A stretch of DNA of 64,000 bases from an uncultured bacterium (GTDB lineage: Bacteria > Bacillota > Clostridia > Lachnospirales > Lachnospiraceae), in NCBI GenBank assembly GCA_947381965.1, contig CANCXX010000013.1, positions 1 through 64,000 of the forward strand. Reading direction: 5' to 3'. Every line of letters begins with the position of its first letter. Position 1 is the stretch's first letter. Both the position numbers and the translations under genes were made by a program. The notes below the pieces were generated by a model, which was not told the DNA's origin, did no database searches, and saw nothing but the letters and a program-made list of their open reading frames with translations. Positions 1-64,000 of the stretch are shown one piece after another.

Positions 1-4
1 CATT

Positions 5-259
5 ATGTCACAAAACTACACTCCCGAATTTAAGAAGAAGATTGTCCGCCTCCATATGGAAGAAGGACGAACCTACAAAAGCATCACTGCTGAGTATGGC
101 GTATCCAAAGCCAGCATCTCCAAGTGGTGCAGCGAATTCAGCAAAGAATGCCAGACAGATCCGCAAGCCAAAGAAGATTATAACTCTATGAAGGAGAACC
201 TCCGGTTAAAACGAGAGAATGAAGAATTACGTAAGGAGATTGCATTCCTAAAAAAGTAG
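5..259 (+). CDS. IS3-family transposase OrfA (helix-turn-helix subunit)
   Basis: This 84-residue protein is the DNA-binding part of an IS3 transposase. Residues 1-50 form a helix-turn-helix (motif YGVSKASISKW), followed by a leucine/glutamate-rich coiled coil that ends in AFLKK. The frame stops at a TAG directly after an A6G run (250-256). The -1 frame continues as VAAFFAKEID and stops at 286-288, which looks like the normal end of OrfA in this IS group. One base therefore seems to be missing at the A/G run, or the run is a slippery site. The copy may be inactive. Confidence 0.85.
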   Translation: MSQNYTPEFKKKIVRLHMEEGRTYKSITAEYGVSKASISKWCSEFSKECQTDPQAKEDYNSMKENLRLKRENEELRKEIAFLKK

Positions 260-1148
260 CGGCATTCTTTGCGAAGGAAATCGATTAGAGGCTTATCGAT
301 TCATCGACCAACATTATGAGGATTTCGGCATCCGCTGGCTGTTACGGCGGCTGAAGCTCTGCCCGAATGCCTACTATAACTACCGGAAACACCGGAAGGC
401 GGATTATTACGCCCAAAAAGCAGAAGTCCGGGGAAAGATCGATGAGATCTACCACAAGCACAACGGTGTTGACGGCTACCGCAGTATGACGGCTTATTTG
501 GGCCGCGAAGGATACCACTACAGCACCACAACCATCCATAAATATATGAATACTGAGATGGGTCTGTATTCCATCGTCCGCCCTAAGAAGCCAGGGACAA
601 AGCCGGGAAAGCCACATAAAATATTCGAGAACAAGCTGAAGCAGGATTTCCATGCGAACAAGCCAAATCAAAAGTGGTGTACGGATTTCACATACCTGTT
701 CCTGAAAAACGGGGAAGTCCGTTATAACTGCACCATCATAGACCTCCATGACCGCAGTGTGATCGCCAGCATAACAGACCGGCATATCACCAGCGACCTG
801 GCAATCCGCACCCTGCGGAAGGCATTAGCTGACCAGCATCCGGCAAAGGGCGGCCTGATCCTGCACAGTGACCAGGGGAGTCAGTATACATCAAAGGCAT
901 TCATAGAGCTCTGCGAATCGCTCCATGTGGCTCAGAGCATGAGCAAGGCCGGATACCCATACGACAATGCGCCGATGGAGAGGTATTTCAATACCCTGAA
1001 AAATGAATGCACCAACCTCTATGAATTTCGGACGGAGGAGGAACTGTACCAGACCGTGGAGGAATTTGCTTATACCACTTACAACCATGTACGCCCGCAT
1101 AGCTATAACGGCTACCGCACACCATATCAGGCGCGGACGACAGCATAA
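252..1148 (+). CDS. IS3-family transposase OrfB (DDE integrase), joined to orfA only by frameshift
   Basis: This is the catalytic half of an IS3 transposase with an rve integrase core. The frame is open from 252 with no convincing start codon of its own. Recognisable OrfB sequence begins near 288 (LEAYRFIDQH). The three acidic residues sit in WCTDFTYLF, LILHSDQGSQY and DNAPMERYFNTLKNE, and the tail YNGYRTPYQAR is typical of the family. OrfB lies in a different frame from both OrfA and its -1 extension. A single -1 slip at 250-256 would therefore not produce the OrfAB fusion, so the element may be a damaged copy although the DDE residues are intact. Confidence 0.75.
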   Translation, partial: KSSGILCEGNRLEAYRFIDQHYEDFGIRWLLRRLKLCPNAYYNYRKHRKADYYAQKAEVRGKIDEIYHKHNGVDGYRSMTAYLGREGYHYSTTTIHKYMNTEMGLYSIVRPKKPGTKPGKPHKIFENKLKQDFHANKPNQKWCTDFTYLFLKNGEVRYNCTIIDLHDRSVIASITDRHITSDLAIRTLRKALADQHPAKGGLILHSDQGSQYTSKAFIELCESLHVAQSMSKAGYPYDNAPMERYFNTLKNECTNLYEFRTEEELYQTVEEFAYTTYNHVRPHSYNGYRTPYQARTTA

Positions 1149-1339
1149 GGAGAGGCGGGAGAATGCCTGCGGATTGGATTGCTTGATAATCCAAAATCGG
1201 AGATGGCATGTTTTGTCAATGGCATGGCCGCACAGCGGTGCGTAGCACCATTGGCAAAAGCTGACAGCTCCGATAGACTCCAAGCAGCAATCTAAAAGAT
1301 TTTTAGCCACAAGTGTTACAAAAAGGCTTGACCACTACA

Positions 1340-1663
1340 TTCCCGCTCATTATCCCATACATTCCATCCAAGTTCAGCCAAAAGCTCGGCATCATTGACA
1401 GCAAAAGGAACATCCGTAAGACTGGTTTTAATTTTGAGTTTGGCAGTGACTGCCAGAGACAGCAGGATATCGAGAGGAATATGGTGGTTGTCTCTTCGTT
1501 TATCAGGAAGTACTTTAGAAAGCATGTCAATCAGCCCATGTTTTTTCATAGTAAGAACGATATCATCAATCAGATTTGGAAAAGCCATGTCAGCGGCATC
1601 AATATTTCCAGAGCGAATCGCCTGATATACCTTTTCTTTATCTTTGCTGCAAAGCTGAATCAT
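1340..1663 (-). pseudogene. N-terminal remnant of another transposase, cut by the IS3 element
   Basis: About 108 residues are read on the minus strand from an ATG at 1663, preceded by a good GGAGG ribosome binding site. The sequence (KHGLIDMLSKVLPDKRRDNHHIP, here quoted in part, then AELGWNVWDNERE) resembles the start of transposases common in Lachnospiraceae. The frame then enters the IS3 terminus and ends within a few codons. The catalytic part is absent, so this is a fragment. The family call rests on recognition of the N-terminus only. Confidence 0.6.
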
Positions 1664-1763
1664 AATTTAGTGCCTCCTCTATTTGTATAAAAAATCACAA
1701 ATACTATAGCAGATTTTGGCTGCTGTGTCCAAAAGACTTTTTGAAGTTGTTTTCAAAATACTG

Positions 1764-1818
1764 TTGATGAAAAAGAGTCTGGCATGATATAATATAAAAT
1801 CGTGTTGGACTCTTTTTC
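1764..1818 (+). promoter_or_regulatory. Promoter within an 11-bp inverted repeat, upstream of the integrase
   Basis: The perfect inverted repeat GAAAAAGAGTC (1769-1779) / GACTCTTTTTC (1808-1818) brackets a TATAAT-like -10 at about 1789-1794, with TTGATG about 18 bp upstream. The dyad over a promoter suggests an operator, but the repeat could also be the old outer end of the truncated transposase element next door. Confidence 0.45.
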
Positions 1819-1878
1819 AAAGCAGTAGGATTGTTTGTGAAGAATAACACCTGTTGTTTATTGAAAGGAGTTTATGTC

Positions 1879-3060
1879 ATGGGAAAAAACTTAAAAGGCA
1901 GAGAATGTGGAAAGGGTATCTGCCAGAGAAAAGACGGAAAATATTCGGCACGCTATTGTGCCAAAGATGGTAGCCGCCGTGAAAAACATTTTGCAACGCT
2001 GCCGGAAGCAAGAAACTGGCTTGCCGATGCACAGTATGAAGACAAACATAATACGGTAATCGTGGCATCTGATGTTACAGTAAATGAGTGGTTTGACTAT
2101 TGGATGGAAAACCTTATTTGCGGACTGGCCCCTAATACCAGACGTAATTACAGGGAGCGATATGTGCAGAATATCCAGCCTGTCATCGGAAGCATGCTGA
2201 TGGCAGACGTAAAGCCGATGCATTGCAAGGTGGTTTTGAACCGCATGGAAGCGGACTATGCCGGTTCCACGATCAAGCAGACTTACATTGCAATGGAAAC
2301 TATGTTTCGTTCCGCTGTGAGTAATGATATTATTTCCAAGCATCCGATGGACGGCGTCAGGTATACGAAACCTGTCCGCGCGGTTAGCGATATCCATTTC
2401 CTTACGGTGGAGGAACAGAATAAGTTCCTTGAAGCGGCAAAACGTTCTCACAATTACCGCCAATATGCGCTGTTGTTGGAAACGGGTTTGCGGACATCGG
2501 AGATGATCGGGCTTACATGGGATTCTATCAATTGGAAGAAACATACCCTGACTGTCAGCAAAACGTTGGAATACAGGCATCAGACACATATATGGAGGGC
2601 GGGACCACCCAAGACGGCTCACAGTTACCGTACGATCCCTTTAACAGACAGGGCATATCAGATTCTGAAAGACTGTTATGAGGAACGAAACTCCAGAAAG
2701 GAAGCGGAAACGTTATCCGGTGTTCTGGAATACATGGACAGGCGGACAGGCGAGACAAAATTTCTCGTTATGAGGGATCTGGTTTTTATCAATTTTCGGA
2801 CAGGGGAGCCGGCAAAGAACAGTTCCTATGATACGCACTTGTATAAGCTGTGTGATGAGGCGGGAATCAGGAGGTTTTGTATGCACGCGCTTCGGCATAC
2901 TTACGCTACCAGAGCAATCGAAGCCGGGATGCAGCCGAAAGTGCTGCAGCAGCTACTCGGACATGCGAGCATCAAAACCACGATGGAGCGGTATGTGCAT
3001 GTCACGGATGACTCGTTGACGCAGGCTGTCCGTCAGTTTGAACAGAACCGTGTCGTATAA
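1879..3060 (+). CDS. Tyrosine recombinase / phage-type integrase
   Basis: This 393-residue site-specific recombinase belongs to the lambda-integrase family. The start at 1879 ([13 protein letters not shown]) is preferred because AAAGGAG lies 8 bp upstream; the frame is open further upstream but has no ribosome binding site there. An N-terminal AP2-like arm-binding domain ([19 protein letters not shown]) is followed by a SAM-like core-binding domain and the catalytic domain. Catalytic residues are R205 (TGLRTSEM), H336-x-x-R339 ([10 protein letters not shown]), H362 ([10 protein letters not shown]) and Y372 (MERYVHV). No other phage or ICE gene is nearby, so it is probably a leftover of an integrated element. 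TGGTGCGG is repeated at 3096-3103 and 3107-3114 just behind the stop. Confidence 0.88.
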
Positions 3061-3177
3061 AACACCATGTGTTATTACATATTTTAATGGTAAAATGGTG
3101 CGGAATTGGTGCGGTGAGAAACGGAGAAATTCAGAAAACGCATAAAATCAAGGTTTTTAAGGAGGATATAGATTAAA

Positions 3178-4275
3178 ATGAAACTCGGAATCGTTGGCTT
3201 GCCAAACGTAGGAAAAAGCACTTTATTTAACTCATTAACAAAGGCAGGCGCCGAATCTGCCAATTACCCATTTTGTACCATTGATCCCAATGTTGGCGTA
3301 GTGGCAGTACCGGACGAGCGTTTAAAGCTTTTAGGAGATATGTATCATTCAAAAAAAGTTACGCCGGCGGTAATAGAGTTTGTGGATATTGCAGGGTTGG
3401 TAAAGGGAGCCTCTAAAGGAGAAGGTCTGGGCAACCAGTTTTTGAGCAATATTAGAGAAGTGGACGCAGTGGTTCATGTGGTCCGTTGTTTTGAAGATGA
3501 AAATGTGGTTCATGTGGATGGAAGCGTTAATCCCTTGCGGGATATTGAAACCATTGATTTGGAGCTGATATTTGCGGATCTTGAAGTATTGGAACGGAGA
3601 ATTGCCAAAACCGGAAAGGCAGCCCGGATGGACAAAACCCTTGCAAAGGAAGCCGCCCTTTTAGAGGCGCTGAAAGCGCATCTGGAGGAAGGGAAGCCTG
3701 CCAGAAATTATAAGACGGAAGATGAAGATGAACAGGCGCTTCTTGGCTCTTATAATCTGCTGACATATAAGCCGGTGATTTTTGCCGCAAATGTGGGGGA
3801 AGAGGATCTGGGAAATGATGGGGCAGACAACGAAGGTGTAAAACAGGTGCGTAAATTTGCATCTGGAAACGGCAGTGAGGTATTTGTAATCTGTGCTCAG
3901 ATTGAACAGGAAATTTCAGAGCTGGATGAAGAAGAAAAGGAAATGTTTCTTGAGGATCTGGGGCTTAAGGAATCAGGTCTTGAAAAGCTAATTAAAGCCA
4001 GTTACCATATTTTGGGGTTGCATAGTTTTCTGACGGCAGGGGAAGATGAGACAAGGGCATGGACAATTAAACTGGGAACAAAAGCGCCCCAGGCGGCAGG
4101 AAAGATACATACCGACTTTGAAAGGGGATTTATCAAGGCAGAGGTGGTAAATTATAAAGATCTGCTTGAACAGGGATCTTTAGCGGCAGCAAGAGAAAAG
4201 GGACTGGTGGGTATGGAAGGAAAGGATTATGTGGTAAAGGATGGTGATGTAATCCTGTTCCGGTTTAATGTATAA
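3178..4275 (+). CDS. ychF: Redox-regulated ATPase YchF (Obg-family nucleotide-binding protein)
   Basis: This 365-residue protein has the normal YchF/OLA1 length. The G1 loop GLPNVGKST is at residues 6-14 and the G3 region [19 protein letters not shown] follows; a coiled-coil insertion sits mid-protein and a C-terminal TGS domain ends in [13 protein letters not shown]. YchF proteins bind ribosomes and hydrolyse ATP rather than GTP, with a stress-response role in the cytosol. The start has a strong AAGGAGG 9-15 bases upstream. lgt follows after 45 bases. Confidence 0.95.
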
Positions 4276-4320
4276 AATCAGAGATCTTGCTGCAGAACCT
4301 GTAATATGCGGAGGAATGAA

Positions 4321-5181
4321 ATGGATTTAATGGATATTGGGTTTCCCAATCTGGGCATTTATCTGAAAAATGTACCTAAAAGTTTCAGTATATTTGGTTT
4401 TGAAATTGCTTTATATGGGGCAATTATAGGAATAGGCGTTGTTGCTGGAATACTGATGGCGGCAAAAGTTGCGGAAAAATCAGGACAGGATCCGGACTTG
4501 TACTGGGAATTTTCAATTTATGCAGTGATATTCTCCATTATTGGGGCAAGGATTTACTATGTAATTTTTGCATGGGACCAGTATAAAAATAATATTTTAG
4601 CTGTTTTTAATATCCGGCAGGGAGGGCTTGCAATTTATGGCGGTGTGATAGCGGCGTTTACCACCTTGTTTGTGTTCGCCCGAATTAAAAAGCAAAACGC
4701 ATTATTAATGGCGGATACAGGGGTAACAGGGCTGATTTTGGGGCAGGTAATCGGCAGGTGGGGAAATTTTACGAACAGAGAAGTCTTTGGGGAATATACG
4801 GACAATTTGTTTGCAATGAGGCTTCCTGAAGCAATGGTGCGCAGCAGCGATATATCGGAATCAATTGCAGCCCATATGACAGAGGGCATTAATTATATTC
4901 AGGTACATCCCACATTTTTATATGAAAGTCTATGGAATCTGGGAATATTAATTTTCATGCTGTTGTATTGGAGATATAAAAAATTTGAAGGTGAGATTGC
5001 TCTTTTATATTTGGGCGGTTATGGATTGGGAAGATTTTGGATAGAGGGTATAAGAACAGACCAGCTTTACATTCCGGGAACGCAGGTTCCGGTATCCCAG
5101 GTACTTGCTATTGTATTGTTTGTGGGAGCTGTAATCTGTGATATTGTGGTGAGAAGAAAGAAAAAAGAAAAAAAAGACTGA
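4321..5181 (+). CDS. lgt: Prolipoprotein diacylglyceryl transferase Lgt
   Basis: Lgt transfers diacylglycerol from phosphatidylglycerol to the lipobox cysteine of prolipoproteins in the cytoplasmic membrane. The 286-residue protein has about seven hydrophobic segments and the Lgt signature GRWGNFTNREVFGE. HPTFLYESLWN and a GRFWIEGIRTDQL motif follow near the C-terminus. The start at 4321 is chosen because GGAGG (4310-4314) lies just upstream; the in-frame ATG at 4306 precedes that Shine-Dalgarno sequence. Its substrates in this window include several LxxC lipoproteins (12850, 40537, 46839 and 54953). A poly-lysine C-terminus ends the protein. Confidence 0.95.
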   Translation: MDLMDIGFPNLGIYLKNVPKSFSIFGFEIALYGAIIGIGVVAGILMAAKVAEKSGQDPDLYWEFSIYAVIFSIIGARIYYVIFAWDQYKNNILAVFNIRQGGLAIYGGVIAAFTTLFVFARIKKQNALLMADTGVTGLILGQVIGRWGNFTNREVFGEYTDNLFAMRLPEAMVRSSDISESIAAHMTEGINYIQVHPTFLYESLWNLGILIFMLLYWRYKKFEGEIALLYLGGYGLGRFWIEGIRTDQLYIPGTQVPVSQVLAIVLFVGAVICDIVVRRKKKEKKD

Positions 5182-5286
5182 TAAAAAAGTTTTATTAATT
5201 TTTCGCGGGAGGCAAATCAATATCTGGTGTCTAAATAGTTGTATTTATACCAGATATATGAAAAAAATGAAAAAAATGGGCATTTT

Positions 5287-5320
5287 AACGTCATGCAGTG
5301 CAATGCATGACGTTTTTTTT
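5287..5320 (+). terminator. Rho-independent terminator after lgt
   Basis: Perfect 11-bp stem AACGTCATGCA / TGCATGACGTT with a six-base loop, followed by a run of T. It separates lgt from the dcw cluster promoter. Confidence 0.9.
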
Positions 5321-5323
5321 GGC

Positions 5324-5352
5324 TTGCACTGATATTTGAATTGAGTTAAAAT
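5324..5352 (+). promoter_or_regulatory. Sigma-A type promoter of the mraZ operon
   Basis: The -35 TTGCAC (5324-5329) and the -10 TAAAAT (5347-5352) are separated by exactly 17 bp. The expected start point, near 5359, falls at the beginning of the GTGG repeats that follow. Confidence 0.65.
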
Positions 5353-5359
5353 AATTCTA

Positions 5360-5410
5360 CGAGTGGTGGAAAGTGGTAGAAAGTGATAAATATGTGGGGT
5401 AAAGTGGAGG
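5360..5410 (+). promoter_or_regulatory. MraZ operator: tandem AAAGTGG-like boxes
   Basis: Five units of 10-11 bp are phased in a row: GAGTGGTGG, AAAGTGGTAG, AAAGTGATAA, ATGTGGGGT and AAAGTGGAGG. MraZ of other bacteria binds direct repeats of this kind ahead of its own operon and represses it. The boxes cover the predicted transcription start. The identity of the repeats is seen in the sequence; the binding is inferred. Confidence 0.75.
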
Positions 5411-5541
5411 AAAAAAATAAACCAATCTTCACATGTATCAGACTATGTCTGTGGCCTGCATGAATCTGACATTATGAACCGCTGGAAGAGTAAAGGCAGG
5501 ATAAGCCATCCGCAACAGGATGCCTGGAATGGGTGATGCGT

Positions 5542-5973
5542 ATGTTTATGGGAGAATACAACCATACCATAGATGCCAAGGGCAGGCTGATCATTCCTTC
5601 CAAGTTCCGCGAGGTATTAGGCGATGAATTTGTGGTAACGAAAGGAATGGACGGCTGTCTGTTTGTGTTTGACAATCCTGAGTGGCAGGCTTTTGCGCAA
5701 AAACTGCGGGAGCTGCCAGTGATAGATAAAGAAGCAAGACAATTTACACGTTTTTTCTTAGCAGGTGCAGCCAGTGTGGAGGTGGACAAGCAGGGAAGAA
5801 TTCTCCTGCCTGCTGTGCTTCGTGAATTTGCAGACATCACGAAAGACGCGGTGCTTGTGGGTGTAGGAAGCAGGGTGGAAATCTGGAGTAAGGACAGATG
5901 GGAAGGAACTGTGACTTATCAGGATATGGAGGAGATTTCAAAACATATGATAGAGTTGGGAATAGGATTTTGA
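5542..5973 (+). CDS. mraZ: Transcriptional regulator MraZ
   Basis: MraZ is an AbrB-fold DNA-binding protein that controls the dcw cluster. The sequence [20 protein letters not shown] is nearly textbook, with a second SpoVT/AbrB repeat around [18 protein letters not shown]. Length is about 143 residues, as usual. In-frame GTG (5533) and ATG (5536) codons lie slightly upstream; 5542 gives the family N-terminus, but no start has a strong ribosome binding site. The AAAGTGG boxes upstream are its likely operator. rsmH follows after 13 bases in the same operon. Confidence 0.93.
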
Positions 5974-5986
5974 TAAAGGAGTGATT

Positions 5987-6922
5987 ATGGCGTTTGAGCA
6001 CACATCCGTAATGCTTAAGGAGACAATTGAAGGGCTGCATATACAGCCGGAAGGCGTTTATGTGGATGGAACCTTAGGTGGGGGTGGACATGCAAAGGAA
6101 ATTGCCGGAAAGCTTGGAATAAGCGGAAGGCTGATTGGCGTTGACCAGGACGAAGCGGCTGTTGAGGCGGCAGGAGAACGTCTGAAAAGCTTTGGTGAGA
6201 AGGTTACTATCATCAGAAGTAATTACTGCAATACCAAAGAGATATTAACCAGTCTGGGGATTAAAGAAATAGACGGGATGCTGCTTGATTTAGGTGTGTC
6301 TTCCTATCAGCTGGATACAAAAGAGAGGGGATTTTCCTATCGGTTTGATGTGCCCTTAGATATGAGAATGGACCGCAGGCAGAACGTTACGGCAAAAGAT
6401 ATTGTGAATGGTTATGAGGAAAAAGAGCTGTTCCGCATTATCAGAGATTACGGAGAAGATAAGTTCGCAAAAAACATAGCCAGACATATTGTAATGGCAA
6501 GGCAGAAAAAAGAGATAGAAACCACCGGAGAGTTAAATGAAATCATCAGAGCATCCATTCCGGCAAAGATGCGGGCTGTAGGCGGACATCCATCCAAGCG
6601 TACCTTTCAGGCAATACGGATAGAGTGTAACAGGGAGCTTGAAGTTTTGAAGGAATCACTGGATGAACTGATTGATCTGTTAAAACCGGGAGGGAGGCTG
6701 TGCGTTATAACCTTTCATTCTTTGGAGGACCGGATTGTTAAAGCGGCATTCCGGCAGGCAGCCGATCCGTGTATCTGTCCGCCCGGATTTCCGGTATGTG
6801 TCTGTAATAAAGTAAGTAAAGGAAAAGTAATAACCGGCAAACCTATTTTGCCGGATGAAGAGGAACTAAAGAATAATACCAGATCAAAAAGTGCGAAACT
6901 CCGCATTTTTGAGAAGGCATAA
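5987..6922 (+). CDS. rsmH: 16S rRNA (cytosine(1402)-N(4))-methyltransferase RsmH
   Basis: RsmH uses SAM to methylate N4 of C1402 in the ribosomal P site. The 311-residue protein opens with [15 protein letters not shown] and carries the SAM-binding motif [34 protein letters not shown] and the C-terminal motif [12 protein letters not shown] follow, all diagnostic. Start 5987 has AAAGGAG just upstream. It is the second gene of the dcw cluster, as in most Firmicutes. Confidence 0.96.
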
Positions 6923-6931
6923 GAGCATTAC

Positions 6932-6993
6932 CCTCGCGGTGTCTGGAAGAGAGCCGCGAGGATGTGTTTGTATGGTTCCATCGCGGCCTTTTT
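6932..6993 (+). promoter_or_regulatory. Two mutually exclusive hairpins between rsmH and ftsL
   Basis: CCTCGCGG (6932-6939) pairs perfectly with CCGCGAGG (6954-6961). The same second segment, read as GCCGCGA (6953-6959), also pairs perfectly with TCGCGGC (6981-6987), and that second stem is followed by CTTTTT. The arrangement resembles an antiterminator/terminator pair and might tune readthrough into ftsL and beyond. No ligand or leader peptide was identified. Confidence 0.45.
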
Positions 6994-7033
6994 GCGGCAT
7001 GCAGGGGGATAAATTTAGTTAAGGAGAGTCACT

Positions 7034-7510
7034 ATGGCAGTAAACACCGGCAACAAGAGAAAAACTGCATATGGAAAAAGTGTTTACGTGCAGGGAAATA
7101 CAGCCAGAAAACTGCAGACAGTTCCCTATGAAAGAGAAGAACCTGTAAAGCGGGTAAGCAATAGAACCCGCAAAAACAGAGACAGAGCAAAGCATATGAA
7201 CGTTGCTTCTGTTTTGTCTATGGCAGTGGCGATGGTGGCGGCGGGAATTATTCTTACATGGTATCTGATGCTGCAGTCGGATATTACAAACAGTATTAAG
7301 CGGATTGCTTCGCTGGAAAGCCAGTTAAATGAGCTTAAGCTGGAAAATGATGAAAATTATAGCAGAATAACAAGTAATGTGGACCTGGAGGAAGTAAAGC
7401 GGGTTGCTATTCAGGAGTTGGGAATGCGGTATGCAGAAGAAGGACAGATTATAACATTCAATGGTGAAGGCAGCGATTATGTCAGACAGACAGGAAAGAT
7501 TCCCGATTAA
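7034..7510 (+). CDS. ftsL: Cell division protein FtsL-like (septum formation initiator family)
   Basis: This 158-residue bitopic membrane protein has a basic cytoplasmic N-terminus (residues 1-55) and one membrane helix (ASVLSMAVAMVAAGIILTWY, about 57-77). A coiled coil follows (IKRIASLESQLNELKLEN), ending in VDLEEVKRVAIQELGMRYAE. That architecture and the position between rsmH and ftsI mark it as FtsL, which forms the FtsLBQ/DivIC complex that activates septal peptidoglycan synthesis. FtsL sequences are poorly conserved, so the call leans on synteny. AAGGAG lies 8 bp before the ATG. Confidence 0.85.
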   Translation: MAVNTGNKRKTAYGKSVYVQGNTARKLQTVPYEREEPVKRVSNRTRKNRDRAKHMNVASVLSMAVAMVAAGIILTWYLMLQSDITNSIKRIASLESQLNELKLENDENYSRITSNVDLEEVKRVAIQELGMRYAEEGQIITFNGEGSDYVRQTGKIPD

Positions 7511-7528
7511 GTGTAAGCAGGTGACATT

Positions 7529-9763
7529 TTGAGAAGAAAGAAGAATAACAGATTTACAATTAAAATGCAAAAGAAACTTATTGTAATGTTTCTTGCAATG
7601 ATACTTTCTTTTGCAGGACTGTCCTATCGGTTGTTTGCCATTACCAGGGACGATGGGGAAAAATACAAAAAGCAGGTTTTATCCCAGCAAAAGTACGACA
7701 GCAGAACGCTTCCGTATAAAAGAGGGGCGATATTAGACGCAAATGGAAGTGTGCTTGCCGCCAGCGAAAAGGTTTACAATGTAATTTTGGATGCGGTGGC
7801 CGTATCGGAAAAGGAAGAATATCTTGAGCCAACACTCAGAGCCCTTAAAAGCGAGTTGGGGATTGATACAGGTGAAGTGCGTGATTATATAGCCAAAATG
7901 GGTGAAACCTCCCGATACAAAGTATTAGCAAAGCGGTTGGAATATGAAAAGATTTCAAAATTTATCGCCTTACAGAATGAGGAAGACTCTTTGATTAAGG
8001 GAATCTGGTTTGAAGAGGAATATAAGCGGATTTATCCGGGAAATTCTCTTGCCTGTGATGTGGTTGGATTTACTACCAATGATAATGTGGGTTCTTTTGG
8101 GCTGGAAGAGTATTATAATGATGTGCTTTCAGGCACTTATGGGAGAGAGTATGGGTACTTAAATGATGATTCCAATCTGGAGCGCACAACCATACCCGCA
8201 GAGGATGGAAACAGTATAGTAACCACCATTGATATAAACATCCAGAGTATTGTAGAAAAACATCTAAAAAAATTCGACGAGCAGTACAGGGATAACTATC
8301 ATAAGGGTAATGGAGCAGAAAATGTGGGATGTATCATAATGAATGTAAAAACAGGTGAAATCTTAGCTATGGCATCCTCACCCAATTTCAATCTGAACGA
8401 TCCAAGAAATACAGACGCCCTTATCGGTATGCCGGTATTAGATGAGGAAAATAAGAAAACCGGTGAGTATATTGACGAAGAAAATGTGAAAGCCATTGCC
8501 CAGGACAATGAAAATTTTTACAGACATTTGAATGCGCTCTGGAGAAATTTTTGTATCAATGACTCCTATGAACCAGGCTCCGTTTCCAAGCCCCTTACTG
8601 TGGCGGCAGGCATTGAAAGCGGCAGCATTACAGGAAACGAGGTGTATTACTGCAACAGGATACGTGAAATAGGGGGGCATAAAATTAAGTGTCATACCGT
8701 AGGCGGATGTGGCAATCTGACGGTAGCCCAGGGAATAGAGCGGTCCTGTAACGTAAATATGATGTATGTGGCGGAAGCAACCGGGGTGGATAAATTTATT
8801 GACTTCCAGCATATTTTTAATCTGGGGCTTAAGACCAATATAGACCTTGCAGGGGAGGCGAGAACTGCCAGCTTTGTATTTAACAAAAACACAATGCACG
8901 CCACAGAGCTGGCCACTAACAGTTTTGGACAGGGATTTAATGCAACAATGATTCAGATGGCGTCAGCTTTTGCGTCTGTTATCAATGGCGGTTATTATTA
9001 TGAGCCACATGTGGTGAGTAAAATTATAAGCCCTTCCGGGGCTACTGTGCAGAATATTGAGCCAAGACTGCTTAAGCAGACAATATCGGAAACCACATCT
9101 GCAAAAGTGCGGGAAATGTGCAATCTGGTGGTTTCCGGGGAGCGGGGAACAGGAAAGACGGCAAGACCGGCCGGTTATATGATCGGCGGTAAAACAGGAA
9201 CTGCGGAAACGCTGCCCCGTGGCAATAAAGAGTATGTAGTGTCTTTTATGGGATATGCGCCGGTGGACGATCCTGAAATACTGATTTATGTAGTAGTGGA
9301 CAGGCCCAATGTGTCCGGTGATATTATGGCGGATGCAAAGTATGCCACCAGGATAGTGAGAAGCATTCTTACAGAGGTGCTTCCCTACAAGGGGATTTTT
9401 ATGACTGAGGAGCTTTCAGATAAGGAAATTGAGGAATTAAATCAGCTTAAGATTGAAATTATGACCCCTCCTGCAGGAGAAGAAAACCAGGAGGGCCAGG
9501 AAGAGGAAGGAGCGGAAGAAGGAAGCAAAGAAGGGGAAAACGCTTCGGAAGGCAGTTCGCAGGAGCAGGGAGAGGGGACAAACGAAGCATGGAAAAACTA
9601 TCCCATTGACCCACAGACAGGCTATCTGGTTGAACCAGGTACCGGTGTATATATTGATCCGGAAACAGGAGCGGCAGTAGGAGGAAGCTTTGATGAGGGG
9701 TTATCGCCTGCAGGAACGGAAGGCGGGGCATCCCCTTCCCCCTCACCCTCCGGGGAGCCTTAA
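7529..9763 (+). CDS. ftsI: Class B penicillin-binding protein, FtsI/PBP2-like septal transpeptidase
   Basis: This DD-transpeptidase cross-links peptidoglycan at the septum. It starts at a TTG with AGGTGA 5 bp upstream and has one N-terminal membrane helix (about residues 12-32), a PBP dimerisation domain (about 50-220) and a transpeptidase domain. Active-site motifs are S351-VSK (EPGSVSK), S406-CN (RSCNVNM) and K555-TGT (IGGKTGTAE). The family's PASTA domains are absent. Instead the last 100 residues are an acidic Glu/Gly tail followed by a proline-rich DPQTG / DPETG segment. It sits 105 bases before a paralogous PBP gene, the same order as pbpB-spoVD in Bacillus. Confidence 0.93.
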   Translation: MRRKKNNRFTIKMQKKLIVMFLAMILSFAGLSYRLFAITRDDGEKYKKQVLSQQKYDSRTLPYKRGAILDANGSVLAASEKVYNVILDAVAVSEKEEYLEPTLRALKSELGIDTGEVRDYIAKMGETSRYKVLAKRLEYEKISKFIALQNEEDSLIKGIWFEEEYKRIYPGNSLACDVVGFTTNDNVGSFGLEEYYNDVLSGTYGREYGYLNDDSNLERTTIPAEDGNSIVTTIDINIQSIVEKHLKKFDEQYRDNYHKGNGAENVGCIIMNVKTGEILAMASSPNFNLNDPRNTDALIGMPVLDEENKKTGEYIDEENVKAIAQDNENFYRHLNALWRNFCINDSYEPGSVSKPLTVAAGIESGSITGNEVYYCNRIREIGGHKIKCHTVGGCGNLTVAQGIERSCNVNMMYVAEATGVDKFIDFQHIFNLGLKTNIDLAGEARTASFVFNKNTMHATELATNSFGQGFNATMIQMASAFASVINGGYYYEPHVVSKIISPSGATVQNIEPRLLKQTISETTSAKVREMCNLVVSGERGTGKTARPAGYMIGGKTGTAETLPRGNKEYVVSFMGYAPVDDPEILIYVVVDRPNVSGDIMADAKYATRIVRSILTEVLPYKGIFMTEELSDKEIEELNQLKIEIMTPPAGEENQEGQEEEGAEEGSKEGENASEGSSQEQGEGTNEAWKNYPIDPQTGYLVEPGTGVYIDPETGAAVGGSFDEGLSPAGTEGGASPSPSPSGEP

Positions 9764-9868
9764 CTGGTTAGCCGGAGATTTCCTGTAACAGCAAATCACA
9801 TAAGGATTAGAATAACCGCACAGATTGGGTAATAAATTATACTAATACCATATCTGTGGGGTTATTTT

Positions 9869-10990
9869 ATGACTAAAAACAAAACCTGCAACCGAAAAAA
9901 GATTGTCAGCACTTTTTTTGGCTGCCTTTTTGTGATTTTGTTTCTTGGAGGGAGACTGGCCTATCTGATGATTTTCCAATCTGATTATTATTCTGAAAAA
10001 GCCAGAGAGCTTCATGAAAGAGAAAGGAGCATAAAGGCTGCAAGAGGAAGAATTCTGGATGCCAATGGGACGGTAATCGCTGATAATAAAACAGTCTGCA
10101 CAATTTCAGTTATACATAATCAGGTAAAGGAACCTGACAGAATAGTGGAGGTCTTAAGCAAAGAGCTGGGATTATCGGAAGATTTTGTCCGTAAAAGAGT
10201 GGAAAAGTATTCTTCTATAGAGCGGATTAAAAGTAATGTGGACAAAGAAAAGGGCGATGCAATCCGGGCCTATAATCTGGAGGGAGTGAAGGTGGATGAA
10301 GACTATAAGCGTTACTATCCTTACGACTCTCTTGCATCTAAGGTTCTTGGATTTACTGGCGGAGATAATCAGGGGATTATCGGGCTGGAAGTAAAATACG
10401 AAGAGTATTTAAAAGGGGAGGAGGGGATGATTCTTACCGTAACAGACGCAAGAGGAGTGGAAATTGATGAAGCGGGGGAAGAGCGGATTGAGCCAAAGGC
10501 AGGAAATGACCTTTATATCAGCCTTGATATGAATATCCAAAGCTATGCCACCCAACTGGCAAAGCAGGTGATGGAAACCAAGCAGGCGGAGCGGGTGTCC
10601 ATACTGGTTATGAACCCCCAGAATGGGGAAATTATGGCAATGGCGGATGTACCGGAGTTTGATTTAAACCATCCCTATGATCTGCCGGAAGAAATGGCTG
10701 CAGACGGTCTGTCAGAAGAAAAAAAACAGGAGCTGCTAAATCAAATGTGGCGGAATGGATGTATCAATGATACTTATGAACCTGGTTCCACCTTTAAGAT
10801 TATCACTGCTGCAGCAGGCCTTGAGGGGGGTGTGGTTACTCCTCAGGACCAATTCAGCTGTCCGGGCTACATTATGGTGGAGGACAGAAGAATCCGCTGC
10901 CATAAAACCACCGGTCATGGCGCCGAAAACTTTATTCAGGCCACCATGAACAGCTGTAACCCGGTGTTTATGAAATGGCAGGATTTATAA
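9869..10990 (+). CDS. spoVD: SpoVD-like class B PBP, 5' part of a gene split by a recombinase element
   Basis: This is the N-terminal 373 residues of a PBP: a membrane helix (about 11-34), the dimerisation domain and the first half of the transpeptidase, with S307-TFK (EPGSTFK) and S362-C363-N364. Immediately after SCNPVF the frame enters foreign sequence (MKWQDL, stop). The KTG-box half is missing and found at 16276-16917. Family knowledge says SpoVD is the mother-cell PBP needed for spore cortex, and gene order after ftsI supports that identity. Without the rest it should be inactive. Joined through the 16-bp core it would encode 576 residues in frame. The ribosome binding site is weak (GGGG). 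Confidence 0.85.
   Translation: MTKNKTCNRKKIVSTFFGCLFVILFLGGRLAYLMIFQSDYYSEKARELHERERSIKAARGRILDANGTVIADNKTVCTISVIHNQVKEPDRIVEVLSKELGLSEDFVRKRVEKYSSIERIKSNVDKEKGDAIRAYNLEGVKVDEDYKRYYPYDSLASKVLGFTGGDNQGIIGLEVKYEEYLKGEEGMILTVTDARGVEIDEAGEERIEPKAGNDLYISLDMNIQSYATQLAKQVMETKQAERVSILVMNPQNGEIMAMADVPEFDLNHPYDLPEEMAADGLSEEKKQELLNQMWRNGCINDTYEPGSTFKIITAAAGLEGGVVTPQDQFSCPGYIMVEDRRIRCHKTTGHGAENFIQATMNSCNPVFMKWQDL
10956..10971 (+). repeat. Left attachment core (attL) of the spoVD element
   Basis: The core GTAACCCGGTGTTTAT repeats at 16274-16289 with a single G/A difference. It encodes the C-N-P-V-F codons of the SxN motif. The right half CCGGTGTTTATGAA belongs to the element: it is the mirror image of the element-side half of attR. 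Confidence 0.85.
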
Positions 10991-11007
10991 AAGATGGGTT
11001 TTGCTAA

Positions 11008-11802
11008 TTAGCCCAGAATTGCTTTATCGTTTGCAAATTCTTCCCCACTGGCTTCCTCAAATTTATGAAGAAGATCTTCTACTGTTAATTTTTTCTTTTC
11101 TTCTCCTCTGATATCCAGAATAATTTTTCCATCCATCAGCATTATCAGCCGATTCCCATGAGTAATTGCATCTTTCATATTATGGGTAATCATTAAAGTG
11201 GTAAGATAATCTTTATTGACGATATACTCAGTGGTTTCCAGAACCTTGGCTGCGGTTTTGGGATCAAGGGCAGCCGTGTGCTCGTCCAGAAGCAGCAGTT
11301 TGGGCTTTTGGAGGGTGGCCATAAGCAAAGTAAGGGCCTGACGCTGTCCGCCGGATAAAAGGCCAACCTTGGAGGTCAGGCGGGTTTCCAGGCCAAGTCC
11401 AAGTATTTTTAGGATCTCTTTGTATTCTTCTCTTTCTTTTCTTGTAATTCCGGGACGTAAAAAACGGCTTTTTCCCCGGCGCTTTGCCAGAGCAAGGTTT
11501 TCTTCAATTCCCATGGTTGCGGCGGTGCCAGTCATAGGATCCTGGAATACCCTTCCCAGAAATTTAGCACGTTTATGTTCAGGCAGCTTTGTAATATCTA
11601 TGCCGTCAATGAGAATTTGTCCCGTATCCACTGGCCATACGCCGGCAATTGCGTTCATCATGGTGGACTTTCCGGCGCCATTTCCGCCGATGACTGTGAC
11701 GAAATCCCCATCATTAAGGGTCAGGGAGAAATTGTCAAGGGCCAATTTTTCATTTACAGTTCCTGGGTTAAATATTTTGGTCACATTTTTAATTTCAAGC
11801 AT
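11008..11802 (-). CDS. ABC transporter ATP-binding protein (TrpZ/LivF-like, partner of an ABC_sub_bind importer)
   Basis: This 264-residue ATPase has Walker A GGNGAGKST, Q-loop FQDPMTG, signature LSGGQRQALTLLMA, Walker B LLLLDEHTAALDP and the switch histidine in MITHNM. It is the last gene of a reversed operon and overlaps the permease gene by 8 bases. The substrate protein (PF04392 type) and LivH-like permease point to uptake of an amino acid or small organic molecule. Tryptophan and tyrosine are known for related systems, but the substrate here is not readable. The stop lies 37 bases inside attL, so the whole gene is element cargo. Confidence 0.9.
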   Translation of the reverse strand: MLEIKNVTKIFNPGTVNEKLALDNFSLTLNDGDFVTVIGGNGAGKSTMMNAIAGVWPVDTGQILIDGIDITKLPEHKRAKFLGRVFQDPMTGTAATMGIEENLALAKRRGKSRFLRPGITRKEREEYKEILKILGLGLETRLTSKVGLLSGGQRQALTLLMATLQKPKLLLLDEHTAALDPKTAAKVLETTEYIVNKDYLTTLMITHNMKDAITHGNRLIMLMDGKIILDIRGEEKKKLTVEDLLHKFEEASGEEFANDKAILG

Positions 11803-12721
11803 TGGGCGCTCCTTTCTTTAGAGAGGATTTTTTAAAATATTTTGCTCTCCAGTAAGGGATAGCAAGGAAAATGGCAACCACAACTGCGGAGAAGAGCTTT
11901 AACCAGTCAGGCCCCACGCCTAAGCCCATTACCACCTGCAGTACTAGATAGTACAAAATGGAGCCAAGGGCAACGCCAATTAGTTTAAAGCCGAAGTTAT
12001 GGAAAACATGTCCAAAAACAGCTTCACCGATAATAACGGCGGCAAGTCCGATTACAATAGCGCCCCGCCCCATATTGATGTCCGCAAAGCCCTGATACTG
12101 GATAAGTAAAGCGCCGGATAAGGCAACCAGCCCGTTGGAGAGCATTAAGCCAAGCACCTTGGAAAGGTTTGTGTCAATACCCTGTGCTCTGGACATATGG
12201 TCATTACAGCCGGTAGCCCGCAGTCCGCAGCCTAATTCCGTTCCAAAGAACCAGTATAAAATGAGAACCAGCAGGATAATGGAAAGGGCTACCACAAAAA
12301 TAGTATTTCTATAAAAAGGAACACCTTTTATATACCGCAGGGAAACTAAAAGGTGGTATTTATCAACGTTAATTGCCTGATTTGCCTTTCCCATAATCTT
12401 TAAGTTTACAGAGTACAGGGCAAGCTGGGTTAATATGCCGGACAATATGGGGGGAATGCCCATAAAAGTATGGAATAGTCCGGTTACCAGTCCGGTAAGC
12501 ATACCGGCTAAGGTTGCGGCTAAGATAGATATAAAAACATTATGGCCGGTCAGCATCATAACGATACAGACAGCCCCTCCCGTACACATGGAGCCGTCAA
12601 CAGTCAGGTCGGCAAAGTCTAAAATCCGGTAAGTAATATAAATCCCAATGGCAGCGATACCCCAGATTAATCCCTGGGCAACGGCTCCCGGCATTGCATT
12701 TAGAAAGTAAGTGATGCTCAT
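11795..12721 (-). CDS. ABC transporter permease (BPD_transp_2 / LivH-like)
   Basis: This 308-residue integral membrane protein has about eight to nine hydrophobic segments and belongs to the branched-chain type permease family that pairs with ABC_sub_bind lipoproteins. The segment GCGLRATGCNDHMSRAQGI is the cytoplasmic coupling loop. It starts with MSITYFLNAMPGAVAQGLIWG. The 3' end overlaps the ATPase gene, which indicates translational coupling. It lies 128 bases behind the binding-protein gene in the same reversed operon. Confidence 0.9.
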   Translation of the reverse strand: MSITYFLNAMPGAVAQGLIWGIAAIGIYITYRILDFADLTVDGSMCTGGAVCIVMMLTGHNVFISILAATLAGMLTGLVTGLFHTFMGIPPILSGILTQLALYSVNLKIMGKANQAINVDKYHLLVSLRYIKGVPFYRNTIFVVALSIILLVLILYWFFGTELGCGLRATGCNDHMSRAQGIDTNLSKVLGLMLSNGLVALSGALLIQYQGFADINMGRGAIVIGLAAVIIGEAVFGHVFHNFGFKLIGVALGSILYYLVLQVVMGLGVGPDWLKLFSAVVVAIFLAIPYWRAKYFKKSSLKKGAPNA

Positions 12722-12849
12722 AGAGTCCCTCCAGACATTTTATATTAATATGTAATAAAAGGCAGCGAGAGAAATGGCTCTCCCGCTGTCAGGTGGAGAA
12801 GAATAGGACAGTAAATACTTCTCACACAATATGGACTGTCAGTTGTAAA

Positions 12850-13944
12850 TTATTCGGCGGTTTTGATTTCCTCATAATCTTCCGGAACAGTGATGCCTAA
12901 CGCTTCACAGTTTGCGGCATTGTACTTTTTGGTAAACAAAGGCGCATATTCAATAGGCATAGTGGAGATGTCAGCGCCTTGGGCAAGGATCTTTGCCGCC
13001 ATTTTTCCGGTAGCTACGCCGATATCATAATAGCTGATCGATAAAGTAGCCACACCACATCCTGCACAGATGCCTTCTTCCCCGGCAACAACCGGAATAC
13101 CAGCAGGAAGACAGATGTTGTTTACCAGCTCCGCATTGGAAGCAGCGGTGTTGTCGGTGGGAACATAAATAACATCTGATTTGCTTACCGCATTTGTTAC
13201 AACAGCGGAAAGGTCATTGGAATCTGAGAAGGAATAATATTCACAGCTGTATCCCTTTTCTTCAAGGAATGTTTTGATAGTATCTACCTGATACTGGGAA
13301 TTTGCCTCTGCAGAGCAATATAAAAGGCCCACATTTTTTGCATCAGGGAATAATTCCGCCAGCATATCTGCCTGTCCTTCCAATGGAGCAAGGTCAGAGG
13401 TACCGGAAATATTTCCGCCTACTGTTCCGGTGAAATCATCAATTCCAAGAGCAACACCATATTCTGTAACAGAGGTTCCGAGAATAGGGATTTCATTGGT
13501 GCCTGCGGCTGCTGCCTGCAGAGCGGGAGTTGCGTTTGCAAGAATTAAATCCACATCATTGGAAACAAAGCTGTTAATAATGGTGGAACAGGTATTTGCA
13601 TCGCCCTGTGCGTTCTGCATATCAAAGGTTACCCTATCACCAAGTTCTTCTTTCAGGGCATCCATAAACCCTTCGGTGGCAGCGTCCAGCGCTTCATGCT
13701 GTACCAGCTGACAGATACCTACCGTATAGGACTCTCCGTCTGTGGGAGTTGTTTCTGTATCAGCCTCATCGGGCTCAGCTTCCTGTGTACCTTCTTCCGC
13801 CTCCTGGGGCTGTGCTGCCTGTTCTTCTGAAGCAGCATTTGTGTTTTCCTGGCCCTTGGCAGCAGTTTCCTTACCAGAATCGCCGCAGGCAGCAAGGGTG
13901 CCGGCCATGGCCAAGGTTAAAAGTAATGCAAGTACTTTTTTCAT
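12850..13944 (-). CDS. ABC transporter substrate-binding lipoprotein (ABC_sub_bind, TrpX-like)
   Basis: This 364-residue lipoprotein has the signal MKKVLALLLTLAMAGTLAAC with lipobox cysteine at about residue 20. A Glu/Thr-rich linker (to about 60) leads into a periplasmic-binding fold (VGICQLVQHEALDAATEGF). The start at 13944 is chosen over an upstream in-frame ATG because GGAGGAA lies 7 bp ahead and the lipoprotein signal then begins at once. It would capture the ligand for the downstream permease and ATPase. It is first in the operon, under its own sigma-A promoter at 13997-14025. Confidence 0.92.
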   Translation of the reverse strand: MKKVLALLLTLAMAGTLAACGDSGKETAAKGQENTNAASEEQAAQPQEAEEGTQEAEPDEADTETTPTDGESYTVGICQLVQHEALDAATEGFMDALKEELGDRVTFDMQNAQGDANTCSTIINSFVSNDVDLILANATPALQAAAAGTNEIPILGTSVTEYGVALGIDDFTGTVGGNISGTSDLAPLEGQADMLAELFPDAKNVGLLYCSAEANSQYQVDTIKTFLEEKGYSCEYYSFSDSNDLSAVVTNAVSKSDVIYVPTDNTAASNAELVNNICLPAGIPVVAGEEGICAGCGVATLSISYYDIGVATGKMAAKILAQGADISTMPIEYAPLFTKKYNAANCEALGITVPEDYEEIKTAE

Positions 13945-13996
13945 AATGGTTTCCTCCATAAATATTAATTGTGCATGATAAATCACTGCGTATCAG

Positions 13997-14025
13997 ATTA
14001 TACTAGTTTAAAGCACTAAAGTCAA
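13997..14025 (-). promoter_or_regulatory. Sigma-A promoter of the element's ABC operon
   Basis: On the minus strand TTGACT (14025-14020), a 17-bp spacer and TATAAT (14002-13997) form a near-consensus promoter 53 bases before the start codon of the binding protein. The cargo operon is therefore probably expressed in growing cells. Confidence 0.85.
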
Positions 14026-14078
14026 TGGTATTTTAACGGGATTTCACGGAAAGGAGTCTGATGTATTTATAAGAGCTT

Positions 14079-14106
14079 CTTACACCTATGGGGTAAATTA
14101 TATGAT
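14079..14106 (+). promoter_or_regulatory. Possible promoter for the recombinase unit
   Basis: CTTACA (14079-14084), a 16-bp spacer and TATGAT (14101-14106) on the plus strand make a moderate sigma-A-like match. The inverted repeat GGAAACG / CGTTTCC (14108-14129) lies directly behind it. No clear SigE- or SigK-type promoter was found by eye. The assignment is weak. Confidence 0.35.
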
Positions 14107-14187
14107 AGGAAACGACTTTAGACGTTTCCGTTTGCGCCGCTTACATACTGTGAATACAGCAAAATACTCTATGCGGCCGTGGGCATT

Positions 14188-14231
14188 TATTTATAGTAAA
14201 CGGCAAATGTTTTTGCCGTTTACTATAAATA
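14188..14231. repeat. Perfect 20-bp inverted repeat in the element's divergent region
   Basis: The arms at 14188-14207 and 14212-14231 are perfectly complementary (core TAGTAAACGGCAAA) with a 4-base TGTT centre. It lies 52 bases before the small ORF and between divergent transcription units. There is no T tract behind it, so an operator or a transcript hairpin is more likely than a simple terminator. Confidence 0.6.
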
Positions 14232-14283
14232 TCTGGCCAGGGGGCGAATATAATGGAATAAAGCAGATAAAGGACAGGAATTT

Positions 14284-14430
14284 ATGGATGCTGATTGCGA
14301 AAGGATGCAGGTAAAAATCATGAAAAAGCAGTTGTTGCTGCAAATGACGGATTTGCTTGCAAAGCGGGGGCTGGTAAGCGAGGAGGAAAAAAATGGGATG
14401 AAAGCCATTATTTATCAGAAGGAAAGGTAA
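14284..14430 (+). CDS. 48-residue SHOCT-like protein, candidate recombination directionality factor
   Basis: This small ORF begins at an ATG with AGGACAGG about 6-13 bases upstream and stops 5 bases before the recombinase start, so the two are probably co-translated. The product MDADCERMQVKIMKKQ and following residues form a charged helical peptide whose second half (LLAKRGLVSEEEKNGMKAII) recalls SHOCT-type short domains. Later in-frame ATGs (14305 and 14320) are possible starts. Small proteins beside large serine recombinases often set excision direction, as SprB does for SprA in Bacillus subtilis. That role here is an inference from size and position only. Confidence 0.55.
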   Translation: MDADCERMQVKIMKKQLLLQMTDLLAKRGLVSEEEKNGMKAIIYQKER

Positions 14431-14435
14431 AGCTT

Positions 14436-16277
14436 ATGGAAAGAGTTGGAATTTATAACCGATGCAGTACAGAGGAAGAAAGCCAGAGAAATGCCTTAGC
14501 TGCCCAGGCAATGGAAAGCAGGGAAATTGCAGAGAAAAAGGGGTGGGAGATTGTCGGACAGTACATAGAGTCGGAAACAGGGACAGTCGCTTATAAGCGG
14601 AGTGAATACCAAAGGCTTCTTGAGGATATGGAAAAAGGAAAATTTGACCTTGTGATGATTAAGTCCATTGACAGGCTGACCCGTTCTGCAAGAGACTGGT
14701 ATTTTTTTCTAAGCAGGCTAAATGAAAACAGATTAAAACTGTATATTTATATAGAAGGAAAATTTTATACACCGGACGATAATTTGATTACTGGAATTAA
14801 GGCAATTCTCGCAGAGGATTTTAGCAGAGAACTTTCCAAAAAAATTAAGAATGCCCATAAAAGACGTCAGGAAAAAAAAAGCGGCTGCAATATAACCTGT
14901 GAGATGTTTGGCTGGGATAAAAAAGGCAGGGATACATATGAAATTAATGAAAAAGAGGCGGAGTACTACAGAACCGCTTTTTTGCTTGCAAGAGAAGGAA
15001 AGGGATTTTATACCATCAGCAATATGCTTTATGAAATGGGGGCAAGGGGAAAGAAGGGGCAGAAAATATCGGAAGTCCAGTGGCGTAATATGCTTTATGC
15101 GCCAAGGGCACACGGAACTGTAATATTAAATAAACGTATTTATAATTTTGACGCCCAAAAATATGAAAAAGTGCCGGAAAGCGGGTGGATTTTTATGGAA
15201 AATGCTCTCCCCCCCATTGTCTCAAAGGAGTATCAGGAGGAAGTGGTGGAAATACTAAAAAAAAGGGCCATGTGTCACAGCTTTGGATTTTCCGGAAAAA
15301 GGACGGACAGGGGGGAAGGGGTATGCAGAGACGGAAAGAAAGAAAGAGAGGGCTCTTTGAAGGCGGGAAAATACGAGCTGTCCGGAAAGCTGGTCTGTGG
15401 ACGGTGCGGTAGTGTCTATTACCGGACGGGCTCTATGGGAAAGGATACCTCCGCAGTATGGAAATGCGCCGCATTTCTTTCCGGCGGCAGGATAAGAGAG
15501 GAAAAAGATCATGGAGGATGTGATAACATCCATCTGGTGGAGACGGAAGCGATGGAGGCAGTAAATGAGGCTGTAAAACCTTATTTTGAAAAAGTGTTTG
15601 GGGGATGCGGAGATTTGGATTGTGACATAAGAAAAGTGATTGAAAAGATGCTGAAAGAAAAAAACAGTGATAAAAAATATGAAAAGCTTTGGAAAGAATA
15701 TGGAAAGCTTACCACTAAAAAAGATATGCTGGTTGATAAACTGTTAAATCATGTGATAGATGATAAGGATTTTACTAAATACCATGAAGACATAAAAGAA
15801 AAAATGGAACAGTTGGAAATGAAAATAAACGTCATAAAGCAGGAGCGTCTACAATATAATAACATAGAGATGCGTCTTGACGGTATTATGGATGTGGTCA
15901 GAAAGGAGAAAATGGCTGATCAGGCAAAGCTAAAAGAATTGGTTAAATTCATTGACCATATTCTGGTGCATAAGGATGGCAGACTGGAAATTATATTTGA
16001 TAAAGACAAGCCGGGACTGGAAAAGATCCTTAAAGTGGAAGCGGAATATATTCACGCCGACGGCTGCCGGAAAAGAAGGGAGGCGCATAAAAGGCAGATA
16101 CTGGAACTGCTAGATGGGCAGCCAAAGCTTCGTCTCAAAGATATTTCCACAATAATGGCCATGAGTGCATCTTATGTCAGCGCCAGGGTAAAAGAGCTTA
16201 AGGAAGAGGGAAAGCTGGAATATGTAAGGAACAAAGGCGCCGGTGCATGGCGTACCACAATTCCTAAACACCGGTAA
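14436..16277 (+). CDS. Large serine recombinase of the spoVD element
   Basis: This 613-residue recombinase has a resolvase catalytic domain (about 1-145, nucleophile S11 in YNRCSTEEES) and a recombinase DNA-binding domain. A zinc ribbon (CGRCGSVYY ... WKC ... GGCDNIHL) and a long coiled coil (about 405-490) follow. An extra C-terminal winged-helix-like segment (LKDISTIMAMSASYVSARVK) ends in TTIPKHR. Start 14436 has GGAAAGG 8 bp upstream; an open frame extends to 14295 but overlaps the small ORF. The stop TAA (16275-16277) is the centre of attR. It should catalyse attL x attR or attP x attB exchange at spoVD. Confidence 0.92.
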   Translation: MERVGIYNRCSTEEESQRNALAAQAMESREIAEKKGWEIVGQYIESETGTVAYKRSEYQRLLEDMEKGKFDLVMIKSIDRLTRSARDWYFFLSRLNENRLKLYIYIEGKFYTPDDNLITGIKAILAEDFSRELSKKIKNAHKRRQEKKSGCNITCEMFGWDKKGRDTYEINEKEAEYYRTAFLLAREGKGFYTISNMLYEMGARGKKGQKISEVQWRNMLYAPRAHGTVILNKRIYNFDAQKYEKVPESGWIFMENALPPIVSKEYQEEVVEILKKRAMCHSFGFSGKRTDRGEGVCRDGKKEREGSLKAGKYELSGKLVCGRCGSVYYRTGSMGKDTSAVWKCAAFLSGGRIREEKDHGGCDNIHLVETEAMEAVNEAVKPYFEKVFGGCGDLDCDIRKVIEKMLKEKNSDKKYEKLWKEYGKLTTKKDMLVDKLLNHVIDDKDFTKYHEDIKEKMEQLEMKINVIKQERLQYNNIEMRLDGIMDVVRKEKMADQAKLKELVKFIDHILVHKDGRLEIIFDKDKPGLEKILKVEAEYIHADGCRKRREAHKRQILELLDGQPKLRLKDISTIMAMSASYVSARVKELKEEGKLEYVRNKGAGAWRTTIPKHR

Positions 16278-16289
16278 CCCGGTATTTAT
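16274..16289 (+). repeat. Right attachment core (attR) of the spoVD element
   Basis: The core GTAACCCGGTATTTAT matches attL in 15 of 16 positions. The left flank TTCCTAAACACCGG is element-derived and mirrors the CCGGTGTTTATGAA arm found in attL. The right flank is host spoVD sequence. Confidence 0.85.
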
Positions 16290-16917
16290 TACGGTAGGTT
16301 TGCGGCTGGGGGTGGAAAATTACTATAATTACTTTACACAGTTTGGTCTGCTAAACAAAACGGGAGTGGATCTTCCGGGAGAGGCAGGCACAATTATGCA
16401 CAAGATGGAGGACATGAAGGCGGTGGAGCTTGCCACTGTATCTTTTGGACAGTCCTTTCAGATTACGCCGATACAGCTTGCCACTACAGTTTCCTCAATT
16501 ATTAACGGAGGAAGACGGGTAACGCCGCATTTTGCGGTCATGACGGCCGACAGGGAAGGAACAGAGTTAAAACGGTTCTCTTATCCGGCGTCAGAGCATA
16601 TTGTATCAGAGGAAACCTCATCTACCATGCGAATGATTTTAGAGCAGGTGGTAGAAAGCGGTTCCGGGAAAAACGGCTATGTGGAAGGGGCAAGGGTAGG
16701 AGGCAAAACAGCTACCAGCCAGACCCTTCCCAGAGGCAGCGGAAGATACATTGCATCCTTTTTAGGGTTTGCACCGGCAGATAATCCACAGGTGCTTGCG
16801 CTTGCCATTATCCATAATCCCCAGGGGGTTTATTATGGAGGGCAGATTGCGGCGCCGGTGGTAAGGCAGCTTTTTGAAAATATTCTTCCTTATTTGGAAA
16901 AAATGGATTATAATTGA
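16276..16917 (+). CDS. spoVD: SpoVD-like class B PBP, 3' part of the split gene
   Basis: This is the C-terminal 213 residues of the split transpeptidase, beginning NPVFITVGLRLGVENYY. It contains the LPGEAGTIMHK region, the SFGQSFQITP region and the KTG-box equivalent K507-T-A (VGGKTATSQ; numbering of the joined protein). The frame is open leftward to 16243 only because it runs into the recombinase gene; no ribosome binding site is seen, so this half is probably not made separately. KTA in place of KTG is unusual but conserved-looking. There is no PASTA domain. mraY follows after 13 bases. Confidence 0.85.
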   Translation, partial: NPVFITVGLRLGVENYYNYFTQFGLLNKTGVDLPGEAGTIMHKMEDMKAVELATVSFGQSFQITPIQLATTVSSIINGGRRVTPHFAVMTADREGTELKRFSYPASEHIVSEETSSTMRMILEQVVESGSGKNGYVEGARVGGKTATSQTLPRGSGRYIASFLGFAPADNPQVLALAIIHNPQGVYYGGQIAAPVVRQLFENILPYLEKMDYN

Positions 16918-16930
16918 GAGGTGCAGACAA

Positions 16931-17890
16931 ATGACGGGCAGCTATATTGTTGTGCCAATTTTAATATCCTTTGCGCTCAGCGCTGTCCTTGGCCCTTTGG
17001 TGATTCCTTTATTAAGGCGGTTAAAAGTGGGGCAGACCGTCAGGAATGACGGGCCAGGCACACATTTAAAAAAGTCCGGCACTCCCACTATGGGAGGGAT
17101 ACTGATTATGATCAGTGTGGCGGTCACATCCGTTCTCTATACAAAGACCCATCCTAAAATAACGCCGGTACTGTTTTTAACAATTGGTTTTGGGATGATA
17201 GGGTTTCTGGACGATTATATTAAAGTAGTGCTTAGACGTTCCATGGGTTTAAGACCCTGGCAGAAAATGTTTTTACAGATAGTGGTGACAGGTATTTTTG
17301 CACGTTACCTGATTCATATACCGTCTGTTTCTCTGTCTTTGAAAATTCCCTTTATGCAGGGGCAATATCTGGATTTGGGCAGGCTTAGCATTCCATTTAT
17401 GTTTCTGGTAGTGATTGGGACTGCAAACGGCGCCAATTTTACAGACGGACTGGATGGTCTTGCCAGCAGTGTAACTATAATGATAGCAACCTTTTTTACG
17501 GTGATTGCGGTGGGAACGGGAGCAGGAATTGCGCCAGTTACTTGTGCAGTTACAGGGGCTCTTTTGGGATTTTTGCTTTTCAATGTCCATCCTGCCAGTG
17601 TTTTTATGGGAGATACAGGTTCCCTTGCTCTTGGAGGATTTGTTGCGGCAAGCGCATATATGATGCAGATGCCGTTGTTTTTGCCGATTGTGGGTTTTAT
17701 TTATATGGCGGAAGTTTTGTCGGTGATAATACAGGTTGTTTATTTTAAAATAAGCGGAGGAAAAAGAATATTTAAAATGGCGCCTCTTCACCATCATTTT
17801 GAACTTTGCGGGTGGAAAGAGACGAAGGTGGTCGCCGTCTTTTCTATTCTCACAGCGATGCTGTGTCTGATCGCACTTGCAGGAATGTAG
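16931..17890 (+). CDS. mraY: Phospho-N-acetylmuramoyl-pentapeptide-transferase MraY
   Basis: MraY makes lipid I by transferring phospho-MurNAc-pentapeptide to undecaprenyl phosphate. The start at 16931 (MTGSYIVVPI) has GAGAGGTG upstream. About ten membrane helices carry the markers GTPTMGG, FLDDYIK, NFTDGLDGLA, FMGDTGSLALGG and MAPLHHHFE, all hallmark motifs. The 319-residue length is normal. It is an essential gene lying directly downstream of the split spoVD, so its transcription must start inside the element or pass through it. Confidence 0.97.
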   Translation: MTGSYIVVPILISFALSAVLGPLVIPLLRRLKVGQTVRNDGPGTHLKKSGTPTMGGILIMISVAVTSVLYTKTHPKITPVLFLTIGFGMIGFLDDYIKVVLRRSMGLRPWQKMFLQIVVTGIFARYLIHIPSVSLSLKIPFMQGQYLDLGRLSIPFMFLVVIGTANGANFTDGLDGLASSVTIMIATFFTVIAVGTGAGIAPVTCAVTGALLGFLLFNVHPASVFMGDTGSLALGGFVAASAYMMQMPLFLPIVGFIYMAEVLSVIIQVVYFKISGGKRIFKMAPLHHHFELCGWKETKVVAVFSILTAMLCLIALAGM

Positions 17891-17961
17891 GAACCCTGCG
17901 TATTTTGCGCGTTTACGATACATATTAACTGGAAACAGAAAAAGAGAAATGAGGAACGATA

Positions 17962-19326
17962 ATGGATTTACAAAATAAGAAGGTTCTTGTGGTGGGAAGC
18001 GGAAAAAGTGGAATCGGGGCGGCGCGCCTTCTTGGAAAAATTGGTGCGCTTCCGGTAATCTTTGACAGTAATGAAAAATTGGATGTACAGGAAATCATAG
18101 ACAAAGCAGGGCAGGTTCCTGGTCTTACTGCTTTTGCAGGCAGCATTCCGGATGAACAAAAGAAGGAATTTGCGCTGGTAGTGATAAGCCCCGGCGTGCC
18201 AGTGGACGCCCCTTTTCTGGAGGAATACCGCAGATGGTCTGTTCCCATATGGGGAGAAATTGAGCTTGCCTATGCCTGCGGAAGGGGGAAAGTGGCAGCA
18301 ATAACCGGAACCAACGGAAAAACAACCACAACTACTTTGGTGGGAAAGATAATGGAAGCCTGTAAGCCTTCTGTCTATGTGGTGGGAAATATTGGAAATC
18401 CATATACGGACATTGCCCTTGAAACCAGGGAAGATACTGTGACTGTTGCTGAAATCAGCAGTTTCCAGCTGGAAACGGTACACACCTTTAAGCCTGCGGT
18501 ATCAGCAGTTTTAAATATTACGCCGGACCATCTGGACCGTCATCATACGATGGAATGTTATGTGGAGACGAAGGAGAGGATTGCCCAAAGACAGACCAAA
18601 GAGGAAACGTGCGTCCTTAACTATGAAAATTCATATACCAGGGAATTTGGGGACAGATGTCCTGCAAAGGTGGTATATTTTTCTTCCGGGAGAAAATTGA
18701 AAGAAGGAATTTATCTGGAGGGAGAGGAAATTTTTCTTGCAGAAGAAACTGGCAGCGTGCAGCGGCTTATGAATATCCATGAGATGAACCTGGTGGGAAT
18801 GTGCAATGTAGAGAATGTGATGGCTTCCATCGCTATAGGAAAAGCGCTTGGCGCGCCAATGGATATCATATTAAATGTAATACGTTCCTTCCGGGCAGTG
18901 GAGCACAGAATAGAATATGTTGACACAAAGAACGGAGTAGATTATTATAATGATTCCAAGGGTACCAATCCGGATGCTGCAATTCAGGGCATCCGTGCAA
19001 TGAGTAAACCTACCATTTTAATTGGCGGCGGCTATGATAAGCAAAGCAGCTATGATGAATGGATAGAGGCTTTTGATGGGAAGGTGAAAGCGTTGGTGTT
19101 AATTGGGCAGACTAAGGAAAAAATTGCTGCCTGCGCGAGTTCCCATGGTGTGGAAAATATTTTTATTGCCGATACATTTGAGGAGGCTTTTGCAATTTGT
19201 GTGGGGCAGGCGTTGCCTGGTGATGCGGTGCTTTTGTCTCCTGCCTGTGCAAGCTGGGGAATGTTCCCCAATTATGAGGCCAGGGGAAAGCTGTTTAAGG
19301 AGTTAGTTGAAAAGATTGGAGTTTAG
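17962..19326 (+). CDS. murD: UDP-N-acetylmuramoyl-L-alanine--D-glutamate ligase MurD
   Basis: This cytoplasmic Mur ligase adds D-glutamate to UDP-MurNAc-L-Ala with ATP. The 454-residue protein has the N-terminal Rossmann domain (VLVVGSGKSGIGAARLL), the ATP loop ITGTNGKTTTTTLVG, and later NITPDHLDRH, YNDSKGTNPDA and LLSPACASWGMF. GAGGAAC lies 8 bp before the ATG. The stop overlaps the ftsW-like start by one base, indicating coupled translation. Confidence 0.97.
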   Translation: MDLQNKKVLVVGSGKSGIGAARLLGKIGALPVIFDSNEKLDVQEIIDKAGQVPGLTAFAGSIPDEQKKEFALVVISPGVPVDAPFLEEYRRWSVPIWGEIELAYACGRGKVAAITGTNGKTTTTTLVGKIMEACKPSVYVVGNIGNPYTDIALETREDTVTVAEISSFQLETVHTFKPAVSAVLNITPDHLDRHHTMECYVETKERIAQRQTKEETCVLNYENSYTREFGDRCPAKVVYFSSGRKLKEGIYLEGEEIFLAEETGSVQRLMNIHEMNLVGMCNVENVMASIAIGKALGAPMDIILNVIRSFRAVEHRIEYVDTKNGVDYYNDSKGTNPDAAIQGIRAMSKPTILIGGGYDKQSSYDEWIEAFDGKVKALVLIGQTKEKIAACASSHGVENIFIADTFEEAFAICVGQALPGDAVLLSPACASWGMFPNYEARGKLFKELVEKIGV

Positions 19327-20516
19327 TGATTGTGGCAGAAAGAAGATACGGGAACAATCAGAGAAGAAGATCCAGAGAGCAGCAGGAATCATTTTTTGAT
19401 TACACCCTGCTGTTTGTGGTACTGTTTCTGCTTGCGTTTGGGCTGGTGATGCTTTATTCTGCCAGCTCCTATGATGCCAGTCTGCATTATGAAGGAGATT
19501 CCGCTTACTTTCTGAAAAGGCAGGCATCATCTACCGTTATAGGCCTGGCGGCAATGATTGTGGTTGCAAACCTCCCCTATCATATTTGGGAACGTTTTGC
19601 CGCGTTAGGATATCTTGTGTCTATTGTACTGATATTGTTGATTATTCCTTTTGGTGTGGAAGCCAACGGTGCCAAGCGCTGGCTCCGTGTGCTGGGGATA
19701 TCCATTCAGCCTGCGGAAGTGGCAAAACTGGCTATGATTTTGTTTTTAGCCAGCCTAATCTGCCGGATGGGCCGGAAAATCAGGACGGGAAAGGGATTTT
19801 TCATTGTTCTTATGGTGCCGGTGCCTGTTTGCCTTATGGTATGGAGAATCACAGAGAATATGAGTTCTGCAATCATTATTTTTGGAATTGCAGCGCTTAT
19901 GCTTTTTGTATCCACACCAGATTATAAACGTTTTATATTGCTTGGTCTTGCAGGGGTGGCCGTATGTGCCGTTGCCGTTTTTGTAATCGTAAAAATGTCA
20001 GAATCCCCCAATGCTAGTGGGGTAGGGGTCCGTGGCAGCCGTATTCTTGCCTGGCTGGATCCGGAGGCTTATGCCAGTGGAAAGGGGTTTCAAACCCTGC
20101 AGGCGCTGTACGCCATAGGGTCGGGAGGTATTTTAGGGAAAGGCCTGGGGCAGAGTATGCAGAAGCTGGGATTTATGCCGGAGGCTCAAAATGATATGAT
20201 TTTTTCCATTATATGTGAGGAATTAGGGCTGTTTGGAGCTTTTTCCATCCTGCTTATGTTTATTTTGCTAATATGGCGGTTTATGGTGATTGCCAACAAT
20301 GCGCCGGATTTGTTTGGAGCGCTGCTGGTAGTGGGGGTTATGGGACATATTGCCATACAGGTTATTTTGAATGTGGCTGTTGTTACCAACACAATACCAA
20401 ACACAGGAATTTCCCTTCCGTTTATCAGTTACGGAGGTACATCGGTATTGTTTTTGCTGATGGAAATTGGAATTGTTCTTAGCGTTGGGAAGGGAATACG
20501 ACTGAAGGACTTGTAG
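19326..20516 (+). CDS. ftsW: SEDS-family peptidoglycan glycosyltransferase FtsW/SpoVE
   Basis: This polytopic SEDS protein polymerises lipid II with a cognate class B PBP. The 396 residues include a basic cytoplasmic head (RRRSREQQ), about ten membrane helices, and the motifs GLVMLYSAS, GANGAKRW, PAEVAKLAMI, PEAQNDMIFSIICEELG and NTGISLPFISYGGTS. It starts at GTG 19326 (or GTG 19332), with GGAG just upstream inside murD. In Bacillus the gene at this position, spoVE, partners SpoVD. With one SEDS gene here and two PBP genes upstream, division versus sporulation duty cannot be told from sequence. Confidence 0.93.
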   Translation: MIVAERRYGNNQRRRSREQQESFFDYTLLFVVLFLLAFGLVMLYSASSYDASLHYEGDSAYFLKRQASSTVIGLAAMIVVANLPYHIWERFAALGYLVSIVLILLIIPFGVEANGAKRWLRVLGISIQPAEVAKLAMILFLASLICRMGRKIRTGKGFFIVLMVPVPVCLMVWRITENMSSAIIIFGIAALMLFVSTPDYKRFILLGLAGVAVCAVAVFVIVKMSESPNASGVGVRGSRILAWLDPEAYASGKGFQTLQALYAIGSGGILGKGLGQSMQKLGFMPEAQNDMIFSIICEELGLFGAFSILLMFILLIWRFMVIANNAPDLFGALLVVGVMGHIAIQVILNVAVVTNTIPNTGISLPFISYGGTSVLFLLMEIGIVLSVGKGIRLKDL

Positions 20517-20604
20517 GATACATGTAGTACAAGATGCGTTTTTTTCTTCTTTACATATAGTAGAATAGGTCTAACTTTTAAACCAAAAGGCAGAAGGTGA
20601 GAAT

Positions 20605-21918
20605 TTGGATGCTATTCATATCAGAGGAGGAAATGCACTTTTTGGAGAGACAAAGATACAGGGATCGAAAAATGCAGTACTGCCAGTGATGGCAGCCGCT
20701 CTCTTAATAGAAGATGTCTGCATGATAGAAAACTGTCCGTGTATTTCGGATGTGCACCATATGCAAAAGCTTCTGGAAAGCATTGGGTGCAGGGTAAGCC
20801 GTATGGGTCACTCGCTTACAATTGATGCGAGGAACATATCACAAGATACGATGGCAGGAGAAAATGTCACAGGTATGCGTTCATCTATTACGTTGCTTGG
20901 AGCCATGCTGGGCAGAGTAGGGGAAGTAACGATGGCATATCCGGGCGGATGTGTAATCGGTGCAAGGCCGATTGAAATGCACTTAAACGCTTTGCGCCGG
21001 ATGGGAGTTTTCATTTATGAAAATGAAAGCGGGTTTACGGCACGGGCAGGCAAGCTGGAAGGCGCAGTGATATGTCTTCCCACATCCAGTGTGGGCGCTA
21101 CGGAAAATGTGATACTTGCAGCAGTTATGGCCAGAGGTGTGACGGTGCTTCAAAATGCGGCAAAAGAGCCGGAAATTGTCACCTTATGTGAGTTCCTGCG
21201 GGAAGCGGGAGCTGTGATTGAGGGAATAGGCGGTTCTGTTTTGATTATACAGGGCGGCCACAGGCTTCACGGCATTACATTCCGTATTCCGGCAGATCGG
21301 ATTGTGGCGGGCACATATCTGATGAGTGTGCTGGGGGCAGGCGGTCATATTTTTCTGGAAGATGCGCCAGTTGCACAGATGCGGAGCATGCTGCGGATTG
21401 CAGAGGAGATTGGGGCGGAAATTAATATATCACGGGAAGGACTAAATGTAATTGCCCAGGAGCACAAGAGAGCGCTCCCTTATGTGAAAACGGAAGTTTA
21501 TCCCGGATTTCCTACGGATATGCAGTCACCGCTTATGGCGGCGCTTACCACTTCCCATGGGGTAAGCATTATTGAAGAAACGATATTTGAAGACCGGTTC
21601 CGCATTATCAGGCAGCTGAAAAAAATGGGAGCATGTATTGAACTGCGGGGAAAACGTCAGGCAGTTATAATGGGGGTTGACAGTCTTCTTGGCTGTGAGG
21701 TGACGGCGGAGGAGCTGCGGGGAGGGGCTGCGCTTGTGATTGCAGGTATTATGGCCCTTGGAGAAACCATTGTAAGAAACCGGCATTTTATTGAGCGGGG
21801 ATACGAGGATATCTGCAGGGATTACCAGAACCTGGGGGGAGCTGTTTATACGATTCCTTCAGATTCTCCGGTGCAGGCGGCGGAAGGTCCCTCTATGGAT
21901 GATAAAAAATCCGGATAA
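20605..21918 (+). CDS. murA: UDP-N-acetylglucosamine 1-carboxyvinyltransferase MurA
   Basis: MurA transfers enolpyruvate from PEP to UDP-GlcNAc, the first committed step of peptidoglycan synthesis. The start is a TTG (IRGGNALFGETKIQGSKNAV follows three residues later) with AGAAGGTGAG upstream. The fosfomycin-target cysteine is C116 in YPGGCVIGARPI. FPTDMQSPLMAALT and a RGGAALVIAGI motif are diagnostic. Length is 437 residues. The cluster has murA where many Firmicutes carry murG and murB. Confidence 0.95.
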   Translation: MDAIHIRGGNALFGETKIQGSKNAVLPVMAAALLIEDVCMIENCPCISDVHHMQKLLESIGCRVSRMGHSLTIDARNISQDTMAGENVTGMRSSITLLGAMLGRVGEVTMAYPGGCVIGARPIEMHLNALRRMGVFIYENESGFTARAGKLEGAVICLPTSSVGATENVILAAVMARGVTVLQNAAKEPEIVTLCEFLREAGAVIEGIGGSVLIIQGGHRLHGITFRIPADRIVAGTYLMSVLGAGGHIFLEDAPVAQMRSMLRIAEEIGAEINISREGLNVIAQEHKRALPYVKTEVYPGFPTDMQSPLMAALTTSHGVSIIEETIFEDRFRIIRQLKKMGACIELRGKRQAVIMGVDSLLGCEVTAEELRGGAALVIAGIMALGETIVRNRHFIERGYEDICRDYQNLGGAVYTIPSDSPVQAAEGPSMDDKKSG

Positions 21919-21977
21919 GCAGGCAGAATATACACGATGTAAAGGCCGGCGTGTCTGGAAAATGCTTTCTGCAGGGA

Positions 21978-22829
21978 ATGATAATGGCGAAAAAAAGACT
22001 GAAAAAAAAGAAACAGATAAAAAAAGTGGATATATGGCAGGAAAGTGGTCAGGAAAAAATTACTGCGGGAGCATATATACTGAACCATAAAAGCCTGTTT
22101 ATTATTGGAGCGACCGGCCTTGTTCTGGTGATTTTTCTATTTGCTGCCTGTTTTTATGTGATTACAAATTATACGGTTACAACCGTATATGTTGAAGGCA
22201 ACATCCATTATACCAATGAGGAAATCATGGATATGGTAATGGAAGGGCATTATGGGAATAATTCCCTTCTTTTATCCTTAAAGTATAAGGACAAGAGCAT
22301 TCGAAACGTTCCCTTTGTGGAAAAAATGGACGTTTCGGTTATAGATCCCCATACGATTAAGGTGGAAGTTTATGAAAAGTCGCTGGCAGGGTATGTGGAA
22401 TATCTGGACAAGTATATGTATTTTGATAAGGATGGCATTGTTGTGGAAAGCTCCGACGAAAAGACAGCAGGCATTCCTATGGTGGCAGGGCTTAAGTTTG
22501 ATCATGTGCTTGTTCATGAGCCGTTGCCAGTGGAGGATAGCGGGATATTCAAGTCGATTCTGAATATTACCCAGCTGGTGAACAAATACAATCTTTCGGC
22601 GGACAGGATTTATTTTGGCAGTGATGATACGCTGACATTGTATTTTGGAAATGTGCGGGCGGCCCTTGGACCGGCGGAAAACCTGGATGAAAAAATTATG
22701 AGACTGCAGTATATGCTTCCAAGTCTTTCGGGAAAAAGCGGCGTCCTGCGTATGGAAAATTATACGGAAGACACAAAAAATATTTCCTTTGAACCTGACC
22801 AGAAGCAGGAACAGGAGGCGGAAGGTTAA
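21978..22829 (+). CDS. ftsQ: Cell division protein FtsQ/DivIB
   Basis: This bitopic division protein has a strongly basic cytoplasmic N-terminus (KKRLKKKKQIKK), one membrane helix (about residues 38-62, LFIIGATGLVLVIFLFAA) and an extracytoplasmic POTRA domain starting VTTVYVEGNIHYTNEEI. It scaffolds the FtsL/DivIC complex at the septum. ATG 21978 or 21984 both fit, with GCAGGGA upstream. The product is about 283 residues. Position before ftsZ supports the name; identity is recognised mainly from the POTRA motif and synteny. Confidence 0.9.
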   Translation: MIMAKKRLKKKKQIKKVDIWQESGQEKITAGAYILNHKSLFIIGATGLVLVIFLFAACFYVITNYTVTTVYVEGNIHYTNEEIMDMVMEGHYGNNSLLLSLKYKDKSIRNVPFVEKMDVSVIDPHTIKVEVYEKSLAGYVEYLDKYMYFDKDGIVVESSDEKTAGIPMVAGLKFDHVLVHEPLPVEDSGIFKSILNITQLVNKYNLSADRIYFGSDDTLTLYFGNVRAALGPAENLDEKIMRLQYMLPSLSGKSGVLRMENYTEDTKNISFEPDQKQEQEAEG

Positions 22830-22868
22830 ATTGCACAAAAATAATGAGAAAAAAACTGAAATTTGTGG

Positions 22869-22897
22869 TTGCGAATTCACAAAAAAAATTATATGAT
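22869..22897 (+). promoter_or_regulatory. Sigma-A promoter upstream of ftsZ
   Basis: TTGCGA (22869-22874), a 17-bp spacer and TATGAT (22892-22897) precede the ftsZ start by 75 bases, giving ftsZ its own transcription start in addition to any cluster readthrough. Confidence 0.65.
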
Positions 22898-22971
22898 AGT
22901 CTATATGAGTTTAATAGCTGGCATGCTTTGTGTGGCGGTTTATTGTGTGAAGAAAGAAGGAGGAAATACTC

Positions 22972-24174
22972 TTGCTGGAAATAAAAACCAACGATGCTGA
23001 ATCTGCTGCCAAGATAATCGTAATTGGTGTGGGGGGCGCAGGTAATAATGCTGTAAATAGAATGGTAGATGAGAATATAACCGGCGTGGAATTTGTCGGT
23101 ATCAATACAGATAAACAGGCGTTGCAGCTGTGCAGGGCTCCTAAACTTTTGCAGATTGGGGAGAAGCTGACTAAAGGATTAGGTGCAGGCGCCAAACCCG
23201 AAATTGGAGAAAAGGCGGCTGAAGAAAGCAGTGAAGAGATTGCTGCGGCTCTGCGGGGGGCTGATATGGTCTTTGTAACCTGCGGTATGGGAGGCGGAAC
23301 CGGGACAGGAGCTGCGCCAGTGGTTGCCAGGCTTGCAAAAGACATGGGAATACTTACGGTAGGGGTTGTGACCAAGCCTTTCCGCTTTGAGGCGAAGGCG
23401 CGTATGATTAATGCCCTAAGCGGAATAGAAAAGATTAAAGATAATGTGGACACGCTTATAGTAATTCCCAACGATAAGCTTCTTGAAATAGTGGACCGGC
23501 GGACGACGATGCCTGATGCCCTTAAGAAAGCGGATGAAGTGCTTCAGCAGGCGGTACAGGGGATTACGGACCTGATTAATGTTCCGGCAGTAATTAACCT
23601 TGACTTTGCGGACGTACAGACGGTTATGAAGGATAAGGGAATTGCACATATTGGTATCGGTTCCGGCAAGGGAGACGACAAGGCAAGCGAGGCAGTTAAG
23701 ATGGCGGTGGAAAGCCCCCTGCTTGAAACCACGATTTCAGGCGCAACCCATGTGATTATCAATGTATCAGGTGATATTACATTGGCGGACGCTTCTGATG
23801 CGGCAAGCTATGTGCAGGAGTTAGCAGGTGACGAGGTTAATATTATTTTTGGTGCCATGTATGATGAAAACCAGTCTGACAGCTGTCGGATTACGGTAAT
23901 TGCCACAGGGCTGGAGGATGCTACTTTACCAACCAACAAACCAGGTTCACCATATAATACTTTTTCAGGTAAATACATGAAACCGGTAACGCCCAGTTTA
24001 TCATCTTTGCGCGGAGGAACCGGAGGAAATGAGACAATGAACAATCCGCAGGCAGCGGCAAATACAGTTCCTATGCCTCACAGACCTGTTCCGGGCATCA
24101 ATACACCGGGGGATTTAAAGAGCAATGTGGCGGACAGGCCTTTAAAGATTCCGGATTTCCTTCAAAAAAAATAA
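22972..24174 (+). CDS. ftsZ: Cell division protein FtsZ
   Basis: FtsZ is the tubulin-like GTPase that forms the Z ring. It starts at TTG 22972 with GAAGGAGG 6-13 bases ahead. The N-terminal GTP-binding region has [21 protein letters not shown] and the tubulin signature [13 protein letters not shown]; the T7 loop is [12 protein letters not shown] Gly/Asn/Pro-rich linker leads to the conserved C-terminal peptide [10 protein letters not shown], which binds FtsA/SepF-type partners. The 400-residue length is normal. Confidence 0.98.
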
Positions 24175-24208
24175 AAACGGGTTAAGAATAAATTTTAAGG
24201 GAATATGT

Positions 24209-24239
24209 AAGGCTGTATACCAAAAGGTATGCAGCTTTT
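24209..24239 (+). terminator. Terminator after ftsZ
   Basis: AAGGCTGTATACC / GGTATGCAGCTTTT forms a stem with one G-T pair and an AAAA loop, ending in T residues. It closes the division cluster. Confidence 0.7.
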
Positions 24240-24358
24240 ATATGCAGGGGCAAAACCGCTTCCGGCAAAATTGGTGTTTTGTACGGTGGAAGCGGAAAAT
24301 CAAAATGTGCTTTATGTTGCAGAGATACAAAAAGAAATAGTCTTTGGAGGGCTGGGTT

Positions 24359-25642
24359 ATGGATCAGGCGGAAAAATGTCTTGCATTTATTGATGAAAGC
24401 GTAAGCAGCTATCATGCGGTGGAAAATGTGGAAAAGAGGCTGCGGGAAGGTGGCTTTCTTAAACTGGATGAAAAGGAAGCATGGAATATTGTGCCGGGAG
24501 GCAGTTATTATGTGAAAAGGGGGGATTCTTCTCTGGCGGCTTTTCGGGTGCCGGAAGGAGAAATAAAAGGTTTTCACGTGGCGGCATCCCACAGTGATTC
24601 TCCGGCTTTTAAGGTTAAAACCAATCCTGAAATGGCAGTGGAGGATAAGTATCTGAAACTAAATACGGAAGGGTATGGGGGAATGTTGTGTGCCACATGG
24701 TTTGATCGGTGTCTGTCCCTGGCAGGAAGGGTAGTGTATAATGGTCATGACGGTCTGGTGTCTGTAAATGTAAATATTGATGAGGATTTACTTATTATTC
24801 CAAGTCTCGCCATTCATATGAACCGGGACGCCAATAAGGGTACAGAATTTAATATGCAGACCCAGATGCTTCCATTTTTGGGAGCTCTTAAGGAAGAATA
24901 TCCTGACAGAGGAAAAGGGGTTGTAAAGGAAAAGATATCAGATATTTTGGGGATAAAAGAGGACGAAATATTAGGAAGCGATTTGTTCTTGTATGTGAGA
25001 GAAAAAGGAAAGCTTGGAGGTCTTGAGAAAGAACTGATGATTTCCCCCAGACTGGATGATCTGGAATGTGTATATGCCTCTATGGAAGCCATTCTCTCAT
25101 CAAAGCCCCAAAATTATTGTACCATGTGTATTATTTTTGACAATGAGGAAGTTGGAAGCCATACCAGACAGGGGGCTGCCTCCACTTTCTTAAAAGATAC
25201 CCTTGAAAGAATTGGTGAGAAGCTTGGAAAAACAGGGGAGGCTTATCTGAGGCTTTTGGCGGACAGTTTTATGATCTCTGCGGATAATGCCCATGCTCTG
25301 CACCCCAATTACCCGGAAAAGGCGGATCCGGAAAACAGACCTTTGTTAAACAGGGGGATTGTAATTAAGTATCATGGCAGTCAGAGATATACAACAGACG
25401 GTTATTCGGAGGCCGTGATGAAGTCCCTGTGTAAAGAAGCAGGGGTGCCGTACCAGGAATTCCATAACCGTTCAGATATTGCAGGAGGATCTACGCTGGG
25501 CAATGTTTCAGCCGGACAGGTTTCAATTCCGGCAGTGGATATCGGTCTGCCCCAGCTGGCGATGCACTCGGCAGTGGAAACTGCAGGGAGTCGGGATGTG
25601 GAATATCTGGTGCAGGCTATTAGAAAATTTTATGAAAAATAA
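24359..25642 (+). CDS. M18-family aminopeptidase
   Basis: This 427-residue zinc metallopeptidase of the aspartyl-aminopeptidase family trims N-terminal residues from cytosolic peptides. Metal-binding and catalytic regions are HVAASHSDSPAFKVK, TWFDRCLSLAG, SPRLDDLECVYA, IIFDNEEVGSHTRQGA and SADNAHALHPNYP, with a terminal LAMHSAVETAG. Start 24359 (MDQAEKC) fits TTGGAGGG 8 bp upstream better than the in-frame TTG 15 bases earlier. It is monocistronic, with terminators on both sides. Confidence 0.93.
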   Translation: MDQAEKCLAFIDESVSSYHAVENVEKRLREGGFLKLDEKEAWNIVPGGSYYVKRGDSSLAAFRVPEGEIKGFHVAASHSDSPAFKVKTNPEMAVEDKYLKLNTEGYGGMLCATWFDRCLSLAGRVVYNGHDGLVSVNVNIDEDLLIIPSLAIHMNRDANKGTEFNMQTQMLPFLGALKEEYPDRGKGVVKEKISDILGIKEDEILGSDLFLYVREKGKLGGLEKELMISPRLDDLECVYASMEAILSSKPQNYCTMCIIFDNEEVGSHTRQGAASTFLKDTLERIGEKLGKTGEAYLRLLADSFMISADNAHALHPNYPEKADPENRPLLNRGIVIKYHGSQRYTTDGYSEAVMKSLCKEAGVPYQEFHNRSDIAGGSTLGNVSAGQVSIPAVDIGLPQLAMHSAVETAGSRDVEYLVQAIRKFYEK

Positions 25643-25670
25643 AAGAAGTAATGTTCTGATACACTGAATG

Positions 25671-25707
25671 ACAAAAAGGACCACCCGCAATGGGTGGTCC
25701 TTTTTGT
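25671..25707. terminator. Strong bidirectional terminator
   Basis: A perfect 16-bp stem (ACAAAAAGGACCACCC and its complement) with loop GCAAT has A and T tracts on both flanks. It insulates the aminopeptidase gene from the sporulation promoter. Confidence 0.95.
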
Positions 25708-25779
25708 CGTTTTGGTGCGATGAATGAATGGGCAGGGGACAACGTTTTGACAAATTATGAAAGGTTTAATGTTTATAAT
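25703..25779 (+). promoter_or_regulatory. spoIIG promoter with Spo0A boxes
   Basis: TTGACA (25747-25752) and TATAAT (25774-25779) are separated by 21 bp, too long for normal sigma-A use. TTTGACAAA (25746-25754) over the -35 is the exact reverse complement of the 0A box TTTGTCAAA. A weaker box, TTTGTCGTT, lies at 25703-25711. The Bacillus spoIIG promoter is likewise consensus-like with a long (22-bp) spacer and 0A boxes at the -35, so activation by phosphorylated Spo0A is strongly suggested. Confidence 0.85.
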
Positions 25780-25817
25780 GAACTGGTACGTAAGAAATGG
25801 AGGTGAAAAATTGCGAA

Positions 25818-26624
25818 GTGCAGCTGCAAGGTACCATTTATATTGACAGTATATTTTTACTAAATCTGGTGATGGATTTATATCTGCTGACACTTACCGC
25901 AAAAACAACCGGAAAGACGATTACATATAAAAGAGTTTTTGCAGGAAGCGTCGCAGGAGCCGCAGGATACTGCATTATTTTGTGTCTGCCAATTCCATAT
26001 GTGTGCAAGGTGCTTTTTGGCATGGTGCCAATAGGGGGATTAATGATAAAAATTGTCTGTCAGACAAAAGGATGGGCAGAACTGCTTCGCGGGATGGGTA
26101 CCCTTTTTACATTTTCCTTTTTTTTGGGCGGATTCATTATTTTTCTTAGGGATAAAATAAGAATATCTGCAAGGCATGAAAATTCTGTCGCTGTTCTGGC
26201 GGGAATGGGATTTGCCGGTTTTGTAATTATACGGAAATTGATTGTGAGATTCAGGGAAAAAAGAGACAATTATTTTTGTAAGGTAATATTTCCAGGGGAT
26301 ATGGGAGATGTGACATTTACTGCGCTAATTGACACAGGAAACGGCCTGACAGACCCTTTAAGCAAAAAACCGGTTGCGATACTTGATGCAGAGGAGTGGA
26401 AAAGCCTGAAAATATGGATGAAGCCGGAGAAATATAAAATTATACCTTATCACAGCATTGGCAAAGAGTGCGGAGTGCTGGAGGGATATGAAATAGATAC
26501 TATGAAAGTAACAGGAAAAGAAGGGGAGAAACAATTTGATAAAGTGATTGTAGCGGTATTTAAGGGGAAGGTATCGCAAAAGGGCTGCTATCAGATGATA
26601 CTGCCGCCGGAATTATCAGCATAA
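25818..26624 (+). CDS. spoIIGA: SpoIIGA, pro-SigE processing peptidase
   Basis: SpoIIGA is the membrane aspartic peptidase that removes the SigE prosequence after a forespore signal. The N-terminal half has five to six membrane helices beginning YIDSIFLLNLVMDLYLL. The C-terminal half carries the catalytic aspartate in ALIDTGNGLTDP (D172 from this start). GTG 25818 is preferred: the upstream ATG 25797 overlaps GGAGGTGA (25799-25806), which is placed to serve a start downstream of it. sigE follows after 64 bases, the standard spoIIG order. Confidence 0.92.
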   Translation: MQLQGTIYIDSIFLLNLVMDLYLLTLTAKTTGKTITYKRVFAGSVAGAAGYCIILCLPIPYVCKVLFGMVPIGGLMIKIVCQTKGWAELLRGMGTLFTFSFFLGGFIIFLRDKIRISARHENSVAVLAGMGFAGFVIIRKLIVRFREKRDNYFCKVIFPGDMGDVTFTALIDTGNGLTDPLSKKPVAILDAEEWKSLKIWMKPEKYKIIPYHSIGKECGVLEGYEIDTMKVTGKEGEKQFDKVIVAVFKGKVSQKGCYQMILPPELSA

Positions 26625-26688
26625 AAAACAACAAAACAGCGGACGCCTGGAAAGGCGGGAGCGGTACTTGAAATAGGAGGACTGGAAA

Positions 26689-27432
26689 ATGATTTTTAAG
26701 ATAGCGATTCCGGGGAAGCTTCAGTTTAAGCTTTACCGCAGGGAACCTAATTTTTTGATGGCAAAACAGGGAGATGTGCATTACATTGGCGGTTCAGAGG
26801 TGCTTCCACCACCCCTTGAAATTGAAAAGGAAAATGCGGTTATCAGTGACCTTGGGACGGAATATGAAGACCAGGCCAAATCAATTTTAATTGAACATAA
26901 TTTACGCCTGGTGGTATATATTGCAAAAAAATTTGACAACACCGGAGTGGGAGTGGAAGATTTGATTTCCATAGGGACAATTGGACTGATTAAATCTATC
27001 AATACATTTAACCCGGATAAAAATATTAAGCTGGCAACTTATGCATCCAGGTGTATTGAAAATGAAATATTGATGTATTTGCGCAGAAATAATAAAACCA
27101 AAATGGAAGTATCTATTGACGAACCCCTTAATGTGGACTGGGATGGAAATGAACTGTTGCTTTCGGATATTCTTGGCACGGACGAAGATGTAATTTACAA
27201 GGATATTGAAAATGAAGTGGAGAGAAAACTTTTATTAAAAGCGATTGATAAGCTTTCAGAGCGGGAGAAGACAATAATCAACTTAAGATTTGGACTTGGC
27301 GCCCCGGATGGCCGGGAGATGACACAAAAGGAGGTGGCGGAGCTTCTGGGAATTTCACAGTCTTATATTTCTAGACTGGAAAAAAAAATTATGAAGAGGC
27401 TTAAGAAAGAGCTGATAAGGGAAAGTTACTGA
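26689..27432 (+). CDS. sigE: RNA polymerase sporulation sigma factor SigE
   Basis: SigE is the early mother-cell sigma factor, made as an inactive precursor. The N-terminal prosequence [20 protein letters not shown] precedes region 2 ([32 protein letters not shown], quoted in part) and regions 3-4 with a C-terminal helix-turn-helix ([20 protein letters not shown]). The 247-residue length is about normal. AGGAGG lies 9 bp before the ATG. SpoVD is a SigE-dependent product in Bacillus, which links this gene to the split gene about 10 kb upstream. Confidence 0.97.
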
Positions 27433-27441
27433 AGGAAAGGA

Positions 27442-27546
27442 TGCTCCGGGCTTATTATTTCTGGGGACAACGGGCCAGGTGGCGGCTTAAGGCCAGCCAA
27501 CCGGCGGCTGGCTTGGACATAAAGGGGATACGGATTGCCCGGAGCA
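27442..27546. ncRNA. Candidate structured RNA between sigE and the ylmC-like gene
   Basis: TGCTCCGGGC (27442-27451) and GCCCGGAGCA (27537-27546) close a 105-base GC-rich domain with a perfect 10-bp stem. Inside, GGTGGCGGC / GCCAGCCAACC and GCCAGCC / GGCTGGC are overlapping alternative hairpins. The region lies between convergent genes and has no T tract after the closing stem, so it does not look like a plain terminator. It was not matched to a known riboswitch by eye. It could function on either strand. Confidence 0.45.
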
Positions 27547-27585
27547 GACTGTTAAAGGGCAAAAGCAAAATTTCTTGTATAAATT

Positions 27586-27819
27586 TTAACAGCGGATATC
27601 AACAATGATGATATCTGGGCCTATTTGTTTGATATCCTTGTATGGGATACAGATATCCGGTTCTGTACACAGGAGATTAAAAAATTTATTGCTGCTGGGG
27701 ATGAAAACCTTGCAGATTTGTCCGCTGCACTGGTCAAATTCCAGGTCAGAAATCCGTCCAAGTTTTCTGCAGTCCCGCATATTTATCACATCTTTACACT
27801 TCAGTTCGGAAAAAAGCAT
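27586..27819 (-). CDS. YlmC/YmxH family sporulation protein (PRC-barrel-like)
   Basis: This 77-residue protein (MLFSELKCKDVINMRDCRKL) belongs to the small YlmC/YmxH family found in spore-formers, with a PRC-barrel-like beta fold (GRISDLEFDQCSGQICKVFI and IPYKDIKQIGPDIIIVDI). The molecular role is unknown. The gene is convergent with sigE and divergent from sigG, its usual neighbourhood in Clostridia. The ribosome binding site is weak. Identity rests on recognised sequence and synteny. Confidence 0.82.
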   Translation of the reverse strand: MLFSELKCKDVINMRDCRKLGRISDLEFDQCSGQICKVFIPSSNKFFNLLCTEPDICIPYKDIKQIGPDIIIVDIRC

Positions 27820-27978
27820 ACCTGCGGCCTTTCTTTTTCTTAGTATAATTTATTTTATGCCGGAATGATAAAAGGGTTCGAAAGCATGAATATTTTCCTG
27901 CCAATTTGTGAATGATTTCTATTACAGACAATTGCCCCAAAAAGCATGTTTGTAATCGTAGCAGGAGGAAATAAGGAC

Positions 27979-28758
27979 ATGGCGCAGGGAAAAGTAGAAA
28001 TATGCGGAGTGAACACGGCAAAGCTTCCGCTTTTAAAGGCAGACGAAAAAGAAAAGCTTTTTGAGCAGATAGAGTCGGGGGACAAGGAAGCTAGGCAAAA
28101 ATATATTGAGGGAAATCTGCGTTTGGTCTTAAGTGTGATTAAGCGTTTTTCATCCAGTAATGAGAATGTGGATGATTTGTTTCAAATTGGCTGTATTGGG
28201 TTGATTAAGGCAATTGATAACTTTGATTCCTCATTGAACGTAAAGTTCAGTACCTATGCGGTTCCCATGATTATCGGGGAAATACGCCGTTTTTTACGTG
28301 ATAACAATACAATCCGGGTCAGCAGGTCGTTAAAGGACACCGCCTATAAAGCGATTTATGCAAAGGAAAACCTTCTTAAACAAAATATGAAAGAGCCGAC
28401 TATAAATGAAATTGCATCGGAAATCGGTATATCCAAAGAAGATATTGTGTATGCACTGGATGCTATCCAGAATCCGGTCAGTTTGTATGAGCCGATTTTT
28501 ACGGATGGCGGAGATGCGCTTTATGTGATGGACCAGATAAGCGATAAGAAGAATAAAGAAGAAAACTGGGTGGAGCATCTCTCGTTAAGTGAAGCCATGA
28601 AAAAGCTGGAAGACAGAGAACATGAAATTATCAGTCTGCGTTTTTTTGAAGGGAAAACCCAGATGGAGGTGGCAGAGATGATTGGCATTTCACAAGCCCA
28701 GGTGTCAAGGCTTGAAAAAAATGCGCTGAAGGTGATGAAAGATTATTTGACAGCCTGA
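27979..28758 (+). CDS. sigG: RNA polymerase sporulation sigma factor SigG
   Basis: SigG is the late forespore sigma factor. The start at 27979 (MAQGKVEICGVNTAKLPLL) gives the family N-terminus; AGGAGGAAATAAGG lies upstream, and the frame extends to 27946 without better support. Region 2 (GNLRLVLSVIKRFSSSNENVDDLFQIG, quoted in part), region 3 (EPTINEIASEIGISKEDI) and region 4 (EVAEMIGISQAQVSRLEK) are present. The 259-residue length is typical. Co-location with spoIIGA and sigE is standard for Firmicutes. Confidence 0.96.
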   Translation: MAQGKVEICGVNTAKLPLLKADEKEKLFEQIESGDKEARQKYIEGNLRLVLSVIKRFSSSNENVDDLFQIGCIGLIKAIDNFDSSLNVKFSTYAVPMIIGEIRRFLRDNNTIRVSRSLKDTAYKAIYAKENLLKQNMKEPTINEIASEIGISKEDIVYALDAIQNPVSLYEPIFTDGGDALYVMDQISDKKNKEENWVEHLSLSEAMKKLEDREHEIISLRFFEGKTQMEVAEMIGISQAQVSRLEKNALKVMKDYLTA

Positions 28759-28784
28759 TTTTTACACCTGGCGGTTTAAACTTG

Positions 28785-28813
28785 TTGACATGTTTTACAA
28801 GTCGGAATATAAT
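28785..28813 (+). promoter_or_regulatory. Sigma-A promoter of nrdR
   Basis: Consensus TTGACA (28785-28790), a 17-bp spacer and TATAAT (28808-28813) lie about 120 bases ahead of the nrdR start. Confidence 0.85.
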
Positions 28814-28936
28814 GGTATTATTATCAGTTTAGTGTAATCGGTGCCCGGAGAAAGCAGAGCCTTAAATCGGATGGTATTTTTTGCAGCTTCTGGTGCCGGA
28901 AGGTTAGAAAGCGGAACTGGAATAGGAGGAAGCGAT

Positions 28937-29386
28937 ATGAAATGTCCATTTTGCGGCCATGAAAATACCAGAGTGATTGATTCCAGACCGGCAGATGAAA
29001 ATACTTCCATCAGACGCCGCAGAGCCTGTGATGAATGTGATAAGCGTTTTACCACCTTTGAAAAGGTGGAAACCATACCGCTTATTATTATAAAAAAAGA
29101 TAACAACCGGGAAACTTTTGACCGGACTAAAATTGAAGCCGGAGTGTTGCGAGCCTGTTATAAAAGACCTGTAAGCGCCACACAGATTAAGAAACTGGTA
29201 GATGAGGTGGAGACGGAGATTTATAACAGGGAAGAGAGGGAAATTCCAAGTCAGGTGATTGGCGAGCTTGTGATGAATAAGCTAAAGGATTTAGAAGCAG
29301 TGGCTTATGTGCGTTTTGCCTCGGTTTACAGGGAATTTAAAGATATTAATACTTTTATGGATGAACTGAAAAAGGTTCTGGAATAG
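28937..29386 (+). CDS. nrdR: Transcriptional repressor NrdR
   Basis: NrdR represses ribonucleotide reductase genes in response to dATP/ATP. The 149-residue protein has the N-terminal zinc ribbon MKCPFCGHENTRVIDSRP ... CDECDKRFTTFE and an ATP-cone domain (IIKKDNNRETFDRTKIEAG). Start 28937 has AGGAGG 6-12 bases upstream; the frame is open further upstream to 28841 but without a site. It is followed by a terminator. Confidence 0.96.
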   Translation: MKCPFCGHENTRVIDSRPADENTSIRRRRACDECDKRFTTFEKVETIPLIIIKKDNNRETFDRTKIEAGVLRACYKRPVSATQIKKLVDEVETEIYNREEREIPSQVIGELVMNKLKDLEAVAYVRFASVYREFKDINTFMDELKKVLE

Positions 29387-29398
29387 AGTGTCATTGAA

Positions 29399-29443
29399 GC
29401 ATATTTTCAAAGAAATTAAATTCTGATGAAAATATGCTTTTTG
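29399..29443 (+). terminator. Terminator after nrdR
   Basis: Perfect 10-bp stem GCATATTTTC / GAAAATATGC with a 19-base loop, followed by TTTTTG. Bases 29444-29560 downstream hold no gene, only an imperfect palindrome around GTCAAGCGG / CCCTTTGAC (29471-29498). Confidence 0.65.
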
Positions 29444-29563
29444 TTTTCGCGAGCAATGAGTCAAGCGGTTGCGAAGCGTCCCTTTGACGAATGTAGCGAG
29501 GGCTTAATTCTCTGCTGCAGTAAAATTTACTCAGGTAGAATGTAAACTTATAAAAAAATATAG

Positions 29564-29592
29564 TTGACAATTATGGAGGTTTCTGTTAATTT
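29564..29592 (+). promoter_or_regulatory. Promoter of the biotin operon
   Basis: TTGACA (29564-29569), 17 bp and TAATTT (29587-29592) precede bioY by about 85 bases. No convincing BirA operator dyad could be placed over it. A small stem GGGAAGT / ACTTCCC lies in the leader (29621-29651). Confidence 0.6.
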
Positions 29593-29677
29593 TAATTACG
29601 GAACAAAACAACAAACCCAGGGGAAGTATCCAAATGCGGACAGCACTTCCCAACCTGCTAAATATGGAGGGCAATAA

Positions 29678-30229
29678 ATGAAACCAAGAATTAAAGTGAG
29701 AGATATGGCTTTGTGCGCACTGTTCACAGCGTTAACGGCAGTGGGGGCATTTATAAAAATTCCGGTTCCGGTAGTTCCGTTTACCCTGCAAATTCTTTTT
29801 ACTATGCTTGCCGGGCTGCTTTTGGGAGGGAGGCTGGGCGCTGTCAGTGTGGGGCTTTACGCCTTTTTAGGTCTTGCAGGGCTTCCGGTTTTTGCAGAAG
29901 GAGGAGGGCTGTGGTATCTGTTAAAGCCCAGCTTTGGATATATTCTTGGTTTTATCGTTGGAAGTTACGTAACAGGCAAAATGACGGAAAATCCGGATGG
30001 GCTTACATATCATAAGATTCTGATTGCCAATTTTACGGGACTTGCCATTGTTTATGGGATGGGTATGATTTATTATTATGTTATATGTAATTTTGTGATA
30101 AACACACCGATTGGTCTTTGGCCCCTGTTTCTTTATTGTTTTCTTCTTGTGGTTCCGGGGGATATCTGTCTTTGTTTTGTGGCGGCGGCACTGGCAAAGC
30201 GTCTAAAGCCTGTGCTGGAGCGTATTTGA
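29678..30229 (+). CDS. bioY: Biotin transporter BioY (ECF S component)
   Basis: BioY is the biotin-binding membrane subunit that works with a shared ECF energising module. The 183-residue protein has about six membrane helices and the motifs ALFTALTAVGAFIKIPVP, VPFTLQILFTMLAGLLLGG, FLGLAGLPVFA and PSFGYILGFI. ATGGAGGGC provides the ribosome binding site. The ECF A1/A2/T genes are not in this window. It begins a bioY-bioB-bioD-bioA run, combining uptake and final synthesis steps. Confidence 0.95.
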   Translation: MKPRIKVRDMALCALFTALTAVGAFIKIPVPVVPFTLQILFTMLAGLLLGGRLGAVSVGLYAFLGLAGLPVFAEGGGLWYLLKPSFGYILGFIVGSYVTGKMTENPDGLTYHKILIANFTGLAIVYGMGMIYYYVICNFVINTPIGLWPLFLYCFLLVVPGDICLCFVAAALAKRLKPVLERI

Positions 30230-30318
30230 ATAATGCGTTGCTTTGATGCTCTTTCAGCTTGCTGTGTTTTTGGCTGGGTGCAGTACCGAAAGGGTTACTT
30301 TTAATATGTGAGGGATTG

Positions 30319-31296
30319 ATGATGAGATTTGTAGAGCAGATGAAGAAAAAAGTATTGGGCGGGGAACTGATTACGCGGGAAGAAGCGGTCAGGCTGTGGG
30401 AGGAACCGCTATTGGAGCTTCGGGAGGCAGCGGAGGAAATAAGGAAAAAGATGTGCGGCAGCGGCTTTGACATTTGCACGATAGTCAATGGAAAATGCGG
30501 CCGTTGTTCGGAGGACTGTAAATACTGCGCGCAAAGCGCCCATTACCATACGGCCTGTATTGAAAGTTATCCGCTATTGTCTGTGGAGGAAATTCTTAAA
30601 GAGGCAAAATATAATTATGAGAGAGGGGTTTTGCGTTATTCTATTGTCACCTCCGGGAAAAGGCTTTCTGAAAGGGAAGTGGAACAGGTTTGCGAGAGTA
30701 TCCGCGCCATCAAAAAAGAGACAGGGTTAGAGGTTTGCGTTTCCTTTGGGCTTTTGGGGGAAGAACAGTTCAGACAGGTTAAGGAAGCGGGGGCGTCCCG
30801 TGTGCATTGCAATCTGGAATCCTCCGCCCGGTTTTTTCCGGAGGTTTGCACCACCCATACATATGAGGATAAAATCGAAACTTTAAAAGCTGCAAAGCGG
30901 GCAGGACTTTCCATTTGTTCCGGAGGAATTCTGGGATTGGGGGAAACGATGGAGGATCGTATCGACATGGCGCTGACAGCAAGAATGCTGGGAGTTAAGT
31001 CTGTTCCTGTCAATCTTCTAAATCCCATTCCGGGAACCCCTTATGAAGACAATAAGCCTCTTTCCAATGAGGAAGCCTGTCGGTGTGTTGCAATATTCCG
31101 ATTTCTGATACCGGATGCCTCTATCCGGCTGGCGGGAGGAAGAGGACTGGTGGGAGATAAAGGAGAAGCGTGCTTTAAGAGCGGCGCAAACGCGGCTATT
31201 TCCGGGGACATGCTGACTACTGCCGGGATTACAGTGGAAACGGATATGATGTTGATAAAAAAATTGGGATTTGAGGCAAGGCTTTGTAATGAGTAA
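30319..31296 (+). CDS. bioB: Biotin synthase BioB
   Basis: BioB is a radical-SAM enzyme that inserts sulfur into dethiobiotin. The radical-SAM cluster motif is C-SED-C-KY-C in GRCSEDCKYCAQSAHYHT, and the auxiliary cluster ligands lie in later segments (VHCNLESS, PVNLLNPIPGTP, RLAGGRG). ATG 30319 or 30322 follows AGGGA; the frame is open upstream to 30259 but lacks a site. The product is about 325 residues. The stop overlaps the bioD start by 8 bases. Confidence 0.95.
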   Translation: MMRFVEQMKKKVLGGELITREEAVRLWEEPLLELREAAEEIRKKMCGSGFDICTIVNGKCGRCSEDCKYCAQSAHYHTACIESYPLLSVEEILKEAKYNYERGVLRYSIVTSGKRLSEREVEQVCESIRAIKKETGLEVCVSFGLLGEEQFRQVKEAGASRVHCNLESSARFFPEVCTTHTYEDKIETLKAAKRAGLSICSGGILGLGETMEDRIDMALTARMLGVKSVPVNLLNPIPGTPYEDNKPLSNEEACRCVAIFRFLIPDASIRLAGGRGLVGDKGEACFKSGANAAISGDMLTTAGITVETDMMLIKKLGFEARLCNE

Positions 31297-31975
31297 GAAA
31301 TTATTTATAACCGGAACAGGGACGGATGTTGGGAAAACCTTTGTTACCGGATTAATCATAAAAAAATTAAAGGAACATGGAAAAGAGGCCGCCTATTATA
31401 AAGCGGCAATGAGCGGCAATGAACGGGATGAAAAGGGAAATCTGGTTCCGGGGGACGCATGGCATGTAAAACGAGTTTCCGGCATTTCCCAGCCTGTGGG
31501 GGAAATGTGCCCTTATGTGTATGAGGTGTCAGTCTCACCTCACTTAGCCTCAAGGCTTGAGGGTAACCCTGTGCAAATGGAGGTTGTAAAAAAAGGGTTT
31601 GAGGAAGTCTGCGGCAAATATGATTATGTTACCATGGAAGGCAGCGGTGGAATTCTTTGCCCAATCTGTATGGATGAAACAGAAATCTGGCTGGAAGATG
31701 TAATCACAGAGCTTGGACTTTCCAGTCTGATTGTGGCGGACGCAGGGCTGGGGACCATAAACAGTGTTGTGCTGACGGCGGCGTATATGAAAGCCCAAAA
31801 GCTGCCTGTAAAAGGGATTATATTTAATCATTTCCATCCGGGCAATGGGATGGAGGAAGACAATCTGAGAATGTGCCAATCTAAGACCGGGCTTCCGGTG
31901 GTAGCGTGTATTGAGGAGGGCAGCAGTGAGATTGTCGTGGATATTGACTTGCTGACAGCCTTATATGAAGAATGA
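31289..31975 (+). CDS. bioD: ATP-dependent dethiobiotin synthetase BioD
   Basis: BioD closes the ureido ring of dethiobiotin from 7,8-diaminopelargonate, CO2 and ATP. The 228-residue protein begins MSKKLFITGTGTDVGKTFVT (P-loop), with YKAAMSG and VTMEGSGGILCPI as further family motifs. The start at 31289 overlaps the end of bioB, indicating translational coupling. Members of the family are homodimeric and cytosolic. Confidence 0.94.
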   Translation: MSKKLFITGTGTDVGKTFVTGLIIKKLKEHGKEAAYYKAAMSGNERDEKGNLVPGDAWHVKRVSGISQPVGEMCPYVYEVSVSPHLASRLEGNPVQMEVVKKGFEEVCGKYDYVTMEGSGGILCPICMDETEIWLEDVITELGLSSLIVADAGLGTINSVVLTAAYMKAQKLPVKGIIFNHFHPGNGMEEDNLRMCQSKTGLPVVACIEEGSSEIVVDIDLLTALYEE

Positions 31976-32042
31976 CAAAATGGAAAATGGGATGGATAAA
32001 AGAAGCTTTTAATTGGATGCGGATAATGTGGAGGAGAAGTAT

Positions 32043-33248
32043 ATGATTTGGTACCCCTACCAACAGATGAAAAATATGAAGCCCCCTTACGAAATTATTG
32101 ATGCAAAAGGAGTATGGCTGAAGACAAAGGACAGGGAGATGATTGACTCGGTATCTTCCTGGTGGAGTGTGATACATGGTTATAAGCATCCGGTGTTAAC
32201 CGAAGCGATTAAGTCCCAGGCAGATCATTTTTCACATGTGATGCTGGGGGGATTGACCCACAAGCCTGTGCAGGCTCTTTCGGAAAAGCTGAAGGACTAT
32301 CTGCCTGGGGAGTTGAATTATTGCTTTTTTTCTGATTCAGGAAGCGTGGCAGTGGAGGTTGCCTTAAAAATGGCGCTGCAGTACTATATGAATCGGGGAG
32401 AAATGAAAAGAACGAAGGTGCTGTCTCTGACCCACGCTTATCACGGGGATACCTTTAAGACCATGGAGGTGGGGGATGATGAAGACTATCACTTTATTCT
32501 GGAAGCATATGGGGAGAAAAAGGATGTGATACATATTCCAACAAAGATACCGGATCTTGAAAAAGCTTTTGAAGCATATCATGAAGAGCTAAATTGTATG
32601 ATTGTGGAGCCGCTTCTTCAGGGAGCCGGGGGAATGCGGATGTATGATGTTTCCTTTTTGAAACGGGCAAGGCAGCTTTGCGACCGGTATGGAGTTCTTC
32701 TGGTTTTTGATGAAGTGGCCACTGGTTTTGGGCGCACCGGAAACCGTTTTGTTGCCGATTTGGTTTTGCCTGATATTCTGGTTTTGGGAAAAGCGTTGAC
32801 CGGAGGCTATATAGGACATGCGGTTACGGTGGCAAACCGGAAGGTGTATGAGGGGTTTTGGGGGGATGACCCTGACAAGGCTCTGATGCACGGCCCCACC
32901 TTTATGGGGAACGCCTTAGCATGCAGTGTGGCGTTAAAATCCATTGAACTGTTTGAACAGGAAGATTATATGTCAAAAATTTGCCGGATTGAAGAGATTA
33001 CAAGGCGGGAGATGCAGGGATTTGGCGATGCCCGCATAAAGGAGGTCCGCATAATGGGGGGCTGCATTTGTATTGAGGTTTATGATAGCAGTGTTTTAAA
33101 AGGATTCCAGCAGTTTGCTTATGAGAGAGGGGTGTTTAGCAGACCGTTTTTAAATTACCTGTATGCCATGGTCCCTTACATTATCACGGAAGAAGAGTTG
33201 GTTCAGGTGCTGGATACAATGAAGGCATGGTTTGGAAAAATCAAATAA
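32043..33248 (+). CDS. bioA: Adenosylmethionine--8-amino-7-oxononanoate aminotransferase BioA
   Basis: BioA is a PLP enzyme that converts KAPA to DAPA with SAM as amino donor. The start at 32043 (MIWYPYQQM) has GGAGGAGA 5 bp upstream. Family motifs are SSWWSVIHGYKHP, FFSDSGSVAVEVALKMA, THAYHGDT, FDEVATGFGRTG and the PLP lysine in LVLGKALTGGYIGHA, then HGPTFMGNALACSVA. Length is 401 residues. bioF and the pimeloyl genes are absent here, so the strain may need an imported precursor or may encode them elsewhere. Confidence 0.94.
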   Translation: MIWYPYQQMKNMKPPYEIIDAKGVWLKTKDREMIDSVSSWWSVIHGYKHPVLTEAIKSQADHFSHVMLGGLTHKPVQALSEKLKDYLPGELNYCFFSDSGSVAVEVALKMALQYYMNRGEMKRTKVLSLTHAYHGDTFKTMEVGDDEDYHFILEAYGEKKDVIHIPTKIPDLEKAFEAYHEELNCMIVEPLLQGAGGMRMYDVSFLKRARQLCDRYGVLLVFDEVATGFGRTGNRFVADLVLPDILVLGKALTGGYIGHAVTVANRKVYEGFWGDDPDKALMHGPTFMGNALACSVALKSIELFEQEDYMSKICRIEEITRREMQGFGDARIKEVRIMGGCICIEVYDSSVLKGFQQFAYERGVFSRPFLNYLYAMVPYIITEEELVQVLDTMKAWFGKIK

Positions 33249-33279
33249 TAACTTCCTGCTTGCGGGAATAAAAGATATG

Positions 33280-33312
33280 ACAGCCAGTGAAAATATCACA
33301 GGCTGTTTTTTT
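33280..33312 (+). terminator. Terminator of the biotin operon
   Basis: ACAGCCAGTGA / TCACAGGCTGT forms a stem with one internal mismatch and an AAATA loop, then a run of seven T. Confidence 0.85.
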
Positions 33313-33480
33313 GTGCAGAGACAAATTTTTAATGGACGGATTTTGATGTTGTTTTCTTGCTTATTTAAGTACAGAAATATAAAATTGCCGCAATTTGTTG
33401 AAATTGTACATTTTATATGATAAATTCTCTAGTAGAGATTTTCCAAATATTGGAAATTTTGACTGGAGTGATGATTACAA

Positions 33481-34812
33481 ATGATAAGAGAGTATTTGGA
33501 GAAAAATGTTTATGATGTGCTGATGGAAAGGCTTAAACTGATTTTTGAGGAGTTTGATAATATCTATGTTTCTTTTTCAGGAGGGAAGGACAGCGGACTT
33601 TTGCTGAATCTGGTACTTGACTACAAGAAAAAATATTTTCCCCAAAAGAAGGTGGGACTTTTTCATCAGGATTTTGAGGCCCAGTACACAGTGACTACAG
33701 AGTATGTGGAGAGGACATTTGAAAGGGTAAAAGAGGATGTGGAGCCTTACTGGGTATGTCTTCCTATGGCGGCAAGGACGGCTCTTAGCAGCTATGAGAT
33801 GTTCTGGTATCCTTGGGATGAAACGAAAAAGGAGCTGTGGGTCAGGAATATGCCACAGAAGGAATATGTGATTAATCTGGAGAATAATCCAATCACTACT
33901 TACCGTTACCGGATGCACCAGGAAGATCTGGCCAAGCAGTTCGGACGTTGGTACAGGATGGTGCACGGCGAGAAAAAAACAGTGTGTCTGCTGGGAATGC
34001 GGGCCAATGAATCGCTGCAAAGATATAGTGGATTTTTAAATAAAAAATATGGATATAAGGGAGAATGCTGGATTACCAGGCAGTTTAAGGATGTCTGGTG
34101 TGCTTCTCCTTTATATGACTGGTCCTCGGAGGATGTCTGGCATGCAAACTTTTTGTTTGATTATGATTATAATCACCTGTATGATTTGTACTATATGGCA
34201 GGGCTTAAGGTTTCACAGATGCGGGTGGCATCTCCTTTTAATGATTACTCCAAGGATTCTTTAAACCTTTACCGGGTGATCGACCCGGAGATATGGGTGA
34301 AGCTGGTGGGAAGGGTGCAGGGGGCCAATTTTGCAAGTATCTATGGCAGAACCAAAGCCATGGGATACAGAAGCATTTCCCTTCCGGAAGGACATACATG
34401 GAAGTCATATACCATTTTCCTTCTGGATACGCTTCCTGCAAGACTGCGGAATAATTATGTAAAAAAGTTTAAGACCTCCATTGAATTCTGGCACAAAACA
34501 GGGGGCGGCCTGGATGAGGCGACTATCAGGGAACTGGAAAGACACGGCTATCAGATTAAAAGAAACGGCGTTTCCAATTATACGGTAAACAAAAAAACCC
34601 GGATTATTTTTCTGGGTAAGATTCCTGACGATACGGACGATATTAAATCTACCAAGGATATTCCCAGTTGGAAGCGGATGTGTTACTGTATCCTGAAAAA
34701 TGATCATATCTGCCGTTTCATGGGCTTTGGGCTTAGTAAACAGCAAAAAAAGCGGGTGGATGTAATCAGACGTAAATACAAAAGCATAGAGGAGGCAGAG
34801 TATGGAGTATAA
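33481..34812 (+). CDS. IbrA-like PAPS-reductase-family protein (DUF3440)
   Basis: This 443-residue protein has an N-terminal PP-loop (IYVSFSGGKDSGLLLNLVLD) of the PAPS reductase/adenine nucleotide hydrolase superfamily. It continues with family segments such as LLGMRANESLQRY, SSEDVWHANFLFDYDYN and a long C-terminal DUF3440 region. E. coli IbrA is the named relative, reported as a regulator of immunoglobulin-binding proteins together with IbrB; the biochemical activity is unknown. It overlaps the ParB-like gene by 11 bases, so the pair acts together. Relatives in DNA-modification systems (DndC) share the PP-loop fold, but nothing else of such a system is present. Confidence 0.85.
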   Translation: MIREYLEKNVYDVLMERLKLIFEEFDNIYVSFSGGKDSGLLLNLVLDYKKKYFPQKKVGLFHQDFEAQYTVTTEYVERTFERVKEDVEPYWVCLPMAARTALSSYEMFWYPWDETKKELWVRNMPQKEYVINLENNPITTYRYRMHQEDLAKQFGRWYRMVHGEKKTVCLLGMRANESLQRYSGFLNKKYGYKGECWITRQFKDVWCASPLYDWSSEDVWHANFLFDYDYNHLYDLYYMAGLKVSQMRVASPFNDYSKDSLNLYRVIDPEIWVKLVGRVQGANFASIYGRTKAMGYRSISLPEGHTWKSYTIFLLDTLPARLRNNYVKKFKTSIEFWHKTGGGLDEATIRELERHGYQIKRNGVSNYTVNKKTRIIFLGKIPDDTDDIKSTKDIPSWKRMCYCILKNDHICRFMGFGLSKQQKKRVDVIRRKYKSIEEAEYGV

Positions 34813-35365
34813 AAGTCCTGTTTATAATATTCTTTCAGTACCTGTTGAAAAAGTGAAGCCCAACACTTATAATCCTAATACAGTGGCGCCGCCGGAAATG
34901 CGTCTGCTTTATGAAAGTATAAGAATTGACGGCTATACTATGCCTATCGTATGCTATTACAGTAAGGAGAATGATATTTATGTGATAGTAGATGGCTTTC
35001 ACCGTTATCGGATTATGCTGGAATATCCTGATATTTATGAGAGGGAGCAGGGAATGCTTCCGGTTTCTGTTATCAATAAGTCCATTGATCAGAGAATGGC
35101 AAGCACGATCCGGCATAACCGGGCAAGAGGAAACCATAATGTGGATTTAATGAGCAATATTGTAAAGGAGCTTCATGAACTGGGCAGGTCCGATGCCTGG
35201 ATTTCCAAACATCTTGGTATGGACAGGGATGAAATTCTGCGTTTAAAACAGATTACGGGACTAGCCGCTTTGTTTAAAGACGTAAAATTTGGTAAGGCAT
35301 GGATTCCAGTGGAGGAGATGGACGAGGAAGAAACTATGGATACAGATGTGGAGATGGAAGAATAA
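34802..35365 (+). CDS. IbrB-like ParB/Srx-fold protein
   Basis: This 187-residue protein has an N-terminal ParB-type nuclease fold ([20 protein letters not shown] ... VDGFHRYR) and the ParB-like motif [12 protein letters not shown] helix-turn-helix-like segment ([20 protein letters not shown]) and a very acidic tail ([17 protein letters not shown]) follow. It starts inside the end of the IbrA-like gene. ParB proteins of this fold can bind CTP or act on DNA. The role of the pair is not established. endonuclease IV follows after 2 bases. Confidence 0.83.
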
Positions 35366-35367
35366 AA

Positions 35368-36201
35368 ATGCTGATAATCGGAGCGCATATGTCTATAGCG
35401 GAGGGCATTGCAAAAGCGGCCCAAAATGTAGTAAACATGGAAGCAAATACAATGCAGATTTTCAGCCGGAATCCCAGAGGGTCCGGTTTTCGGAGTTACA
35501 GCAAAAAGGAGACAGACTGCTTTCAAAAGATAAGGAAGGAAAATAATTTTGGGCCTTTATTGGCCCATGCTCCATATACGATGAATCTGGCCAGTCCGAA
35601 AGAGTCTGTATATGAATTTGCCTGCATGGTCATCAGGGAAGATATTGTCCGAATGGATTCTCTTTTTATAGAAAATATTGTTTTACATCCGGGAAGTCAT
35701 ACAGGCATCGGCGCAGGGGCCGGAATAGAAAATATTATTGCAGGACTCAATCAGGCAGTTACAGGGAAAGAAAGTATTACCATACTTTTGGAAACCATGT
35801 CGGGAAAAGGAACAGAGATAGGGAGAAGCTTTGAAGAACTAAAAGCCATCCGGGATGGAGTTATCCATCCGGAAAAGATAGGAGTCTGTCTGGATACCTG
35901 CCATGTTTTTTCAGCAGGATATGATATTGTAAATGATTTGGATGGTGTCCTTGAGGAATTTGACCGGGTTCTTGGTCTGGATTTGCTGCGGGCGGTTCAC
36001 TTAAACGACAGTATGATGCCATTTGCCTCTCATAAGGATCGTCATGCAGTTATAGGGCAGGGGCAAATTGGATGGGAAGCGCTGCTTCGGGTAATAGAAC
36101 ATCCGGCGTTAAAGGAGCTGCCCTTTTATCTGGAAACGCCCCAGGATGACCAGGGACACAAACAGGAAATACGAAAAATGCGGGAGGCATTAGGTGTTTG
36201 A
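35368..36201 (+). CDS. nfo: Endonuclease IV (AP endonuclease)
   Basis: This 277-residue zinc-dependent AP endonuclease cleaves 5' to abasic sites. Family motifs include [80 protein letters not shown] and FYLETPQD, together supplying the trinuclear zinc ligands. The start at 35368 lies two bases behind the ParB-like stop. It may share an operon with the IbrA/IbrB pair, and a DNA glycosylase gene follows 1.4 kb downstream. Confidence 0.95.
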
Positions 36202-36227
36202 CAGATCCAAGGGGATGGAGGAATATT

Positions 36228-37577
36228 ATGAAAAAGGATTTAACACAGGGCAATGTTACAGGGACCATGCTGAAGTTTGCTGGTCCCATGATATTGGGAA
36301 ATCTTTTACAGCAGTGTTATAATATAGCCGATACACTGATAGTGGGCCGATATTTGGGGCCGGACGCTCTTGCAGCGGTGGGAAGCGCTTATACGCTGAT
36401 GACTTTTTTAACATCCATACTTATCGGACTGTGCATGGGCAGCGGCGCTGTTTTTTCAGTCTATTATGGGAAAAAAGAGGTGGCGCAGATGAAAAAAAGC
36501 ATGCTTGCCTCTTTTTTATTTATTGCGGCTGTTTCTGTTATTTTAAACGGGCTTGTGTTTGCGGGAATTCATCCTATATTGCAGGTTTTGCAGGTGCCGG
36601 AAGGGGTTTATGGATTAATGTATGAATATGTCCGGGTAATTTTCTTTGGCATAATATTCGTATTTTTATATAATTACTTTGCGTTTCTCCTTCGCTCCCT
36701 TGGAAATTCAATGATTCCTTTATGCTTTTTAGGAGGAGCAGCTCTTATAAATATTGGGCTGGATATTTTGTTTGTGGTAGGGTTTCAGATGGGAGCAGCA
36801 GGCGCAGCAGCGGCAACGGTGATTGCTCAGGTTCTGTCGGGAGTCGGAATTGGAATTTATACCTGGATAAAGGAACCGGACTTACGTCCCCAAAGGGCTG
36901 ATTTTTCTTTTGGAGGAAAGACACTGCCTGAAGTAGTGAGAAATTCGGCGGCAGCCTGTGTGCAGCAGTCGGTGATGAACTTTGGAATTTTAATGATACA
37001 GGGGCTTGTAAACAGCTTTGGACCTGTGGTGATGGCGGCTTTTGCGGCGGCGGTTAAGATTGACTCCTTTGCCTATATGCCTGCCCAGGAATTTGGAAAT
37101 GCTTTTTCTCTGTTTATTTCCCAGAATCATGGAGCCGGAAAGAAAGAGCGCATACATCAGGGGATGATACGGGCAGGGGCAGTCTCCGCAGCTTTCTGTA
37201 TGGTGATATCAGTAATGATTTTTCTGACGGCGCCGTATCTGATGCAGATTTTTGTAGATGGAAGTGAAATTGCCATTATAGGAACCGGAGTAGGGTATTT
37301 GCGTGTGGAAGGTGCATTTTATTGCGGAATCGGTATTTTGTTTCTCTTATACGGATTTTACCGGGGAGTGGAAAAGCCGGAAATGTCGCTGGTTCTTACA
37401 GTGATTTCCCTTGGAACAAGGGTGGCCCTGGCCTATGTTTTGTCACCGGTTCCGGAGATTGGCGTATGGGGCATATGGTGGGCGATTCCTATTGGGTGGC
37501 TTCTGGCAGATGTGGCAGGAATTGCCTGTATGCGCAAGGTAAGCGGATACGATATGATAAAAAGAAACAAAAAGTAA
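36228..37577 (+). CDS. MATE family efflux transporter
   Basis: This is a multidrug/toxin extrusion antiporter of 449 residues with twelve predicted membrane helices in two halves. MATE features are MLKFAGPMILGNLLQQCYNIADTLIVGRYLG (quoted in part), GLCMGSGAVFSVYYG and NFGILMIQGLVNSFG. GGAGG stands 6 bp before ATG 36228. The substrate cannot be read. It lies 26 bases behind nfo and 26 bases ahead of the glycosylase gene, so the three may be co-transcribed. Confidence 0.93.
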   Translation: MKKDLTQGNVTGTMLKFAGPMILGNLLQQCYNIADTLIVGRYLGPDALAAVGSAYTLMTFLTSILIGLCMGSGAVFSVYYGKKEVAQMKKSMLASFLFIAAVSVILNGLVFAGIHPILQVLQVPEGVYGLMYEYVRVIFFGIIFVFLYNYFAFLLRSLGNSMIPLCFLGGAALINIGLDILFVVGFQMGAAGAAAATVIAQVLSGVGIGIYTWIKEPDLRPQRADFSFGGKTLPEVVRNSAAACVQQSVMNFGILMIQGLVNSFGPVVMAAFAAAVKIDSFAYMPAQEFGNAFSLFISQNHGAGKKERIHQGMIRAGAVSAAFCMVISVMIFLTAPYLMQIFVDGSEIAIIGTGVGYLRVEGAFYCGIGILFLLYGFYRGVEKPEMSLVLTVISLGTRVALAYVLSPVPEIGVWGIWWAIPIGWLLADVAGIACMRKVSGYDMIKRNKK

Positions 37578-37603
37578 AGGTATCTGAAGGGACAGGAGAG
37601 AAA

Positions 37604-38443
37604 ATGGTTGTTTTAACGAAAGAGAATTTTTCCATCCGACAGATTTGTGAGTCAGGGCAGTGTTTTCGGCTTGAAAAACTGGAAGGTCAGGAGGAGGTTT
37701 ATGGGCTGACCGCATTTGGCAGGCATTTGGTGATTCGCCAAAAGGACAATGAAATCAGCTTTGATTGTCCGGCGGATGAATATGAAAATCTGTGGAAAGG
37801 ATATTTTGATTTAGAGGAGGATTATGAGGCGATTATCCGTTCTATAGACGAAAAGGACATTTATCTCCAAAAGGCGGCTGCCTTTGGAAACGGAATACGG
37901 ATATTAAAACAGGACTTGTGGGAGATGATTATTTCCTTTATTGTTTCCCAGCAGAACAACATTAAAAGAATACGGAAGTGCATTGATCTTTTATGCAGAA
38001 GATATGGGGAGAAAAAGGAAACAGCAGATGGCAGTATCTTTTTTGATTTTCCTACGCCAAAAGCACTGTCAGGGGCATCTTTAGAAGAGCTGTATGCCTG
38101 TAATCTGGGATACCGCAGCAGGTATGTACGTGAGACGGCAATTTGTGTTTTAAATGGCGGGGTGGACCTGGACGCGGTAAGAGTTATGGGATATAAGGAG
38201 GCAAAGACAGAGCTTATGAAGCTGTGTGGCGTGGGCATTAAAGTTGCGGAATGTGTCTGTTTGTTTGCCCTTCATAAGACAGAAGCTTTTCCTGTGGACA
38301 CACATATTAATAAAGTAATGAAAGAGCAGTACCCGGAGGGCTTTCCTTTTCAGCGATACAGAGGATATGAGGGAACCCTGCAGCAGTATATTTTTTATTA
38401 TGACCTGACAGGGGGAAGGGAGATTGAAAAGAATTATCATTGA
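37604..38443 (+). CDS. 8-oxoguanine DNA glycosylase / AP lyase (OGG1 family)
   Basis: This 279-residue base-excision repair enzyme has an OGG N-terminal domain (FSIRQICESGQCFRLEKLEG) and an HhH-GPD domain with IVSQQNNIKRI, LCGVGIKVAECVCLFA (catalytic K213) and PVDTHINKV (D232). The start at 37604 is set by GGAGAG upstream and the family N-terminus; the frame runs on upstream over the MATE gene without being real. Its stop codon overlaps the -35 of the next promoter. Confidence 0.92.
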   Translation: MVVLTKENFSIRQICESGQCFRLEKLEGQEEVYGLTAFGRHLVIRQKDNEISFDCPADEYENLWKGYFDLEEDYEAIIRSIDEKDIYLQKAAAFGNGIRILKQDLWEMIISFIVSQQNNIKRIRKCIDLLCRRYGEKKETADGSIFFDFPTPKALSGASLEELYACNLGYRSRYVRETAICVLNGGVDLDAVRVMGYKEAKTELMKLCGVGIKVAECVCLFALHKTEAFPVDTHINKVMKEQYPEGFPFQRYRGYEGTLQQYIFYYDLTGGREIEKNYH

Positions 38444-38468
38444 CAAAACAGAAATTTTTGGATAGACT
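38440..38468 (+). promoter_or_regulatory. Promoter of the riboswitch-led transporter gene
   Basis: TTGACA (38440-38445), a 17-bp spacer and TAGACT (38463-38468) start a leader of about 270 bases that contains the aptamer and terminator below. Confidence 0.7.
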
Positions 38469-38475
38469 GGATCTT

Positions 38476-38611
38476 ACATAAAGGGAGTAGCTTGCACGGA
38501 TAATTTCTGTGTTTACTTTGCCGTCAATACGATTTCTTATTAAGAATCCGGTTTTGTAAGTAAGAAGCGAGACTTTGTTGTATTTATTACAGCAAAGGTC
38601 TGGCTTTTTTT
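38476..38611 (+). ncRNA. yybP-ykoY (manganese) riboswitch with terminator platform
   Basis: The leader carries the conserved elements of this class in order: AAAGGGAGTAGC (38480-38491), GCCGTCAATACGA (38520-38532) and GCGAGACTTTG (38567-38577), the last pairing back to the 5' AAAG. A competing terminator uses the same 3' strand: AGACTTTG / CAAAGGTCT with flanking AGC / GCT pairs, followed by seven T (38565-38611). Known members bind Mn2+ and switch transcription on. The assignment is by motif recognition; no covariance search was run. Confidence 0.75.
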
Positions 38612-38747
38612 GTTGTTCGCCTTGCTGCGCGCATTTTTATGGCTGGTTTGGCAGGGGAAAATGGAAGATTTTACCTATATTGGCTGCTGCCTGTTTATTT
38701 TGTGGATAAAGGGTGCAGACTGGTTTATGAAAGGAGAAAAGGCAGTC

Positions 38748-40493
38748 ATGGATATTTTTAGTATTTTGACATTGCTTGGAGGTTTGAGTCTGTTTTTATT
38801 TGGCATGAGCATTATGGGACAGTCCCTGGAACGAAGGGCAGGAGGAGGCTTAAAATCTCTTCTTGGCAGACTGACAACGGGAAGGGTAACAGGGCTTTTG
38901 ACGGGAATAGGTGTAACAGCGGTTATTCAAAGTTCATCAGCAACAACAGTTATGGTGATAGGATTTGTTAATTCCGGGCTGATGACTTTAAAGCAGGCCG
39001 TCAACGTGATTATGGGGGCTAACATAGGAACAACAGTTACCGCCTGGATATTGAGCCTGGCGGGGATTGACAGTGGAAATGTATTTGTCCGTCTGCTGAA
39101 GCCTTCTGCTTTTACCCCTGTTTTGGCATTTATCGGCATTATTCTTTTTATGTTTGGAAGAGAAGCAAAGAAAAAGGACACCAGTATGATATTGCTTGGA
39201 TTTGCCACACTGATGTTTGGAATGGAGACTATGTCGGACGCTGTTTCAGGGCTTTCAGATGTTCCGGCTTTTCAAAGTTTGTTTATTATGTTTCAAAACC
39301 CGGTTTTGGGGGTTCTTGCAGGAACAGTATTGACGGCAATTATCCAGTCCAGCTCCGCGTCTGTTGGAATTTTGCAGGCGCTGGCTACTACAGGACAGGT
39401 TTCCTATGGGGCGGCAGTTCCTATTATTATGGGCCAGAATATAGGAACTTGTGTTACTGCAATGATATCAGCCATAGGAGCTAATAAAAATGCGAAGAGG
39501 ACGGCAATGGTTCACTTATCTTTTAATGTAATTGGGACAGTGGTGTGGCTGGCAGTATTTATTTTGGTCAAAGCAGCTTTGCATCCGGTATTTTTGGATA
39601 ATTCCGCCTCTTTACAGGGAATTGCCGCCGTCCACTCGGCATTTAATATTTTGTGTACATTGTTGATGCTGCCTATGTCAGGACTTCTTCTGCGCTTTGT
39701 AACAAAAATTGTTCCGGATGCGGAAAAACCAGAGATACATGTAGAATTGGATGAGCGTCTCCTGGTCACTCCGCCAGTAGCTCTGGAACGCTGTAATGAG
39801 GTTGCTGCGGATATGGCAAAAACAGCCGTTTCTTCTTTGCAGGAGGGACTTCGTGTTTTATCTGCATACTCGCCGGACGCGGCGGCATCTATTCGTGAAA
39901 AAGAAGAGAAGACAGATTACTATGAAGATATACTGGGAACTTATCTTGTGAGACTCAGTACCAGACAGATTAACGAATCAGACAGTATGGAGGCGGCAAA
40001 GCTGCTAAAAACAATCAGTGACTTTGAACGGATCGCTGATCATGCGGTAAATATTCTGGAATCCGCAGAGGAAATGAGAGAGAAGGGACTGCGGTTTACG
40101 GATATGGCGTTTCATGAGCTTACGGTAATCTGTCAGGCGGTGGATGAAATTCTTGATTTGTCTATTAAAGCGTTTCTGGAAGATGACAAGGAAATTGCCG
40201 CTATGGTGGAGCCTCTTGAACAGGTAATAGATTATCTGAAAGAACAGATGCGCACACGTCATATTTTCCGTATGCAGCAGGGAGAATGTTCCATAAACGC
40301 AGGATTTATCTGGTCGGATTTGCTTACCAATTTAGGGCGGACATCCGATCATTGCTCAAATATTGCGGGATGTGTGATTGATATTGCAAGCCAGAATATG
40401 AATCTGCATGAATCCCTGCGGGAGTTCCAAAATGACAGCCCGGATTTCAGGCAAAAATATAATGAATTTAAAAGCAAGTATGCCCTGCAGTGA
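38748..40493 (+). CDS. Na/Pi cotransporter family protein with PhoU-like domain
   Basis: This 581-residue protein has an N-terminal membrane part with two Na/Pi repeats (TAVIQSSSATTVMVIGFV and TAIIQSSSASVGILQALA; QSSS motifs). A cytoplasmic C-terminal PhoU-like helical domain (about 350-560) follows. Start 38748 has AAGGAG upstream; the longer frame from 38610 begins inside the terminator and is not supported. Family members move phosphate with sodium. The yybP-ykoY-type leader suggests Mn2+ control. Confidence 0.9.
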   Translation: MDIFSILTLLGGLSLFLFGMSIMGQSLERRAGGGLKSLLGRLTTGRVTGLLTGIGVTAVIQSSSATTVMVIGFVNSGLMTLKQAVNVIMGANIGTTVTAWILSLAGIDSGNVFVRLLKPSAFTPVLAFIGIILFMFGREAKKKDTSMILLGFATLMFGMETMSDAVSGLSDVPAFQSLFIMFQNPVLGVLAGTVLTAIIQSSSASVGILQALATTGQVSYGAAVPIIMGQNIGTCVTAMISAIGANKNAKRTAMVHLSFNVIGTVVWLAVFILVKAALHPVFLDNSASLQGIAAVHSAFNILCTLLMLPMSGLLLRFVTKIVPDAEKPEIHVELDERLLVTPPVALERCNEVAADMAKTAVSSLQEGLRVLSAYSPDAAASIREKEEKTDYYEDILGTYLVRLSTRQINESDSMEAAKLLKTISDFERIADHAVNILESAEEMREKGLRFTDMAFHELTVICQAVDEILDLSIKAFLEDDKEIAAMVEPLEQVIDYLKEQMRTRHIFRMQQGECSINAGFIWSDLLTNLGRTSDHCSNIAGCVIDIASQNMNLHESLREFQNDSPDFRQKYNEFKSKYALQ

Positions 40494-40508
40494 GGCATAC
40501 TTGCTTTT
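40470..40508 (+). terminator. Terminator overlapping the end of the Na/Pi gene
   Basis: A perfect 15-bp stem (AAAAGCAAGTATGCC and its complement) with loop CTGCAGTGA includes the last codons and the stop. It has T and A tracts and can serve both converging genes. Confidence 0.92.
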
Positions 40509-40536
40509 TAAAGTGTGTAAAATAAGAAGTTTTTAA

Positions 40537-41310
40537 TTATTCAAATGTGATGTGCCAGTTGCTGGTTTGAAAACAAATAATGATATCTCCTGGGGGAATC
40601 CGGACACTGCCGGAAACCTTACTTTCATCCGCATTATTAATTTCAATTATTTCTTTCCACTGTTTATCCGCCGGGTTATAAAACACTGCCATTGCCCCAT
40701 AAAGGGAACGGTTGGAAAGCTCTCGCGTAAAGGTATAATTTAAGGTGGTATTTTCCGGAAAAGTACATAAGTAAGTATAGGGGAAAGCGCCCTCCAGCGT
40801 ATCCGGAAGCTTTTCCAGCTTTTGCACGGGCCGTATAAGGGCAAGCAGACTGCATTCGCGATCATCAGAGCTTTTGGCTGTAAAAGTGCATTCTCCGGCA
40901 GTCAGCTCCAACAGCTTCCAAAAGCCATATTCACCGTCCGGACTGGTGACAGGAATCGTTTCCCCATCAAGCCCTAACTGCTCACTGTCAATTTGAATTT
41001 GCGCTTTGGCATCTCCCTGTACAGTAATAAGAAACAGATATTCTCCGTCAAAAGGAATATCGGCTTTAAAGCTTATTTCTTCAGCCTTATTAAAATCATG
41101 GGAGGGAATACCCTCTGGGGTTGTAAAACCTTTGGGAGCAAAATCGTATTCTGAAGGTTCATTATCAGTAAGTGCATCAAAGGCATCATAGGAAAGAGAC
41201 TCGTTTGGTTCGTTTATCTGGCCGGATAAATTATCGTCTTTGATATTCTTGCTGCCACAGGCAGTTAAAAAAATAAAAACCGTCAAAATTGGAATTATTC
41301 GTTTTTTCAT
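40537..41310 (-). CDS. Lipoprotein of unknown function
   Basis: This 257-residue protein has a lipoprotein signal MKKRIIPILTVFIFLTACGS (lipid-modified Cys at about 18). A short Asn/Asp/Glu-rich linker (to about 55) leads into a beta-rich extracellular part (ISFKADIPFDGEYLFLITVQG). No family was recognised. It is transcribed toward the terminator at 40470-40508. The CPCC gene is 34 bases upstream on the same strand, so the two may form an operon. Confidence 0.8.
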   Translation of the reverse strand: MKKRIIPILTVFIFLTACGSKNIKDDNLSGQINEPNESLSYDAFDALTDNEPSEYDFAPKGFTTPEGIPSHDFNKAEEISFKADIPFDGEYLFLITVQGDAKAQIQIDSEQLGLDGETIPVTSPDGEYGFWKLLELTAGECTFTAKSSDDRECSLLALIRPVQKLEKLPDTLEGAFPYTYLCTFPENTTLNYTFTRELSNRSLYGAMAVFYNPADKQWKEIIEINNADESKVSGSVRIPPGDIIICFQTSNWHITFE

Positions 41311-41343
41311 AAGTTATTTTCACCTTCTTTCCATAATGAAATA

Positions 41344-41637
41344 CTACTTTTCACTGTTATATGGTTTCCTGACATAAGGCAGCATATCCTGCATGCAGGC
41401 CCCAAATAAATGGTAGTTTTGTTGTGCGGCTCTTAATGTCAGTCCATGGTTGGCTGCTGATGGAATATCTAATAGTTCCTCTAAAGATGGTTCCCTGTTA
41501 TAATACTTTCCCACAATCGGAGATACGGAGAAATCTAAATAGGTATCGTCTTCCCAAAAGCAAACCGGACAAATATCAAATTTGCCTCTGGAGTCTAATG
41601 TCTTATATCCACAGCACAAGCATTGATATTTTTCCAA
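41344..41637 (-). CDS. Small cysteine-rich CPCC-family protein
   Basis: This 97-residue protein begins MEKYQCLCCGYKTLDSRGKF and continues DICPVCFWEDD, a paired CxCC/CPxC arrangement typical of the CPCC family (PF14206), probably a metal-binding knuckle. The usual first motif is CPCC; here it is CLCC. The remainder (LTLRAAQQNYHLFGAC) is also family-like. Function is unknown. Bases 41638-41790 upstream hold nothing that I can interpret apart from the marR promoter region. Confidence 0.8.
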   Translation of the reverse strand: MEKYQCLCCGYKTLDSRGKFDICPVCFWEDDTYLDFSVSPIVGKYYNREPSLEELLDIPSAANHGLTLRAAQQNYHLFGACMQDMLPYVRKPYNSEK

Positions 41638-41788
41638 GATTTTTCCTCCGGTATTTTCATTTTGCGTTTGTTTTGTCCTGACTCTTACAGAGGTATAAGC
41701 AGTCGGACAGTTTGGAACATAGTTTTTGTGAATTGTATTTTGTTATTTATATTATAGCCGAAAACATGAAAGGATGCAAAGAAAAATA

Positions 41789-41839
41789 TTGACAATAGTA
41801 TGAAATCATACTATAATACGCAAGGTACGAAATCATACC
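41789..41839 (+). promoter_or_regulatory. marR promoter with two dyad operators
   Basis: TTGACA (41789-41794), 17 bp and TATAAT (41812-41817) form a consensus promoter. The dyad AGTATGA-AA-TCATACT (41797-41812) fills the spacer. A second, one-mismatch copy GGTACGA-AA-TCATACC (41824-41839) lies 27 bp downstream over the start site. Autoregulation by the MarR protein is likely. Confidence 0.8.
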
Positions 41840-41879
41840 ATGTTGCAGGCGCTGATTGCCATATGCAGGGGGAGAAAGA

Positions 41880-42317
41880 ATGAAGAATTATACATCAAAT
41901 GAAATGAAGCGATTCAATTACCTGTTAGGGGAGATTGAGGCGGTTTACCATGAGGTATTCTTTAAATTGGGACTATCTGATAGTGGGGCAAGGATTCTCT
42001 ATACAATTTGTGACGAAGGGGATGGGTGTCTGCTCCGGGAAGTCCGCCGTCATTCCGGGTTAAGCAAGCAGACAGTGAATTCTGCAATCCGTAAAATGGA
42101 GACGGAGAAAATTTTGTTTTTAAAGCAGGCGGATAGTAAAAATAAAAGAGTACACCTGACGGAAGAGGGAAAGCAGTTGGCGCAAAGGACTGTGCTGCGG
42201 GTGATAAAGGCTGAAAATGAAATTTTTTCTTCCTGGTCAGAGGCGGATGTGGAAAAGTACCTTGCGCTTACAGAAAATTATTTAAATGCTCTAAAAGAAA
42301 AAGCACCCCAAATATAA
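41880..42317 (+). CDS. MarR family transcriptional regulator
   Basis: This 145-residue winged-helix regulator has the recognition region DGCLLREVRRHSGLSKQTVN and the wing LFLKQADSKNKRVHLTEEGK. Start 41880 follows GGGGGAGAAAG. It precedes a MATE exporter gene and carries two dyads in its own promoter, so it probably represses itself and the pump until a ligand binds. The inducer is unknown. Confidence 0.92.
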   Translation: MKNYTSNEMKRFNYLLGEIEAVYHEVFFKLGLSDSGARILYTICDEGDGCLLREVRRHSGLSKQTVNSAIRKMETEKILFLKQADSKNKRVHLTEEGKQLAQRTVLRVIKAENEIFSSWSEADVEKYLALTENYLNALKEKAPQI

Positions 42318-42369
42318 AATTAAATCGGCGGAAGCGGGACTAAAATCAGCGAAAGCCCGGACAAGAGCC

Positions 42370-42409
42370 CAGAGAGTTTCAGGATGTAATTACGGCCAGA
42401 AACTCTCTG
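42370..42409 (+). repeat. Hairpin between marR and the MATE gene
   Basis: CAGAGAGTTTC / GAAACTCTCTG pairs over 11 bp with an 18-base loop and no T tract, in the marR-MATE intergenic transcript. AAGCGGGACT(T)AAAAT also occurs on both sides of it (42332-42346 and 42434-42449). It may stabilise or punctuate the mRNA. Confidence 0.4.
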
Positions 42410-42460
42410 AAGGACATGGAACTTGGGAGGGCCAAAGCGGGACTTAAAATAGGAGAAAAA

Positions 42461-43786
42461 ATGATACAGTTATCGGATCACTTTAATTACAGGCGTTTAT
42501 TTCAGTTTACATTTCCATCAGTGATTATGCTGGTATTTACTTCAATTTATGGCGTGGTTGACGGCTTTTTTGTGTCGAACTATGTAGGAAAAACAGCATT
42601 TACAGCCGTCAATTTTATTATGCCTATTTTACTGATTTTAGGCTGTATTGGTTTTATGTTTGGCACTGGCGGCGGTGCCCTGATTGCGCTTACCATAGGA
42701 AAAGGAGACAGGGAAAAGGCAAACCGGATTTTTTCCATGCTGGTTTATATTTCTCTGGCAGGCGGGGTGTTTCTTGCGGTTCTGGGAATTATGTCTCTGC
42801 GTTCCATATCATTTTTTCTTGGGGCGGAAGGGCGGATGCTGGAAGATTGTGTTACCTATGGCAGAATTATTTTACTTGCGATTCCGGCCTATATTCTGCA
42901 GTATCAGTTCCAATGTCTGTTTGCCACAGCGGAAAAGCCAAAGCTTGGATTATATATTACAGTAGCGGCAGGGCTGACAAATGTGATATTAGACGCTCTT
43001 TTTGTTGCAGCATTCTCCTGGGGGCTGGAAGGGGCTGCTGCAGCCACAGCGCTTTCCCAGTGTGTAGGTGGAATTTTGCCCTTGATTTATTTTGCACGAA
43101 AAAATTCCAGCCTGTTAAGGCTGACAAAATTTGAGTTCGACGGCAGGGCGCTGTTAAAGGTATGTGCAAATGGTTCTTCAGAGCTTATGAGCAATATTTC
43201 TTCTTCCATAGTCAGTATGCTGTATAATATACAGTTGTTAAAGTATGCGGGAGAGGATGGCGTAGCGGCATATGGTGTTTTGATGTATGTGAATATGATT
43301 TTTTTAGCTGCGTATATTGGTTTTTCTGTAGGTGTATCTCCGGTGATAGGATATCACTATGGCGCAGGAAATTACGCAGAATTGAAAGGGCTGTTAAAAA
43401 AGAGCCTTGTTATAATCAGTGTGATCGCCTGTTTGATGTTTGGTGCATCAAAGGTTCTGGCAAATCCTCTGTCGGTTATGTTTGTGGGATATGATAAGGG
43501 GTTATTGGGAATGACCCTTCATGCGTTTTCTATTTTTGCATTTTCCTTCCTTTTTGCAGGATTTGCTATTTTTGCCTCCTCTTTTTTTACAGCCCTTAAT
43601 GACGGGCTGGTGTCAGCGCTGATTTCTTTTTTGCGGGCATTGGTATTTCAGCTGGCAGCTGTTCTTTTGCTTCCTTTTATCTGGGGCGTGGACGGTATCT
43701 GGTTTTCGATTGTGGCAGCGGAAGTAATGGCAGTGATAGTGGCAGGCCTGTTTCTGCTGGGAAAGAGAAGGAAGTATCATTATTAG
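42461..43786 (+). CDS. MATE family efflux transporter (MarR-controlled)
   Basis: This 441-residue membrane protein with twelve helices and MATE motifs (FPSVIMLVFTSIYGVVDGFF, GTGGGALIALTIGKG, SNISSSIVSMLYNIQLL) is a second MATE pump, only distantly like the one at 36228. Start 42461 has AGGAG 6-10 bases upstream. It follows marR by 143 bases in the same direction, so control by that regulator is likely. The substrate is unknown. Confidence 0.92.
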   Translation: MIQLSDHFNYRRLFQFTFPSVIMLVFTSIYGVVDGFFVSNYVGKTAFTAVNFIMPILLILGCIGFMFGTGGGALIALTIGKGDREKANRIFSMLVYISLAGGVFLAVLGIMSLRSISFFLGAEGRMLEDCVTYGRIILLAIPAYILQYQFQCLFATAEKPKLGLYITVAAGLTNVILDALFVAAFSWGLEGAAAATALSQCVGGILPLIYFARKNSSLLRLTKFEFDGRALLKVCANGSSELMSNISSSIVSMLYNIQLLKYAGEDGVAAYGVLMYVNMIFLAAYIGFSVGVSPVIGYHYGAGNYAELKGLLKKSLVIISVIACLMFGASKVLANPLSVMFVGYDKGLLGMTLHAFSIFAFSFLFAGFAIFASSFFTALNDGLVSALISFLRALVFQLAAVLLLPFIWGVDGIWFSIVAAEVMAVIVAGLFLLGKRRKYHY

Positions 43787-43924
43787 AATGGATAAATGTA
43801 CGTATATGAAAAAAGTACAATTGGGGGGTAAGATAATATACAGTAAAGATACAGAATTTAGTGGAATTCTATGTATGCTAATGGTAGAATACTGATATCG
43901 GCAAGCTGGAATTAATGGAAGTAT

Positions 43925-44088
43925 TAGAGCGTGTTTGAAAAATCATTTCCAACATCTGCACGCCCCACTTTGCGCGATATTTGCGCCAAATTCAGGTTAC
44001 ATAGCCCGCTATGCGCCCTTCATTTGGCACAAATCTCCCACAAATTGTGACGCACATCTGCTGGGAAGCATTTTTCAAACACGCTCTA
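43925..44088. mobile_element. 160-bp TA-flanked palindromic MITE
   Basis: The ends TAGAGCGTGTTTGAAAAAT (43925-43943) and its exact complement (44070-44088) are 19-bp inverted repeats including a TA on each side. The interior is also largely self-complementary (ATTTGCGCCAAA / ATTTGGCACAAAT; CATAGC / GCTATG), so the RNA would fold into one long hairpin. There is no transposase. TA target duplication is typical of IS630/Tc1-mariner relatives. A 61-codon frame inside it is not a real gene. Confidence 0.75.
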
Positions 44089-44112
44089 GGGAGGAAAGTA
44101 TAAAAGATTATT

Positions 44113-44937
44113 ATGGATAAGACAGATAAAAAGTATCCTGTTGGATGGAAATACTTTATCCCTTTTGGGGCTTTTATATTACTTTACGCAGTTGGAATCA
44201 TCTTACCTCTGGAAGTTACACCACATTATCATAATTTTATGTCCAGAGTCTGGAACTGGACGGAGATATTGATTTTGCTACTGGCAGTTTACTATATTAT
44301 TAAGACAAGGACTTTTCAGTGGAAGCAGGCCATCATAGCATTGCTTCTTGGTGCAGTCTGTCTGGTTACGTTGTTTCGGGACCCACGAACGGCAGACATT
44401 ATTGTTACAAGTATTTGTGTGATGGCTGCGTTTTATGCGGCCTGTAGATTATATGATCTTGTGGATGTGGAAAATGTATCTATTCATACAGGTATTGTGG
44501 GAAGCATTCGGTATTTTGGGCTGGGAGCGGTTATTTCTGTTCCTCTGGCTTTTTTTAATGTATTATATTTTTCATTAAACCGGTCGATCAGCGTTGGAAA
44601 TATATTAAGTTCTGCTTTGTTTGCATTGAAACCTGCTATAGCTGAGGAAGTGGTATTTCGCTTTTTTTTGCTGGCATATGCTTATTATTTACTTCATGGA
44701 AAACCGGAAAAACGTTTTTGGAATGTATGGGTTTATATGTTGCTTATTATTCCACATGAACTGCTCCATTATCCAGATTTATTTGTAGAATCGCCTGTCT
44801 GGGCGGCTGCCATGTGTATACTGGGGGGTATAGTTTTCGGTTTGCCTATGGCAATGCTGATGAAAAGGAAGAATTTACCAATGGCAATAGGTATGCACTG
44901 GTTTATAGATTTTGTCAGGTTTGCCGCTGGTTTTTAG
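44113..44937 (+). CDS. CPBP family intramembrane metalloprotease
   Basis: This 274-residue membrane protein has about eight helices and the CPBP (CAAX/Abi) motifs EEVVFRFFLLAY (EExxxR), IPHELLHY and MHWFIDFVRF, which supply the putative metal ligands. Such proteins include type II CAAX-prenyl endopeptidases and bacteriocin self-immunity proteins; the role here is unknown. The gene starts 25 bases behind the palindromic MITE, and GGAGGAAAG is its ribosome binding site at the MITE edge. Confidence 0.87.
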   Translation: MDKTDKKYPVGWKYFIPFGAFILLYAVGIILPLEVTPHYHNFMSRVWNWTEILILLLAVYYIIKTRTFQWKQAIIALLLGAVCLVTLFRDPRTADIIVTSICVMAAFYAACRLYDLVDVENVSIHTGIVGSIRYFGLGAVISVPLAFFNVLYFSLNRSISVGNILSSALFALKPAIAEEVVFRFFLLAYAYYLLHGKPEKRFWNVWVYMLLIIPHELLHYPDLFVESPVWAAAMCILGGIVFGLPMAMLMKRKNLPMAIGMHWFIDFVRFAAGF

Positions 44938-45051
44938 AATGTAGTTAATTTTTGAAGGCTTATGGTAAAGAGGAAAACTGATTTTGGGGAGATAATCCGG
45001 GCAGATTGATTTTTAGAGGGAAAACGGATATACTGAAAAGGGGTATAAGGG

Positions 45052-46842
45052 ATGGCAAGAACAGTAAGTATCGGAGTGCAGGATTTTGAAAAACTCAGAA
45101 GAAATAATAATTTTTATGTAGATAAGACATATCTGATTAAGCAGTGGTGGGAATCAGATGATGATGTAACGTTGGTTACACGTCCAAGAAGGTTTGGGAA
45201 AACTTTGAATATGAGTATGCTGGAGCAGTTTTTTTCCGTAAAGTATGCCGGGCGTGGAGATTTGTTTAAAGGACTTTACATTTGGCAGGAAGAAAAATAT
45301 CAAAAGCTTCAGGGAATATGGCCTGTAATTTTTTTAAGCTTTGCAGGGATTAAGGAGAATACCTTTATAGAAGCCCGGAGACATATTTGCCGGATGATAG
45401 AAGAGCAATATAATAAATTTGACTACCTGTTGAAGGAAAATCTACTTAATGAAAAAGAAAAAGCATTTTATCAGGAAGTTTCCGCCCACATGCCGGATGG
45501 TACGGCGGCGGTATCCCTGCGGTTTTTATCAGATTTTCTCGGCAGATATTATAACCAAAAAGTGATTATTCTTCTGGATGAATATGACACTCCCATGCAG
45601 GAAGCGTTTGTAAATGGGTATTGGAAAGAGATGGTGGATTTTATCAGGGGACTTTTTAATTCTGCTTTTAAAACAAATCCATATCTGGAACGCGCTTTTA
45701 TGACAGGAATAACAAAGGTCAGTAAGGAATCTATATTTTCAGATTTAAATAATTTGGAGGTAGTGACAACAACCTCAGGGAAATATACAACTTGTTTTGG
45801 CTTTACGGAAGGAGAAGTTTTTGCTGCTTTAGAAGAGTATCATTTATCAGATAGAAAGCAACAGGTAAAAGACTGGTATGATGGATTTTCTTTTGGAGAG
45901 AGGAAAGATATCTATAATCCATGGTCTATAATAAATTTCCTGAATAAAAAAAAGGTGGGCGCTTATTGGGCAAACACCAGCTCCAATAGCCTTGTGGGAA
46001 AGCTGATTAGAGAAGGCAGCCTGGACATCAAACAGACCTTTGAACATTTAATGCAGGGGGAGGCAATTCAGGTAGAAATAGACGAACAGATTGTTTATGA
46101 TCAGTTATCTGAAAAGAAAAATGCCATCTGGAGCTTTTTGCTTGCCAGCGGCTATCTGAAGGTGAAGCGCTTTGAGACATATGTTACAGCATATGGGGAA
46201 TGGAAAGAGGTTTACGAACTGGAACTTACGAATTTTGAAGTAAGGGTTATGTTCCGCAGAATGGTGCGGGGCTGGTTTGATGTTGCTTCATCTGACTATA
46301 ATTGTTTTATCCGGGCTCTTTTGCTGGATGATGTGAAGGCAATGAATCGTTATATGAACAGAGTTGCGCTTACAATGTTCAGTTATTTTGATACTGGCGG
46401 GGGGAGGTTTGGAGATGAGCCTGAACGTTTTTACCACGGTTTTGTGCTGGGGCTTATGGTGGAGCTGGCCGACAGATATGTGATTACGTCTAACAGGGAG
46501 AGCGGTTTTGGCAGGTATGATGTAATGCTGGAGCCGAGAATACCATCAAAGCTTATGTCAGGAACAGTGTCACAGACAAGGGAAGAGGGCGCAGAAGCAA
46601 ATAACAGCCCTGAAAATGCTGCTGTCATTATAGAATTTAAGGTGCAGGAGCCGGAGGAAAAGGAATTGTCTGATACTGTAAAGAAGGCGCTGCGGCAGAT
46701 TGAAGAGCGGAATTATAAGGCAGTGCTTTTGGAAAAAGGAATTCCGGAAGACCGGATACGGATGTATGGATTTGCTTTTTGCGGGAAAAAAGTACTGATT
46801 GGAAACCGCAGTGCATATTCTGGGGAAGGCGTTTGCTTATGA
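45052..46842 (+). CDS. AAA-ATPase-like / PD-(D/E)XK nuclease-like protein (PF09820-PF08011 type)
   Basis: This 596-residue protein begins with IGVQDFEKLRRNNNFYVDKT and a P-loop (RPRRFGKTLNMSML), followed by LLDEYDTPMQEA as a Walker B-like segment. A C-terminal PD-(D/E)XK_9 region has FYHGFVLGLMVELADRY, GRYDVMLEP and IIEFKVQEPEEKE, which hold the D...ExK residues. The family is abundant in gut anaerobes and usually multi-copy; its function is unknown, and mobile-element or defence links have been suggested. Its stop overlaps the next start as ATGA, so it is coupled to the MBL gene. Confidence 0.88.
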   Translation: MARTVSIGVQDFEKLRRNNNFYVDKTYLIKQWWESDDDVTLVTRPRRFGKTLNMSMLEQFFSVKYAGRGDLFKGLYIWQEEKYQKLQGIWPVIFLSFAGIKENTFIEARRHICRMIEEQYNKFDYLLKENLLNEKEKAFYQEVSAHMPDGTAAVSLRFLSDFLGRYYNQKVIILLDEYDTPMQEAFVNGYWKEMVDFIRGLFNSAFKTNPYLERAFMTGITKVSKESIFSDLNNLEVVTTTSGKYTTCFGFTEGEVFAALEEYHLSDRKQQVKDWYDGFSFGERKDIYNPWSIINFLNKKKVGAYWANTSSNSLVGKLIREGSLDIKQTFEHLMQGEAIQVEIDEQIVYDQLSEKKNAIWSFLLASGYLKVKRFETYVTAYGEWKEVYELELTNFEVRVMFRRMVRGWFDVASSDYNCFIRALLLDDVKAMNRYMNRVALTMFSYFDTGGGRFGDEPERFYHGFVLGLMVELADRYVITSNRESGFGRYDVMLEPRIPSKLMSGTVSQTREEGAEANNSPENAAVIIEFKVQEPEEKELSDTVKKALRQIEERNYKAVLLEKGIPEDRIRMYGFAFCGKKVLIGNRSAYSGEGVCL

Positions 46843-47687
46843 AAGAAGGGAAGGTTATTTTCCTCTTGTTTTGTACATTGTTCTTTTTATATGGCTGCAG
46901 CGGGGGAAAAAAGAGTGTAGAATTAGATGAGGCAGTATTAAATCCGGGTATCAGTGTGGTTTTTTTTGATGTGGGGAAAGGAGATGCAATTCTCATAAGG
47001 ACACAGGAAGGCTGTATGCTCATTGATACAGGATATGATGAAACCAGAGAAGTTATTTTAAATTATCTGGCGGAGCAGAAAATAGAAAAACTGGACTATC
47101 TGGCGCTTACACACTTTGATAAGGACCATGTGGGCGGTGCGGATCATATTCTGAAAGAAGTGGAAGTAGGGAAAGTATTGCAGCCGGACTATGAATCGGA
47201 CAGCGATCAGTACCAGGAATATTGTCAGGTTATGAAAGACAAGAAAATGGAGCCGGTATATGTTACAGAAACCACAGAACTTTCCTTAAACAATGCAGAA
47301 ATTCTAATTTATCCTCCCCAGAAGAATGAATATAAAGAGGAGGATAATGACTTTTCTCTGGTAATCAGTTTAAGGTATGGAAAGAGGCGTTTCCTGTTTA
47401 CCGGGGACTGTGAGCGGGAGCGGTTAAATGAGCTTTTGGAGCAAAAGGAATTTGACTTAGCCCACGATGTGCTTAAGGTTCCCCATCATGGCAGAAAAGA
47501 AAAAAATTCAGTGGAATTTTTGGCAGCTGTTTCCCCGGAAGCGGCAGTGATTACCTGTTCGGAGGAAAAAATGACAGATAAAGAAATTATAAAGGCCCTG
47601 AAAGGGCTGGGGACAAAGATTTATTTGACTTTGGAGGGAACGGTTACGGTTTTGTGTGATGGAAATGAATTGACATTTAAGCAGTAA
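46839..47687 (+). CDS. Lipoprotein metallo-beta-lactamase-fold hydrolase (ComEC C-terminal-like)
   Basis: This 282-residue protein has a lipoprotein signal (FLLFCTLFFLYGCSGG) and an MBL domain like the ComEC/Rec2 nuclease domain: FFDVGKGDAILIRT, the metal motif THFDKDHVGGADH, FLFTGDCERERL and KVPHHGRKEKNS. Related secreted proteins act on DNA or phosphodiesters. There is no ComEC channel domain. ATG 46839 lies in an ATGA overlap with the AAA/PD-(D/E)XK gene, suggesting coupled expression. Confidence 0.88.
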   Translation: MKEGKVIFLLFCTLFFLYGCSGGKKSVELDEAVLNPGISVVFFDVGKGDAILIRTQEGCMLIDTGYDETREVILNYLAEQKIEKLDYLALTHFDKDHVGGADHILKEVEVGKVLQPDYESDSDQYQEYCQVMKDKKMEPVYVTETTELSLNNAEILIYPPQKNEYKEEDNDFSLVISLRYGKRRFLFTGDCERERLNELLEQKEFDLAHDVLKVPHHGRKEKNSVEFLAAVSPEAAVITCSEEKMTDKEIIKALKGLGTKIYLTLEGTVTVLCDGNELTFKQ

Positions 47688-47728
47688 TTAAAAACAGCTT
47701 TTTAAATTTGGATTTTTACAGGAGGATT

Positions 47729-48751
47729 ATGAACAGTATAATAGAGAGAATAAAGAAAAAGAAGCTGATATTAAAGGCAGTAAAGATTGCGCTTGGCAGC
47801 AGCGCCGCAATTTATATCGCTCTTTTGTTCCATCTTGATTATGAAATTTCGGCGGGAACCATTGCCCTGCTTACCATTGTGACTACAAAATGGGCCACGG
47901 TAAAGCTTTCCTTTGCCCGTGTGACAACTATGTTCCTTACCATTTTGCTGGCATGGACAATTTTTTGGCATTTGGATAATGAATGGATTGCTTTTGGTAT
48001 TTTTGTCTTTCTATTGGTAATTATAAGCGAAATGCTGGGGTGGGGAGCTACCATATCAGTTAATGCAGTAATCGGCGCCCACTTTCTAACAAGACTCGAA
48101 TTTACCTGGCAGTTTATCAGAAACGAAATTATGCTGGTGATTATTGGCATCACCATAGCTATTATTGTGAATCTGTTCCATAATAATGGAAAATCCAGAA
48201 AAGAGCTGGTGGAACATATGCGCCATGTGGAAATGCAGCTTCAGTCAATTCTTGGGGAGGTGGCAGTATATCTTTCCAGGGAAACAATGCAGAGAAATGT
48301 GTGGGATGATATCTGCGGATTGGAAGAGCAGATAAAACAGTATGTGATTGACGCCTGTGAATATCAGGATAACACTTTTTCTTCCCATCCGGGGTATTAT
48401 ATTGACTATTTTGAAATGCGTATGCAGCAATGTATGATTTTGCATAATCTCCATTATGAAATGAAAAAAATTAGAAATATGCCAAAGCAGGCGCAGATTA
48501 TTGCCGAATATATCTTATATATGAAGGATTACGTTGTTGAAACCAATTCGCCGGTAAAACAGATAAACCGGCTTCAAAACATTTTTGAGGACATGCAAAA
48601 GGAGCCATTGCCGGTAAGCCGGACAGAATTTGAAAGCCGGGCGGTCTTATATCATATTTTAATGGACTTGGAAGATTTTCTTATTGCAAAGAAGCGATTT
48701 GTTGAAAATTTAAGTGAAGTGAGAAAGAATATATACTGGCGGAAAATTTAA
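47729..48751 (+). CDS. Aromatic acid exporter family protein (ArAE/FUSC-like)
   Basis: This 340-residue protein has about five to six N-terminal membrane helices (residues 15-150; GTIALLTIVTTKWATVKLSF) and a long helical cytoplasmic domain, as in ArAE_1 proteins. Characterised relatives export aromatic carboxylates; the substrate here is unknown. GGAGGATT stands directly before the start at 47729. It ends 36 bases before the response regulator gene. Confidence 0.83.
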   Translation: MNSIIERIKKKKLILKAVKIALGSSAAIYIALLFHLDYEISAGTIALLTIVTTKWATVKLSFARVTTMFLTILLAWTIFWHLDNEWIAFGIFVFLLVIISEMLGWGATISVNAVIGAHFLTRLEFTWQFIRNEIMLVIIGITIAIIVNLFHNNGKSRKELVEHMRHVEMQLQSILGEVAVYLSRETMQRNVWDDICGLEEQIKQYVIDACEYQDNTFSSHPGYYIDYFEMRMQQCMILHNLHYEMKKIRNMPKQAQIIAEYILYMKDYVVETNSPVKQINRLQNIFEDMQKEPLPVSRTEFESRAVLYHILMDLEDFLIAKKRFVENLSEVRKNIYWRKI

Positions 48752-48787
48752 AGGGCTTCATTAATTACATAAAATGGGGGAAATGGA

Positions 48788-49525
48788 ATGCTTCATATAG
48801 CAGTTTGTGATGATGAACCGTCGCAGCTTTTAATGCTTGAAAAACTGACAGGGGTATGGGCGGAGAAGCGGGAGGTAGAAATAAAGGTTTCTTTTAGCCG
48901 GAATGCAGATCAGTTCCTTTTTGGCTGGGAGGAAAAAAAGGACATTGATATTCTGCTGCTGGATATTGAAATGCCAGGGATGAATGGGCTTGCCTTAGCC
49001 CGCAGACTGCGTGAAACTGGAGAAAATCTTCAGATTATTTTTGTAACAGGATTGGAAGATTATATGCTGGAAGGGTACGATGTAGATGCGGTTTCTTATC
49101 TTTTAAAGCCGGTTAATGAGGAAAAGCTGTTTTTTTGCCTTGACCGGGCGTGGCAGCGGCTGAATAAGCCGGAGGCTGTGATTTTGCTGGATACAGTGGA
49201 AGGTCTTATCAGAATAAGAATTAAGGATATTAGCTATCTGGAAAGTATGGCTCATGAAACCATGGTCTGCTGTAAGGGAAATTTGAGGGATATACGGTGC
49301 AAAACCGGGATTTCACGGCTGGAAAAGATGTTGGAAAGCCAAAGCGATGGATTTTTCCGTATACACCGTTCCTATCTGGTCCATATGGCACATATAGAGA
49401 AAATTACCAGAAAAGAGGTTTTTATGGAGCATGATGTATGCCTTCCTATTGCGCGTGGAAAATGGGAAGAATTAAACAATGCCTGGCTTCGTTATTACAG
49501 AAAAAGGGGCATGGAGTTATCATGA
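48788..49525 (+). CDS. LytTR-type response regulator (AgrA/ComE-like)
   Basis: This 245-residue regulator has a receiver domain (VCDDEPSQLL acidic pocket; phospho-acceptor D in ILLLDIEMPGMNG; K in SYLLKPVNE). A LytTR DNA-binding domain (IRIKDISYLESMAHETMVC; FFRIHRSYLVHM) follows. It overlaps the kinase gene in an ATGA junction. LytTR proteins bind paired 9-bp direct repeats, and such a pair exists at 50727-50756, upstream of the ABC genes that follow the kinase. The target inference rests on that repeat. Confidence 0.93.
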   Translation: MLHIAVCDDEPSQLLMLEKLTGVWAEKREVEIKVSFSRNADQFLFGWEEKKDIDILLLDIEMPGMNGLALARRLRETGENLQIIFVTGLEDYMLEGYDVDAVSYLLKPVNEEKLFFCLDRAWQRLNKPEAVILLDTVEGLIRIRIKDISYLESMAHETMVCCKGNLRDIRCKTGISRLEKMLESQSDGFFRIHRSYLVHMAHIEKITRKEVFMEHDVCLPIARGKWEELNNAWLRYYRKRGMELS

Positions 49526-50703
49526 AAGGTTTTGTCTTACAGTTTTTGTGGTATGTTTTATATTATTATTATGTGGAAAGTAATGCAGTCATTGAAAAGG
49601 GTATAAAAAAGCGGATTCTGGTGTTTTTTCTGGGAATGGGTCTGCTTTTTTGCACGTTGTGGTTTAAAAGCTGGGTTGTGTGGGCAGGTATCACCATTCT
49701 TTACCTGCTGTACGATTTGTTTTTTGATGAAGAAACATCAAGGAGTCAGTGGCGTTTTATTTGTGTGCCTGGAATTGCTTTTGCGGCAGCATCCTTTTTA
49801 CCGGCAAAAACGTTGCTTAGCATGAACGGTTTTTTGCTGTTATTGATTATCTGCCTTTCTGCCTGTAAAAGAGGATATCTAAGGGCTTCAAACGGACTGA
49901 TAACAGGTCTGCTTTTGGGCTTGGTTTCCTTATTCCTATGGATGGCGCAAACTGGGAGAATCAAAGCGGATAGCGGGATGACGGACTGCATAATCTGGGG
50001 CAGCATTATGGGGGAATATCTTCTGTTTATTCTTCTGGAGGGAACCTTTCAATTTTATCAAAGGGGTTTTACCTTTCAGAGTGAGAGTTTCAGAAAAGAG
50101 GTTCTCCGTCAACAATATGAAGAAATTAAAATGATTTATAAAGATATGCGGGGATGGCGGCATGATTATCACAACCATATACAGGTGCTCAAAGCCCAGC
50201 TTGCGCTGGGAAAATTTGTGGAGGTATCAGACTATCTGGATAAGCTGGAGGAGAGTCTGAATCAGATAGATACTTATGTAAAATCAGGAAATCAGATGAT
50301 AGATGCAATTTTAAATGGAAAACTAAGTCTTGCAAGAGACAGGGAGATTTCTGTAAATTGTAAGGCACAGATGCCGGAAACTCTGCCAGTGTCAGATGTG
50401 GATTTGTGTGTGATTTTAGGGAATCTTTTGGATAACGCATTGGAGGCCTGTGAAGAAATTGTGCCTGGACAGCGTTTCTTACGTATTTATATGGCGCGCA
50501 ACAAAAGCCAGCTTTATATTTCTATTCAAAATTCAGCAAAAGAAGATCTGGACTTTAAGGATCGGCACTATATTTCCACAAAGCGGGGAAATCATGGGCT
50601 GGGAATGAAAAGAGTCCAGGCGGCGGTGGAAAAATATGACGGTTTTCTTCATCTGGCAAATGAGCCGGGGATATTTGCAGCGGAGATTACAATGCCGGTA
50701 TGA
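49522..50703 (+). CDS. GHKL-domain sensor histidine kinase (AgrC-like)
   Basis: This 393-residue kinase has a hydrophobic N-terminal sensor of about six helices (residues 1-185). A DHp-like helix contains the phospho-accepting histidine (GWRHDYHNHIQVL), and the GHKL ATPase domain has ILGNLLDNALEAC and GNHGLGMKRVQAAVEKYDG. Partner of the preceding LytTR regulator. AgrC-type kinases sense peptides; no precursor peptide gene was found nearby, so the signal is unknown. Confidence 0.92.
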   Translation: MKGFVLQFLWYVLYYYYVESNAVIEKGIKKRILVFFLGMGLLFCTLWFKSWVVWAGITILYLLYDLFFDEETSRSQWRFICVPGIAFAAASFLPAKTLLSMNGFLLLLIICLSACKRGYLRASNGLITGLLLGLVSLFLWMAQTGRIKADSGMTDCIIWGSIMGEYLLFILLEGTFQFYQRGFTFQSESFRKEVLRQQYEEIKMIYKDMRGWRHDYHNHIQVLKAQLALGKFVEVSDYLDKLEESLNQIDTYVKSGNQMIDAILNGKLSLARDREISVNCKAQMPETLPVSDVDLCVILGNLLDNALEACEEIVPGQRFLRIYMARNKSQLYISIQNSAKEDLDFKDRHYISTKRGNHGLGMKRVQAAVEKYDGFLHLANEPGIFAAEITMPV

Positions 50704-50726
50704 AGGGAGCGCAGCTGTAAGCAGTG

Positions 50727-50756
50727 CATTTCGTGAAAAAGAATAAACATTTCGTG
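50727..50756 (+). promoter_or_regulatory. Paired direct repeat, candidate LytTR operator
   Basis: CATTTCGTG occurs at 50727-50735 and 50748-50756, 21 bp apart start to start (9-bp repeats, 12-bp gap), which is the spacing LytTR regulators use. TTTTAGAAT (about 50785-50793), 29 bp downstream, could serve as a -10 lacking a good -35. The binding is inferred from geometry. Confidence 0.5.
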
Positions 50757-50758
50757 CA

Positions 50759-50787
50759 GGAACCGCCCCAAAGGGCGGTTCTTGTTT
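50759..50787 (+). terminator. Terminator after the kinase gene
   Basis: GAACCGCCC / GGGCGGTTC is a perfect 9-bp stem with a CAAA loop, followed by TTGTTTT. Confidence 0.8.
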
Positions 50788-50844
50788 TAGAATAAATCCA
50801 TCAATGAAAAGACAGCATAATCAGAGATGGAGGAAGAAGGATTT

Positions 50845-52674
50845 ATGGAACAAAAGGAAAAGAAAACGAAGGGGAGAATTCGTATCATACTGGGAAATAT
50901 CCGGTTTGAATTTTTCTGCCTTAAGGAAAACGAGGGATGGGGAGCAGTAATCGTATGTCTGGCTGAAATGGTGCTGGGAGCAGTTCTGCCTTTTATGGCA
51001 ATGGCCCTTCCAAGCGTTGTGGTGGCCTTACTGACAGCAGGAATCGGCATAGAAAATATATGTAAAATCGTCTGTTATGCAGGATTGCTGCAGGCACTGA
51101 ATATTTTGTATCATGGTTATCTGTCAGGGGGGAGAGAGCAGCATTTATTTTTGATGCGGCTTGGAATGGGAAAGGCGTTTTATGGTAAATGCCTAGATGT
51201 GGATGTGCAATTTCTGGAAAGCGCTGCCGGGCAGGAAAAAATCCAAAATGCCTGTACTGCGCTTATGTCAGGAAACGAGCAGGGCGTTGAAAAGTATCTG
51301 GTGGATGTGCTTGACATAGGCAGGAACCTGCTGGGGCTGTTTATTTATTCTTTAATTATTTTTGGCATTGCTCCTTATTTCCTTCCACTTCTGGTTTTAC
51401 AGACAGTGCTGGTGGCTTTCCTGCATGGAAAAGCGGGAGAAAAGGAAGCACAGCTTGAAAAGGAAAACCAGGGAAACTGGCGTGGCGCTTTTTATATGAA
51501 AAAGGAATCGATTCTGGCGGAAAATGGGAAAGATATCCGGTTATACCGGATGGGAAAATGGTTTACCAGCTTTTTTTATCAGGTAATTGATAATATTGCG
51601 GCAGTATGTGACAAAGAACGGACCAATGTAATGAAGGTGGAAATTGTGGAAACAATTCTGACCTTTGTACGTGACCTGCTGATTTATGGATATCTGATCT
51701 GGCAGATGGGAAAAGGAGTATTATCAGTTGCCGAGTTTTTGCTTTATACAGGAATGGCGGCGGGGTTTGGCACATGGATGAACGGGTTATTTAACGCCTT
51801 TGTGTCCTTTTTACAAAATAATGTACATGTGAACGCCTACCGGGACTTTTTAGGTACAAAGTCTTTGGATGCCGGAAGAAAAGAAAAACCGCTGCATCCC
51901 CGGATGGCGCATGAAATCCGGCTGGAGCATGTAAGCTTCCGTTATGAGGGGATGGAAGAGGATACTCTTAGCGATATCAGTCTGACAATCCGGGCCGGAG
52001 AGCGTCTGGCGCTGGTTGGAAGAAACGGAGCAGGAAAAACAACGCTTGTGAAGCTTCTGTGCGGTTTGTACTATCCAACCGGTGGAAGGATTCTTATGGA
52101 CGGACAGGATATTTCAAAAATAGCACCAGAGGAATATTTTAAAGAGTTTGCAGTAGTGTTTCAGGATATTTTTTCTTTTTCTTTTTCAGTGGCGGATAAT
52201 GTTTCCTGTAAAGAACCGGAACATACAGATGATAAACGTTTAAAAGACAGTTTGTCAAAAGCCGGACTTTGGGAAAAGATAAGTACCCTTCCCAAAGGGG
52301 TTAACACAATGATAAATAAAGATATGGATGGGGAAGGAATTTCTTTTTCAGGAGGTGAGCAGCAGAAGCTGATGCTTGCCCGTGCGTTATACTGCGATGC
52401 GCCTTTTGTAATACTGGATGAACCTACAGCGGCATTGGACCCAATTGCAGAGGGAGAAATGTATGAAAAGTATGAGAGTATGCTGCAGAATAAAACGGGA
52501 GTTTTTATTTCTCACAGGTTAAGCTCCACCCGTTTTTGTGATCGGATTCTTTTTTTGGAAAAGGGGCATATTGCGGAGGAAGGAAGTCACGAGGAATTAA
52601 TGAAAAAACAGGGGGCATATGCCGAAATGTTTTCTCTGCAGGCAAAGTATTATCAGGAAGAGATGAAAGACTGA
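50845..52674 (+). CDS. ABC exporter half-transporter, subunit 1
   Basis: This 609-residue protein fuses a transmembrane domain (about 1-345, six helices) with a nucleotide-binding domain: Walker A VGRNGAGKTT, Q-loop VVFQDIFSFSFSVADN, signature FSGGEQQKLMLARAL, Walker B FVILDEPTAALDP and switch H in FISHRLSS. The start at 50845 is chosen for the ribosome binding site; the frame also opens at 50827. It pairs with the next gene as a probable heterodimer. Proximity to a LytTR/GHKL system suggests export of a peptide or drug under its control. Confidence 0.9.
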   Translation: MEQKEKKTKGRIRIILGNIRFEFFCLKENEGWGAVIVCLAEMVLGAVLPFMAMALPSVVVALLTAGIGIENICKIVCYAGLLQALNILYHGYLSGGREQHLFLMRLGMGKAFYGKCLDVDVQFLESAAGQEKIQNACTALMSGNEQGVEKYLVDVLDIGRNLLGLFIYSLIIFGIAPYFLPLLVLQTVLVAFLHGKAGEKEAQLEKENQGNWRGAFYMKKESILAENGKDIRLYRMGKWFTSFFYQVIDNIAAVCDKERTNVMKVEIVETILTFVRDLLIYGYLIWQMGKGVLSVAEFLLYTGMAAGFGTWMNGLFNAFVSFLQNNVHVNAYRDFLGTKSLDAGRKEKPLHPRMAHEIRLEHVSFRYEGMEEDTLSDISLTIRAGERLALVGRNGAGKTTLVKLLCGLYYPTGGRILMDGQDISKIAPEEYFKEFAVVFQDIFSFSFSVADNVSCKEPEHTDDKRLKDSLSKAGLWEKISTLPKGVNTMINKDMDGEGISFSGGEQQKLMLARALYCDAPFVILDEPTAALDPIAEGEMYEKYESMLQNKTGVFISHRLSSTRFCDRILFLEKGHIAEEGSHEELMKKQGAYAEMFSLQAKYYQEEMKD

Positions 52675-52680
52675 AAGGAT

Positions 52681-54534
52681 ATGGTTAATAATATGGAAAA
52701 AAAAGATTTTGTTTTGATACACAAAACCGGATTCCGGCTTCTTAAGATGGTGCACAAAGAGGATTCTTCAATTATACCGATTCAGCTTTTGGGAATTGTG
52801 CTGTCTGTATGCCAGGTTTATGTGGGGTTGTTTCTGACGGCGGATTTTATTGACGCATTAATTGGAGGAGAGTATGAAAACGCGTGGAAGTACGCCCTTG
52901 CGCTTCTTTTAACAGAGTTGTTTTTTGGTCTGGTGGTAAGTATTCTCAGGAGAAAATTCCGGGGGATGGAGACAAGAATGTGGCTTTTATTTTATGTATG
53001 GATACGGAAAAAAGCTTTTGCCCTGGACTATGACAGACTGGAAAACCCGGAGGTTTCCCAGAAAATACTTTTTCTTGAACGTACATCGGAGATGTATGGG
53101 GGACTTGGCATGGTAATTTATTATTACCGCCAGATAGTGTGTGCTGTTTTGCAGATGGCGGCATCAGTTGCCATGGTATTTTATCTTTGCATGGCAAAAC
53201 CTGAAAAAGGGAGTGCGTTTTGGCAGACAGCGGCAGGCCCTGTATGTTCTTTTCTCCTTTTAGGCAGCGTTCTTTTTGGAATTATAATAGTATCCTTATG
53301 GCTTTCGGAGCGCTTTGCCAAAAAACGAATGGAAATGTTCAATAAACATACAGGTGTGGAAGAAAAATTATCTTATCTGTCCAACAGTATTTTTATGAAT
53401 TACCAGGCGGGAAAAGTTATACGTATTTTTGGTATGGAATCTATGCTGATGAAAAACGCTTCTTCTGAATTAAGGAAAAGCCGGGATTATTTTAAAGAAA
53501 GCACAGATGTGAACTGTCAGGAAGGCTTTGGAAGCGCCTTGATAAGCAGTTTATTTACCTGGTTTACTTATCTGTTTGTAATACTTAAAACGGCAGTGGG
53601 GGCAATTACACTGGGGGCATTTACAAAGTATGCCGGCGCCCTGGCAAAGTTTGCTTCTTCCTGTGCGGATCTGATAGAAGCCCAGATGCAGCTGCGGCAG
53701 ATTACTACCTATATGACGGAATTCCTTGCATTTCTGGACTTGGAAAGCAGGCATGTTACTGGAACCATTCCGGTGGAAAAGAGACAGGATGGGGAGTATG
53801 TGCTTGCCTTTGAAGATGTAAGCTTTTGCTATCCGGGAAGCAGCCAGCTGGTATTAAAACATGTAAACTGCAGGCTGAATCTGAAAAAGAAAATGGCTGT
53901 GGTAGGGAAAAACGGGGCAGGCAAAACAACGTTTATCAAGCTTCTTTGCAGACTTTATGAACCTACGGAAGGAAAGATTACATTAAATGGTGTGGATATC
54001 AGAAAATATGATGAAGAAGAGTACAGAGATTTGTTTGGTGTGGTTTTTCAGGATTTTAAGCTGTTTTCATTCACGGTGGGAGAAAATATTGCTGCTGGTT
54101 ATGAACGGGTGGAGGAAAATATCTGGAAGGCCCTGGAAAAGGCAGGAGTGGAGGATGTGGTAAAACAGCTTCCCTGCAAGGTGGATACAAAGATTTTAAA
54201 AGGACGGGGCGGTGTAGATTTAAGCGGCGGCGAAATCCAGAAACTGGCGCTGGCCAGGGCTTTATACAAGGATGCGCCGGTGGTAATACTGGATGAGCCC
54301 ACAGCAGCCCTTGACCCTGTCAGCGAAGCGGCAATTTATGAAAGCTTTGATGAGATGGTGAAAGAAAAAACCAGCATCTATATTTCACACCGGATGAGCA
54401 GCTGTCGGTTCTGTGATGATATAATTGTTTTTGATGAAGGGAAGATTGCAGAGAGAGGAAGCCATGATGAGCTGTTAAGCCAAAACGGACTGTACACAGC
54501 GCTTTGGGGGGCGCAGGCGAAGTATTACGTTTAG
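52681..54534 (+). CDS. ABC exporter half-transporter, subunit 2
   Basis: This 617-residue TMD-NBD fusion begins six bases after the first exporter gene. NBD motifs are Walker A VGKNGAGKTT, Q-loop VVFQDFKLFSFTVGEN, signature LSGGEIQKLALARAL, Walker B VVILDEPTAALDP and switch H in YISHRMSS. Both subunits keep catalytic glutamates, so neither site is obviously degenerate. It has an ATG at 52681 with GAAAGGAT; MEKKDF at 52693 is an alternative. A MITE is inserted 9 bases behind the stop. Confidence 0.9.
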   Translation: MVNNMEKKDFVLIHKTGFRLLKMVHKEDSSIIPIQLLGIVLSVCQVYVGLFLTADFIDALIGGEYENAWKYALALLLTELFFGLVVSILRRKFRGMETRMWLLFYVWIRKKAFALDYDRLENPEVSQKILFLERTSEMYGGLGMVIYYYRQIVCAVLQMAASVAMVFYLCMAKPEKGSAFWQTAAGPVCSFLLLGSVLFGIIIVSLWLSERFAKKRMEMFNKHTGVEEKLSYLSNSIFMNYQAGKVIRIFGMESMLMKNASSELRKSRDYFKESTDVNCQEGFGSALISSLFTWFTYLFVILKTAVGAITLGAFTKYAGALAKFASSCADLIEAQMQLRQITTYMTEFLAFLDLESRHVTGTIPVEKRQDGEYVLAFEDVSFCYPGSSQLVLKHVNCRLNLKKKMAVVGKNGAGKTTFIKLLCRLYEPTEGKITLNGVDIRKYDEEEYRDLFGVVFQDFKLFSFTVGENIAAGYERVEENIWKALEKAGVEDVVKQLPCKVDTKILKGRGGVDLSGGEIQKLALARALYKDAPVVILDEPTAALDPVSEAAIYESFDEMVKEKTSIYISHRMSSCRFCDDIIVFDEGKIAERGSHDELLSQNGLYTALWGAQAKYYV

Positions 54535-54543
54535 GAGCTTAAG

Positions 54544-54689
54544 GTTACTATTCACGGGTCAGGAATGTGCACTTGTTGCGCATTCCGTGAGAACATGATG
54601 CAGGAGTGAGGGGCGATTTTTGCGAAGCAAAACTTGGAATATCGCTCCGAATTGTTACTATGAGCGGCTCCCAGGCCGTGAATAGTAAC
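54544..54689 (+). mobile_element. 146-bp MITE, copy 1, with 8-bp target duplication
   Basis: Terminal inverted repeats GTTACTATTCACGG / CCGTGAATAGTAAC bound a 146-bp non-coding element. The 8-bp direct repeat AGCTTAAG flanks it (54536-54543 and 54690-54697), which shows transposition. An internal GTTACTATGAGCGG repeats the end motif. It is identical to copy 2 (inverted, 60412-60557) except for one base. No transposase is encoded. Confidence 0.9.
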
Positions 54690-54728
54690 AGCTTAAGCAG
54701 TTCCGGCAGGGTTCGATTTAAAAATTGC

Positions 54729-54757
54729 TTGTTATTTATAGAGATGTATGTTAATAT
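54729..54757 (+). promoter_or_regulatory. Promoter of the oligopeptide-type ABC operon
   Basis: TTGTTA (54729-54734), a 17-bp spacer and TAATAT (54752-54757) lie about 195 bases before the first gene, leaving a long leader. Confidence 0.6.
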
Positions 54758-54762
54758 ATATT

Positions 54763-54917
54763 CGTTGTCCGGAAGACAGCAAAGTACCTGCCTGAAGGTT
54801 TGGTACCATGCCGCATGAATGCGCTTTATAAATAATTGCAGATTTATCATAGGAATTTGGATACAGATGGCTGAAGCCGTTTGATGTGTATGAATACATA
54901 TCAAATGGCTTTTTTTC
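54763..54917 (+). promoter_or_regulatory. Structured 5' leader ending in an intrinsic terminator
   Basis: Small hairpins (TGTC-CGGAA-GACA; GTACC ... GGTAC; GCAT-GA-ATGC) are followed by a strong terminator: GCCGTTTGATGTGTAT (54876-54891) pairs with ATACATATCAAATGGC (54894-54909), then eight T. It stands 36 bases before the start codon of the first importer gene, so the leader probably works by attenuation. No known riboswitch class was recognised. Confidence 0.65.
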
Positions 54918-54952
54918 GCTTAAATTTTTTGGCAAAGCTGGGAGGAATGGAG

Positions 54953-56551
54953 ATGAAAAAGGCGCTTATACTTATTTTGTTCATGGTGATGGCAACAGGG
55001 CTGTGTGCCTGTGGCAATGTGCCGCTGAAAGAAAAGGAAGGAAAAAATTTATATACGACAGAAGCGGAGGGGATGGAAGAAAAAGAACCGGCCGCATCCG
55101 CGCTGGTTTATGGAAGCGGCGATTATACTCGTATCAATCCTGCAATGGATGAACATGGGGAAATTAATCTGTTGATTTTTGATGGTCTGACCGCCCATGA
55201 CGGCATGAATCAGGTGGTTCCGGGGCTTGCCCGGAGCTGGGAGTTTGAACCCCAGACCAATACATATACGTTTCATATGGCAGAGGGTGTAAAGTGGCAT
55301 GATGGGGAAAGGGTTACGGCAGAGGATGTGAAGTTTACGATTGAAGCCATAAAAGATCCGGCAAATGGTTCGGAAAACGCTCCTGATTTTGAGGATGTGG
55401 AGGAAATTACGGTGGTGGATGAAAATACCATTTCCTTCCGGCTGACGGCGCCTAACATTGCCTTCCTTGATTATATGACCATGGCGGTTCTTCCAAAGCA
55501 TTTGCTGGAAGGAGAGGATATGCAGACCGCCTCCTTTTTCCGGAATCCGGTGGGAACAGGACCATATCGGATAGAAAGCTGGGAAGAAGGGCAGTCTATT
55601 GCGCTTGTCAGAAATGAAGAGTATTTTAAAGGCGCTGCTAATATAGAAAAAATTATATTTAAGATTGTGCCGGATGACAATGCACGAACCTTTCAGATGC
55701 TGGCAGGAGAACTGGACCTTGCTCTTCTTCCACCCAGAGACGCCATAACCTTTGCAGATAAGGAAGGGTATACGGTTTATCAAATGGAAACGTCTGATTA
55801 CCGTGGAATTTTGTTTAATTTCAGAAATGATTTTTGGAAGAAAAATAAGGATATTATTCCGGCGGTATGTTTTGGCATTGACCGTCAGGCCATAGTGGAT
55901 TCTGTTATTTTAGGGCATGGCATAAACGCATATGGCCCTTTGCAGAGAAACATGTATAACAATGAAAGTGTGGAGCATTATGACTATAACCCTGAAAGGG
56001 CCCAGGAACTATTAATGGAGGCAGGCTGTATCCTTAATGACGATGGCTTTTATTATCGTAAGGGAGAAAAGCTGGGATTTACCATCAGCGTGGGGGCCGG
56101 GGATCAGGTACGCCTTGATATGGCCCAGGCTGTGGCACAGCAGCTTAAGGAGATTGGTCTGGATGTGAATGTGGAGATACCGGCAGTGGTTGACTGGGGA
56201 AGCCAGCAGGCATATCTGATTGGCTGGGGCAGTCCTTTTGATGCGGATGACCATACTTATAAGGTATTTGGCACTGACAAGGGGGCAAATTACAGCGGCT
56301 ATTCCAATGAGCAGGTGGATCATTATCTGACAGAAGCAAGACGTTCAGACGATATACTGGTGCGGCGGGAGGCGTATCATAAATTCCAGGAGGCCCTTGC
56401 CAAAGATCCGGCGTTTGCGTTTATCTGTTATCTTGATGCGGATTATGTTGCGGGTAAGGATGTGAAGGGAATTGCGCCGGATACTGTTATGGGGCATCAC
56501 GGAGTAGGCATTTTCTGGAACGTTACAGAGTGGACGATGGATACGGATTAA
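54953..56551 (+). CDS. Oligopeptide/nickel-type ABC transporter substrate-binding lipoprotein
   Basis: This 532-residue SBP_bac_5 family protein has the lipoprotein signal MKKALILILFMVMATGLCAC. Family motifs include LVYGSGDYTRINPAMDEHGE, VPGLARSWEF, YTFHMAEGVKWHDGERVTAEDVKF (quoted in part), NPVGTGPYRIESWEEGQSI and GVKDV-like C-terminal segments. Family ligands are peptides, nickel or heme; this one cannot be assigned. GGAGGAATGGAG precedes ATG 54953. It is first of four genes in an importer operon. Confidence 0.93.
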   Translation: MKKALILILFMVMATGLCACGNVPLKEKEGKNLYTTEAEGMEEKEPAASALVYGSGDYTRINPAMDEHGEINLLIFDGLTAHDGMNQVVPGLARSWEFEPQTNTYTFHMAEGVKWHDGERVTAEDVKFTIEAIKDPANGSENAPDFEDVEEITVVDENTISFRLTAPNIAFLDYMTMAVLPKHLLEGEDMQTASFFRNPVGTGPYRIESWEEGQSIALVRNEEYFKGAANIEKIIFKIVPDDNARTFQMLAGELDLALLPPRDAITFADKEGYTVYQMETSDYRGILFNFRNDFWKKNKDIIPAVCFGIDRQAIVDSVILGHGINAYGPLQRNMYNNESVEHYDYNPERAQELLMEAGCILNDDGFYYRKGEKLGFTISVGAGDQVRLDMAQAVAQQLKEIGLDVNVEIPAVVDWGSQQAYLIGWGSPFDADDHTYKVFGTDKGANYSGYSNEQVDHYLTEARRSDDILVRREAYHKFQEALAKDPAFAFICYLDADYVAGKDVKGIAPDTVMGHHGVGIFWNVTEWTMDTD

Positions 56552-56588
56552 AAATAGCGCTGCAAAAGGCAGCCACAGAAGGATTTAT

Positions 56589-58490
56589 ATGGAAGAATTG
56601 TTAAGCGTAAAAAACCTGTCCATAAATTTTGACACTTTTAAGGGACAGCTGCAGGCATTAAGAGATGTATCTTTTAATCTGAAAAAGGGGGAAATATTGG
56701 CGGTGGCAGGGGAATCCGGCTGTGGAAAGAGCGTGCTTTTAAAAAGTATCATGAAGCTTTTGCCTGAAAATGCAAGGGTAAACTGTGGGCAAATCCGGTT
56801 AAAGGGAGCCGACATTACCAGTTATGGTGAGAGGGAAATGCAAAAACTCCGGGGCAGACAGCTTTCCATAATTTTTCAGGAGCCTGCGACAGCTTTAAAC
56901 CCAACGCTTTCCATAGGAAAACAGATTGAAGAGGCAGTGAGGCTTCATAATCCTCACATGAAAAAAAGGGAAGCATATCAGCGGGTAATGGAATTGATGG
57001 CTCTTGTGGAAATTGACAATCCAAAACAGTGGTATGACCTTTATCCCTGCCATTTTTCCGGCGGTATGCTGCAAAGATGTGTGATAGCCATGGCGCTGTC
57101 CTGCAGCCCGGAGATTTTGCTTGCAGATGAACCTACTACAGCGCTGGATCTGACAAATCAGGCGCAGATTCTTACATTGCTTCGTTCTTTGCAGAAAAAG
57201 TATGGGATGGCCATAATTTTTGTTTCCCATGATCTGGGGGCGGTAGCAGAAATTGCAGACCGCATTGCAGTAATGTATGCAGGAAAAATCATAGAAATTG
57301 GCACCACCAAAGAGATAATACAAGATCCCAGGCACCCATATACCTGGGGGCTGCTCCGGTCTTTGCCTTCTTATGCAAAGCCGGGGGAAAAGCTGTATAC
57401 AATTCCCGGAATGCCGCCGGACCAGGCGGATTTGCCAAAGGGAGACGCTTTTGCAGGAAGGAATGAGTATGCGCTTAGGATTGACTATGAGGAAATGCCG
57501 CCAATGTTCCGGATAACAGATACCCATTATGCTGCCACCTGGCTTTTGGATCAGCGGGCGCCTGAAGTTGCTAATCCTGTTGCAGAAAACAGGGAAGCGC
57601 TGCAATTGGAAAAAAACCAAACCAGCGGACGAAAAGAGAAAGAGCGGTTTGGGGAATGGGGCTGTAAAGAAAAAGAAGAACAAAAGGAAGAAGTTCCATA
57701 TAAACAGGAAATCCTTTTGGATGTCAGACATTTGACCTGTAGATTTCACGTTGGAAAAAAGGTTGTAATTCCTGCAGTTTCGGATGTCTCTTTTCAAATT
57801 GGACGGGGAGAAATTTTTGGACTTGTGGGAGAATCCGGCTCCGGCAAATCCACAGTGGCCCGGTGTATAATGAACATCTGTCAGCCGCAGGAAGGGAAAA
57901 TTCTGTATCAGGACGTGGAAATCCAGAATAAACATATGCTGCGTGGCGGTTTTAGAAAGCTTGCGTCCCTGCGGCAGATGGTTTTTCAGGATTCAACATC
58001 CAGCTTAAACCAGCGTATGAAAATTGCGGATATTATTACAGAGCCATTGGTCGTCAGCCGGAAAAAAATACAGCCGGAAAGCCTTCGCGCAGAGGCGGAA
58101 TTTTGGATAAAACATGTAGGGCTGGAGGCGTCTTATCTGGATAAATATCCTTTCCAGCTTTCCGGGGGACAAAGGCAGAGAGTAGCCATAGCAAGAGCGC
58201 TGATTATGGAACCGGAGCTGCTTATAGCAGATGAACCGGTTTCTGCGCTGGATGCTTCCGTACAGGCACAGATCCTTAATCTGTTCAAATATTTGCAGAA
58301 AGAACATGGATTTACTTTTTTGTTTATTTCCCATGATTTGTCTGTGGTGCGGTATTTATGCGACCGGGTGGGAGTCATGTACAGGGGAAGGCTGGCAGAG
58401 ACAGCTTCCTGTGAGGAGATTTTTGAAGCACCCCAACATCCATACACCAGGAAGCTCCTTTCGGCAATTCCTGTTTTAAAACATTCCTGA
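56589..58490 (+). CDS. Oligopeptide-type ABC transporter, two fused ATPase domains (DppD-DppF fusion)
   Basis: This 633-residue protein carries two complete ABC ATPase domains. The first (about 1-325) has Walker A GESGCGKSVLL, signature FSGGMLQRCVIAMAL and Walker B ILLADEPTTALD, ending in the oligopeptide-type C-terminal extension (YAKPGEKLYTIPGMPPDQ). A charged linker (about 340-375) leads to the second (about 375-630), with GESGSGKSTVARC, LSGGQRQRVAIARAL and LLIADEPVSALD. One polypeptide thus replaces the usual OppD and OppF. The two permeases follow. Confidence 0.93.
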   Translation: MEELLSVKNLSINFDTFKGQLQALRDVSFNLKKGEILAVAGESGCGKSVLLKSIMKLLPENARVNCGQIRLKGADITSYGEREMQKLRGRQLSIIFQEPATALNPTLSIGKQIEEAVRLHNPHMKKREAYQRVMELMALVEIDNPKQWYDLYPCHFSGGMLQRCVIAMALSCSPEILLADEPTTALDLTNQAQILTLLRSLQKKYGMAIIFVSHDLGAVAEIADRIAVMYAGKIIEIGTTKEIIQDPRHPYTWGLLRSLPSYAKPGEKLYTIPGMPPDQADLPKGDAFAGRNEYALRIDYEEMPPMFRITDTHYAATWLLDQRAPEVANPVAENREALQLEKNQTSGRKEKERFGEWGCKEKEEQKEEVPYKQEILLDVRHLTCRFHVGKKVVIPAVSDVSFQIGRGEIFGLVGESGSGKSTVARCIMNICQPQEGKILYQDVEIQNKHMLRGGFRKLASLRQMVFQDSTSSLNQRMKIADIITEPLVVSRKKIQPESLRAEAEFWIKHVGLEASYLDKYPFQLSGGQRQRVAIARALIMEPELLIADEPVSALDASVQAQILNLFKYLQKEHGFTFLFISHDLSVVRYLCDRVGVMYRGRLAETASCEEIFEAPQHPYTRKLLSAIPVLKHS

Positions 58491-58518
58491 ATATAATTTC
58501 AGCGTGTAAAGGAGGAAC

Positions 58519-59526
58519 ATGAAAAGTAAAAATTTTTTTTATTATGGGAGAAAAATAATTCTGTTTCTTTTCAGCCTGTGGGCGCTTTCTCTTGTTGTAT
58601 TTTATATCGCCCATTTGATTCCGGGCGATCCGCTAGTATCTTATTATGGTGAGCGTGTGGAAAAGATGAGCGGGGAGGAACGCTTGCAGGCGGAAGAGAG
58701 ATTAGGACTGAATGCACCTGTCCATGTACAGTATATACGGTGGCTTGGCAATGCCCTGCAGGGGGACCTTGGAATTTCCTTTAAATATAAAATGGATGTC
58801 CGGCAGGTAATAAAGGGAAGGATTGGAAACACGCTGCTTCTTGGAGGTATGGGCTTTGGACTGATATTTGTATTGTCCCTGCTTCTTGGAATTTTGTGTG
58901 CACAGCAGGAAGGAAAAATGATTGACCGGATTTTATGTCAGCTGGGGACAGTGGTCAGCTGTATACCAGAGTTTTGGATGTCTCTTTGGCTGATTTATCT
59001 GTTTGCCATCTGCTTTCCCCTTTTGCCTTTAAGCGGCGCATATGACATGGGAGAGGCCGAAAATGTGTGGGGTCGTATCCGGCATTTAATATTGCCTGTG
59101 ACAGTGGTTGTGATGGGACATTTATGGTACTTTGCTTATTTGATACGCAATAAAATTCTGGAAGAAATCCGGGCGGATTATATATTGCTGGCAAAAGCAA
59201 AGGGGCTTGACAGAAGAAAGATAATGTCTGTGCACTGCCTGCCCAATGTGTTTCCCTCTTATTTAAGTATTATGGCGGTTTCGGTTTCTCATATATTGGG
59301 AGGAACCTATGTGGTTGAAATGGTGTTTTCCTATCCGGGAATTGGAACGCTTGCCTATGAAAGCGCCCGTTATCAGGATTATAATCTGCTGATGGTGCTG
59401 TGTATGTTATCCGGTGCAGTGGTTATTTTCTGTAATATAGCGGCGCAGACAGTCAGTGAGCGTATGGATCCCCGGATTCGTGCTGTGGAAGGGGATAAGG
59501 ACTTCTTTAAGGGAGGATGGCGTTGA
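58519..59526 (+). CDS. Oligopeptide-type ABC transporter permease (DppB/OppB-like)
   Basis: This 335-residue permease has six membrane helices; the N-terminal segment ALSLVVFYIAHLIPGDPL is characteristic. The EAA coupling loop is DYILLAKAKGLDRRKIM, followed by GGTYVVEMVFSYPGIGTL. AAAGGAGG stands 8 bp before ATG 58519. It overlaps the next permease gene. Confidence 0.93.
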   Translation: MKSKNFFYYGRKIILFLFSLWALSLVVFYIAHLIPGDPLVSYYGERVEKMSGEERLQAEERLGLNAPVHVQYIRWLGNALQGDLGISFKYKMDVRQVIKGRIGNTLLLGGMGFGLIFVLSLLLGILCAQQEGKMIDRILCQLGTVVSCIPEFWMSLWLIYLFAICFPLLPLSGAYDMGEAENVWGRIRHLILPVTVVVMGHLWYFAYLIRNKILEEIRADYILLAKAKGLDRRKIMSVHCLPNVFPSYLSIMAVSVSHILGGTYVVEMVFSYPGIGTLAYESARYQDYNLLMVLCMLSGAVVIFCNIAAQTVSERMDPRIRAVEGDKDFFKGGWR

Positions 59527-60443
59527 CAGATAAAAGATTTGAAATCGTTGGGATAAAACCTGTTCCGGAAAAGAAAAATGGGAAAAAAGACAGACGGAGC
59601 ATGGGAAAACCGTTATTTTCTATTGTCTTATTGACAGTGATAGTGTCAGGCTGCCTGGGCTGCAGGTTTTTTATAACAAAGGATCCCTTTTACATGGATC
59701 TGGCTAACTATAACCGAAGGCCGGACCATGAATTTTTATTTGGTACTGATACCATGGGAAGAGATATTTTTTCCATGATTTGGTATGGGGGAAGAATTTC
59801 TCTGTTTATCGGGCTTGTATCGGCAGCGTTGTCCGTCTTTATTGCTATGCTGTATGGATCGGTAAGCGGACTTGCTCCCAGGTGGCTGGATGCCTTAATG
59901 ATGCGGTTGGTGGAAATTTTAATTTGTATTCCGGAGCTTCTTTTGGTGGCGCTGCTACAGGCCATTTTTGGAAGGACAAATGTGATTCATATTTCTCTGG
60001 TTATTGGCCTTACCGGATGGATGCGTATTGCAAAAGTGGTACGGACAGAGGTAAGGCAGATAAGGAACTGCGGATATGTGACGGCATCAAGGTGCATGGG
60101 AGCCGGATTTTTTTATATTTTATGGAAACACCTGATTCCTAATTTTTTGCCGTCAATTATGTTTATGGCAGTAATGAATGTGAGAAATGGGATTATTACA
60201 GAGTCCACATTAAGCTTTATGGGAATGGGGCTGCCTCTGGAGATTATTTCCTGGGGCAGTATGCTGCAACTGGCGGAAAAGGCGGCGCCATCCGGCTGTT
60301 GGTGGATGATTGTAATTCCGGGAGCGTTTCTGGTTACGGCGCTGGTAAGTATTACAAATGTTGGAAACTTTTTAAGGAAGACTCTGAACCGTGGACAGAA
60401 TCATTTCTTATGTTACTATTCACGGCCTGAGAGCCGCTCATAG
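59523..60443 (+). CDS. Oligopeptide-type ABC transporter permease (DppC/OppC-like), C-terminus altered by a MITE
   Basis: This permease of about 306 residues has N-terminal FFITKDPFYMDLANYNRRP, the typical FGTDTMGRDIFSMIWYGGRISL segment (quoted in part) and coupling loop CGYVTASRCMGAGFFYILWKH. TTG 59523 is the preferred start: GGGAGG (59511-59516) lies 6 bp ahead and the stop of the previous gene overlaps it as TTGA. ATG 59517 abuts the Shine-Dalgarno sequence. MITE copy 2 sits in the last codons, so the final residues and stop (CYYSRPESRS) come from the MITE. Before insertion the end would have been HFLSA. Confidence 0.92.
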   Translation: MTDKRFEIVGIKPVPEKKNGKKDRRSMGKPLFSIVLLTVIVSGCLGCRFFITKDPFYMDLANYNRRPDHEFLFGTDTMGRDIFSMIWYGGRISLFIGLVSAALSVFIAMLYGSVSGLAPRWLDALMMRLVEILICIPELLLVALLQAIFGRTNVIHISLVIGLTGWMRIAKVVRTEVRQIRNCGYVTASRCMGAGFFYILWKHLIPNFLPSIMFMAVMNVRNGIITESTLSFMGMGLPLEIISWGSMLQLAEKAAPSGCWWMIVIPGAFLVTALVSITNVGNFLRKTLNRGQNHFLCYYSRPESRS

Positions 60444-60557
60444 TAACAATTCGGAGCGATATTCCAAGTTTTGCTTCGCAAAAATCGCCCCTCACTCCTG
60501 CATCATGTTCTCACGGAATGCGCAACAAGTGCACATTCCTGACCCGTGAATAGTAAC
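60412..60557 (-). mobile_element. 146-bp MITE, copy 2 (inverted), with 8-bp target duplication
   Basis: Reverse complement of the element at 54544-54689 with one substitution in 146 positions. It is flanked by its own 8-bp duplication TTTCTTAT (60404-60411 and 60558-60565), so this was a separate insertion and not a copy made by duplication of the locus. It supplies the stop codon of the DppC-like gene. Confidence 0.9.
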
Positions 60558-60656
60558 TTTCTTATCTGCCTGAAAAGAGTGCAGAATGGCTATGGCATGA
60601 TAAGGGATAAAATGGTATAGTATTATCATACATATAAATTGAAGGAGGGAATCTTT

Positions 60657-61577
60657 GTGAGATTAGTTACGCGTTCAGATTTTGATGGACTGGTATGTGG
60701 GGCGCTGTTGTTGGAGGCAGGCATTGTTGACTGCTGGAAGTTTGCACATCCTAAGGATTTGCAGGATGGTCTGGTTGAAGTAAATGAAAATGACTGTCTG
60801 GCAAACGTGCCTTTTGTGGAAGGATGCGGCCTTTGGTTTGATCATCATTCCAGTGAACATGAAAGACTGCAGCTTAAGGGAAAGTACAAAGGCGAGAGCC
60901 GTTTAACACCTTCCTGCGCAAGGATTATTTATGAATATTACGGCGGAGCGGAGAGGTTTCCCCATTTTGGTGAGATGTTGGAAGCGGTGGATAAGGTTGA
61001 TTCCGGCAATCTTACAATTGATGAAGTTATGAATCCTGAAGGATGGGTTCTGATAGGGTTTTTGATGGATCCGAGAACCGGCCTGGGCAGATGGAGAGAT
61101 TTCACTATTTCCAATTATGCGCTGATGGAAAAGCTTTTGGAGGACTGTCGGGTTTTAAGCATACAGGAAATTCTTGCACTGCCTGATGTGCGGGAGAGAA
61201 TAGAAGTCTATAATGAGCAGACGGAAAAGTTTAAAGAAATGGTTAAAAAATATACCCGGACAGAAGGAAATGTGATTATAACAGACCTTCGGGGCGTGGA
61301 GCCTATTTACACCGGAAACCGGTTTATGATTTACAGTATGTACCCGGAGCAGAATATTTCTGCATGGATTGTCAGCGGAAAAGGAGGAAACGGGTGTTCA
61401 GCGGCGGTAGGTTACAGCATATTAAATCGGACAGCTACAATGGATGTGGGAAGCCTGATGCTGAAATACAACGGCGGCGGCCATAAAAAGGTGGGAACCT
61501 GTCAGTTTGACGATGAGAGAATGGAGACGGAACTGCCCAAAATGTTGGAAGAGCTCTGTGCTCTGTCCAGGCAGTAG
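60657..61577 (+). CDS. DHH superfamily phosphoesterase (exopolyphosphatase-like)
   Basis: This 306-residue protein has the DHH-type motifs TRSDFDGLVCGALLLE, LWFDHHSSE (DHH), EAVDKVDSGN and the DHHA1-like GGGHKKVGTCQFDD. Members are Mn2+-dependent phosphodiesterases or exopolyphosphatases; which one is not clear here. It starts at GTG 60657 with AAGGAGGG 7 bp ahead (a TTG at 60639 is in frame but overlaps the site). Confidence 0.87.
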   Translation: MRLVTRSDFDGLVCGALLLEAGIVDCWKFAHPKDLQDGLVEVNENDCLANVPFVEGCGLWFDHHSSEHERLQLKGKYKGESRLTPSCARIIYEYYGGAERFPHFGEMLEAVDKVDSGNLTIDEVMNPEGWVLIGFLMDPRTGLGRWRDFTISNYALMEKLLEDCRVLSIQEILALPDVRERIEVYNEQTEKFKEMVKKYTRTEGNVIITDLRGVEPIYTGNRFMIYSMYPEQNISAWIVSGKGGNGCSAAVGYSILNRTATMDVGSLMLKYNGGGHKKVGTCQFDDERMETELPKMLEELCALSRQ

Positions 61578-61637
61578 GAAAAATGGATGCAAATCCGGAG
61601 GCAGTTAGGAGCTTGAATCTGATGCTATGATAAAACA

Positions 61638-61666
61638 GGCGGCTTTACAGGCCGCCCGGTTTATTT
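61638..61666 (+). terminator. Terminator between convergent genes
   Basis: GGCGGC / GCCGCC with a TTTACAG loop, followed by CGGTTTATTT. The stem is short but GC-rich, and the site lies between converging reading frames. Confidence 0.55.
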
Positions 61667-61685
61667 AAAAATATGAAAAGTATGG

Positions 61686-61943
61686 TTATTTTTTTAGAAA
61701 GTCACTGAATTCTTTTAAATCCTTTTTCGTCTTTTCTGAAAGCTGATTGAATTCTATATTATGAATTGCCCCTTCTAATGTATATAAATGTACCAGACAG
61801 ACTTGAGGATATGCTCCCTTTAGTTTTAAAAATGCCTGTTTGGAGCCCAGCTCAAGAAGCTTTTCGGAGGAGTCAATTCCAACAGAGGTTAATTTCCGCG
61901 CCATTTCTTTCCCAATATTCATCATAGAAGTTAATTCCGCCAT
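61686..61943 (-). CDS. TfoX/Sxy C-terminal domain protein
   Basis: This 85-residue protein (MAELTSMMNIGKEMARKLTS) has the helix-hairpin-like TfoX_C fold: VGIDSSEKLLELGSKQAFLKL, then YTLEGAIHNIEFNQLSEKTK. In gamma-proteobacteria the domain is part of the competence regulator TfoX; stand-alone versions in Firmicutes have no known function. The start at 61943 has AAAGGAG upstream; the longer frame to 62102 has no site. The 350 bases upstream (61944-62296) are AT-rich and show no gene and no clear promoter. Confidence 0.83.
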   Translation of the reverse strand: MAELTSMMNIGKEMARKLTSVGIDSSEKLLELGSKQAFLKLKGAYPQVCLVHLYTLEGAIHNIEFNQLSEKTKKDLKEFSDFLKK

Positions 61944-62296
61944 AGGTTCTCCTTTTTTCCATAAATAATCAGTTTGTATATTCTGCCGCCTGACAGCGCC
62001 CCAAGCTTGATACCCTGTTGCTTGCATTGGAATTTGTGATTTAACGTTTATAAGCCACAATATTTTAATACAATAATTGGGAAGAAGAGATTGAAATAAC
62101 AATCAATAAATTATGAAATAAAAGAAATTATTTTTCTTACAAGAACAGTATATAGTTTATCATATTGTATAAATAAAGTCTAGTAAATTTTCTCTTTTTC
62201 ACTAAAATATTATGTATACCCTTTTGCTGCTTAACGGAAGATGGAAGCATGGGGCGGAACTGTAAAACAGAATCAGAACTGGAACAGGAGGCATGT

Positions 62297-64000
62297 ATGA
62301 GCGCAGAAAGTGAAAAAAAGAATCCGGGAGTGTCAAAACAGGAAGAGGAGCGTTATCTGGCGCAGACACTGGCGGTGGTAAATGATAATGTAGACAATTA
62401 CGGGCGTGAGGTTGCGCGGATGCAGGAAGACATAGATGAGATGCTTGCCCATTACCATGATAATGATGCGGAGGTCCTTACGATTTTGAATAATACAGTT
62501 ACCCTGCATGAACACATGAAACGTGCGCTTATACGGAATGAGAAGGCATTAAACAAGCCTTATTTTGGCAGAATTATTTTTCGCGATGAAGATAGTGGCA
62601 GGGAAGAATCCCTTTATATAGGAAAGGGAGGAATTTCAAAGGATACGACCCACTGGATGGTGGTGGACTGGCGGGCGCCAGTGGCTAACGCTTATTATGA
62701 ACATAATCTTGGAAAATGCAGTTATACGGCGCCAGGGGGCGTGAAGATAAAAATAGACTTAAAACGTAAGCGCACCTATGAAATTGAGAATGGAAAGCTT
62801 TTAGATTACTTTGACAGTGAAGTAATTGCCAATGACGACCTTTTGACTAAATATCTGGCCAAAAACAAGCAGGCGGTGCTGGGAGAGATTGTAGCTACGA
62901 TCCAAAAGGAGCAGAATGAAATTATCAGGAAATCCCCTTATCATAATGTGATTGTACAGGGAGTGGCCGGCTCAGGAAAAACTACAGTGGCCATGCACAG
63001 AATTTCTTATATTTTATACAATTATGCGGAGCGGTTCCGGCCAGATGATTTTTATATTGTTGGAAGCAACCGGATACTGCTCAATTATATTACGGGAGTG
63101 CTGCCGGATTTGGATGTATATGGGGTACGTCAGATGACCATGGAACAGCTTTTTGTCCGGCTTTTATATGAGGATTGGGATGAAAAAAAATACAAAATCA
63201 AAAGCACGGAAAAAAGCGGAAAAAGGGGAAGCATAAAAGGCAGGTCAGAATGGTTTAGGGATTTGGAAGAATATTGCCGAAGGCTGGAATGGGATGTGAT
63301 TCCAAGGGACACTGTACTGCTAAACCCAAAACAGTTTGTAGAAGGTTTCCGAAATGGAAAGACAGGCGTCTTTGACGAGACAGCAGGAAAAATAATGAAT
63401 CCGAAAAGTTTTGTCAGACTGCTGGAGAAGGAGGCGGTGGAAGATTATATCAGACAAAATCCAACCATATCCATCCAGAGCAAAATTGATATGCTGAACC
63501 AGCGTCTGAACGCTAAAATTAAGGAAGAGTTTCTGGGAAAGGGAATTAAATATACGGAAGCGGAGAGAAAAGCCATTTTGAAAGCCTACCGGGGAAGATA
63601 TGGAGGAAAAAAATGGAAGCCCTCTATTTTTGAAATGTATAAGGATTTTCTGAAAAAGCAGGCAGCGAAGGGGCAGGCGGTGGATATCCCGGAGAAGGAA
63701 TTTGATGTATATGATTTATCCGCCTTAGCCTATTTATATAAAAGGGTGAAGGAGCAGGAAGTAATCAGCGAGGCCCATCATGTGGTAATTGACGAGGCTC
63801 AGGACTTTGGAATGATGGCTTACCATGTGCTGAAATTCTGTATTTACGGCTGCACTTATACCATTATGGGAGATGTTTCCCAGAACATTCATTTTGGATA
63901 TGGCTTAAATGACTGGGAGGAATTAAAAAAGCTGTTTTTGACAGACGCCATGGACAGCTTCGGACTTTTGAAGAAAAGTTACCGGAACACAGTGGAAATA
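62297..64000 (+). CDS. helD: HelD-like UvrD-family helicase, 3' end outside the window
   Basis: The frame is open from ATG 62297 (MSAESEKKNPGVSKQEEERY, CAGGAGG 5 bp ahead) to the last base: 568 codons with no stop. An N-terminal coiled coil (about 15-90) precedes YFGRIIF and the HelD core WMVVDWRAPVANAYYEH. Walker A is VQGVAGSGKTTVAMHR and Walker B is HHVVIDEAQDFGMMAYHVL. HelD proteins insert the coiled coil into RNA polymerase to release stalled or hibernating enzyme from DNA. The C-terminal helicase part, usually another 120-200 residues, lies beyond the window. Confidence 0.92.
   Translation, partial: MSAESEKKNPGVSKQEEERYLAQTLAVVNDNVDNYGREVARMQEDIDEMLAHYHDNDAEVLTILNNTVTLHEHMKRALIRNEKALNKPYFGRIIFRDEDSGREESLYIGKGGISKDTTHWMVVDWRAPVANAYYEHNLGKCSYTAPGGVKIKIDLKRKRTYEIENGKLLDYFDSEVIANDDLLTKYLAKNKQAVLGEIVATIQKEQNEIIRKSPYHNVIVQGVAGSGKTTVAMHRISYILYNYAERFRPDDFYIVGSNRILLNYITGVLPDLDVYGVRQMTMEQLFVRLLYEDWDEKKYKIKSTEKSGKRGSIKGRSEWFRDLEEYCRRLEWDVIPRDTVLLNPKQFVEGFRNGKTGVFDETAGKIMNPKSFVRLLEKEAVEDYIRQNPTISIQSKIDMLNQRLNAKIKEEFLGKGIKYTEAERKAILKAYRGRYGGKKWKPSIFEMYKDFLKKQAAKGQAVDIPEKEFDVYDLSALAYLYKRVKEQEVISEAHHVVIDEAQDFGMMAYHVLKFCIYGCTYTIMGDVSQNIHFGYGLNDWEELKKLFLTDAMDSFGLLKKSYRNTVEI

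Follow-up and report, generated by a model that had tools for sequence, protein, structure and literature searches.

A SpoVD-type penicillin-binding protein gene split at one codon by a serine-recombinase element in Parablautia and other Lachnospiraceae

Introduction

Can a sporulation gene that is broken by a mobile element still yield its protein? The question is raised by a 64,000-nt stretch of DNA from an uncultured Lachnospiraceae bacterium (the window); the source genome is a 92-contig draft, 96.7% complete. At 9869-16917 (+) the window carries a gene for a SpoVD-type penicillin-binding protein (PBP), interrupted by an element of 5,318 bp that encodes a large serine recombinase.

The interrupted gene and its neighbours

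The relevant features of the cluster are as follows.
7529..9763, + strand: upstream class B PBP in the pbpB/ftsI position of the dcw cluster (PF00905, PF03717)
9869..10957, + strand: 5' segment of spoVD, ending with codon 363 (TGT), the SxN Cys
16276..16917, + strand: spoVD 3' segment, from Asn of SxN; contains the KTA motif
16931..17890, + strand: next dcw gene, presumably mraY by synteny; open reading frame from 16874, ATG taken from the sequence
25797..28758, + strand: spoIIGA-, sigE- and sigG-type genes (sporulation context); SigE and SigG above a cut-off, SpoIIGA below

The window contains a division and cell-wall cluster in which an ftsL-like ORF (7034), a class B PBP and the split class B PBP are followed by mraY-, murD- and ftsW/spoVE-like genes; several of these names are assigned by synteny. 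With the gene order of B. subtilis as reference, the split gene stands in the position of spoVD: it follows the first class B PBP of the dcw cluster and precedes mraY. SpoVD is the best NCBIfam model for both halves (317.6 bits for the 5' half, 227.3 bits for the 3' half). The upstream PBP reaches 391 bits with this model, against 529-572 bits for three intact SpoVD relatives; these relatives lie below the curated TIGR02214 cut-off of 688, with SpoVD still their best model. The label SpoVD-type is given for the best model and the gene order rather than for the cut-off. Bacilli with two class B PBPs in the dcw cluster have been described (PMC10693644). A Pfam profile search reported no PASTA domain in the split gene; the PASTA domain of C. 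difficile SpoVD is described as dispensable for morphologically normal spores (PMC8417463).

When the two parts are joined they give an uninterrupted PBP of 576 residues, in frame, as an earlier note on this DNA had read from the letters. That note had named an intact second spoVD as an argument against reconstitution. The genome has nine transpeptidase matches, two of them the halves of the split gene, and no second intact spoVD is among them; a search of the same genome with the joined protein at E <= 1e-60 matches only the two half-gene places.

Distribution of the split gene

The genus is Parablautia (Lachnospiraceae), covered by 37 genomes; named records are P. intestinalis D8-82, a cultured commensal whose spoVD is split, and P. 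muri D42-62. In 17 genomes spoVD is split at the same codon, in 18 it is uninterrupted and in two (G012, G013) there is no match. The uninterrupted group includes G025, which is cut by a contig end, and G020, where two matches form one 606-residue frame. Both halves are kept in all 17 split genomes, on one contig in 15. The orthologous recombinase adjoins the 3' half in 16 of them; in the other, G026, the contig breaks at this point.

A scan for the recombinase gives the same picture. The 3' half of spoVD is found at most 210 bp from the recombinase match in 32/32 loci; the scan sees close relatives only because it uses two short peptide patterns. A 5' half is also present in 24 of these loci, while the other eight have it elsewhere in the genome (same contig in five). 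By the spoVD tree, 17 split loci lie outside Parablautia, among them those of Roseburia hominis An869, an Acetatifactor muris MAG and an Agathobacter MAG; G271 adds one 5' half where its contig ends. Across a spread of 397 family genomes, with doubtful places rechecked, the same-codon split occurs among the matches listed in G000, G001, G108, G166 and probably G271; G242 falls at contig ends. Genome G047 carries a different element, at spoVD codon 168.

The split at one codon is far beyond chance, given 17 of the 37 genus genomes and all 32 recombinase-scan loci. The gene is thus broken by a serine-recombinase element as first noted. The suggested comparison with close strains does find the element at the same codon; it is not private to one strain, and spans the genus and beyond.

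The junction and attachment sites

Two composite sites flank the element.
10944..10973, no strand: attL; attB left arm, AA (10958-10959) and attP right arm, with a dyad on AA
16262..16291, no strand: attR; attP left arm, AA (16276-16277) and attB right arm

Crossover falls at a TGT|AA core within the catalytic motif SxN, whose Ser and Cys come from the left and Asn from the right. The earlier note described the same 16-bp core at both ends; the copies (GTAACCCGGTGTTTAT and GTAACCCGGTATTTAT) match at 15 of 16 positions. An identical 16-bp core is rejected, both by this mismatch and because the left copy belongs to the element. Alignment of 35 usable junction pairs (36 rows, of which G271, at a contig end, was dropped as an artefact) places a short shared core, centred on the AA of TGT|AA, and AA is common to both sides in every pair. 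The right, chromosomal side encodes NPVF in all 35; the left, element side is of 19 types and encodes NPVF in four. Judged from these alignments, the left NPVF copy is element DNA.

Reconstructed attB and attP form dyads around AA. With the centre on AA the mean matches (of 9) are 4.94 and 6.28, and shifts of 1 to 5 bring them to no more than 3.39 and 3.97; these means are taken over all 36 rows, artefact row G271 included. The stop codon of the recombinase (16275-16277) overlaps the crossover AA.

It is very improbable that the two halves work as separate polypeptides and need no excision. The conservation of both halves would fit such an arrangement; it is opposed by a break inside SxN, with the interrupted left frame reading SCK at the motif position in 22/35 loci, and by the copies behind the core, whose differences suggest that the right one alone is host coding sequence. 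It also leaves the conserved attachment sites and the recombinase without explanation.

Content of the element

The element carries the following features.
11008..11802, - strand: ABC transporter ATPase (cargo; PF00005); same cluster in Parablautia elements
11795..12721, - strand: ABC transporter permease (cargo; PF02653)
12850..13986, - strand: substrate-binding protein, TrpX-like (cargo; PF04392)
13997..14025, - strand: sigma-A-like site before the transporter, TTGACT-N17-TATAAT, 11/12 consensus bases
14177..14242, no strand: 31-nt inverted repeat upstream of the recombinase operon
14227..14254, + strand: sigma-E-like site preceding the small ORF-recombinase operon, AAATATC-N13-AATATAAT, p 0.083
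14284..14430, + strand: 48-aa conserved small ORF, candidate recombination directionality factor (RDF)
14436..16277, + strand: large serine recombinase, 613 aa (PF00239, PF07508, PF13408)

The large serine recombinase reported between the halves is confirmed, as its Resolvase, Recombinase and Zn-ribbon domains all score above cut-off. Its orthologues are 52-66% identical, and its best NCBIfam model is XisF (66.7 bits, against a cut-off of 375). The best model for the substrate-binding protein is TrpX (232 bits, below the cut-off of 390). The transporter promoter depends on the single 11/12 site, since the sigma-70 scan gave 12 sites against 13.9 expected by chance. No RNA family is over threshold in 9400-17400; there is one sub-threshold match (E 0.15).

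The 15 contig-complete Parablautia elements all contain the same three transporter genes and the recombinase, in 4.8-8.0 kb; some have extra ORFs. Outside the genus the same transporter is present at loci L128 and L139, and 15 of the 17 loci have other cargo: an FGGY kinase, Hsp70 with a chemotaxis receptor, sugar ABC genes, or ParA with a conjugation coupling protein (these identities rest on 10 scanned proteins). Element length there is 3.5-24.7 kb, with about 38.7 kb in G041 from coordinates. G108 has one extra ORF between the recombinase and the spoVD 3' half. The relative in G038, also at this site, encodes ParA together with a T4SS coupling protein; G041 and G043 have relatives of both.

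No phage structural gene was found among the element proteins (four searched against Pfam, five against PHROGs). In PHROGs the recombinase matches integrase family phrog_95 (237 bits), the ATPase matches generic ABC families and the binding protein matches one weak, function-unassigned family (E 0.00036). No relative of the element was found in viral contigs. A counter-example is a 32-kb faecal record called Bacteriophage sp., which has a near full-length relative of the recombinase (34.9% identity). An evident prophage is rejected on the Pfam, PHROGs and viral-contig results despite this one phage-labelled record.

The small ORF and promoter-like sites

Of 34 elements, 33 have a relative of the small ORF, roughly KKQLLLNISEILAQRGLISEEEK, directly before the recombinase. 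The only exception is L139, where the recombinase frame is also cut to 283 aa. Neither Pfam nor NCBIfam gives a significant family for the four relatives of the small ORF that were tested (best E 0.05-0.06), and PHROGs has no match to the ORF of the window. Its size and place fit known RDFs, which include GirX at 42 aa (PMC5595907) and CD1234 at 53 aa (PMC10747680); the small protein is therefore a candidate RDF.

In 27 of 33 elements the best sigma-E-like site, close to xAATATT-N13/14-(C/A)ATAnnnT, is found 48-70 nt upstream of the small ORF. It reaches p < 0.05 in 18 elements; the other 15, G000 included, are not significant. Combined shuffle p-values are 4e-9 (17 Parablautia) and 3e-9 (16 others), which overstate the case because the sequences are related rather than independent and six of the 33 best sites are elsewhere. 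The weights of the scan were set from a consensus, and some small-ORF start codons were picked by eye. In spoIVA upstream regions, used as a positive control only, CATA(C/T)ATT is in the best match of 18/20; the site at the recombinase operon resembles the Parablautia spoIVA promoters.

A second site lies before spoVD itself.
9810..9838, + strand: possible sigma-E-like spoVD promoter, doubtful; GAATAAC-N14-AATAAATT, with bases that also form a hairpin

This pattern, written after looking at the sequences, is present in 45/54 upstream regions. The overlapping stretch 9810-9867 folds into a strong hairpin (-25.8 kcal/mol, z -7.2). Conservation of the pattern may thus reflect the RNA fold alone, which weakens the promoter reading.

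Selection and frame integrity

Frame-disrupting mutations in sister strains were named by the earlier note as evidence against a working gene; there is no internal stop or frameshift in the 34 half-genes of the split Parablautia. Joined frames lack an internal stop in 15/15 cases and end at 575-577 codons in 14, with the end of the G022 frame extrapolated past the alignment. Among seven close pairs of split genomes, the 5' half has a dN/dS of 0.02-0.03 and the 3' half one of 0.00-0.02; in a wider half-gene comparison dS is saturated in most 5'-half pairs, and the close pairs are the better test. Values are 0.09-0.18 for the recombinase and 0.07-0.48 for the small ORF (13 of 14 pairs, with finite dS). 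Ratios this low show strong purifying selection on both halves, and thus on a whole SpoVD; the recombinase is under selection as well, and the small protein to a lesser degree.

It is hardly credible that the gene is in decay and its lineage giving up sporulation. The two genomes of 37 that lack a spoVD of this type (G012, G013) are what such a lineage might show; the undamaged frames and a dN/dS far below 1 are not. Sporulation markers are also widespread: SpoIVA has a match in 37/37 Parablautia genomes, and a SigK-type match apart from SigE is found in 34 (absent in G009, G012 and G031; all below the model cut-off). Decay is rejected because the substitution pattern contradicts it.

A split sigK was also considered and is rejected; the 34 genomes each have one long match, from profile positions 24-25 to 223-226. 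G026 has an extra partial SigK-type match besides the long one. In a search for a second split gene of polysaccharide deacetylase type, many paralogues are among the matches listed.

Proposed mechanism

The locus is probably an old sporulation gene-intervening element, excised in the mother cell with reconstitution of SpoVD. The skin-like reading given in the earlier note is supported by the in-frame empty site, purifying selection, dyad attachment sites, the sigma-E-like site, undamaged frames in sister species and a search that found no second spoVD. We infer excision during sporulation, along with when and in which cell it happens, what the small protein does, and the past losses discussed below. 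In growing cells and in the forespore the element would stay in spoVD. In the mother cell, sigma-E would switch on the two-gene operon of the element, encoding the putative small directionality factor and the recombinase. Recombination of attL with attR at TGT|AA would delete a 5,318-bp circle, and the in-frame 576-residue SpoVD could then be made for cortex synthesis. The germ line would keep the element because the mother cell dies.

This mechanism predicts that SpoVD is not needed here at polar division. The B. subtilis gene is described as expressed in the mother cell after division; C. difficile SpoVD, in contrast, is reported to be expressed from the onset of sporulation and to act already at polar division (PMC10693644). 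Early action of the C. difficile type would come too early for mother-cell excision and counts against excision in the mother cell. Two further points are counted on the same side: the promoter evidence is consensus matching, and the SpoVD relatives lie below the TIGR02214 cut-off.

Possible gain, loss and transfer

Recombinase and spoVD trees agree in close Parablautia pairs; G022 and part of the other-genus group disagree. This points to probable vertical descent in the close pairs. At L139 the ATPase is 87% identical compared with 59-61% for spoVD, and the element there looks like a case of horizontal transfer. The spoVD tree requires at least five changes of the split label; its split rows without a clean SCNPVF join (22/35) hold up to four element-derived residues.

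Such apparent movement between lineages would suit an ordinary integrative element for which spoVD serves as attachment site, with excision tied to stress or transfer and SpoVD rebuilt by chance in a subpopulation. The conjugation genes of some same-site relatives (G038, G041 and G043, above) mean that excision might serve transfer, which counts against mother-cell excision, and in C. botulinum a subpopulation with excised yin is reported at all time points (PMC10747680). This alternative is nevertheless unlikely: the recombinase operon has a sigma-E-like site, the ORFs seen in the Parablautia elements are mainly transporter, small ORF and recombinase, the trees mostly agree within Parablautia, and spoVD dN/dS is very low.

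Five empty-site genomes lack the transporter (0/5): G006 and G028, which are sisters of split G019, and G030, G034 and G036, which group with split G033. Among the other 13 empty-site genomes, 10 keep the transporter in ordinary chromosomal places, and no relative of the element recombinase is near these copies in the stretch seen. Precise loss of element and cargo appears to be the simplest account for the five species; fresh gains of the element by G019 and G033 are possible instead. The Fisher value of 0.0065 takes no account of relatedness, the choice of these five species followed inspection of the tree, and the G036 genome has a completeness of just 59%. A further uninterrupted clade (G010, G018, G020, G023, G024, G031) keeps the transporter elsewhere in 5/6 genomes and sits in the same unresolved part of the tree as the five cargo-less species.

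A more tentative extension of the mother-cell reading is that the element is a domesticated switch kept by hostage cargo: a two-gene sigma-E module at one spoVD codon across Lachnospiraceae, with cargo swapped and with the small protein as a new tiny RDF family. Loss from the germ line would cost the transporter, because the Parablautia element holds its only close copy. Relatives keep the transporter elsewhere in the chromosome, and a sporulating mother cell would delete the element copy.

Implications and comparison with known elements

With reconstitution in the mother cell as the preferred reading, the few sporulation genes believed to be restored through programmed excision would now include one for a cortex-synthesis PBP. 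Known intervening elements are described in sigK, spsM, spoVFB, gerE and yabG (PMC10747680, PMC4191935). A search by title and abstract, mostly outside the subscription literature, gave no description of an interrupted spoVD. On the best reading, spoVD is a new target gene for a skin- or gin-like element, without phage structural genes and with a metabolic transporter. The element is common at one codon in many gut Lachnospiraceae rather than in single strains, and can be told apart from an evident prophage. With split species beside never-split and perhaps cured ones, it becomes testable why such elements persist. Annotators should be aware that spoVD may be labelled broken or absent in many gut spore formers.

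The fdxN element of heterocyst cyanobacteria, whose excision in a terminal cell restores a gene, is alike in its recombinase, as XisF is the best model here, far below cut-off. It differs in phylum, gene and cargo.

The skin element in sigK (B. subtilis; C. difficile, with CD1231 and CD1234) is alike in its in-frame split of a sporulation gene, its large serine recombinase and its small RDF (a candidate here). In C. difficile the RDF is reported to be under sigma-E and SpoIIID control (PMC5025042). The spoVD element differs in that its target is a cortex PBP rather than a sigma factor, no phage structural gene was found, its cargo is metabolic, and a single promoter-like site precedes its adjacent small gene and recombinase. 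The vfbin (spoVFB), SP-beta (spsM) and yin (yabG) elements likewise interrupt sporulation genes that are restored by excision; they are described as prophage or prophage-like and have other target genes (PMC10747680). The gin element in gerE of B. cereus is also non-phage, with a large serine recombinase and a tiny partner (GirC with the 42-aa GirX); as described, it is 28.6 kb long with three recombinases (PMC5595907), whereas the spoVD element has one recombinase in 5.3 kb and occupies one codon across many species.

An interrupted and a possibly interrupted spore-wall gene

In G047, a genome from outside Parablautia, the spoVD gene (locus L161:1451-11364) is broken at codon 168 by an insert of 8.2 kb, which carries three consecutive serine recombinases and a SulP permease; the frame is open in each half of the gene. 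This interruption is independent of the Parablautia-type one.

Within Parablautia, a PdaB-like polysaccharide deacetylase is possibly a second interrupted spore-wall gene. At two loci (L059:1501-3544 and L065:927-2967), a serine recombinase is followed immediately by the 3' part of the deacetylase gene; these stretches cover the 3' part, and the 5' part falls outside them. The recombinase differs from that of the window's spoVD element (33% identity).

Cargo and surroundings of the spoVD elements

Cargo varies between spoVD elements. The element of the Parablautia genome G003 (L072) has a 403-aa ORF, which resembles a transposase gene, between the ATPase and permease genes; that of Roseburia hominis An869 (L163:3896-7410) carries genes for an Hsp70-family protein and a chemotaxis receptor. 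At the 5' end of the window (1-3060) are ORFs resembling transposase and tyrosine recombinase genes, adjoined by a presumed ychF-like GTPase ORF.

At the SpoVD KTG motif (encoded within 16276-16917), 70 of the 73 aligned sequences have KTAT, from split and intact genes alike; the remaining three were not read at that position. A strong hairpin (9810-9867; -25.8 kcal/mol, z -7.2) ends just before the spoVD start and includes the promoter-like site; comparable inverted repeats, judged by eye, lie upstream of spoVD in most relatives. A spoVD of the window's type was searched for and not detected in two Parablautia genomes (G012 and G013); SpoIVA is present in both.
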